Source of the DNA: Rhodothermales bacterium | Lineage (GTDB): Bacteria > Bacteroidota > Rhodothermia > Rhodothermales > ISCAR-4553 | Direction: 5' to 3' | NCBI GenBank assembly: GCA_026984335.1 | Contig: JALSSK010000429.1 | Location: 1 to 37,137 of the forward strand | DNA: 37,137 nt | Shown: positions 1 to 37,137 of the stretch, one piece after another | Numbering within the stretch: position 1 is the first letter of the stretch | How the letters are laid out: every line of letters starts with the position of its first letter | Position numbers and translations under genes: made by a program | The notes under the pieces: model-generated | The model's database searches: none | Seen by the model: only the letters and a program-made list of their open reading frames with translations | What the model was told of the DNA's origin: nothing

Positions 1-97
1 CCTGGGAACGCGTGCCGGGTCCTGCGCTTCGTATGGATCTTGAGCACGGACCACTTGCGGTCGCCTCGCCCAAGAACCATGCGATACAACGGACAAC

Positions 98-135
98 GCT
101 CCGCGTCGCCGCTGATCGCCAGACGTTATACGTAG
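98..135 (+). repeat. attC-like 3' half-site (GCTCCGCGTCGCCGCTGAT ... GTTATAC)
   Basis: GCTCCGCGTCGCCGCTGAT (98-116) matches GCTCCGCGTCACCGCTGGT (3656-3674) at 17/19 positions. It is followed by a GTTATAC core-like motif at 125-131, 14 nt before the next CDS. Confidence 0.3.
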
Positions 136-144
136 AAGAAACCG

Positions 145-933
145 ATGACACCTAAAGCAGGATTCAATGCTGCCCTCGAACGAGCTGAACATCTTTTGCG
201 TTTGTACGAATTAATTTGCGACACACGAAAACGTGCAGTTAGAGAAGACTGGGCAAGGGCATTTAAGCAATTGATGCATTGGCCAGCAGGCAATCAGATT
301 GTGCGTATAGATGGAAAAGATAGGGAAAGCCTATTGGTATTTAGAGAGGAGTGTGGCGTCGAACGTCATCACTTCGCGCATGAATATCTGACAGAATTAT
401 TGCGAAGCGCGATAGTTGCATCTGTGTCTGCGCTCGATCGTATGCTTCATGACCATGTTGTTAAGCAATCGTGGAAGTTGCTTTCAAGAAAATAGCCTAA
501 AATACCAAAGAAATTAAAGGGCATATCGCTTTCGGCATTGGATGCGAGAAAAGCAGTTGAGCATTTGCGGAGGAATTCAACAGCTCGCCCTGGAAATATT
601 ATAAAAAAAGCGATCCAAGACAGACTTCATCGTGATTATACATTTCAAACTCCGGACTCTGTTCTGACCGCAGCCCAGATGTTGGGAGTGAAAGATTTCT
701 GGAGTAAAGTGGCCGACAAAATGCCGAATACACCACCAAAAGAAGATGTGATTAAGCAGCTTCGTTCAATCACGCAGAGGCGAAACCAGATTGTGCATGA
801 GGCTGATCTTATAAGGACAAATCGCCAGCAGCCTTCATTGAGGTCTATTTCCTTCAGTGAAGCTAGGCAGAACGTAAATTGGATGAGGGTATTTGGTGAG
901 GCGGTAAATGATGTTATTGAGGAAAACGTATAA
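145..933 (+). pseudogene. HEPN-like domain protein interrupted by a single in-frame TAG (two ORFs 145-495 and 538-933, same frame)
   Basis: ORF1 ends at TAG 493-495. The codons from 496 on (PKIPKKLKGISLSALDARK...) stay open in the same frame to TAA 931-933. The second half has RRNQIVHEADL, an R-N-x3-H motif as in HEPN/RiboL-PSP-HEPN proteins. Confidence 0.55.
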
Positions 934-1002
934 CAATCGAGTCAACATGGACTGGCAAATCCGCTGCGCTTCATAGCCAGCCAGTTACCCGTGTCGTTAT
1001 GT
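931..1002 (+). repeat. attC-like imperfect palindrome
   Basis: Begins TAACAATCGAGTC, overlapping the stop codon of the preceding gene. ACTGGC (951-956) pairs with GCCAGT (980-985). Ends ...GTGTCGTTATGTGCC. Similar layout to VCR-type attC (TAACAA...GTTAT). Confidence 0.45.
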
Positions 1003-1055
1003 GCCTATATACCATAGGCGTTCTCACTCATCTACAACCTCTCGGAGGACGTATC

Positions 1056-3062
1056 ATGAGACACGTAACGGTCCTAACACTCATCGCGCTTACTACCGGC
1101 CTTGCCGCCCCAGTCTGCGCACAGATCAGTTGGGGCGGAGAGCCTTTCAGCTTCAACGGCAACTTTGAACGCCCAATTCCATCTGTCACGCTGCCGCCTG
1201 TCGATGTCGCGGCGCTTCTGGCAGAAGATGCCGTGGAACGGCAGCAGACCAGACCCCGACCGCCGCGCTTCGCCAAAGCGCTCGACCTTGGGCTTGGTCT
1301 CGACAATGCCGGAAGTTGGACGGTGCTTGCGACGAAGGATCGTCTCTGGCGCTTGCGCATCAACTCACCTGGGGCGCAGTCGCTTTCCTTGATCTTATCG
1401 GAGTTCCATTTGCCCGATGGGGCGACGTTCTACGTCTACAGTGAAGATCGAAGCACGGTCTTGGGCGCGTTCACGGCGACAAACAACAAGCCATACGGAA
1501 AGTTTTCGACCGCTCCGGTTCCGGGCGATGTCATTATTCTGGAGTACTACGAACCGTCGTGGGTGCGTGGGGAAGGGCAGCTTCGTGTATCGAAAGTCGC
1601 CCACGCCTACCGAGACATTTTTGGACGAGATGATCAAGCGGGCCTCAATGGCCCCGGTGACTCATCCTCGTGCAACATCAACGTGAACTGCTCACAGGGT
1701 TCAGCGTGGCAAGATGAAAAGCATGCTGTAGCGATGGTGCTTCTTAGTGATGGAACACGCTGGTGTTCGGGTGCATTGGTTAACAATACCAATCAGGATA
1801 ACATTCCCTACTTTTTGACAGCGTTTCATTGTGCGGATACTAATGGCAATCAGACTCTTTCCCAAGCCGAGATTGATGATGCGGAGACATGGATCTTCCG
1901 GTTCAACTATGATAGTCCACAGTGTACCCCGAGCAGTGAGCCTAGTACGTGGCGATCGATCTCTGGGGCAACATTTCGTGCCGGAAACGCGGCCTCTGAC
2001 TTTGCTCTGATGGAGTTGAGTTCGATGACGCCCTATGCGTATCCGTATTATGCGGGATGGTCCAGGTCGACTGTGGCTCCTACATCAGTAGTGGGAATAC
2101 ATCATCCAGCGGGAGATTTGAAGAAAATCTCTCTTGATAGTGATTCTCCAACCCTTACATCAATTACTGGAGACTCTAACACGCATTGGTATGTTGACGA
2201 TTGGGACGAAGGGACAACTGAAGGTGGTTCTTCAGGCTCACCTCTCTTTGACCAAAACAGCAGAATAATTGGACAAGATCATGCGGGCGATGGTTTTGAT
2301 GCCTGCGATCCAGATAAAGGTACTTATTACGGAGCGTTTCACAAATCATGGGATAATGGCAGCAGTGCTTCGACCCGCTTGAAGGATTGGCTTGATCCCA
2401 GCAGCACAGGAAATACAACCCTCAACGGAAAGTACGGCATTCTCCCTCCTGAACCTCCCGGTAATCTCGTCATCACCAACGCCGGCCAAATGAACGCCTC
2501 GCCCAATCTCACCTGGACGGCCAGCCCCAGTTCCAACGTCGACCACTACGAAGTCTACCGCTGCCCCAGCTATTATCGCAACTGCTTCACCTACGGCTCC
2601 ACGATTGCCACGCCGACCGGCGCCTCGTACACCGATTTTGGCATCACCATCACCGCGCAGAGCCAGGCCTACGACGAATTCTCTTACCGGGTGCGCGCCG
2701 TAAGCAGCGACGAGGTGGAATCCGCCTACACGAACTGGGCCTCCGTCTGGGGAGATCTTCCCCAGAAACGAGGTGTGTCAGATGAGGTGCCGTTACCCGC
2801 AGTCTTCGCGCTCTCGCAGAACCACCCGAATCCCTTTAACCCGCAGACGCAGATCCGCTTCGCACTTCCTGAAGCGAGGCTGGTTTCGCTGGTGGTCTAT
2901 GATGTGACGGGCCGGGAGATGGCTCGTCTGGTCGAGGGGATCGTAAAGGCAGGCTACCACGAGGTTGTCTTCGACGGGGCGCGCCTGCCGAGTGGCGTCT
3001 ACCTGTACCGGCTGCAAGCAGGAGCCTTTGTTGAGACGAAGCGGATGGCGCTGATCAAGTGA
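1056..3062 (+). CDS. Secreted trypsin-like serine protease (lysyl endopeptidase-like) with T9SS type A C-terminal sorting domain
   Basis: Signal peptide MRHVTVLTLIALTTGLAAPVCAQ. Catalytic-triad contexts TAFHCAD, SDFALMEL and GGSSGSPLF. C-terminus NHPNPFNPQTQIRFALPEA...LPSGVYLYRLQAG...MALIK. Start moved from 999 to the ATG at 1056. Confidence 0.85.
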   Translation: MRHVTVLTLIALTTGLAAPVCAQISWGGEPFSFNGNFERPIPSVTLPPVDVAALLAEDAVERQQTRPRPPRFAKALDLGLGLDNAGSWTVLATKDRLWRLRINSPGAQSLSLILSEFHLPDGATFYVYSEDRSTVLGAFTATNNKPYGKFSTAPVPGDVIILEYYEPSWVRGEGQLRVSKVAHAYRDIFGRDDQAGLNGPGDSSSCNINVNCSQGSAWQDEKHAVAMVLLSDGTRWCSGALVNNTNQDNIPYFLTAFHCADTNGNQTLSQAEIDDAETWIFRFNYDSPQCTPSSEPSTWRSISGATFRAGNAASDFALMELSSMTPYAYPYYAGWSRSTVAPTSVVGIHHPAGDLKKISLDSDSPTLTSITGDSNTHWYVDDWDEGTTEGGSSGSPLFDQNSRIIGQDHAGDGFDACDPDKGTYYGAFHKSWDNGSSASTRLKDWLDPSSTGNTTLNGKYGILPPEPPGNLVITNAGQMNASPNLTWTASPSSNVDHYEVYRCPSYYRNCFTYGSTIATPTGASYTDFGITITAQSQAYDEFSYRVRAVSSDEVESAYTNWASVWGDLPQKRGVSDEVPLPAVFALSQNHPNPFNPQTQIRFALPEARLVSLVVYDVTGREMARLVEGIVKAGYHEVVFDGARLPSGVYLYRLQAGAFVETKRMALIK

Positions 3063-3122
3063 GCGCTTGAGAGTGTTAGCTTGCGTTGTCCATTCCATTG
3101 TAGAAAGAATGAGGTCAAGGCT

Positions 3123-3593
3123 ATGAAGACGTTCATGAAGCTCGGACTCGGAATCTTGGTCTTCGGGCTGGGATCTTGTCAGTTGGTAGACTACGAGGAA
3201 ACGGCATTGAAGACTACTGCTGATGTGCCCTTGATTGGCACCGAGTGGGATCTGGTGTCATTCGAGGACGTTGGTGATGGTGGGTCCGATGCAGGCAGTG
3301 TGGGGATCCTGCTGGTCTTTGAAGAGGATGGCCGGGTAAAGGGAGGAAGCTATCAAAAAGCAGGAGGGCCAAAGGCAGCCAATCAGTATAGAGGCACGTA
3401 TCAGCTTGCAATAGCAGATAGTCTGTCAATTCAGATCCAATGGACTACTGAAATAAATGAGCCTTCAGGATCAAAATATATGTCTTTTATACAAGCCCTT
3501 CGAGCCACCGTTGCTTATGAGATTGAAGGAAACACCTTGCGCATCTTTTATGATGGTGGGGAAAAAGCATTGGTCTTCAGGGCACGTGAATGA
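3123..3593 (+). CDS. Putative lipoprotein with META/HslJ-like domain
   Basis: MKTFMKLGLGILVFGLGSCQL has a lipobox-like GSC. GTEWDLVSFED and the following layout resemble META-domain proteins. Confidence 0.55.
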   Translation: MKTFMKLGLGILVFGLGSCQLVDYEETALKTTADVPLIGTEWDLVSFEDVGDGGSDAGSVGILLVFEEDGRVKGGSYQKAGGPKAANQYRGTYQLAIADSLSIQIQWTTEINEPSGSKYMSFIQALRATVAYEIEGNTLRIFYDGGEKALVFRARE

Positions 3594-3596
3594 GGG

Positions 3597-3720
3597 CACA
3601 TAACCACGGCATGAACGCGGACGCAGGGCTCGTCGGCGTTTTCACGACCGCAGTTGCTCCGCGTCACCGCTGGTGCTAAATTGAAGGAAATCGGCATGCA
3701 GCCCTGCGCCGGTTATGCAC
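3597..3720 (+). repeat. attC-like imperfect palindrome
   Basis: CACATAACC at 3597-3605 begins 4 nt after the stop codon; GGTTATGCAC at 3711-3720. GCAGGGCT (3623-3630) is complementary to AGCCCTGC (3700-3707). Shares GCTCCGCGTCRCCGCTGRT with the 98-116 site. Confidence 0.45.
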
Positions 3721-3744
3721 AAGCCGTTGTACGCTTAAAGTACC

Positions 3745-4488
3745 ATGACAATCTCTGATCAGAAAAAGAAAGAATATGCCCACTTGCTGGCGTTCAAAGA
3801 TAGCCTTCCAGATTTTCCCCAAGGCCAGATCACGCTTGATGTAGAATGCCCCGACTTCCTGGTTCAATCAGCAACTGGAATCGTCGGCATCGAGCACACT
3901 GAGGTGTATCATGAGCCCCGAAAGGATGGTGGTTCCTTGCAAGCCACAGAAACATACGTTCACCAAATCCTCCTTCGCGCGAAGGAAATACACAGGGATC
4001 AAGGTGGCAGACCTGCTCTTGTTTGGCTGAACCTCACAAGCGGAGCACGGCTTAACAAAGCGAAGGTTGGGCCGCTTGCTACAGATCTTGCTAACATCGT
4101 TCAGACGAAAATGCCTCCTAATCAGGAGTCAACAAAGATTAGGCAAACCTGGAATGACAAGAGCCACTTGCCTCCGGAATTTTCTTCCGTGACTATCTTC
4201 CGATACGATAGCCTGCAAGATCCAGTTTGGGGACCTATAATGGCCGGTTGGATGCCGGATATAACTTCTGGTATTATCCAGGAAAGGATAGGGTGTAAGA
4301 ATAGCAAGATCCTTAAGTATCGTGAGCGCTGCGATGAAGTCTGGTTATTAATCGTAGTCTACGGTTATCTCCCATCGACGCTCTTCGACGTTTCAGGGAA
4401 AGCGTTGGAGCATACTTACCAGTCGAGCTTTGATCGTATCTATCTCTTCGACTTCCAAAAAAGAAATGCTATCCGGCTGATCCTCTAA
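3745..4488 (+). CDS. Hypothetical protein, possible PD-(D/E)xK nuclease-like fold
   Basis: 247-aa ORF with ECPDFLVQSATGIVGIEHTEVY, resembling the PD...(D/E)x(K/T) strand pair, and C-terminal FDRIYLFDF. Confidence 0.5.
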   Translation: MTISDQKKKEYAHLLAFKDSLPDFPQGQITLDVECPDFLVQSATGIVGIEHTEVYHEPRKDGGSLQATETYVHQILLRAKEIHRDQGGRPALVWLNLTSGARLNKAKVGPLATDLANIVQTKMPPNQESTKIRQTWNDKSHLPPEFSSVTIFRYDSLQDPVWGPIMAGWMPDITSGIIQERIGCKNSKILKYRERCDEVWLLIVVYGYLPSTLFDVSGKALEHTYQSSFDRIYLFDFQKRNAIRLIL

Positions 4489-4740
4489 GTATTCCCTGAT
4501 TGGGAGAGCGCGTATCACAACGCAAGGCAGCCGACAACGTGCTCGACGGTTCCGGCATTGCTCCGCCCTAAGCGTTTTATTAACTTGTGGAAAGGTCACC
4601 ATAGCGGATTGCGACCGATCGATACCGACGGGCGGTTCCCATAGCTTCTGGCGAATGACCGGGACCAATGAACATATCGCGGGGTCAGGAGGGGAGCCCT
4701 CGGCAGCGCGGCCGGGACGAGCGCACACGGTCCTCAGTCG

Positions 4741-4857
4741 AATGGTTGCGGCGGTGGTGCGAAGAACTGGTTCGCCGTCGCCCTCGAAGTGCTCATCGTG
4801 ATCGTCGGTGTCGCCGTTGGTTTCCAGGTGACGGCGTGGGGCCGCACGCGCGTGCCG
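4741..4857 (+). pseudogene. Remnant of the N-terminal membrane segment of a DUF6090-like protein
   Basis: Frame-1 conceptual peptide AKNWFAVALEVLIVIVGVAVGFQVTAWGRTR resembles the conserved 'W.AI.LDF.IVV.GVFIG.QV.NWN..R' N-terminus. No downstream homologous continuation. Confidence 0.3.
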
Positions 4858-4919
4858 ACAAGGCCAAAGAACAGACCTGTCTCCGGCAACTCACGGGCGA
4901 CGGTTGCGCCGTTCACCGG

Positions 4920-5948
4920 TCATCGCTCCACCCGCCCGGACCCGCCGCCGGCCGTCAGGCGCTCCACCTCCTCGGCGGACACCAGGTTGAAGTCGCCCGG
5001 TATGGTTTGTTTCAAGCAGGAAGCCGCCACGGCGAACTCCAGGGCGTCGCGGGTATTGCGCTTGGTGAGCAGGCCGTAGATGAGGCCGCCCGCGAATGCG
5101 TCGCCGCCGCCGACGCGGTCCACGAGGGTGATTTCATAGCGTCGGGAACGGTACGGAGCAGAACAGTCGCGGTCGTCGAGCATCAGAGCGCTCCAGCCGT
5201 TGTGCGAGGCGGAGAAGCTCTCGCGCAGGGTGATGGCCACCGTCCGGAAGCCGTACGTTTCTCTGAGCCGGCGCGCCAGGTCGGCATAGCCTGCTTCCTC
5301 CAGGCGTCCGTGCGCTACGTCGGCGCCGTCGGCCGTCAGCCCCAGGCTCTTCTCGGCGTCCTCTTCATTGGCGATGCAGACGTCCACGCATCCCATGAGC
5401 GGTTGCATGACGGCGCGGGCTTCCGCCACGGACCAGAGTTTTGAGCGGTAGTTGAGGTCGCAACTGATCCGGGCGCCATGGCGGCGGGCGGCTTCGCAGG
5501 CGGCCCGCAGGGTGCGGCGGGGTTGTTCGCCCAGCGCGGGGGTGATGCCCGTCCAGTGAAACCAGCAGGCCCCCTCAAAGAGCGCGTCGAAGTCGACCTC
5601 CCCGGGGGACAGGGTGGTGACGGCGCTGCCGGCACGGTCATAGAGGACCTTCGAGGGTCGCTGGCCGGCGCCGTTTTCCAGGAAATAGATACCCAGCCGG
5701 TCGCCGCCGCGCACCACGGCATCGGTATGCACGCCGTAGCGCCGGAGGTGGTTGAGCGCTGCCTGGCCGATCTCGTGGCGGGGCAGCTTGGTCAGAAAGT
5801 GGCTCTCCAGGCCGTAGGCGGCCAGCGAAGCGGCCACGTTGGCTTCGCCCCCGCCAAAGGTGACGTCGAACCGGGGGGCCTGGACGAGACGCGCGAAGCC
5901 GGGCGGAGACAGACGAAGCATGATCTCGCCGAAGGTGACGATTTTCAT
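4920..5948 (-). CDS. kdgK: PfkB-family carbohydrate kinase, 2-keto-3-deoxygluconate kinase-like
   Basis: MKIVTFGEIMLRLSPPG, GGGEANVAASLAAYG, and C-terminal DRVGGGDAFAGGLIYGLL (PfkB signature). Start trimmed to the ATG at 5948. Confidence 0.8.
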   Translation of the reverse strand: MKIVTFGEIMLRLSPPGFARLVQAPRFDVTFGGGEANVAASLAAYGLESHFLTKLPRHEIGQAALNHLRRYGVHTDAVVRGGDRLGIYFLENGAGQRPSKVLYDRAGSAVTTLSPGEVDFDALFEGACWFHWTGITPALGEQPRRTLRAACEAARRHGARISCDLNYRSKLWSVAEARAVMQPLMGCVDVCIANEEDAEKSLGLTADGADVAHGRLEEAGYADLARRLRETYGFRTVAITLRESFSASHNGWSALMLDDRDCSAPYRSRRYEITLVDRVGGGDAFAGGLIYGLLTKRNTRDALEFAVAASCLKQTIPGDFNLVSAEEVERLTAGGGSGRVER

Positions 5949-6033
5949 ACGAAGCAGTGGGTGAGGTTGGGGGGATGGGACAGGAAAGTAAGGGTTGGGA
6001 GAGCAACGTCGAGGCAGGATCAACGGATGCGCG

Positions 6034-6606
6034 TCAGCGGAGCAGCACGGTGAGGCGGCGCGGGCCGTGCGCCCCGATGACGAGCGCCTGCGCGATGTCC
6101 GCCGTCTTCGAAGGGCCGGCGATGAAGACGCCGAAGCCGGCTGCGCGCACGTCGAGCCTGCGATAGGCCTCGTGCATCGTGTCTACCAGCGCGGTGCACG
6201 GCAGGACGAGGACCACGTGCTCGGGCAGGAAGAGGGCGGCGCGGCGCCCGGCCGCCGCTTCACCGACCCATACGGCGCCGTTCTCGGCCACGCCGAGCGT
6301 CCCCTTACAGAGAAACAGGTCCAGGCCGGCCAGGGCCTCGGGCGGGGTGTCGGGCCCGGGCCGCCAGGCGCCCGGGACGGCTTCGTCCAGCCGGGCGGCC
6401 ACACCGCGCGCATCCGGGCAGGCCCGCTGCACCCACGCGCCCACGTCGCCCTCGAGCGGGACGACGGCGCCGGCGGCCTCCTCCACCGCCGCGATGAAGC
6501 GGGCCCTGCGCGCGCCGGAGGGAGGCGCAAAGGCGGGCACGTCCGGCAGCGCGACGGCCGGCGGCCGGTTCCGTTGGATGCGTTTGAGGATGCGTTCGCG
6601 GCTCAT
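6034..6606 (-). CDS. lutC: LUD-domain lactate utilization protein C
   Basis: MSRERILKRIQRN...GTLGVAENGAVWVGE...LFLPEHVVLVLP...FIAGPSKTADIAQALVIGAHGPRRLTVLLR. Start overlaps lutB stop by 4 bp. Confidence 0.85.
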   Translation of the reverse strand: MSRERILKRIQRNRPPAVALPDVPAFAPPSGARRARFIAAVEEAAGAVVPLEGDVGAWVQRACPDARGVAARLDEAVPGAWRPGPDTPPEALAGLDLFLCKGTLGVAENGAVWVGEAAAGRRAALFLPEHVVLVLPCTALVDTMHEAYRRLDVRAAGFGVFIAGPSKTADIAQALVIGAHGPRRLTVLLR

Positions 6607-7979
6607 GATCTCCTCCGCTGTTTTTCGTACCACGTGCCGAAGCGTTCCGCCGGCGGGTCGGGCCATTCCCGGTGGCGACCCCACGGGCCCAGGGCGCGTC
6701 GGGGCAGCCATCTGAGGAGGAAGCGCAGGGTCGCCCCCGCCATCCGGTAGAGACGGGGGCGGCTCAGCACAGCGCCGGCCAGCCGCATTCGCCACTTCTT
6801 TGACGCTCCCCCCCGGCCTCTGCGGCCGAGGACCTGCCGCCACCGGTAGAGTTGCCCGTGGAGGTCGATCCGGACCGGGCACACGTCGGTGCAGGAGCCG
6901 CAGAGCGTGGAGGCGAAAGGGAGCGAGGCGTAGCGCTCCGGGTCGACGCCCGGCATCAGGACGGCGCCGATGGGGCCGGGGATGACGGCCCCGTAGCTGT
7001 GCCCGCCGCTGCGCCGGTAGACGGGACAGGTGTTCAGGCAGGCCCCGCAGCGGATGCATTTGAGCGCGTCCCGGAAGCCCTCGCGGCCCAGGTGCGCGGT
7101 GCGGCCGTTGTCTACCAGCACCAGATGCACCGCCTGCCCGGGAGCCGGGCGGTGGAAATGCGAGGTGTAGACGGTAAGGGCCTGCCCGGTGGCGCTCCGG
7201 GCCAGCAGCCGGAGGAAGATGCCCAGATGTTCGGCCTTCGGGATGATTTTTTCGAGCCCCATCGAGGCGATGTGGAGCGGGGCCAGATGCACGCCCAGGT
7301 CGGCATTGCCCTCGTTGGTGCAGACAACGAAGCCGCCCGTCTCGGCTACGGCGAAGTTGACGCCCGTCAGGGCGGCGTCGGCCCGGAAAAAGCGGGCGCG
7401 GAGGTCGGTCCGGGCGGCGGCGGTGAGGGCCGCGGGGTCGCTCAGGCCCTCCGGCGTGCCCATCTGCGCGTGAAACAGCGCCCCGATCTCCTCCTTCTTC
7501 CGGTGGATGGCCGGCATGACGAGGTGACTCGGCGGCTCGCCACTGAGCTGTACGATGCGCTCGCCCAGGTCGGTATCCACCACCTCGATGCCCCGCGCTT
7601 CGAGATACGGGTTGAGCCCGCATTCTTCCGTCAACATCGACTTGCTCTTGACGATGCGCTGCGCTCCGTGCCGGCATAGAAGGTCGTAGACGAGCGCGTT
7701 GTGGACGTCGGCGTTTTCGGCCCAGTGAACGACGAAGCCGTTGGCCCGGGCCTGTGCCTCGAACTGAAGCAAGTAGTCGTCGAGACGGCTCAGGGTGTGG
7801 GCCTTGACGGCGGAAGCCAGCGTGCGGAGGGTCTCCCATTCCGGTACGGCGGCGGCCGCCCGGTCGCGTTTCCGTCGGACGAGCCACAGGGCGCGGTCGT
7901 GCCATCCGGCACGGGCTTCGTCGGCAAGGAAGGCCGAGGCAGCGGCGGCATGATCCGTCGAGGCAGGGGGCGGCTTCAT
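6603..7979 (-). CDS. lutB: Lactate utilization iron-sulfur protein B (LUD + 4Fe-4S)
   Basis: SKSMLTEECGLNPYLEARGIEVVDTDLGERIVQL and CIRCGACLNTCPVYRRSGGHSYG plus CGSCTDVCPVRIDL cluster motifs. Confidence 0.92.
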   Translation of the reverse strand: MKPPPASTDHAAAASAFLADEARAGWHDRALWLVRRKRDRAAAAVPEWETLRTLASAVKAHTLSRLDDYLLQFEAQARANGFVVHWAENADVHNALVYDLLCRHGAQRIVKSKSMLTEECGLNPYLEARGIEVVDTDLGERIVQLSGEPPSHLVMPAIHRKKEEIGALFHAQMGTPEGLSDPAALTAAARTDLRARFFRADAALTGVNFAVAETGGFVVCTNEGNADLGVHLAPLHIASMGLEKIIPKAEHLGIFLRLLARSATGQALTVYTSHFHRPAPGQAVHLVLVDNGRTAHLGREGFRDALKCIRCGACLNTCPVYRRSGGHSYGAVIPGPIGAVLMPGVDPERYASLPFASTLCGSCTDVCPVRIDLHGQLYRWRQVLGRRGRGGASKKWRMRLAGAVLSRPRLYRMAGATLRFLLRWLPRRALGPWGRHREWPDPPAERFGTWYEKQRRRS

Positions 7980-8704
7980 CGGTTTCCGTTCAGGATTTCA
8001 GCGACGTGGAGGAAGCGCACCGGGGCGCCCTGGCGACGGGCCAGCCCTTCCAGGTGCATCAGGCAGGACATATCCGTGCTGGTGATGACCTCGGCGCCGT
8101 GGGCCAGGTGGTCGCGGAGGCGGTCGCGGCCCATCCGGACCGAGACGGCCTCTTCGGTGACGGCGAAAGCGCCGCCGAAGCCGCAGCACTCCTCCGCCCG
8201 GTCGAGCGCGACGAGGGTGAGGCCGGCGACGCGGCCGAGCAGGCCGCGCACCACGTCGACGCCGGGCGCCATGCGCTCGCCGGCGCGACCCGGCCGCAGG
8301 CCGTGGCAGGCGGCGTGGTACCCGACGCGGTGCGGGAAGGACACGTCGAGCCGGTCGAGGTCGAGGAAGCGGTCGAGGAAGCGGCACAGCTCGAAGGTGC
8401 GTTCCCGGAGGTGACGGACCGCCGCCGTGTCGCCGGCCAGGTCCAGGTGCTCGCGCACGTGCAGCACGCAGCTCCCCGACGGGGCCACCACGTAGTCGCA
8501 ACCCGCGAACGTTTCTGCGAAGTGCCGGGCGGCGGGCCGGGCGGCGTCCTCGAAGCCGGCGTTGGCCATCGGCTGGCCGCAGCACGTCTGTCCCTTCGGA
8601 AAGCGCACCGTACAGCCGAGCCGTTCGAGCAGGCGCATCGTGGCCACGGCGACGCGAGGGTAGAACTGGTCGATGTAGCAGGGCACGAAGAGGGCGACGT
8701 TCAT
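7976..8704 (-). CDS. lutA: Lactate utilization protein A (CCG-domain Fe-S oxidoreductase)
   Basis: MNVALFVPCYIDQFYPRVAVATMRLLERLGCTV...TCCGQPMANAG...GYHAACHGLR...AEECCGFGGAFAV. Confidence 0.92.
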   Translation of the reverse strand: MNVALFVPCYIDQFYPRVAVATMRLLERLGCTVRFPKGQTCCGQPMANAGFEDAARPAARHFAETFAGCDYVVAPSGSCVLHVREHLDLAGDTAAVRHLRERTFELCRFLDRFLDLDRLDVSFPHRVGYHAACHGLRPGRAGERMAPGVDVVRGLLGRVAGLTLVALDRAEECCGFGGAFAVTEEAVSVRMGRDRLRDHLAHGAEVITSTDMSCLMHLEGLARRQGAPVRFLHVAEILNGNR

Positions 8705-8755
8705 GTTGCGTGAGCCGGGGTGCAAAGGGAAGAGGGGAGGCCGGCGATCCGGACG

Positions 8756-9715
8756 TCAGGCGGCCTGAAAATCGCGGGTGTGGAGGGCTTCGGCACGGGC
8801 CTGCTCGGCAGGCATGAACGGCGGCATCGCGGCGGCGGCGACGACGTCCCGCAGCTCCGCCACGTTGCGGGCGCCGCTGAGCGCCACCGACACCTGCGGG
8901 TTGTCCAGCACCCACCGGTAGGCGGCCTGCGGGAGCGTCTTTACCGGGTCGCGGACGAGGAAGCGCAGCCGGTCGGCATAGTCGGCCCGGGCCTCGATCT
9001 CGGCGCGCGGGTAGCGGGCGTTGAGGTGGCCCGGAGGGAAGACGGTATCCCGCGTGATCCGGCCGGAGAGGAACCCGTTCGCCAGCGATTCCCGCGCCAC
9101 GATCCCGATGCCGTCCGCGCCGAGGTCGTCGATGAGCGCCGCCGCTTCACGGTTCATCAGGCTGTAGACCACCTGCACGACGTCGATCCGCCGCTCGGCG
9201 GCCCAGCTACGGGCCATCGTCTCGGTATCCTGAAACCTCGAGATGGAGTGGCCGACGAAGCGAATCTTGCCCTCCTGCCGCAACCGGTCCAGTTCCTCCC
9301 AGACGTCGTCGTGGATTTCATCCGGGCTGAAAGGGGAATGGAAAAAGAGGACGTCGAGGTGGTCGGTTCCGAGGCGCTTCAGGCTGCCCTCGACGGAGGC
9401 GCGGGCGCGCCGGGCGTGAAAGTGCGGGGCGGCCCCTTCGGTGGCATACCGGCCGAACTTCGACGAGATCAGCACACGCAAACGGTCGGGGCCGAGGGCG
9501 CGACCGAGAAGCGTCTCGGCGACGCCGTCCTTCGAGGGTGTGCCGTAGAGCGGAGCGGTGTCGAAGAAGGTGACGCCGAGGTCGAGCGCGGCACGCACCG
9601 TATCCAGCGCGTCGCGGGCGGGGACGTCGCCGTAGATCCGGGCGGCAAAGGCCCAGGTGCCGAGGCCGATTTCGCTGCAGCGCAGGCCGGTGCGGCCCAG
9701 GAGGCGGTCGTTCAT
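8756..9715 (-). CDS. Aldo/keto reductase
   Basis: MNDRLLGRTGLRCSEIGLGTWAF...GVTFFDTAPLYG...LKRLGTDHLDVLFFHSP...GKIRFVGHS. Confidence 0.9.
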   Translation of the reverse strand: MNDRLLGRTGLRCSEIGLGTWAFAARIYGDVPARDALDTVRAALDLGVTFFDTAPLYGTPSKDGVAETLLGRALGPDRLRVLISSKFGRYATEGAAPHFHARRARASVEGSLKRLGTDHLDVLFFHSPFSPDEIHDDVWEELDRLRQEGKIRFVGHSISRFQDTETMARSWAAERRIDVVQVVYSLMNREAAALIDDLGADGIGIVARESLANGFLSGRITRDTVFPPGHLNARYPRAEIEARADYADRLRFLVRDPVKTLPQAAYRWVLDNPQVSVALSGARNVAELRDVVAAAAMPPFMPAEQARAEALHTRDFQAA

Positions 9716-10425
9716 GGGAGATAACGATCGAAAAGGGGTTGAAGGAGACGATGGGTGCGGTGTACGAACAGATCGAGGATGGCGGCGCCGTCTTCGGCCG
9801 AGGCCGTTCGCGGGTCCGCGCCCCAGACGCCGTCGGCATCGAGGGTGGGCGGCGGCCCGTCGGGGATCCGGCCCAGGTCGACGAGCTCGGGAGTGAACAG
9901 GAGCTGGAGTGAGGTCTCGCCGTGAGCGGCGTGGTCGGGCGGGTACGCGTCGCACACCGGGTCGAAGGCCGCCACCAGGAGCGCCCGTGGGCCCGCCCGC
10001 GCCGTAAACGCGTCGACGGCGGCCCGGAGCGCGGCGAGGTGTCCGTCGGCGCTGTGCCCGCTGACGACCACCAGCACACGGAAGCCTTCGTCGTCGAGCT
10101 GGGCGAGGTATTCGCCGCAGAGCCGCTCGATGGTCTCCGGCGCGTGCTCGAGCGTGTGACGGAAGCCTTTGAACGGCTTGATGGTGTCGGCGCCGGCATA
10201 GACGGGCGGGAGGACGACGCCGCCGCAGACGCGGGCCAGCGCCGAAGCCAGCCCGTGCGCCATCAGCCCGTCGAGCCCTATGGGAGCATGGTAGCTGTGC
10301 CATTCCAGCGCCCCCCAGGGCACGTACGCCACCGGCCGGGTCGCCCGGATCGCCTCGATCCGGTCGGGACGAAGGCGCTCAAAGAACCCCCACGGAGGAC
10401 CGTTGGAAGGAGAGGGTGCGGTCAT
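9712..10425 (-). CDS. Creatininase-family protein
   Basis: PVAYVPWGALEWHSYHAPIGLDGLMAHGLA and VVVSGHSADGHLAALRAAVDA are creatininase-fold metal-site motifs. Confidence 0.75.
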   Translation of the reverse strand: MTAPSPSNGPPWGFFERLRPDRIEAIRATRPVAYVPWGALEWHSYHAPIGLDGLMAHGLASALARVCGGVVLPPVYAGADTIKPFKGFRHTLEHAPETIERLCGEYLAQLDDEGFRVLVVVSGHSADGHLAALRAAVDAFTARAGPRALLVAAFDPVCDAYPPDHAAHGETSLQLLFTPELVDLGRIPDGPPPTLDADGVWGADPRTASAEDGAAILDLFVHRTHRLLQPLFDRYLP

Positions 10426-10445
10426 CGGTAGATCCGGGAATGTGG

Positions 10446-12731
10446 TCAGGGCAGCCGCCAGATCAACGTCTCGTCAATGTACGGCTCGTGATGCCGATAC
10501 GCTTCGGTGAGGGCGAGCTTGCGCCGCAGCAGTTCCCCGAAATTCTCGCCATAGACAAAGCTGGTCTCGCCGACGTCGGAAACCAGCATGAATTCGGTGT
10601 CGCTGTGTTCCCACAGGTCGAGCAGGCGCCGGGTGCTTTCGTATTCGAGGTCGATCATGGACTGAAGATAGTCCCGATGTCGCCGGCGCTCCTCTTCGGT
10701 GTCGGCGCGGCGGTATCCGTAGACGCCGGCCACCCAGGCGCAGGTGTTGCGCTGGGTCGTCGCCCAGCATTGTAGCGCCCGAACGCGGTCCCGAAGGTCA
10801 GTGAACACGGCGCGAGCCTCGGGCGTGGCGGCGCCCGAAACGTGCGCCTCCAGCCGATCCAGCGCGGCGGCCAGGCGGGGCAGGGCGTTCCGGTCGAACT
10901 GTTCGGCCATGCGCCGGCCGCTCTCCTCACTGATGAGCTCGAAGAGCACGTCCCGCCCCAGGTCGTTGATGTTCGGGTTGTTGGCCGTGCTGACCATGAA
11001 GTCCTCGTAATAGCGCCGGTCCTCGGCCGGAATGGCCTCCAGGTTGGGGACGAGCGGGCGCACCCACGTCCGCAGCCAGACAAAGCCGAAGTGGCTGTAG
11101 AGCGGCACGACCGGGAAGTATTGGACGGCCTCTTCTACGGCGTCCCAGGCGGTGACGAGCGCCCCGGCGTCGGCGGGTCCGGCCCATCGCTCGGCCAGGT
11201 TCGCCAGCACGGCGTCGGCGGGTCGTTCGGGGGTGAACTGTGCCGCGCGGATGACGCCGGGGTGGGGCCAGAAGGGAGTTTTTTCGAGATGCAGCAGGCC
11301 GCCGAAGGCGCTCACGGCCCTGAAGCCCGTCTCGCGCAGCGCCGTCAGCTTCCGGTGGAGCAGCCGGGGATGCGGGATGCCCAGCAGGGGCTCCATGTTA
11401 AAGGACGACCCCGCCGAATAGCTGATTTTCGGTTCGATGCCGCGCGCCCGGTGCGCTTCGAGCAGGGTTTTCTCGCGCGGGTCGAAGGCGGTGTGAAAGA
11501 TGGACCCGGCCATACAGGACTGCTCGGGATAGTGGGGGTGATGGTAAGGCAGATCGTAGCCGCGCACCATGAGAGAGGGGGCCTCGATGCCGAGGCCGTC
11601 GCCCAGGCCGGCCATGATGACGTCCTGCTCCTGCTTGAACGGTTCGATCCGCAACAGCACTTCGAAGCCGGGGTTGATCTCGGCGCTCGTCTCGCGCATG
11701 AGGCGGAGCCAGCGCAGTGCGCTCTGCGCCGCCGCCTCCGCGATTTGCGCGTGGTCCCGCCATTCGCGGATCAAGTAGGGGCCGCCGTTGCGGCCCACGT
11801 AGAGCGAGGCGGTGTGTTCGAAGCCGGCGCCGCTGTCGTTGGTCCAGATGGAGAGGTAGTCCAGCTCCGGCACGGCTTCCATCAGGCTGCGCATCAGGTG
11901 GCGATAGTGATCCCGGACGACGGGATGATCCTGCGCCAGCGTGTAGCGGGGCAGGTGCGAGCGGAACGGGTGGTCGATGCGGGCGCCCCGCAGGGTCGGA
12001 TGGCGCCGGAAGAAGTGCTCGGGCAGGCTGCGCGGCTCGAAGCAGAGCAGCCCGGGCCGGAGGCCGTACGCCTGCCCCAGGGCCGCCAGCCTGCGGAGCC
12101 GGTTCAGGTTGGCCTGCAGATAGGCGGGCGGGTAAAGCCCCCGCGTCAGCGGGCTGTCGACGAAGTGGTGCAGCCCCGGACAGTAGGTGTAGAAGGGGCT
12201 GTAGAACTCGGTCGGTACGCCGAACTCGAACGGGACGTGGAAGGCCAGCCCATTGACTTCGAGGTGGGTGAAGCCGGTTCGGGCCAGGCGCTCGACGTAC
12301 GCCTCCGGGTCGAACCCCCGCGAGGTGCGGGCCACCTGGGTCAGCACGGTGTCGAAGAGGGGGCGCTGGAAGGGGAAGCTCGGCTCGATCAGAATGCCGT
12401 CGGAGAGGGTCGCTCCGGGCCGGGCAAGCAGGCCGTCGGCCAGCAGGTGCACCAGCGCGTAGAGCAGGGCGGGGGAGGAAGCCGTGAGGACGCGCTCCTC
12501 CTCGCCGAGACGGACCCACATCCAGTCGGATGCCTGAGGAGCGGGCGAGGGCGCGAGCTTCCACGGACCGTCCGCCACGTCTATGTTGAGGCCCGGGCCG
12601 GGGGTGTCGCGGGGGAGGGCCGGGGGCAGGCCGAGGCGTCGGCTCAGGGCCTCGGCGGCCGTGGCGACGGCCGGGTGCGTCTGCCGGGGAAAGGCGGGCG
12701 GCGGCGGGGAGAGCGGGGAGGCAAGGGGCAT
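10446..12731 (-). CDS. Uncharacterised large protein, probable glycoside-hydrolase-like (GH20/GH67-type N-domain + TIM barrel)
   Basis: 761-aa ORF. N-terminal SRRLGL...VLTASSPALLYALVHLLADGL suggests a GH20b/alpha-glucuronidase N-like domain. Barrel-like FDTVLTQVARTSRGFDPEAYVERLARTGFTHLEVNGLA and ELDYLSIWTNDSGAGFEHTASLY follow. Confidence 0.5.
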   Translation of the reverse strand: MPLASPLSPPPPAFPRQTHPAVATAAEALSRRLGLPPALPRDTPGPGLNIDVADGPWKLAPSPAPQASDWMWVRLGEEERVLTASSPALLYALVHLLADGLLARPGATLSDGILIEPSFPFQRPLFDTVLTQVARTSRGFDPEAYVERLARTGFTHLEVNGLAFHVPFEFGVPTEFYSPFYTYCPGLHHFVDSPLTRGLYPPAYLQANLNRLRRLAALGQAYGLRPGLLCFEPRSLPEHFFRRHPTLRGARIDHPFRSHLPRYTLAQDHPVVRDHYRHLMRSLMEAVPELDYLSIWTNDSGAGFEHTASLYVGRNGGPYLIREWRDHAQIAEAAAQSALRWLRLMRETSAEINPGFEVLLRIEPFKQEQDVIMAGLGDGLGIEAPSLMVRGYDLPYHHPHYPEQSCMAGSIFHTAFDPREKTLLEAHRARGIEPKISYSAGSSFNMEPLLGIPHPRLLHRKLTALRETGFRAVSAFGGLLHLEKTPFWPHPGVIRAAQFTPERPADAVLANLAERWAGPADAGALVTAWDAVEEAVQYFPVVPLYSHFGFVWLRTWVRPLVPNLEAIPAEDRRYYEDFMVSTANNPNINDLGRDVLFELISEESGRRMAEQFDRNALPRLAAALDRLEAHVSGAATPEARAVFTDLRDRVRALQCWATTQRNTCAWVAGVYGYRRADTEEERRRHRDYLQSMIDLEYESTRRLLDLWEHSDTEFMLVSDVGETSFVYGENFGELLRRKLALTEAYRHHEPYIDETLIWRLP

Positions 12732-12852
12732 TCTCGCGTCGGCTGTTTGTTATTTGAAACGGTGTTTGTAATTTTAACTTACTGGAATCCCTCCAAAACA
12801 CCCGAAATGGGGCGATTTGAGAGATTGTGAAAAGGAATCTCCCCGATCGCCC

Positions 12853-12881
12853 TTGACATCTTCCCGTAAAATATCTAAATC
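12853..12881 (+). promoter_or_regulatory. Possible promoter of the IclR gene (TTGACA-17-TAAATC)
   Basis: TTGACA at 12853-12858, 17-nt spacer, TAAATC at 12876-12881, nine nt before the ATG at 12891. Confidence 0.3.
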
Positions 12882-12890
12882 ATACACAAA

Positions 12891-13697
12891 ATGAAACACC
12901 ATTCCACATTTGAAACAGAAAGTCGCTATCTCATCCCGTCTGTGGAACGCGCCGTGCAGGTGTTGGGCCTGCTGGGGCGCGAACCCCAGGGCATGGTCCT
13001 GGCCGACATGGCCCGCGAGACCGGGATCCCCAAGAGCACCCTTTTTCGCATTCTCGTGACGCTGCGCAAACATCATTGTGTGACCCTGGACCCGGAAAGC
13101 CAGACGTACCGGCTGGGGTCCTACCTGTTTGAACTGGGCAACAAGTTTGCCGAGCAGAGCGATCTTTTCCGGATCGCCACGCGCTACATGCAGGCGCTGG
13201 CGCTCGAGTGTGGCGAGACGGTGTTCCTGAGCAAACTGGAGGATGGCGAGGTGGTCTATTTGCGCCGGATGGACAGCCCGAAGTCGGTGGCCGTAGTCCG
13301 GAAGTTGGAGTCCCGGGTGCCGGCGCACTGTACGGCCACCGGGGTGGCGCTTTTGGCCTGGTTGCCCCGGGAGGAGGTCGAGGAGATTCTGGACCGGCAC
13401 GGCATGGAGACCTACAACGAAGCCACCCTCACGGATCGTGATCTGTTTATGCATCGCCTGCAAGACGTTCGCCGCCGTCAGTACGCGGTCGTCGATGGCG
13501 AATACAACAAGGAGTTGCTCTGTGTGTCGGCGCCGGTGTGGGATCACAGCCAGCGGCCGTGCGCCGCCCTGACGGTTGCGATCCTTTCTTCCCAGGTGGC
13601 CGATGACGGCCGGATTGTGCGGGTCGGGAAGTCCGTGCGCCGGGCAGCGCGGAATATGTCCCGGGAACTCGGCGGCAGAGAATCGATGCCTGCGTGA
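12891..13697 (+). CDS. IclR-family transcriptional regulator
   Basis: YLIPSVERAVQVLGLLGREPQGMVLADMARETGIPKSTLFRILVTLRKHHCVTLDPESQTYRLG (HTH) and VPAHCTATGVALLAWLP...RRRQYAVVDGEYNKELLCVSAPVWD (ligand domain). Confidence 0.93.
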   Translation: MKHHSTFETESRYLIPSVERAVQVLGLLGREPQGMVLADMARETGIPKSTLFRILVTLRKHHCVTLDPESQTYRLGSYLFELGNKFAEQSDLFRIATRYMQALALECGETVFLSKLEDGEVVYLRRMDSPKSVAVVRKLESRVPAHCTATGVALLAWLPREEVEEILDRHGMETYNEATLTDRDLFMHRLQDVRRRQYAVVDGEYNKELLCVSAPVWDHSQRPCAALTVAILSSQVADDGRIVRVGKSVRRAARNMSRELGGRESMPA

Positions 13698-13802
13698 GAG
13701 GAACCCTTCCCTTGAAAAAGAGGGGCGTCGCTTGCTGGGCGGGCTCCTATCCTTATCCATAGAAAACCTATCCGCATCCACAAAACGAGTAGAGGCTTTC
13801 TT

Positions 13803-16757
13803 ATGAAAGGAACACTCGCCTGGAAATGCCTCCGGCGCCTCCTGACGTGTCTGTTGCTGGGCACGCTCCCGACGGTGGCGCATGCGCAGAGCGGCAAGCT
13901 GGCCGGTCGTGTGACTGATGCGGCCGGCGGCGATCCGATTCCCGGAGCCACGGTCTTGTTGCTCGAGACCGGTCAGGGCACCGCAACGGGCGTCGATGGG
14001 CGTTATGTACTGATCGGTATTGCGCCCGGCTCCTATACGGTGCGTTTCTCCTCCATCGGCTACGCGACGCGCGTATTCGAGAACGTGCGCATCACGTCGA
14101 ACCGGACCCTCACCCTGGACGTGACGCTTTCCGAGGAGGTCGTTCAGGGGGAGGAAGTCGTTGTTGAGGCGGAGCGTCCCGTCGTGGACCAGAACCAGAC
14201 GAATTCCCGGGCCATGGTGACCGGCGAGGAGATGGCCCGGTTGCCGGTGACCCGTCTCGAAGACGTGATCTCACGCACCGCTAACGCATACGACGGGTTC
14301 ATTCGGGGGAGCCGGCGTTTTGAGACGCGCACGCTCGTCGAGGGGGTCGATGTCTCCGACGCCTTTTACACCCTCTCCTCCGGGACCCGCTACACCGGTT
14401 CCATCTACAGCAACGCCAACAAGGCCGACCGCACCAGCCCCAGCATCCTTTCGATCAATCCCGAGGGGGTTGAGGAGGTGACGGTCAATACCGGGGCGAC
14501 CGAAGCGCAGTATGCCTCGGGCTCCGGCGGCGTGGTGGCCGTTACCCTGGCCGAAACCCGAGGGCCCATTCGGGGATCCTTTTCGGCGCGCGTGTCCCCG
14601 TCGATCCCGCGTCCGGGTCCGGACTCGCTCGACTTCTACCATGATGGGGACGTCTATCAGGCCGAAAAAAGCCTCGTCGAGGACCCGCTCAAGAAGGCGC
14701 TCTACACCTGGAGGCCGGGAAAATACCAGGTAGGCGATCGACCCGAGTACGATGTCCGTTTCAGCCTGGGGGGATCGATCACGGATCGCTGGTCCTTCAG
14801 AACGACCGGGCAATTCTACCAGACGAACGGTTTTCTGCCCAACCACTTCCGTAAGCGGATCAACGGGCAACTCAAGACGACCTACCGGCTCTCCAAAAAT
14901 ACGAGCATCACCGCCGTGGGGCTGGTTGAGGACAAGGGATACTGGGGGGGATGGAATAATACCGACTATATGGAGTTCTGGCGCTTCTATCTGGAAGGGG
15001 TTTCCCAGCAGGACGGCGGCAGCTACGTGGGTTCGCTTCGCCTGCGCCACGTGATCTCGCCCACCTCATACCTGACCGTGCAGGGGTATCGCACCTACAA
15101 CCGGGCGCGTTACGGCTACGTCGACGACAACGGCAACGGCTTCCAGGAGATCGGTGAAAACGGAGATTTTCTGGACTTCACCGACCCGGCCGTGGTGGAC
15201 AAATACATCAGCACCAGCGCCACGCGGGACGAGGCCAATAACCCGAAGATGTTCCTCGACATCGTCACGGACAACTTCAGTGAAACGGGCATCAACCTGC
15301 CCAACGGCACCCGGTACCGGCTGGCGCGTCCGGCCCCTTTCTTTGAGGATCAGGAGAGCGTCACGAATGCGTTCAAGGTGGACTATGCGAACCAGGTCAC
15401 CTTCAACCATTTCCTGCAGTCCGGCGCCGAGTTCAAGCAGCGCACCTTCGATTATATGCACATCGAGGGATTGCCCGGGCCGGGCGCCATCCTCAACGAC
15501 GCCGAGGAACCGTTCCGGATCGACTACTGGAAGCGCAAGCCCTGGGAGCTTTCTCTGTATGTTGCCGACCGGATGGAGTATGCCGGTCTGATCATTAACG
15601 TGGGCGCCCGCCTGACCTTCGCCGACCGGGATATGGAAAAGATTGAGAACTACTTTTACCCGTTTGCCCGGGATACGGTGGACTTCCGGGGCAAGACGGT
15701 GGCGCGCAATTTCGTCCGGCGTGGGGAGGCGGTGCCGGTGGACGTCTTGTTCAATCCGAGCGTCGGCGTTTCGCACCCGATCGGAGAGACCGCTTCGATG
15801 TATTTCTCGTACTCGCGTTCCCAGCAACTCGTGCCCTTCAACACCCTCTATCAGAATTACGGCGGCATTCATACGACCAGCCGGTTCTTCAGTCTGGTCA
15901 ATCCGGAGATGGATCCGATCACGTCGAACAACTATGAGCTGGGGGTGCAATGGGAGTTTACGCCGGGATGGGGACTCGATGTGAACGCCTATGCCCGCAG
16001 CATCGACAATTACGGCACGGTCACCTATACCGCCTTTAACTTCACGCCGGAGGGAGCCCCTTCGATTCAGGGCTTCGACCGGTACACGTACGTCACCAAC
16101 ACCGGATATGCGGATGCGCGGGGGATCGAACTGGTGCTGCGACGGGCGCCGCTTCAACTCCGGGAGGACGTGACGCTGGGCTTGACGGCTTCCTATACGT
16201 TCTCTTCGGTGGAGCAGTCCCGCGTCACCGGACAGAACCTCCGCGATTTTCGTTTTGACCCGGAGACGGGGGAGACCCAGCTCCCCTTCGACGACGCGAA
16301 GGACTTTCAGCACTTCGCCCTCAATGTGCAGGGCGGCTCGACGATCACCGGCGGTTTCGACCGGCGTCACCGGTTCGTGCTTCGATCGGTGGCCGGTCTT
16401 CCGGCCGACTTTTCGCTTGGCCTCTTCGGCACGCTGGAGAGCGGCTTCCAATACCCGAAGGCCATCGGAGCCGACCCGCGCGACCGCGAGCTGCTCACCG
16501 CACCGACCAACTATCGCCTCGATGTGCGGGTGGAGAAGCAGTTTCGCTTCACCGGCCGGCTCGGCCTGGATGTCTTCCTCGACGTGACCAACCTGACCAA
16601 CCGGCAGAACGTGGTGGCGTACGAAGACAACACCCCGACCGGGCCGGTGGTCTTCCAGGAAACAGGGGTTCCCGGCTCCCGGCTCATCCGGGATGACGGC
16701 GTGGCGCTTTACGGGCCGGCCCGGACGGTGTACTTCGGCTCCCGGTTGCGCTTCTAG
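13803..16757 (+). CDS. TonB-dependent receptor with N-terminal carboxypeptidase-regulatory-like domain
   Basis: SGKLAGRVTDAAGGDPIPGATVLLLETGQGTATGVDGRYVLIGIAPGSYTVRFSSIGY, plug-like region, beta-barrel C-terminus ending YFGSRLRF. Confidence 0.88.
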   Translation: MKGTLAWKCLRRLLTCLLLGTLPTVAHAQSGKLAGRVTDAAGGDPIPGATVLLLETGQGTATGVDGRYVLIGIAPGSYTVRFSSIGYATRVFENVRITSNRTLTLDVTLSEEVVQGEEVVVEAERPVVDQNQTNSRAMVTGEEMARLPVTRLEDVISRTANAYDGFIRGSRRFETRTLVEGVDVSDAFYTLSSGTRYTGSIYSNANKADRTSPSILSINPEGVEEVTVNTGATEAQYASGSGGVVAVTLAETRGPIRGSFSARVSPSIPRPGPDSLDFYHDGDVYQAEKSLVEDPLKKALYTWRPGKYQVGDRPEYDVRFSLGGSITDRWSFRTTGQFYQTNGFLPNHFRKRINGQLKTTYRLSKNTSITAVGLVEDKGYWGGWNNTDYMEFWRFYLEGVSQQDGGSYVGSLRLRHVISPTSYLTVQGYRTYNRARYGYVDDNGNGFQEIGENGDFLDFTDPAVVDKYISTSATRDEANNPKMFLDIVTDNFSETGINLPNGTRYRLARPAPFFEDQESVTNAFKVDYANQVTFNHFLQSGAEFKQRTFDYMHIEGLPGPGAILNDAEEPFRIDYWKRKPWELSLYVADRMEYAGLIINVGARLTFADRDMEKIENYFYPFARDTVDFRGKTVARNFVRRGEAVPVDVLFNPSVGVSHPIGETASMYFSYSRSQQLVPFNTLYQNYGGIHTTSRFFSLVNPEMDPITSNNYELGVQWEFTPGWGLDVNAYARSIDNYGTVTYTAFNFTPEGAPSIQGFDRYTYVTNTGYADARGIELVLRRAPLQLREDVTLGLTASYTFSSVEQSRVTGQNLRDFRFDPETGETQLPFDDAKDFQHFALNVQGGSTITGGFDRRHRFVLRSVAGLPADFSLGLFGTLESGFQYPKAIGADPRDRELLTAPTNYRLDVRVEKQFRFTGRLGLDVFLDVTNLTNRQNVVAYEDNTPTGPVVFQETGVPGSRLIRDDGVALYGPARTVYFGSRLRF

Positions 16758-16798
16758 CGGCATCTTCTCACTCGTGCTCTTTTCAACAGGCAAGAACT

Positions 16799-19420
16799 AT
16801 GACCATGCAACGTATGAGACGAATTCAGCGCCTGGCCGGCTTGCTGGGCCTCTGCCTGGCCGGTATGTGGGGGATGGCGGCTCCGGCGCAGGCTCAGAAA
16901 CGCGACATACCCTCGTCGCTCTTCAGGACGAGCGTTCTGCCCACCACGGAGGGCGACGGATACATGGTGGCCGGGGACTTCTGGAACACCGTCAAACCCA
17001 TGAACACGCTCACCGAGAACGGCGTCGAGGATCCCAACCGCGATGCCGGGGCGCTTCACTGGCTTACCCTCGGGCCCAACGGCGGCAACTGGCTCGAACC
17101 CAACGGCATCTGGCCCGGCGGGTATGACCTGACGAGCAACTGGCGGGACGGCACCCGTCTCGTCTTCCCCGTCTTCGAAGCGGACGGCTGGCCTACGCCC
17201 ATCCTGCGGGCGGACGAGGCGACCCCGGATGACCGCTTCCTCTTTGCCTACTACACGCCCAACGTGCCGGGGGCCGGAGATCCTGCCCGCGATTACAAGC
17301 GCGAGGCTCGGTTCACCGACGAGACGCGAACCCATCTGGTCTACGAAGCCGCGTGGCCCACCACCGCCGGAATCGATTTCAAGGTCCGCGCCCACCAGTA
17401 TACCATCAACGAGCAGAACCTGAACGACTTCGTCGTGCTGGAGATCTCGATGACGAATACGGGAGTCGTGGATGCCAACGGGGACGGAACGCCGGAACTG
17501 ACCGGGCACGCCATTGATGCGGTGGCGGCCGCCGCCTGGATGATCCCTTCCATCTCGGTGCGGATCACGCAGACGTCCGGGCGCTCCAACCGGTTCGGCG
17601 CCGGGCGCACGCTGGGCTACGTCGTTCCGGCGCAACAGGACGATCCGCCCATGTACGTATGGTTTGCCAACGTGCCGCCCTCACGCACCGACGGGCGCAC
17701 CACGCCGGCGCCCGGCGCCCGGCTGATCGGCGTCAACGACGGTCGGGTGCTGGAAGGTTACACCGACGTCTGGAACGCGGTGATGTGGCTGGGCGCCAAG
17801 CAGGGGGCCATCGACGACGACCCGGCCGCTCTTGCCGGAGCGCCGGATAAGCTCACGCTCTTCGGCACCCATCCCGTCGGGGTGGGGAATGAGGCCGGAT
17901 GGTATACCTCCGTCACCAACCAGGACCCGAGCCTGTTCAACCTGAACCGCTCCGACCTGGCCTTCTATTCGGCCACGGCCACCTGGTACGAAGATTACGG
18001 CAAGCGCACCACCTTCGACAACAAAAACCTGGCCCCCAACCCGAACCTCTTCACCGGAGGCACGCCGGGCGACGTGACCACCTTCGGTCAGGCTGCCCCG
18101 GGGGTGCGCCCGAACGGCGACTACAAGTATGCCAGCGTGGACGTCGGCCCGACGGCTATCGAACAGCCCCTCTGGGAGGACCGGCTCAACCCGGAAGCGG
18201 CTTCGGGGAATTTTTACGGCGGGACGGGATTCACGCAGGAGTACACCTTCGGGCAGGACGTCAACCACGGTATGGGGCCCTTTGCCCTGGAGGTGGGGGA
18301 ATCCATGACGATCGCCTTCGTCATGGCGGGCGGCTTCCGCTGGGAGGGCGTCGCCGATGCGGCCAAGGCGGCGCGCTGGGCGTGGGAGCGCGGCTGGGAC
18401 GTGCGCGCGGATCTGCCCGTGCCGCCGGCTCCCGAGGTGCGTCTGGAGAGCACGACCGAGGGGTCCTCCCGCATCCGCTGGACCGATGTCTCCGGCATCG
18501 ACCCCGACGTCGACGGGTACAAAATCTGGCGGGCGGCCCAGTTCCAGCGGGAGAGCTGGTTCCCGAGCCAGGAGGAGGGAGCCAACGGTTTTGCGCTCAT
18601 TGATAATTACCAGCACCTCCACGAACCCGGCGGCAGCATCAAACAGTTCGCGGATGCCGGCAACCCCTACTTCGACGCCTTCTCCGAGTTCGTCGGAGAT
18701 ACGCAAAACTTTTACCAGCCTGCCGAATGGGGACCGTATCAACTCATCGCGAAAATTCCGGTCGGTGAAGTGTCCCAGTATAACGATCCCGTGGGAGGGT
18801 ATGACTACAGCTATGAGGACACGGAGGCCATCACCGGCTTTACGTACTGGTACTACGTCTCGGCCTACAAGGAGGGCAGTTTCACCGGACCGCGAGGGCC
18901 CGTGTCCGTCTCGCACATCGAGTCCTCCAACTTTAACCGGAACGGCCGCAACAGCCGGGAGACGCCCGACGGGGTGATCGGCCTCACTACGCCCTGGATC
19001 GACACCTATCCGTTCGCCATCCGGGCGGCGGACTACCCGTTGCCCGGCACGCAAAACTACAAAAACATCGGAGCGCCGTTTACGGTGACGCCTCCGGTGG
19101 CCCCGGTGGATCGGGTGGCTCAGCTGATCACGGTGACGCCCAACCCCTACAAAATCACCGGCCTCAACGATGAACGGGACAACCCGTCGAGCCACAGCAT
19201 CGACTTCCTGAACCTGCCCGAAGCGTATACCCTGACGATCCTGGACGTCTCCGGGCAGATCATCTTTCAGACGAACGTGGAAGGGGCGACCGACGGCAAG
19301 TTTACCTGGGACCTGTTCTCCAAAGACGGGGTGGAGGTCGCCAGTGGTCTCTACATCTACCATGTTTCGTACGACAACGGCAACCGCGAAGCCGTCGGTC
19401 ATATCGCTATCCTTCGATAA
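16799..19420 (+). CDS. Large secreted protein with T9SS-type C-terminal sorting domain
   Basis: Signal peptide (LAGLLGLCLAGMWGMAAPAQAQ). Fibronectin-like APEVRLESTTEGSSRIRWTDVSGIDPDVDGYKIWRA. C-terminus VTPNPYKITGLNDERDNPSSHSIDFLNLPEAYTLTILDVSGQII...VASGLYIYHVSYDNGNREAVGHIAIL. Confidence 0.75.
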   Translation: MTMQRMRRIQRLAGLLGLCLAGMWGMAAPAQAQKRDIPSSLFRTSVLPTTEGDGYMVAGDFWNTVKPMNTLTENGVEDPNRDAGALHWLTLGPNGGNWLEPNGIWPGGYDLTSNWRDGTRLVFPVFEADGWPTPILRADEATPDDRFLFAYYTPNVPGAGDPARDYKREARFTDETRTHLVYEAAWPTTAGIDFKVRAHQYTINEQNLNDFVVLEISMTNTGVVDANGDGTPELTGHAIDAVAAAAWMIPSISVRITQTSGRSNRFGAGRTLGYVVPAQQDDPPMYVWFANVPPSRTDGRTTPAPGARLIGVNDGRVLEGYTDVWNAVMWLGAKQGAIDDDPAALAGAPDKLTLFGTHPVGVGNEAGWYTSVTNQDPSLFNLNRSDLAFYSATATWYEDYGKRTTFDNKNLAPNPNLFTGGTPGDVTTFGQAAPGVRPNGDYKYASVDVGPTAIEQPLWEDRLNPEAASGNFYGGTGFTQEYTFGQDVNHGMGPFALEVGESMTIAFVMAGGFRWEGVADAAKAARWAWERGWDVRADLPVPPAPEVRLESTTEGSSRIRWTDVSGIDPDVDGYKIWRAAQFQRESWFPSQEEGANGFALIDNYQHLHEPGGSIKQFADAGNPYFDAFSEFVGDTQNFYQPAEWGPYQLIAKIPVGEVSQYNDPVGGYDYSYEDTEAITGFTYWYYVSAYKEGSFTGPRGPVSVSHIESSNFNRNGRNSRETPDGVIGLTTPWIDTYPFAIRAADYPLPGTQNYKNIGAPFTVTPPVAPVDRVAQLITVTPNPYKITGLNDERDNPSSHSIDFLNLPEAYTLTILDVSGQIIFQTNVEGATDGKFTWDLFSKDGVEVASGLYIYHVSYDNGNREAVGHIAILR

Positions 19421-19444
19421 GACCCTGCCTTTACGCTGAGACTC

Positions 19445-20464
19445 ATGAGGTCTGTCATGAAACGAATTCTCTTTCTGAGCCTGTTGCTAACCGTTCTGGT
19501 CGTGTGGCCCGCCGAGGCGCAACGCAAGGCCGGACGCACCGGCGCTGCATTCCTCGAGGTGGGGATCGGGGCGCGCGAAGTTGCCCTCGGTTCCGCCGTG
19601 ACCGCTCTGGCCGGGGACGCGGGGCAGATCTTCTGGAATCCTGCCGGGACGGCCCTTACCGAGAACCGACGCGGCAGCGTCAGTTTCTCCTACGTAGACT
19701 GGATCGCCGACATCGAAGCCGGCGCCCTGGCCGCCGGGTATCGCACCGCCTACGGCACCCTCACCCTCGGCGTACAGTATTTCGGCCTCTCGGACATACC
19801 GGCCAACCGGCAGAATGGGTACACCGATCCCATCCTCCAGGGGCTCGTCACCGACACGGAGACGTCCCCTTCGTTCGACTACACCGACCTGGCCGTCAGC
19901 GTCTCCTATGCCCGCTACGTGCTCGACAGGCTGAGCCTGGGCGCCACCGTCAAGTACATCAATGAGAGCATCGACGGGGTCGGGGCGTCGGCTCTGGCGT
20001 TCGACTTCGGCTCGGTCTACCGGGTCGGTGTGGCGGGATGGCAGATCGCTGCGCGCCTGAGCAACCTGGGCACCGACATGTCCTTCTTTAACCAGGATAA
20101 CCCGTTGCCGCTGGTTTTCTCCATCGGCTCGACGATTTATCCGGTGAACCGGGAACAGATGCGGCTGATGTTGGCCATTGACACGACCAAGCCCCTGGAT
20201 TCCCAGCAACTGGTCTACGGCGGGGCCGAGTTGTCGTTCTACGATCTGCTGTTCCTGCGGGCAGGTTACCGGTTCAATTACGCCGGAGCCGAAGACGACG
20301 GCACCAGCACGCGCGACCCGATCAAAACCTCCATCGAGGGCATCTCGCTCGGCGCCGGCCTGCAGTATGCCCTCGGAGACTACGCCCTGGGTTTTGACTA
20401 TGCGTTCACGCAGATGGACCTGCTCGACAACGTGCACCGCTTCACCTTGCGGATCGGGATGTGA
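19445..20464 (+). CDS. PorV/PorQ-like outer membrane protein (UPF0164-type)
   Basis: RKAGRTGAAFLEVGIGAREVALGSAVTALAGDAGQIFWNPAGTAL is typical of the PorV/PorQ N-terminus. C-terminal beta-barrel QMDLLDNVHRFTLRIGM. Confidence 0.82.
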   Translation: MRSVMKRILFLSLLLTVLVVWPAEAQRKAGRTGAAFLEVGIGAREVALGSAVTALAGDAGQIFWNPAGTALTENRRGSVSFSYVDWIADIEAGALAAGYRTAYGTLTLGVQYFGLSDIPANRQNGYTDPILQGLVTDTETSPSFDYTDLAVSVSYARYVLDRLSLGATVKYINESIDGVGASALAFDFGSVYRVGVAGWQIAARLSNLGTDMSFFNQDNPLPLVFSIGSTIYPVNREQMRLMLAIDTTKPLDSQQLVYGGAELSFYDLLFLRAGYRFNYAGAEDDGTSTRDPIKTSIEGISLGAGLQYALGDYALGFDYAFTQMDLLDNVHRFTLRIGM

Positions 20465-20490
20465 TGACGTGATAACGTTTCGGGTTTTCC

Positions 20491-20586
20491 GTACTCTTGC
20501 CTTTCGAAGCGTTCGTACTCTTACCTTTCGAAGCGTTCGTGATCTTCCCGGTCGAAGCGTTCGGGGTCTTCCCGGTCGAAGCGCCG
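20491..20586. repeat. Four tandem 24-bp repeats (consensus GTACTCTTNCCTTTCGAAGCGTTC)
   Basis: 20491-20514 GTACTCTTGCCTTTCGAAGCGTTC; 20515-20538 GTACTCTTACCTTTCGAAGCGTTC; 20539-20562 GTGATCTTCCCGGTCGAAGCGTTC; 20563-20586 GGGGTCTTCCCGGTCGAAGCGCCG. Confidence 0.9.
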
Positions 20587-20614
20587 GGACGCTCAACTAA
20601 TCCGTGTCGTATTC

Positions 20615-22192
20615 TTGTTGAATGTCGAAACGTCTTCGGGCCGATGGGCCCCCTTCTGCGAGCAGATCGCCGCGTTCCTGGACGCCGACGTCGTCACGAT
20701 GACGGTTGATGGGGAAACGGTGCGTGGATACCGCAGCCCCGACTCGCCCGCGCTGTGGATACGGGATCATTCGGACATGCTGCGAGGTGGACGATATTTC
20801 TCTGAAGAGGTGCAGAGCGCCGTCGATTGTTTTGCCCGGCAACAGGCCGCCAACGGCCGCATCTTTGACTTCGTAACCCTGCAGCCCGTCGGCGGACGGG
20901 AGAACTGGGAGACGTGGGTGCGCGTGCCGGTTGAAGCGGACGTGGAATACCGCTTCGTAAAGGCCGCCTACCTGGCCTGGCAGGCCACGGGCGACGACGA
21001 CTGGATCGACCGGAAGCTGCCGGCCCTCGAACGCGCGTTGACCTATACGTTGACCCATCCCTGGCGCTGGGATGCACGGCACGGCCTGGTCAAGCGCCCC
21101 TATACCATCGACACGTGGGATTTCGACTACACGGCGGGCCGTCATCCCTGGCTCAATTTCCGGATTACGGACGAGACGTTCTGGGGGATCATGCACGGCG
21201 ACAACAGCGGCTTCTTCGAAGCGTCCCGCCTGCTGGCCCGGCTCTACGAACACGTGGGCGAAGAAGAACGGGCGGCCGTCTGGCGGGATCGAGCCGAAGC
21301 TTTGCGCAAGCGAGCCAACGACTTGCTGTTCAACGGTCGCTTCTACACCCATTTTTTCAGGCTCACCCCGGCCCCGGATCTCGGTGTCGACGAGCGTGAG
21401 CAACTGAGTCTGAGCAACCCGATGGCAATCAACCGGGGGCTGGCCGACCACGACATGGCCACGGCGATCTTGCGGGAGTACCGGAGGCGCCGCGTCTCGA
21501 GCGGCGCTTTCGCCGAGTGGTTCAGCATCGATCCGCCGTTCCCCGCCGGTATTTTCGGAGACGATCAGCTGACGCCGGGAGCCTACTGCAACGGCGGCAT
21601 CATGCCCCTGGTGGGCGGCGAACTGGCCCGGGCCTCCTTTGAGCATGGCTTCGAAGCGTATGGAACCGCGATACTGGAACAGTACCGGGACATGATTGTG
21701 GCGCAGCAGGCCTCGTATCTGTGGTATTTCCCCGACGGCGCCCCTTCCTCTGTCGAGACGAGCACAAGTCCCGAAGCCATGCCTACCGACGGCTGGGGTT
21801 CGTCGGCCATGCTGTATGCGTTTGTCGAAGGGCTGGCCGGCATCGTCGATCAGGGGCATTCGTTTCGGCAGGTGCGTCTGTCCCCCCGATGGGTGGCCGC
21901 GGGCGAACGGCTTGCCCGGGTGCGGGTCGGTTATCCTGCGGGGAGAGGGCGTTTCGGCTATGGCTTCGATCATGACCCGGATCGGCGCACCGTGCGTCTG
22001 AATCTCGAAGCCGAAGGCTCGGATGTGGCGCTGCGTTTGCTCCTGCCCTCCGGCGCGCGCGCGAGGAGGGTGCTGTGGGGCGGGCGGGAGGCGCCGTTCC
22101 GGGAGGAGCGGGTGGAGGCAAGCCGCTACGTGTGCGTGGAGGGGCGCGTCAAAGGTTGGGAGCGCGTGGAGGTGAGATATGAGAGCGCTTAG
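20615..22192 (+). CDS. Six-hairpin (alpha/alpha)6 glycoside hydrolase-like protein
   Basis: RGYRSPDSPALWIRDHSDMLRGGRYF, VEADVEYRFVKAAYLAWQATGDDDWIDRKLPALERALTY, GDDQLTPGAYCNGGIMPLVGGELARASFEHG. Start codon uncertain (TTG at 20615 in the track). Confidence 0.72.
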   Translation: MLNVETSSGRWAPFCEQIAAFLDADVVTMTVDGETVRGYRSPDSPALWIRDHSDMLRGGRYFSEEVQSAVDCFARQQAANGRIFDFVTLQPVGGRENWETWVRVPVEADVEYRFVKAAYLAWQATGDDDWIDRKLPALERALTYTLTHPWRWDARHGLVKRPYTIDTWDFDYTAGRHPWLNFRITDETFWGIMHGDNSGFFEASRLLARLYEHVGEEERAAVWRDRAEALRKRANDLLFNGRFYTHFFRLTPAPDLGVDEREQLSLSNPMAINRGLADHDMATAILREYRRRRVSSGAFAEWFSIDPPFPAGIFGDDQLTPGAYCNGGIMPLVGGELARASFEHGFEAYGTAILEQYRDMIVAQQASYLWYFPDGAPSSVETSTSPEAMPTDGWGSSAMLYAFVEGLAGIVDQGHSFRQVRLSPRWVAAGERLARVRVGYPAGRGRFGYGFDHDPDRRTVRLNLEAEGSDVALRLLLPSGARARRVLWGGREAPFREERVEASRYVCVEGRVKGWERVEVRYESA

Positions 22193-23066
22193 CTTCAACG
22201 GGCGCATCAGAACCCTGTCGGAAAGACAGGCGGCCCGTCTCCTGCTCCTGCCCACGATCCTGTTCTTTCTCCTTTTCCAGTACTACCCGATTCTCAAGAG
22301 CCTGGTTATCAGCTTCTTCGACTACGGGCTTTTACGCCGGAACACGCCCTTTGTCGGGCTGGAGAACTACCTGCGTCAGTTTCGGGACCCGCTGTTTCTC
22401 TCGGCGCTGGGCAACACGCTCCTGTTCGTGGCGGGGTGTGTAGCGGTCGGAGTAGCGCTGGCCTTGTTTCTGGCGGTGCTGGTTGAGAGCAGCGGTCGCT
22501 GGGCGAAGGTATACCGGACGCTCTACTTCATGCCGGTCGTCACCTCGCTCATGGCCACTGCCATGGTCTGGCGGTGGCTCTATGCCTCCAACGGCCTGAT
22601 CAACTTCCTTCTGACGTTGGTCGGCCTATCGCCGCAGGGCTGGTTGCTCGATGCGGAACTGGCTCTGCCTTCTTTGATGGCCCTGACGGTGTGGAAGAAT
22701 CTGGGTTTCGACATGATTCTCTTCGCGGCGGCTCTGCAGAGCATCCCGTCGGAATACTATGAGGTCGCCCGGCTGGAAGGGGCCACGCCATGGCAGGCGT
22801 TCCGTTTCGTCACGCTGCCGTCGCTCCGGTCCATCGTGGTGCTTGTGGGCATCACCGCAGTCATCCGGTCCTTCCAGGTGTTCACCATCGTGCTGGCCAT
22901 GACGCAGGGAGGGCCGGTCAACGCGACCCGAACCATCGTTTATCATATTTATGAACAGGGGATCCAGTACGACGAAATGGGATATGCTTCCGCGGCTGCG
23001 GCGGTGCTTCTGGCGCTCATCGGCGCTATGACGTACCTCCAGATGCGGATAGACAGGAAGCGATGA
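22179..23066 (+). CDS. ABC sugar transporter permease (MalF/UgpA-like)
   Basis: Multiple TM segments and the EAA-type motif YEVARLEGATPWQAFRFVTLPSLRSIV. Confidence 0.92.
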   Translation: MRALSFNGRIRTLSERQAARLLLLPTILFFLLFQYYPILKSLVISFFDYGLLRRNTPFVGLENYLRQFRDPLFLSALGNTLLFVAGCVAVGVALALFLAVLVESSGRWAKVYRTLYFMPVVTSLMATAMVWRWLYASNGLINFLLTLVGLSPQGWLLDAELALPSLMALTVWKNLGFDMILFAAALQSIPSEYYEVARLEGATPWQAFRFVTLPSLRSIVVLVGITAVIRSFQVFTIVLAMTQGGPVNATRTIVYHIYEQGIQYDEMGYASAAAAVLLALIGAMTYLQMRIDRKR

Positions 23067-23101
23067 AAGCACGGAACGTACGCGCATGAGCAGGGGAAAC
23101 G

Positions 23102-24379
23102 ATGTATAGACCAACACGCAGACGGTTTGTGACGAACCTCGGGCGGGCGGCGCTGGGAGCCGGACTCTTCGGAGCGATCGGGCCCCGGTGGGAACCGCCC
23201 CCGCCCCTGCCCGACCCCGGAGATCCGGACTACTGGCGTCTGGTGCGCCGGCAATACCCGCTCTCGCACGAGCGGGTCTACCTGAACACCGGCGGGCTGG
23301 GACCGGCTCCCTTTGCCGTGCTCGACGCCGTCGTTCACACGACCCGGTCGCTGCAGACGCTCTCGGAGACGGGGCATCACCTGATCGAAGAGACGCGTCC
23401 GGAGGTGGCGGCTTTCCTGGGCGCGGATCCGGACGAGGTCGCCTTCACGCGCAATGCTACCGAGGGGAACTCGGTCGTCGCCTCAGGCCTGGATCTGCGG
23501 GCCGGCGACGAGGTCATCTTCGAGTCCCATGCGCATCCCGGCGGCTCTTTTCCCTGGATGGTCCGGCAGAAGGAGGACGGGATCCGGGTCCGGATCTTCG
23601 AACCCGATCCGACGAGTGAAGAGGGCAACCTGGAGCGGATCGCCGCCCTGATCAACGAGCGCACCCGGGTGCTTCAGGTCAGCCACGTCACCGCCCCGAC
23701 GGGCATCCGCTTTCCGGTGGAGGCAATGGCCCGCCTGGCGCGGGACCGGGGCCTGTGGTTCCACATCGACGGGGCCCAGTCCGCCGGTATGATCCCGGTG
23801 AACCTGCATGCGATCGCTTGTGACTCGTATGCCGCGAGCGGTCACAAGTGGATGGGAGGGCCTCACGGAACGGGCGTGCTCTACGTGCGAAAGGACCGGC
23901 TCGACGAGGTGCGCCCCACGGAGACGGGAGCCTATGGGGACGATGGCGACGTGCAGCTACCGGAGCGGTTCGGCTACGCTCCCTCCGCGCGCCGCTACGA
24001 GGTGGGCACGCGCAACGCGTCGCTCGTGGCGGGGCTCGGCGAAGCGGTGAACTTTTTGGAGACGATCGGGATGAGGCGGGTGGCCGTCCGGGCGGGCGCG
24101 CTGGCGGCCTATCTACGGGAGCGCCTGCGCGCGCTCTCGGGTGTGACGATCCTCACCCCCGGCAAGGATAGCCTGGCCGCGGCCATGATCACGTTTCGTG
24201 TGGAAAAGCTCCCGTACCGGGAGCTCTATCGCTACCTGCTTGGCGAACACGGCCTGCGTTGCCGCATCGTCAGCGAACGGGGGTTGGATGCGCTCCGCGT
24301 CTCCACCCACATCTTCAACCAGGAAGACGAATGCGACCGCCTGGTCGAAGCCGTCCGCGCCGTCTCCGCCCGGCAATGA
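23102..24379 (+). CDS. Aminotransferase class V-fold PLP enzyme with Tat-like signal
   Basis: RPTRRRFVTNLGRAALGAGLFGA (twin-arginine-like), VAFTRNATEGNSVVASGL, FHIDGAQSAGMIPVNL, YAASGHKWMGGPHGTGVLYV (PLP lysine). Confidence 0.87.
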   Translation: MYRPTRRRFVTNLGRAALGAGLFGAIGPRWEPPPPLPDPGDPDYWRLVRRQYPLSHERVYLNTGGLGPAPFAVLDAVVHTTRSLQTLSETGHHLIEETRPEVAAFLGADPDEVAFTRNATEGNSVVASGLDLRAGDEVIFESHAHPGGSFPWMVRQKEDGIRVRIFEPDPTSEEGNLERIAALINERTRVLQVSHVTAPTGIRFPVEAMARLARDRGLWFHIDGAQSAGMIPVNLHAIACDSYAASGHKWMGGPHGTGVLYVRKDRLDEVRPTETGAYGDDGDVQLPERFGYAPSARRYEVGTRNASLVAGLGEAVNFLETIGMRRVAVRAGALAAYLRERLRALSGVTILTPGKDSLAAAMITFRVEKLPYRELYRYLLGEHGLRCRIVSERGLDALRVSTHIFNQEDECDRLVEAVRAVSARQ

Positions 24380-25305
24380 ACCGATCGATGCAGACCTCCC
24401 GGTCCATACCGTCCCCTCCCGATGCGCGGCCCGCCTCCGCCCACCCGTACTTCCGCCGCCTTTCACCGGGGTCGGCGGCGGTGCACGCCCTCCTGATCTT
24501 CGGGGCCGTCCTCATGGTCGGGCCTCTTCTCTGGATGATACTCACCTCGCTCAAAACCCCCTCTGACGCAGAGGCCTTCTTCAACACGCCGCACCGTTTG
24601 TCGGCCGTGCTCCGGGCGCTCTTGCCGCACCCGCTCACCTGGGAAAACTATAAGGCCGTTTTTACCGAGCGGCCCATGCTCCGGTACTTCCTGAACAGCG
24701 CGATCTACACCGGGTTGCGCATGCTGCCGGCGCTCTTTTTCTGCTCGCTGGCCGGCTTTCTCTTTGCCAAAATGAAGTTTGCCGGGCGGGACACGCTCTT
24801 TGGCGCGGTCATGCTCACCATGATGGTGCCTTTCCAGATCAAGATGCTGACGCTCTATGAGATGATGGTCCGCTTCGGATGGGTGGACACGTACTGGGCC
24901 GTCGTCGTGGTCGGCTTGATGGAGCCTTTCGGCATTTTCCTCTTTCGCCAGACGATCAAGGAGATCCCGGATGCGCTTCTGGACGCGGCCCGGATCGACG
25001 GGTGCGGGCCGTTGCGCATCTATTTCAGCATTGTGCTTCCGCTCATTCGCCCGGCGCTGGCCGCCTACGCCATCTTCCTGTTTATGTGGTCATGGAGCGA
25101 TTTCCTCTGGCCGCTCATCGTGATCAACACCGAGACCCTCAAGCCCGTCGAAGTGGGCATCCTGAGTTTCTCGGACATCAACAACCCGGACTATGTGAAG
25201 ATGATGGCGGCGGCGACGGTGGCGGCAGCGCCCATCATCGCCTTTTTCCTGCTCATGCAGCGGCAGTTCATTCAGGGGATCACCATGACGGGGCTGAAAG
25301 GATGA
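24376..25305 (+). CDS. ABC sugar transporter permease (MalG/UgpE-like)
   Basis: MVGPLLWMILTSLKTPSDAEAFF and EAA-type DALLDAARIDGCGPLRIYFSIVLPLIRPALA. Start set at the ATGA overlap. Confidence 0.92.
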   Translation: MNRSMQTSRSIPSPPDARPASAHPYFRRLSPGSAAVHALLIFGAVLMVGPLLWMILTSLKTPSDAEAFFNTPHRLSAVLRALLPHPLTWENYKAVFTERPMLRYFLNSAIYTGLRMLPALFFCSLAGFLFAKMKFAGRDTLFGAVMLTMMVPFQIKMLTLYEMMVRFGWVDTYWAVVVVGLMEPFGIFLFRQTIKEIPDALLDAARIDGCGPLRIYFSIVLPLIRPALAAYAIFLFMWSWSDFLWPLIVINTETLKPVEVGILSFSDINNPDYVKMMAAATVAAAPIIAFFLLMQRQFIQGITMTGLKG

Positions 25306-26672
25306 GTCGGATCGGAGAGAACATCGCCGGGCCCGGAGGGGGCGTCCTCGGCCACGGCGCCGCGTTTGGGAGCCTCGCCGTTCGAGCCATGCTGCTGGCG
25401 TGCTGGCTGCTGCCCGGCGCGGGGTGCGACGATGCGCCGGCGGAGCGGCAGCCGGACGGGCGCCTCCCCGTGCGCGTGTTCGTGCTGCTCATCAGCACCT
25501 CGCAGGTGGCTTTCTATCACTGGGCGGAGCAGGTCTACGAGGCCGCTCATCCGGACGTAGACATTCAGATCGAGCAGTTCCCGGGCAGTTCCCTGAAGGA
25601 TTTCGAGATCAAACTGCGGCTGCGCTTCGCCGGCGGAAAGGCGCCGGATCTTTTCCACGTCAACGCGAACGTGGCGGCCGAGTTGGCGCGGCTCGGGCTG
25701 CTGGACCCCGCGCCGCCCGAGATCGTGGCAATGGTCGACACGAACAGCGTCAACGAGATGGCCCGCACCGCTTCCCGCTTCGATGGGACGTGCTACGGGA
25801 TCGTCAGCGACGTCGTGTGGACGGCCCTCTATTATAACCGTGATCACTTCCGGGCGGCCGGGCTGGACCCCGATCGTCCGCCCCGCACGTGGGACGAACT
25901 GCTCGAGTATGCCGACCGCCTCACGGTGCGCCGTCCCGATGGGACCCCCATACGTGCCGGTTTGTCGTTGCGCAAGACCGGTTTCAAGGGAGGCACGGCC
26001 GAGAAGTGGCTGACGTTCCTGTTCTCGGCGGGCGGAGAGGCTTTCGACAAGGACGGCGTTCGCACGCTGATCAACAGCGAGGCCGGTCGGGCGGCGCTGG
26101 ACTTCTATGCCGAGGTCCTTTTCCGCCGCCGTATCGACGACGTGTCCCTGGAGGGGGATCAGCAGGGATTCGGGCAGGGACGGGTCTCTATGTTTCTCCG
26201 CGAGCCGCACGTCATCGGCTGGCTGGAGAAGAACTACCCGGATCTCGATTTCGGGGTGGCGGCGATTCCTCGCAGGGATACCTCGCTCAGCTCGGGGGGC
26301 GCCTACCTGTTCGCCGTCAGCAGGGCGTCGGTCCACAAGGAGGCGGCGTGGGCGTTCGCCCGGTTCCTGATGCAAGATTCGGTGTATGTGCGCTATGCGG
26401 CCGGCGGGAGCGTGTTGCCGGCTACCCGCTCGGTGGCTTCCGGGCCCGAATACACCGGCGACCCCCGGTGGCGCGTTTTTCTGGAACAGCCGGCCCGCAA
26501 CCCCGGCGGCTTCCCGCGTGTGGGCCGGGCCCTCGACATCCTGGGCGCGTACATCGAGCAGTTCGCCTACGGACGTCTCGGCGCGGAAGAGATGTTGCGC
26601 CTGGCCGAGCGGGACATGAATGCCGCGCTGGCTCCGAACCGGCGGCGACGCGAAGCGGAGGGGGCCCCATGA
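25302..26672 (+). CDS. ABC transporter extracellular substrate-binding lipoprotein
   Basis: Lipobox-like LLPGAGC; VRVFVLLISTSQVAFYHWAEQVYEAAHPDVDIQIEQFPGSSLKDFEIKLRLRFAGGKAPDLFHV; WAFARFLMQDSVYVRYA. Confidence 0.88.
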   Translation: MSRIGENIAGPGGGVLGHGAAFGSLAVRAMLLACWLLPGAGCDDAPAERQPDGRLPVRVFVLLISTSQVAFYHWAEQVYEAAHPDVDIQIEQFPGSSLKDFEIKLRLRFAGGKAPDLFHVNANVAAELARLGLLDPAPPEIVAMVDTNSVNEMARTASRFDGTCYGIVSDVVWTALYYNRDHFRAAGLDPDRPPRTWDELLEYADRLTVRRPDGTPIRAGLSLRKTGFKGGTAEKWLTFLFSAGGEAFDKDGVRTLINSEAGRAALDFYAEVLFRRRIDDVSLEGDQQGFGQGRVSMFLREPHVIGWLEKNYPDLDFGVAAIPRRDTSLSSGGAYLFAVSRASVHKEAAWAFARFLMQDSVYVRYAAGGSVLPATRSVASGPEYTGDPRWRVFLEQPARNPGGFPRVGRALDILGAYIEQFAYGRLGAEEMLRLAERDMNAALAPNRRRREAEGAP

Positions 26673-27499
26673 GCGCGCGAATGCCGGATATCGGGATCAT
26701 TACCGACGAGGTGGCGCCGGACCTGGCGGAGGCCCTGGAGACGGCTATGGGCTGGGGCCTCCGGCGATTCGAACTGCGCGAGGGCGGCGCAGGGCGTTTC
26801 CCGGCCTTTACCCGGGACGAGGTGCGGATCGCCGAGCAGGCGGCGGCGGCAGGAGCGCGCTTCACCGCCGTCTCTCCGGGACTGTTCAAGGGGGCGGTGG
26901 CCGACGAGGCCCGCCTGCGCCGCGAACTGGGGGACACGCTGCCCCGGGCCATCGCGCTGGCCGTGCGTCTCAGGGCGCCGGTGCTAATTCTTTTCGGCTT
27001 CGCACGCTATGAAGGCGAGCCGCCGACCGACCGCGCGCGGGTGATGCGGCGGCTCGAGCAGGCTGCCGCGTCGGCCGTCGAAGCCGGCCTCGTCGTGGCG
27101 CTCGAAAACGAGCCGCGTCACTGGATCGACCGTCCGGCGGACGCCGCCGCCATGCTCCGTGAGATCGGGCATCCGGCGCTCCGCCTCAACTGGGATCCGG
27201 CGAACCTGCACTGGGGCGGGCGCCGGCCCACGCGCGACGACTTCCTCGGCATACGGCCGCTGCTGGCCAACGTGCACGTCAAGGATTATTATCCGGATCG
27301 GCCCGAGGCGCCGTGGCTGCCCGTAGGGGAGGGCGTGACCCCCTGGGAAGAGATCGTGCCCTGGCTCGTTCGTGAGACGGATCTGCCCCACCTGACCATC
27401 GAGACGCATTGCGCGCCCCTGAAAGACTGTTCGAGGCGCAGTCTGGCCAACCTGCGGCGTTTGATCGACGCCGCCCTTTCCCGGGAGAAAATATCATGA
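26669..27499 (+). CDS. TIM-barrel sugar phosphate isomerase/epimerase family protein
   Basis: MPDIGIITDEVAPDLAEALETAMGWGLRRFELRE...VVALENEPRHWID...LRLNWDPANLHWGG...NVHVKDYYPDRPEAPWLPVGEGVTPWEEIVPWL. Confidence 0.88.
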   Translation: MSARMPDIGIITDEVAPDLAEALETAMGWGLRRFELREGGAGRFPAFTRDEVRIAEQAAAAGARFTAVSPGLFKGAVADEARLRRELGDTLPRAIALAVRLRAPVLILFGFARYEGEPPTDRARVMRRLEQAAASAVEAGLVVALENEPRHWIDRPADAAAMLREIGHPALRLNWDPANLHWGGRRPTRDDFLGIRPLLANVHVKDYYPDRPEAPWLPVGEGVTPWEEIVPWLVRETDLPHLTIETHCAPLKDCSRRSLANLRRLIDAALSREKIS

Positions 27500-28536
27500 C
27501 TGAGATCCTCCCCACGTTTGAAAACCCGGTGCGGCTGGCCATGGTCGGCCTGGGGGGACATGGCCGGACGATTCAACGGGCCGTTGCGGCGGCGCCCGCG
27601 TTGCGGGTCGTCGGCGTATACGATCCGGACGCGTCGGAGGCCCGGGCTGCTGCGGAGCGCTTCGGGTGCAGGGCGGCGCCTTCGTTCAAGTCGTTGCTCG
27701 GGCGGGGCGACGTCGAGGCCGTCACGCTCGTGACGCCCAATCATCTGCACCGTGCGCAGGCGGAGGCGGCCCTGGAGGCCGGCATGGACGTCTTCGTCGA
27801 AAAGCCCCTGGCCAACACCGTTGCCGACGGGCGGGCGATGGTGCGGGCGGCAGAGGCGAAAGAACGCATTCTGATGGTCGGGCACCATATGCGCTGGAGC
27901 CGCCCGGCGCGCCGGGCGAGGGCGCTCGTCGCGGGGGGGACCCTGGGCCGCATCGTCTCGGCGGAGATGCACTTCTCTTCCGACGCGGCCCGGGAGTTGC
28001 CCGCCGGCTCGTGGCGGCTGCAACCGGAAGCCGGCCCGCTGCTGCCCATGATGCAACTCGGCATTCACGGGATCGACCTGCTTCACTACCTGATCGGTCG
28101 GGTGGAGACCGTTCAGCCCCGTGCCGCTTCCGTGACGACCACGCCTCCGGTCGTCGATCACGTGGCGGTGCTGATGGGCCTGGTCGGGGGAGAGAGCGCC
28201 TTGCTGGTGACCAACTATTGCACCCCCGTTCGTTTTTCCTGGCGGCTGGCCGGCACCGAAGGAAGCCTGACCGGCACGCCGCATACGCTCAGCGTCACCG
28301 ACCGGCGCGGGGCCGTCGTCGAGACGCTCGACGTGAGCGCGGACCCCTATGCTGCGTACGTCGAGCAGATGGCGGCCTTCGCCCGCGCGGTCCGCAGCCG
28401 GTCGTCTCCCGAGAGCGACGGCTATACCGGCTTGCAGGCGCTGGCCGTCGTTGAGGCCATACACGCCGGCCTGGCGCGCCGCGCCGCCGTCGAAGTGCCG
28501 GCCTGTCCTTCTCATGCACGCAATAACCCTTCCTGA
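27496..28536 (+). CDS. Gfo/Idh/MocA-family oxidoreductase
   Basis: RLAMVGLGGHGRTIQRAV...VTLVTPNHLHRAQAEAALEAGMDVFVEKPLANTVADGRAMVRAAE. Confidence 0.92.
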   Translation: MTEILPTFENPVRLAMVGLGGHGRTIQRAVAAAPALRVVGVYDPDASEARAAAERFGCRAAPSFKSLLGRGDVEAVTLVTPNHLHRAQAEAALEAGMDVFVEKPLANTVADGRAMVRAAEAKERILMVGHHMRWSRPARRARALVAGGTLGRIVSAEMHFSSDAARELPAGSWRLQPEAGPLLPMMQLGIHGIDLLHYLIGRVETVQPRAASVTTTPPVVDHVAVLMGLVGGESALLVTNYCTPVRFSWRLAGTEGSLTGTPHTLSVTDRRGAVVETLDVSADPYAAYVEQMAAFARAVRSRSSPESDGYTGLQALAVVEAIHAGLARRAAVEVPACPSHARNNPS

Positions 28537-28543
28537 TCCTCTG

Positions 28544-30406
28544 ATGATGGCGCGACTGCTTCTTTCGGTGTTGCTCTTGCCGGTCTTCATATCGGGCTCG
28601 GCCGCTCAGGCTCGCCGGACTGCGACGCCGGGCGAGCTCGCCCGCGCCTACGAGGCGCGCCGCGACTCGCTCATCGAATACTTCGTCACCCGTATCCCGG
28701 ACGACGATCCGGACCGGGGCGGCTACTTCGACCTGGCGGCCCGCCTCTACCGGGGCGCCTGCGGGACCTGGTGCATCCGCCGGATGGATTCGCTCATGGC
28801 CCACCCGCGCGGAGATATGTTCTGGATGTATCCCTTCGTCACGGTCATGTACAATGACCGTGGAACCTTTCCCGAAACGACCCGCCGCAAGATGCGCGAG
28901 CTGTGGCGTAGCTATACGCCCTACCGGGGCGACACCGAGAACCACTGGGCCCTTTATTATACCTCCCTCTACCTTGCCGCGCAGATGTACCCGGGTGAGC
29001 CGGATACGACCTGGTTCACGGGAAAGAGTTCGCAGGAAAATATGGAGGAGGCTCGCTCGTATCTGATCTCGTGGATGGACCTGACGACAAGCATCGGACA
29101 GGGAGAGTATGACTCGCCGCACTACCTCCGGGTATACCTCGCGCCGATGGCGTTGCTCTATGCCTACGCTCGGGACCCGGCCATGCGCCGGCGCGCCCGC
29201 ATGATGCTGGACTACCTGCTGGCCGATTTCGCCGCCGAGAGCCTGGGGGGGCTGCCGGGTGGAGCGCACAGCCGAATCTATGAGCGTGAAGTGATCCGTC
29301 CGTTCAAGGCCCCGGGCGGCGCTCCGACCTCCTGGCTGCTCTTCGGCAACGTCCCGTTCCAGCCCACCGGCGAAACCCTGATTCTGGCTCTGAGCGGCTA
29401 TGTCCCCCCGCCCATCCTGCATTTCATCGCTACCGACCGCAGCAAGCCCTACGTTCACCGGGAGCGAAAACGCACCCGCCATCGCATACGCTACAGCCGG
29501 GTGCGCAATGCGCCCGTTTACAAATATACCTATATGCGGCCCGAATATGTCCTCGGCTCGACGCAGGGCGGCTTGCTCCAGCCCATCCAGCAACAGACCT
29601 GGAGCCTGGTCTGGCGGGTGGACGATCCCCGCGAAGCGCGCAATACCCTCTTCTCACTTCATCCGTACTCGTCTCCCGTAGAGCTGGGTATGTACTTCGC
29701 GGAGTTGCAGGAGTTCATCACCGAGATTGTCGTCCGCTCCAAGAAAGCGTACGACTCCCCGGACAAGCTCACCGGCGGATCGCCCTATGAGCAGGTCTTC
29801 CAGCATGAAGATGCTCTGATAGCGCTCTACGACATTCCGCCCGGCACGCGCTTCCCGCACGTCAACGCCTTCTTCTCAGGAGATCTTCGGGATCTGAAGG
29901 AGGATCGTTCCGGCTGGATATTCGCGCGGGGAGGAGACGCGCTCATCGCCGTGTATCCGCTGGCGCCCTTCCGGTGGGAAGAGCAGTCCGACGTCTGGGA
30001 TGCGCAGCGAAAGCATCGTCGGCTCGTGAGTCCTCATCTGAAGAACGGCTTCGTGGTGCAGGTGGCGCCCGCGCGGGCCTACGCGTCGATGGAGGCTTTC
30101 CGGGAGGCCGTGCGGGCTTTGCCGCTTACGGTTCGGACCGAGCCGCGGCCGTCGGTGCGCTTTACCACGCTGCGCGGCGCCGAGCTGGCGCTTACCTACG
30201 GCCGGACGCCCCGCCTCGACGGAGAACCGGTAGACTACGACGGATGGCCCCTCTTCGACGGCCCCTTCCTCCGCGCCGAGAAGGGCAGCCGACGTCTCGA
30301 GATGCGTTACGGTCCCATGCACCGCCTGCTCGATTTCAACACCCTCACGATTCGGGAATGGGTGGATGATTCCACCGAGAACCGGCAAGCTTCCGATATG
30401 CAATGA
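28544..30406 (+). CDS. Uncharacterised secreted protein, lyase-like (alpha/alpha toroid + beta-sandwich suspected)
   Basis: Signal peptide MMARLLLSVLLLPVFISGSAAQ. NHWALYYTSLYLAAQMYPGEP, GQGEYDSPHYLRVYLAPMALLYAYARDPAMRRRARMMLDYLLADFAAESLGGLPGGAHSR, then a beta-rich C-terminal half. Confidence 0.55.
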   Translation: MMARLLLSVLLLPVFISGSAAQARRTATPGELARAYEARRDSLIEYFVTRIPDDDPDRGGYFDLAARLYRGACGTWCIRRMDSLMAHPRGDMFWMYPFVTVMYNDRGTFPETTRRKMRELWRSYTPYRGDTENHWALYYTSLYLAAQMYPGEPDTTWFTGKSSQENMEEARSYLISWMDLTTSIGQGEYDSPHYLRVYLAPMALLYAYARDPAMRRRARMMLDYLLADFAAESLGGLPGGAHSRIYEREVIRPFKAPGGAPTSWLLFGNVPFQPTGETLILALSGYVPPPILHFIATDRSKPYVHRERKRTRHRIRYSRVRNAPVYKYTYMRPEYVLGSTQGGLLQPIQQQTWSLVWRVDDPREARNTLFSLHPYSSPVELGMYFAELQEFITEIVVRSKKAYDSPDKLTGGSPYEQVFQHEDALIALYDIPPGTRFPHVNAFFSGDLRDLKEDRSGWIFARGGDALIAVYPLAPFRWEEQSDVWDAQRKHRRLVSPHLKNGFVVQVAPARAYASMEAFREAVRALPLTVRTEPRPSVRFTTLRGAELALTYGRTPRLDGEPVDYDGWPLFDGPFLRAEKGSRRLEMRYGPMHRLLDFNTLTIREWVDDSTENRQASDMQ

Positions 30407-31425
30407 TGCGAGCGCTCCCTGCTGTCCTTGGCCTGGTCTTCCTCTCCGTCGTGTCGCCGGAGCGGGCGGCGGCTCAGTCCACCGCCGCCGATCCGGTCCT
30501 TTATGCCGGATACATCCTCTCGAAAGGCTACGTCGTCGGGGGGCCTCTGGCCGAGAGCGGTCTCCTTCGGCGCGGGCCGGACGGGCAGTGGGTGCATCTG
30601 GGCCCCAACAATCCGCGCGTCAATGCCCTGAGTTATGATCCGGCCCGGCCCGAGACGCTCTTCGTCGCTGCCGGGAACGGGGTCCTTCGCTCCTTCGACG
30701 GAGGACGGAACTGGCGCATCACCACGGACTGGCGCGTCACGGAGGTGCAAGACGTGTCCGTCGATGCGCATGCCGACGGCTTCGTCTATGCCGGCGCCGC
30801 CTACGGCATCTGGCGCTCGGAGGACGGGGGCGAGAGCTGGCATGAGGCCGTAGGCGGCCTTCCCGAGGGCAAGACCTACACCGAAACCATCGAGGCGGAC
30901 CGCACGACGGCGTACCGCGTCCTGGCCGGCACCGATGACGGCATTTACGTCTCGACCGACGGTGCGCGCCTGTGGCTTCGCGTGGGCCTGCCCGGGATCG
31001 AGGTGCTCGACCTTCAGCAGAGCCGCTCCGAGCCGGAGGTCTGGCTCGCCGGCACGTACCGGCACGGCCTCTATCGCTCGACGGACGGCGGGCGCACCTG
31101 GCAGCCCGGCCCCGCCGAATGGGCCGGCCACAGTATCCACGCCGTCGCCATCGACCCGCACGACGGCCGGCGCATGGCCGCCGCCGGGTGGGACACCGGG
31201 GTGCTCGTCTCCACCGATGGCGGGCGCACCTGGTCCCGCCGCGGCCGCGCGCTCCCCACCGATGATTTCTATGAGGTGGCCTTCGATGCCGCCACGCCCG
31301 GACGGATCCTCGCGGCCACCCTCGAAGAAGGCCTCTTCGCTTCGGACGACCTCGGACGCAGTTGGACCCCTCAGGGACTTGCAGGGAGCCTCATCTTTGA
31401 CCTCGCCTTCGTCTATCCACGCTGA
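30403..31425 (+). CDS. Secreted BNR/sortilin-type repeat protein (exo-alpha-sialidase/PSII-stability-like beta-propeller)
   Basis: Repeated S-x-D-x-G-x-x-W Asp-box motifs: SFDGGRNWRI, SEDGGESWHE, STDGGRTWQP, STDGGRTWSR, SDDLGRSWTP. Signal peptide at N-terminus. Confidence 0.83.
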   Translation: MMRALPAVLGLVFLSVVSPERAAAQSTAADPVLYAGYILSKGYVVGGPLAESGLLRRGPDGQWVHLGPNNPRVNALSYDPARPETLFVAAGNGVLRSFDGGRNWRITTDWRVTEVQDVSVDAHADGFVYAGAAYGIWRSEDGGESWHEAVGGLPEGKTYTETIEADRTTAYRVLAGTDDGIYVSTDGARLWLRVGLPGIEVLDLQQSRSEPEVWLAGTYRHGLYRSTDGGRTWQPGPAEWAGHSIHAVAIDPHDGRRMAAAGWDTGVLVSTDGGRTWSRRGRALPTDDFYEVAFDAATPGRILAATLEEGLFASDDLGRSWTPQGLAGSLIFDLAFVYPR

Positions 31426-31450
31426 TGTTTCATCCATACCCCGGTTGGCC

Positions 31451-32257
31451 ATGAATACCGACACCGATACGGCTCTTTTTCGACGACCCTACGAAGTGAC
31501 CGACGAGCAGGTCGCCTTCTTCCGCGAAAACGGTTATGTACGTTTCGACGGCGTGCTCTCCAGGGAGGAGGTCGAAGCGTTGCGGGACGCACTGGAGCGG
31601 GCGACGGCGGCCAAACAGGCTTTCAGCCGCGACTTGGCCGGCGAGGGCAACAAAATCCTCCAGATGCTCAATCTGTGGGAGCACGACGACGTCTTTCGTG
31701 CCTATTCGACCAGCCCGCGTCTGGCCCGCATGGCCGCCCGTCTGACCGGCAGCCCCTCGATTCATCTTTTTCACGATCAGGCGCTCGTCAAGCCGCCCGG
31801 CCCCAGCGCTCCTTCTCCCTGGCACCAGGATCAGCCCTACTGGCCCTCGAGAGAACCCGGCATGATCTCCTGCTGGATGGCGCTCGACGACGTTTCCATC
31901 GACCGGGGAGCCATGCAGTTCATCCCCGGCTCGCATCGCTGGGGAGAGTTTGCCCCGGTCTCTTTCGCCGGTGAGGGACCCGCCCTCATCGACATGATCC
32001 CCGAGCCCCTGCGCGCGAAGTGGAACCCCGTGCCCGTTGAACTCCGGGCGGGCGACTGCACCTGGCATCATGGCCTCACGTTCCACTATACCCGCCCCAA
32101 CACGACCGCCCATACCCGCCGGGCCATTGTCACGATTTATATTCCTGAGGGGATCACCTATGCCGCAGAGGACAAGATGGAACACCCGCTCTCTCCGACG
32201 ATCACCAGTCGCAGCGGGGAGCCGCTGCGGGGGACGAAGTTTCTCCGGCTGCTGTAG
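31451..32257 (+). CDS. Phytanoyl-CoA dioxygenase (PhyH) family Fe(II)/2OG oxygenase
   Basis: VTDEQVAFFRENGYVRFDGVLSREEVEALRDAL, SPWHQDQPYWP (HxD), AMQFIPGSHRWGEF, WHHGLTFHYTRPNTTAHTRRAIVTIYIP. Confidence 0.9.
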   Translation: MNTDTDTALFRRPYEVTDEQVAFFRENGYVRFDGVLSREEVEALRDALERATAAKQAFSRDLAGEGNKILQMLNLWEHDDVFRAYSTSPRLARMAARLTGSPSIHLFHDQALVKPPGPSAPSPWHQDQPYWPSREPGMISCWMALDDVSIDRGAMQFIPGSHRWGEFAPVSFAGEGPALIDMIPEPLRAKWNPVPVELRAGDCTWHHGLTFHYTRPNTTAHTRRAIVTIYIPEGITYAAEDKMEHPLSPTITSRSGEPLRGTKFLRLL

Positions 32258-32355
32258 CACGCGCCGACCCGGGAGCACCCCATGCCGCGAGCAACCGGGC
32301 GTTTTCTCGGTATGATTGCCTACCTTCCCGATCTCATGCACCAATCCGATTTTTC

Positions 32356-33726
32356 GTGATCGATCTCAAACACACATTGTCCCCGGAGGCTCTTTTGCCG
32401 GGCATCGAGAGGATGTGGGAGGTTTCGGCGGCGAAGATCCTGGCCCTTGAGAGGGACTTCGAGCCGGCCCGGGGGGCGCCCGTTTTCACGGTGGAGGGGC
32501 GTTACATGGCCCGGGGCTGGACCGACTGGACCCAGGGCTTTCGGTTCGGGTCCGCGCTTCTGCAGTTCGATGCCACGGAAGATCGGTCTTTTCTGGAACT
32601 GGGGCGGCGGAAGACGCTGGCTCACATGGCCTCGCACGTCACGCACACGGGCGTGCACGATCACGGCTTCAACAACGTGAGCACTTACGGGGCCTTGCGC
32701 CGCCTGATGAATGAGGGACGCATCCCGGAAGCGCTGTGGGAACGGGCTTTTTACGAACTGGCGCTCAAAGCTTCCGGAGCCGTGCAGGCTGCCCGTTGGA
32801 CGGAGCTGGCCGAGGGATACGGGTATGTCTATTCCTTTAATGGGCCGCATTCGCTCTTCGCGGACACGATCCGTTCCATGCGAGCACTGGCGCTGGCGCA
32901 CCGGCTGGGCCACGTGCTGATGGGGGAGCATGACGCTCGCATCTCTCTTCTGGAGCGGATGGCGCGTCACCTGCGCACGACGGCTCGCTTCAACGTCTAT
33001 TATGGCGAGGGGCGGGACGGCTATGACGTGCCGGGGCGCGTCGCCCACGAGAGCATCTTCAACCTGAAGGACGGCAGCTACCGGTGTCCGAGCACCCAGC
33101 AGGGATACGCGCCTTACACCACGTGGACGCGCGGCCTTGCGTGGATCATGCTGGGGTTCGCCGAGCAACTCGAGTTCCTCGATACGCTGCCGGACGAGGA
33201 GCCGGCTCCCCCGGAGGGATGGGAGGGGCTCGTCGCTCTGTTGCGGCGCGCGGCCCGCGTCACGTGCGACTTCTACATCGCGGAGACGCCCGCCTGTGGG
33301 GTGCCGTACTGGGACACGGGCGCGCCGGGACTGATCCACCTGGGGGACTACCGGAGCCGCCCGGCGGATCCCTTCAATCCCTACGAGCCGGTGGACAGCT
33401 CGGCAGCGGCCGTCGCTGCGCAGGGGCTGTTGCGTCTGGGGCATTACCTCGACGGTCACGGGGCGGACGGCGCGCGCTACCGGGCCGCCGGCCTTCGCGT
33501 GCTGGCCACGTTGCTCGAGGCCCCCTATCTGAGCAGCGACGCCGCGCATCATGGTCTGTTGCTGCATGCCGTCTATCACTGGCCCAACCGGTGGGATCAC
33601 GTGCCTCCCGGCCGTCAGGTAGCCTGTTGCGAGGCCACGATGTGGGGGGATTACCACCTCCGGGAACTGGCCCTCTACGTGCAGCGACTGGCGCGGGGAG
33701 AACCCTATTACACCTTTTTCGGATAG
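32356..33726 (+). CDS. GH88-like unsaturated glucuronyl hydrolase
   Basis: HDHGFNNVSTYGALRRLMNEG, PGRVAHESIFNLKDGSYRCPSTQQGYAPYTTWTRGLAWIMLGFAEQLEFL, YWDTGAPG. Layout consistent with GH88. GTG start. Confidence 0.72.
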   Translation: MIDLKHTLSPEALLPGIERMWEVSAAKILALERDFEPARGAPVFTVEGRYMARGWTDWTQGFRFGSALLQFDATEDRSFLELGRRKTLAHMASHVTHTGVHDHGFNNVSTYGALRRLMNEGRIPEALWERAFYELALKASGAVQAARWTELAEGYGYVYSFNGPHSLFADTIRSMRALALAHRLGHVLMGEHDARISLLERMARHLRTTARFNVYYGEGRDGYDVPGRVAHESIFNLKDGSYRCPSTQQGYAPYTTWTRGLAWIMLGFAEQLEFLDTLPDEEPAPPEGWEGLVALLRRAARVTCDFYIAETPACGVPYWDTGAPGLIHLGDYRSRPADPFNPYEPVDSSAAAVAAQGLLRLGHYLDGHGADGARYRAAGLRVLATLLEAPYLSSDAAHHGLLLHAVYHWPNRWDHVPPGRQVACCEATMWGDYHLRELALYVQRLARGEPYYTFFG

Positions 33727-33729
33727 CCT

Positions 33730-34629
33730 ATGCCAAGATCCCGATCGATGCCGCCGGCCTCGTTCGACGAGCGGACCGGCGCCGAGGTGCGGGAAGGGTT
33801 GCCGCCGCCGCTGAGCGATCTGTCCCGGCTCTGTATTCATACCGAAACCACGAGTCCGTGGAAGCTGCCCGAGGCGGCTTCAGCCTATGAACGGGCCGGT
33901 GTCCCCGCCATCACCGTCTGGCGCGAGTCCGTAGCCGGGCACGGGCCGGCAGAGGCGCGCCGCATCCTCGAAGATCATGGTCTGGAGATCGTATCCTACG
34001 TTCGGGGCGGCTTCTTTGCGGCGGCCTCGTCGGCCGCCCGCCGTGCGGCCGTTGCGGAGAACGTCCGGGTCATCGAGGAAGCCGCCACGCTGGGGGCTCC
34101 GCTGGTGGTGCTCGTCTGCGGAGCCGTGCCGGGGCAGCCCCTCGAGACGTCGCGGGCGCAGATCCGGCAGGGGCTCGAGCACATCGTGCCTTATGCCGAG
34201 GCCGCCGGGGTGCGCCTGGGCATCGAGGCCCTGCACCCGGTCTATGCCGACAGCCGCTCGGCCATCAACACCCTCCGGCAGGCCAACGACCTGGCCGAGA
34301 CGCTCGACACACCGGGCCTCGGCGTCGTCGTGGACGTCTATCACCTCTGGTGGGACCCCGACCTCCGAAAGGAGATCGCCCGCAGTGGCCGAAACAACCG
34401 GCTCTTCGCCTTCCACATCTGTGATTGGAAAACGCCCACCACACACCTGCTCCTCGATCGCGGCCTGATGGGAGAGGGGTGCATTCCGCTTCGCCGGATC
34501 CGTGGATGGATGGAGGAGGCGGGCTTCGAGGGGCATTATGAAGTCGAGATCTTCTCGGAGATCTACTGGCGGGAGGACCAGCGCGAATTCCTGGAAAAAA
34601 TCAAACGCGCGTATCTTGCCCATACCTGA
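33730..34629 (+). CDS. TIM-barrel sugar phosphate isomerase/epimerase family protein
   Basis: LCIHTETTSPWKLPEAASAYERAGVPAITVWRES...VRLGIEALHPVYADSRSAINTLRQANDLAE...LGVVVDVYHLWWDPDLRKEIAR. Confidence 0.9.
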   Translation: MPRSRSMPPASFDERTGAEVREGLPPPLSDLSRLCIHTETTSPWKLPEAASAYERAGVPAITVWRESVAGHGPAEARRILEDHGLEIVSYVRGGFFAAASSAARRAAVAENVRVIEEAATLGAPLVVLVCGAVPGQPLETSRAQIRQGLEHIVPYAEAAGVRLGIEALHPVYADSRSAINTLRQANDLAETLDTPGLGVVVDVYHLWWDPDLRKEIARSGRNNRLFAFHICDWKTPTTHLLLDRGLMGEGCIPLRRIRGWMEEAGFEGHYEVEIFSEIYWREDQREFLEKIKRAYLAHT

Positions 34630-34640
34630 AGGGAGACGTC

Positions 34641-35858
34641 ATGGCGCAGCAAAAAAACGACAGGTCTGAAACGCATACGTCCCGGCGGGCGTCCCCGGAG
34701 GGGGCTGCCGTCGTGCACCGGGTGGGCATCGTGATGAACGGGGTCACCGGGCGGATGGGCGCGAACCAGCATCTCCTTCGATCCGTCAAAGCCATTCGCG
34801 ATCAGGGAGGCGTCCGTCTGAACGACGAAGAGGTCATCCTTCCTGATCCGATCCTGGTGGGGCGCAACCCGGTCAAGCTGGCGCGACTGGCCGAGATCTC
34901 CGGTCTCGAGAAATGGACGACGGACGTCGAGGCGGCGCTGGAGGACCCCGCCTATCCCGTCTATTTCGATGCCCAGACCACGAGCCGGCGGGCCGAGGGG
35001 GTGCGAAAGGCCATCGAGCTCGGCAAGCACGTTTACTGCGAGAAACCGACGGCCTTGACCACCGCCGAAGCGCTGGCCCTCTACGAGGCTGCCCGGGATG
35101 CGGGCGTCAAGCACGGCGTGGTGCAGGACAAGCTATGGCTGCCCGGGCTGATGAAGCTCCGTATGCTTCGCGACACCGGATTCTTTGGGCGCATCCTTTC
35201 CGTGCGGGGCGAATTCGGCTACTGGGTCTTTGAGGGCGACGCCGTTCCGGCCCAGCGGCCGTCCTGGAACTACCGGAAGGAGGACGGCGGGGGCATCATC
35301 CTGGACATGCTCTGTCACTGGCGCTACGTGCTCGAGGATCTCTTCGGCCCGGTGCGGGCCGTCTCGTGCCTGGGGGCCACCCACATCCCGCGCCGGTGGG
35401 ACGAGCACGGCCGCCCCTACCCCGTCACGGCCGACGACAGCGCCTATGCCACGTTCGAACTGGAAGGCGGCATCGTCGCCCATTTCAACAGTTCATGGTG
35501 TGTCCGCGTTCGGCGCGACGACCTCCTCACGATCCAGGTCGACGGCACGAAGGGCTCGGCGGTGGCGGGCCTGCGCCGTTGCTGGACGCAGGCCTACGGC
35601 AATACGCCCCGACCCGCCTGGAATCCGGACGTGCCGCAGCCGATCGACTTCTTCGACGGATGGCTGGAGGCGCCCGACCAGCGGACGTACGACAACGCCT
35701 TCAAGGCGCAGTGGGAGCTCTTCCTCCGTCACGTGGTGAAAGACGAACCGTTCCCCTACGATCTCTTGGCCGGGGCCCGGGGGGTGCAACTGGCCGAACT
35801 GGGCCTGGCTTCATGGCGGCGTCGCGCCTGGGTCGATATACCCCCTCTGGCTCCGTAA
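34641..35858 (+). CDS. Gfo/Idh/MocA-family oxidoreductase
   Basis: GIVMNGVTGRMGANQHLLRSV...YFDAQTTSRRAEGVRKAIELGKHVYCEKPTALTTAEALALYEAARDAG. Confidence 0.88.
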   Translation: MAQQKNDRSETHTSRRASPEGAAVVHRVGIVMNGVTGRMGANQHLLRSVKAIRDQGGVRLNDEEVILPDPILVGRNPVKLARLAEISGLEKWTTDVEAALEDPAYPVYFDAQTTSRRAEGVRKAIELGKHVYCEKPTALTTAEALALYEAARDAGVKHGVVQDKLWLPGLMKLRMLRDTGFFGRILSVRGEFGYWVFEGDAVPAQRPSWNYRKEDGGGIILDMLCHWRYVLEDLFGPVRAVSCLGATHIPRRWDEHGRPYPVTADDSAYATFELEGGIVAHFNSSWCVRVRRDDLLTIQVDGTKGSAVAGLRRCWTQAYGNTPRPAWNPDVPQPIDFFDGWLEAPDQRTYDNAFKAQWELFLRHVVKDEPFPYDLLAGARGVQLAELGLASWRRRAWVDIPPLAP

Positions 35859-35892
35859 AACGTCATATCTCTTTCCCATGTCAGAGAATTGC

Positions 35893-36660
35893 ATGAAACG
35901 ACTTGCCCTGATCACCGGCGGCGCCTCCGGCATTGGCCTGGGGATCGCCGAAGCACTGGCCCGGGAGGGCTGCGACCTGCTGCTGTGCGGTCGGCGTCCC
36001 GAAGGGGCGGTCGCCGAGCCGCTCGACCGGTTGCGGGCCATGGGGGGCGCGGTCGCATACGTCTCGGCCGACGTGGGGACGAGGACGGGTCGGGAGGCCG
36101 TCGTCGCGGCCGCTCGTGCCCTGGGACGGTTGCACGTGTTGGTCAACAACGCCGGCGTCGCTCCGGTGGATCGGCGCGACCTGCTCGAGGCTACCGAGGA
36201 TAGTTTCGACCGCGTCCTGGAAGTGAACCTCAAGGGCCCCTATTTCCTCACGCAGGCCGTCGCCCGGTGGATGATCGTGCAGCGCGAGGCCGACCCTGCC
36301 TACCGCGCCGCCGTCGTCAACGTCGGCTCCGTCTCGGCCACGATGGCCTCGGTGGAACGGGGCGAGTACTGCGTCTCGAAGGCGGGCCTGGCCATGGCGA
36401 CGCGTCTGTGGGCGGTGCGGCTGGGCGCCTACGGCATCCCCGTCTACGAAGTGCGCCCCGGCATCATTCGGAGTGACATGACCGTCGCCGTACGGGAGAA
36501 ATACGACCGCCTCATCGCCGACGGGCTGCTGGTGCAGCCGCGCTGGGGAGAACCCGGAGATGTCGGCCGCGCCGTCGCCATGCTCGTCCGGGGCGAGCTG
36601 CCGTATTCGACCGGGCAGGTCGTCATGGTCGATGGCGGCTTGCATCTGGAGCGGCTGTGA
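35893..36660 (+). CDS. Short-chain dehydrogenase/reductase
   Basis: MKRLALITGGASGIGLGIAEAL (TGxxxGIG), LVNNAGVAP, EYCVSKAGLAMATRLWAVRL (YxxxK), STGQVVMVDGGLHLERL. Confidence 0.93.
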   Translation: MKRLALITGGASGIGLGIAEALAREGCDLLLCGRRPEGAVAEPLDRLRAMGGAVAYVSADVGTRTGREAVVAAARALGRLHVLVNNAGVAPVDRRDLLEATEDSFDRVLEVNLKGPYFLTQAVARWMIVQREADPAYRAAVVNVGSVSATMASVERGEYCVSKAGLAMATRLWAVRLGAYGIPVYEVRPGIIRSDMTVAVREKYDRLIADGLLVQPRWGEPGDVGRAVAMLVRGELPYSTGQVVMVDGGLHLERL

Positions 36661-36737
36661 CCCCCGCACGCGCGAAGGGGGACGACCAACCCCGGAAGCT
36701 GCCCTCTCCAACCCTTCAACCATCAACCCCTACAGCC

Positions 36738-37137
36738 ATGCAGATAAACGAAGACGGGCCGTTTCGGGCGATGCGCAAGACGTGGCAGCCGGTGGGGCTG
36801 TCGCGCGAGCTCTCGGTGGGGAAGGTGTTGCGCTACACCCTGCTCGACGAGGAACTGGCCGTGGCACGGTTCGAGGACGGCCTGCTGGCGACCCGCGACG
36901 CCTGCCCGCACAAGGGAATGCGCCTGAGCTGTGCCTACATGGAGCGCGGCGAGCTGGTCTGTGCCTACCACGGCTGGCGCTTCGCACGGGACGGGCGCTG
37001 CACCGGCGTGCCCTCGTTGCCCGCCCCGCCCCGGCGCCTCCTCGACCGGGCCTCGCTGGACACCTTCGCCGTGCAGGAACGCTACGGCATCATCTGGGTC
37101 CGCCTCGACGACGAGGAGGCAAACCCGCTGCCCGACA
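36738..37137 (+). CDS. Rieske [2Fe-2S] ring-hydroxylating-type oxygenase, truncated by window end
   Basis: MQINEDGPFRAMRKTWQPVGLSRELSVGK...RDACPHKGMRLSCAYMERGELVCAYHGWRFARDGRCTGVPSLP. CPH(x)nCAYH Rieske motif. Open at window edge. Confidence 0.88.
   Translation, partial: MQINEDGPFRAMRKTWQPVGLSRELSVGKVLRYTLLDEELAVARFEDGLLATRDACPHKGMRLSCAYMERGELVCAYHGWRFARDGRCTGVPSLPAPPRRLLDRASLDTFAVQERYGIIWVRLDDEEANPLPD

Follow-up and report, generated by a model that had tools for sequence, protein, structure and literature searches.

The secreted 620-aa protein studied here, encoded in a 37,137-nucleotide stretch of Rhodothermales DNA (the window), belongs to a real and conserved family that is without a Pfam or NCBIfam model. 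We regard it as probable that this is a new family of polysaccharide lyases working with a BNR/Asp-box propeller subunit, where we infer both the catalysis and the complex. The family extends across several phyla and is acidic-glycan-lyase-like, which would point to polysaccharide breakdown still unannotated in the Verrucomicrobiota and Rhodothermales, and its near-perfect linkage to the propeller gene, together with two gene fusions, makes a two-component lyase directly testable.

The gene and its family

The ORF translates without a stop over its 620 codons, and although the frame can be extended upstream to position 28349, the ATG at 28544 yields a normal Sec-type signal peptide (MMARLLLSVLLLPVFISGSAAQA; Table 1). 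A hydrophobic N-terminus is present in 57 of 60 family members. The original prediction, made from the DNA alone, had described a secreted 620-aa protein, and the open frame, the Sec-type leader and the motifs that it quoted were all recovered. A scan of GTDB genomes yielded 70 loci with relatives sharing 39-66% identity with the protein, mostly from the Opitutales and other Verrucomicrobiota, Rhodothermales, KSB1 and Ignavibacteria, the named sources including Opitutaceae/Puniceicoccaceae/Pelagicoccus, Ignavibacteriales and one Bryobacteraceae MAG; amongst genomes of the same phylum the gene was found in 11 of 398. Eight residues (F93, G129, G185, E188, Y194, R244, R312 and Q420) are invariant in an alignment of 59 sequences, in which the main motifs are RGDTENHW, GQGEYDSPxY and GAHSR. 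Since relatives from several phyla retain the same residues, the ORF is not a chance reading frame.

Single-sequence and alignment searches gave no relevant Pfam or NCBIfam match for any of the 59 members and, in the PDB sequences, nothing related to the protein, the heparinase II/III HMMs PF07940 and PF16889 had no match at E <= 1 in any of the 59, and the PL8 HMMs Lyase_8 and Lyase_8_N matched neither the query protein nor the 59 members. Against Pfam, NCBIfam and PDB sequences, the earlier statement that no known PL family could be recognised thus holds, and literature searches found no published work on the family. Two matches, one to the L16 ribosomal protein (E 0.2) and one to GNAT (E 0.002, in two of the 59 members), were dismissed as chance.

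Table 1. Features annotated in the window around the lyase-like gene, with the basis for each.
Feature	Coordinates	Strand	Basis
Sec-type signal peptide, about 23 aa	28544..28612	+	By inspection
Lyase-like secreted protein, toroid + beta-sheet, 620 aa	28544..30406	+	Translation, alignment, AlphaFold2, Foldseek
Helical toroid domain, residues 29-297	28628..29434	+	AlphaFold2
Antiparallel beta-sheet domain, residues 303-607	29450..30364	+	AlphaFold2
Secreted BNR/Asp-box beta-propeller protein, 340 aa	30403..31425	+	Pfam Sortilin-Vps10/BNR; adjacency; fusions
ORF with PhyH-type dioxygenase	30935..32257	+	PF05721 1.2e-42; syntenic across Rhodothermales loci
GH88-like unsaturated glucuronyl hydrolase relative, 456 aa, no signal peptide seen	32356..33726	+	PF07470 2.2e-4; PDB UGL 1vd5
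Xylose-isomerase-like TIM barrel protein	33730..34629	+	PF01261 1.2e-39
Gfo/Idh/MocA oxidoreductase 2	34641..35858	+	Pfam; syntenic with lyase in Rhodothermales
SDR oxidoreductase	35878..36660	+	NCBIfam NF009386 over cut-off
Gfo/Idh/MocA oxidoreductase, start at internal Met of ORF 27409-28536	27496..28536	+	PF01408 1.3e-28
Sugar-type ABC importer: two permeases and solute-binding protein, with class-V aminotransferase-fold protein between	22179..26672	+	Pfam/NCBIfam

Predicted fold and candidate active site

The AlphaFold2 model, calculated with the family alignment as input, has a mean pLDDT of 94.0 and a pTM of 0.92, and its helical first half followed by an antiparallel beta domain (Table 1) bears out the layout proposed in the original prediction. 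When the full-length model was compared with the PDB using Foldseek, all 18 matches at E <= 1e-3 were polysaccharide lyases of the toroid + beta type, from families PL12, PL33, PL8, PL35, PL17 and PL39, with E-values of 8.9e-7 for 4mmh (PL12), 2.9e-6 for BtPL33, 6.8e-6 for AC lyase (PL8), 1.6e-5 for GAGase VII and 3.4e-5 for PL17, and a probability of 1.00 for most of them. This uniformity supports the proposed architecture. TM-scores against these lyases were 0.21-0.40 at about 10% identity, so the relation to known lyases is a remote one. In a library of viral structures an uncharacterised protein ranked first, and behind it came an occlusion-derived virus envelope protein and ODV-E66, a baculovirus chondroitin lyase of family PL23. 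The resemblance to ODV-E66 is likewise at the level of the fold and lies near the threshold (E 1.3e-3, 6% identity), and the present protein differs in being bacterial and paired with a BNR protein.

The toroid was also modelled and searched separately in order to raise the TM-score. On its own it gave no match at E <= 1e-3. The best matches were to generic toroids, with heparinase III (E 0.17), PL38 (0.33) and chondroitinase (0.59) amongst them, and our residue-level assignments are correspondingly tentative. The lyase signal in the model thus appears to be carried by the whole architecture rather than by the toroid alone, and the earlier reading of the protein as a lyase stands as regards the toroid + beta architecture, whilst toroid-alone and profile-profile comparisons were not significant. 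The toroid-only list also bears on whether the protein could be a glycoside hydrolase or another toroid enzyme that has just the architecture in common with lyases, since GH76, GH88, GH105 and exo-oligoxylanase folds occur there beside PL38 and heparinase III, none of them significant, and GH63-type enzymes come after the lyases in the full-length list. We consider this unlikely: the full-length list consists exclusively of lyases to rank 19, the first glycoside hydrolase has a probability of 0.21, and we singled out no conserved Asp/Glu pair of the sort that inverting hydrolases typically have, although E188 is invariant.

For a lyase, the usual catalytic set of the superfamily combines a neutralising Asn with a Tyr 53-60 residues further on and with a beta-domain His (PMC12088678, PMC11848413, PMC12915356); the Asn-Tyr spacing is 60 in PL40 (N245-Y305; PMC12915356) and 53-57 in several other lyase families (PMC12088678, PMC11848413). 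From conservation and spacing, the best active-site candidates in the present family are N133 and H134 (each 58/59), Y194 (59/59) and R244 (59/59), E188 being conserved in all 59 as well; Y194 follows N133 by 61 residues and R244 lies a further 50 residues on. No His of the beta domain is conserved in the 59 members (H305 33/59, H373 38/59, H421 31/59, H439 38/59), whereas PL12, PL15, PL17, PL33, PL35, PL39 and PL40 all use one. Comparison with the Hepar_II_III_N sets and PL8 using hhalign gave E-values of about 0.06-0.5. The alignment with two Hepar_II_III_N sets is suggestive, since N133 and Y194 meet the conserved Asn and Tyr of both, but the scores are no better than those of shuffled columns and the roles given to these residues are therefore putative. 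The hhalign match to PL8 is not convincing: its score of 21.9 is slightly above the 20.0 of the best shuffle, but the wrong residues were paired.

Like members of PL12, PL33, PL35 and PL40, the protein is secreted and has a two-domain architecture (for PL40, PMC12915356) with a putatively equivalent Asn and Tyr about 53-61 residues apart, and its N133/H134/Y194 pattern comes nearest to that of PL40, where an Asn-Trp/His pair goes with a spacing of 60 residues. It is unlike PL12, PL33 and PL35 in sequence (about 10% identity, TM 0.24-0.36), and unlike all four families in that it is without a conserved beta-domain His or a Pfam heparinase match and is tightly linked to BNR genes. PL8 enzymes have an Asn/Tyr/Arg set in the toroid and no beta-domain His, and the lyase-like family, with its candidate residues, would resemble them in the first respect, resembles them in the second and, for chondroitin AC/xanthan lyase, matches at the level of the fold (TMq 0.39). 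It departs from PL8 in the absence of a Lyase_8 match or any convincing profile match, and the catalytic His found nine residues before the Tyr in PL8 is missing.

Gene neighbourhood and substrate clues

Upstream of the lyase-like gene lie the ABC importer and a Gfo/Idh/MocA gene, and downstream of it the PhyH, GH88-like, xylose-isomerase-like, second Gfo/Idh/MocA and SDR genes (Table 1). Part of the PhyH ORF lies over the BNR gene in a different frame, so the true start of the dioxygenase gene is probably near 31.4 kb. The GH88-like gene, which the original prediction had placed beside the lyase gene, encodes a genuine GH88 relative but is not the next gene, the BNR/Asp-box and PhyH genes intervening. 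Its family profile matches the unsaturated glucuronyl hydrolase UGL 1vd5 at E = 1.5e-13, and its catalytic motifs are kept, HD102HGF, D170, TRGLAW, VDSSAAA and WGDY being unchanged across five relatives, D102 and D170 lying in GH88-like motifs where their equivalence was judged by eye. It differs from GH88 in having a diverged N-terminal half and in scoring 20.8 bits, short of the 26.6 bits at which Pfam sets its gathering cut-off. The GH88 gene set is common to the Rhodothermales loci, where it lies downstream of the lyase-like gene, fitting the expectation of unsaturated uronides.

The neighbourhood bears on a further reading, namely that the protein is a uronyl C5-epimerase resembling human DS-epi1. 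PL33-type lyases and DS-epi1 have both the toroid + beta fold and an active-site Tyr in common (PMC11848413), and the missing conserved beta-domain His would also suit an epimerase, but the GH88 relative at the locus belongs to a family whose known substrates are unsaturated uronides, the surrounding genes are catabolic rather than genes for polysaccharide synthesis, and the protein is secreted and its gene lies beside importers, all of which makes an epimerase distinctly unlikely.

Amongst the 70 loci, neighbours include a GH78 rhamnosidase (28, in Verrucomicrobiota), heparinase II/III-like genes (12), an ADH pair (10) and NagB-like genes (5). All of these, like the GH88 relative, are compatible with acidic-glycan breakdown but name no glycan, and the GH88, GH78, heparinase-like and NagB-like neighbours differ by lineage; the GH78 gene beside many Opitutaceae copies suggests a rhamnose- and uronate-containing glycan there. 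The source genome (a 4.36-Mb assembly in 532 contigs) contains two sulfatase matches and no heparinase II/III-C homologue. No KduI homologue was found in it either, so that there is no clear sign of the route by which unsaturated uronates are usually handled.

Several other genes were noted in the window and at related loci. The class-V aminotransferase-fold protein (23102-24379) has a Tat-like leader and resembles PvdN/SufS (NCBIfam), and its homologues occur near the lyase gene in many Opitutaceae loci. An MGH1-like toroid glycosidase relative (20615-22192, weak PF22422) has a homologue of 54% identity next to the lyase cluster of an Ignavibacteriales locus (L054), and a 761-aa ORF on the minus strand without a Pfam match (10449-12731) has a 46%-identical homologue at the start of the same locus, adjoining the MGH1-like gene. 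Genes similar to heparinase II/III (PF07940) lie near family copies at L032:4852-6891 and L054:11747-13813. The region 13803-20464 of the window encodes a TonB-dependent receptor together with a PorV-like protein and a large protein whose C-terminus is type IX secretion-like, and is preceded by an IclR regulator.

The propeller partner and proposed mechanism

A BNR homologue lies within 600 bp and on the same strand in 95 of the 96 family genes with resolvable flanks. Conversely, exactly seven genomes of the searched phylum contain BNR homologues at E < 1e-30, all of them with a lyase-like gene nearby on the same contig, and weaker BNR matches in two further genomes (G165 and G209) are also beside a lyase gene. 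The two proteins are fused in a single ORF at L053:1203-3938 (912 aa) and L049:8908-11823 (972 aa), loci from different phyla, with the propeller half joined without its signal peptide. The linkage and the two fusions support a physical partnership outside the cytoplasm, and the BNR propeller is probably a partner subunit that binds the lyase or its substrate. The same linkage and fusions would suit a non-catalytic glycan-binding or scaffold protein serving a propeller that is the true enzyme, given that some Asp-box propellers, xyloglucan hydrolases among them, are glycosidases and that the BNR protein has as its closest PDB relative an entry named 'Glycosyl hydrolase, BNR repeat', but the polar residues of the toroid motifs ENHW, GEYDSPxY and GAHSR are very strongly conserved in the manner of an active site, and we give this reading very little credence. 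No toroid lyase is known to us to have such a propeller partner.

For a lyase acting with the propeller, we also infer residue roles and an import route. The cleft that separates the helical toroid from the beta domain would take up a glycan containing uronic acid. There the +1 carboxylate would be neutralised by N133 together with H134, and Y194, aided by R244, would be the acid or acid/base of the beta-elimination. The propeller protein would bind the lyase or the substrate outside the cytoplasm and, in Rhodothermales, the ABC transporter may then import unsaturated oligosaccharides to be opened by the GH88-like enzyme. A more specific proposal, in which the family is an obligate two-subunit complex of toroid lyase and Asp-box propeller, dispenses with a beta-domain His and acts on a rhamnose/uronate-type glycan, is offered tentatively, as a possibility that we rate below even.

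The near-universal BNR partner had not featured in the original prediction. The sole exception amongst the 96 is a divergent family copy of about 32% identity (L024:5048-6883), which stands without a BNR neighbour.
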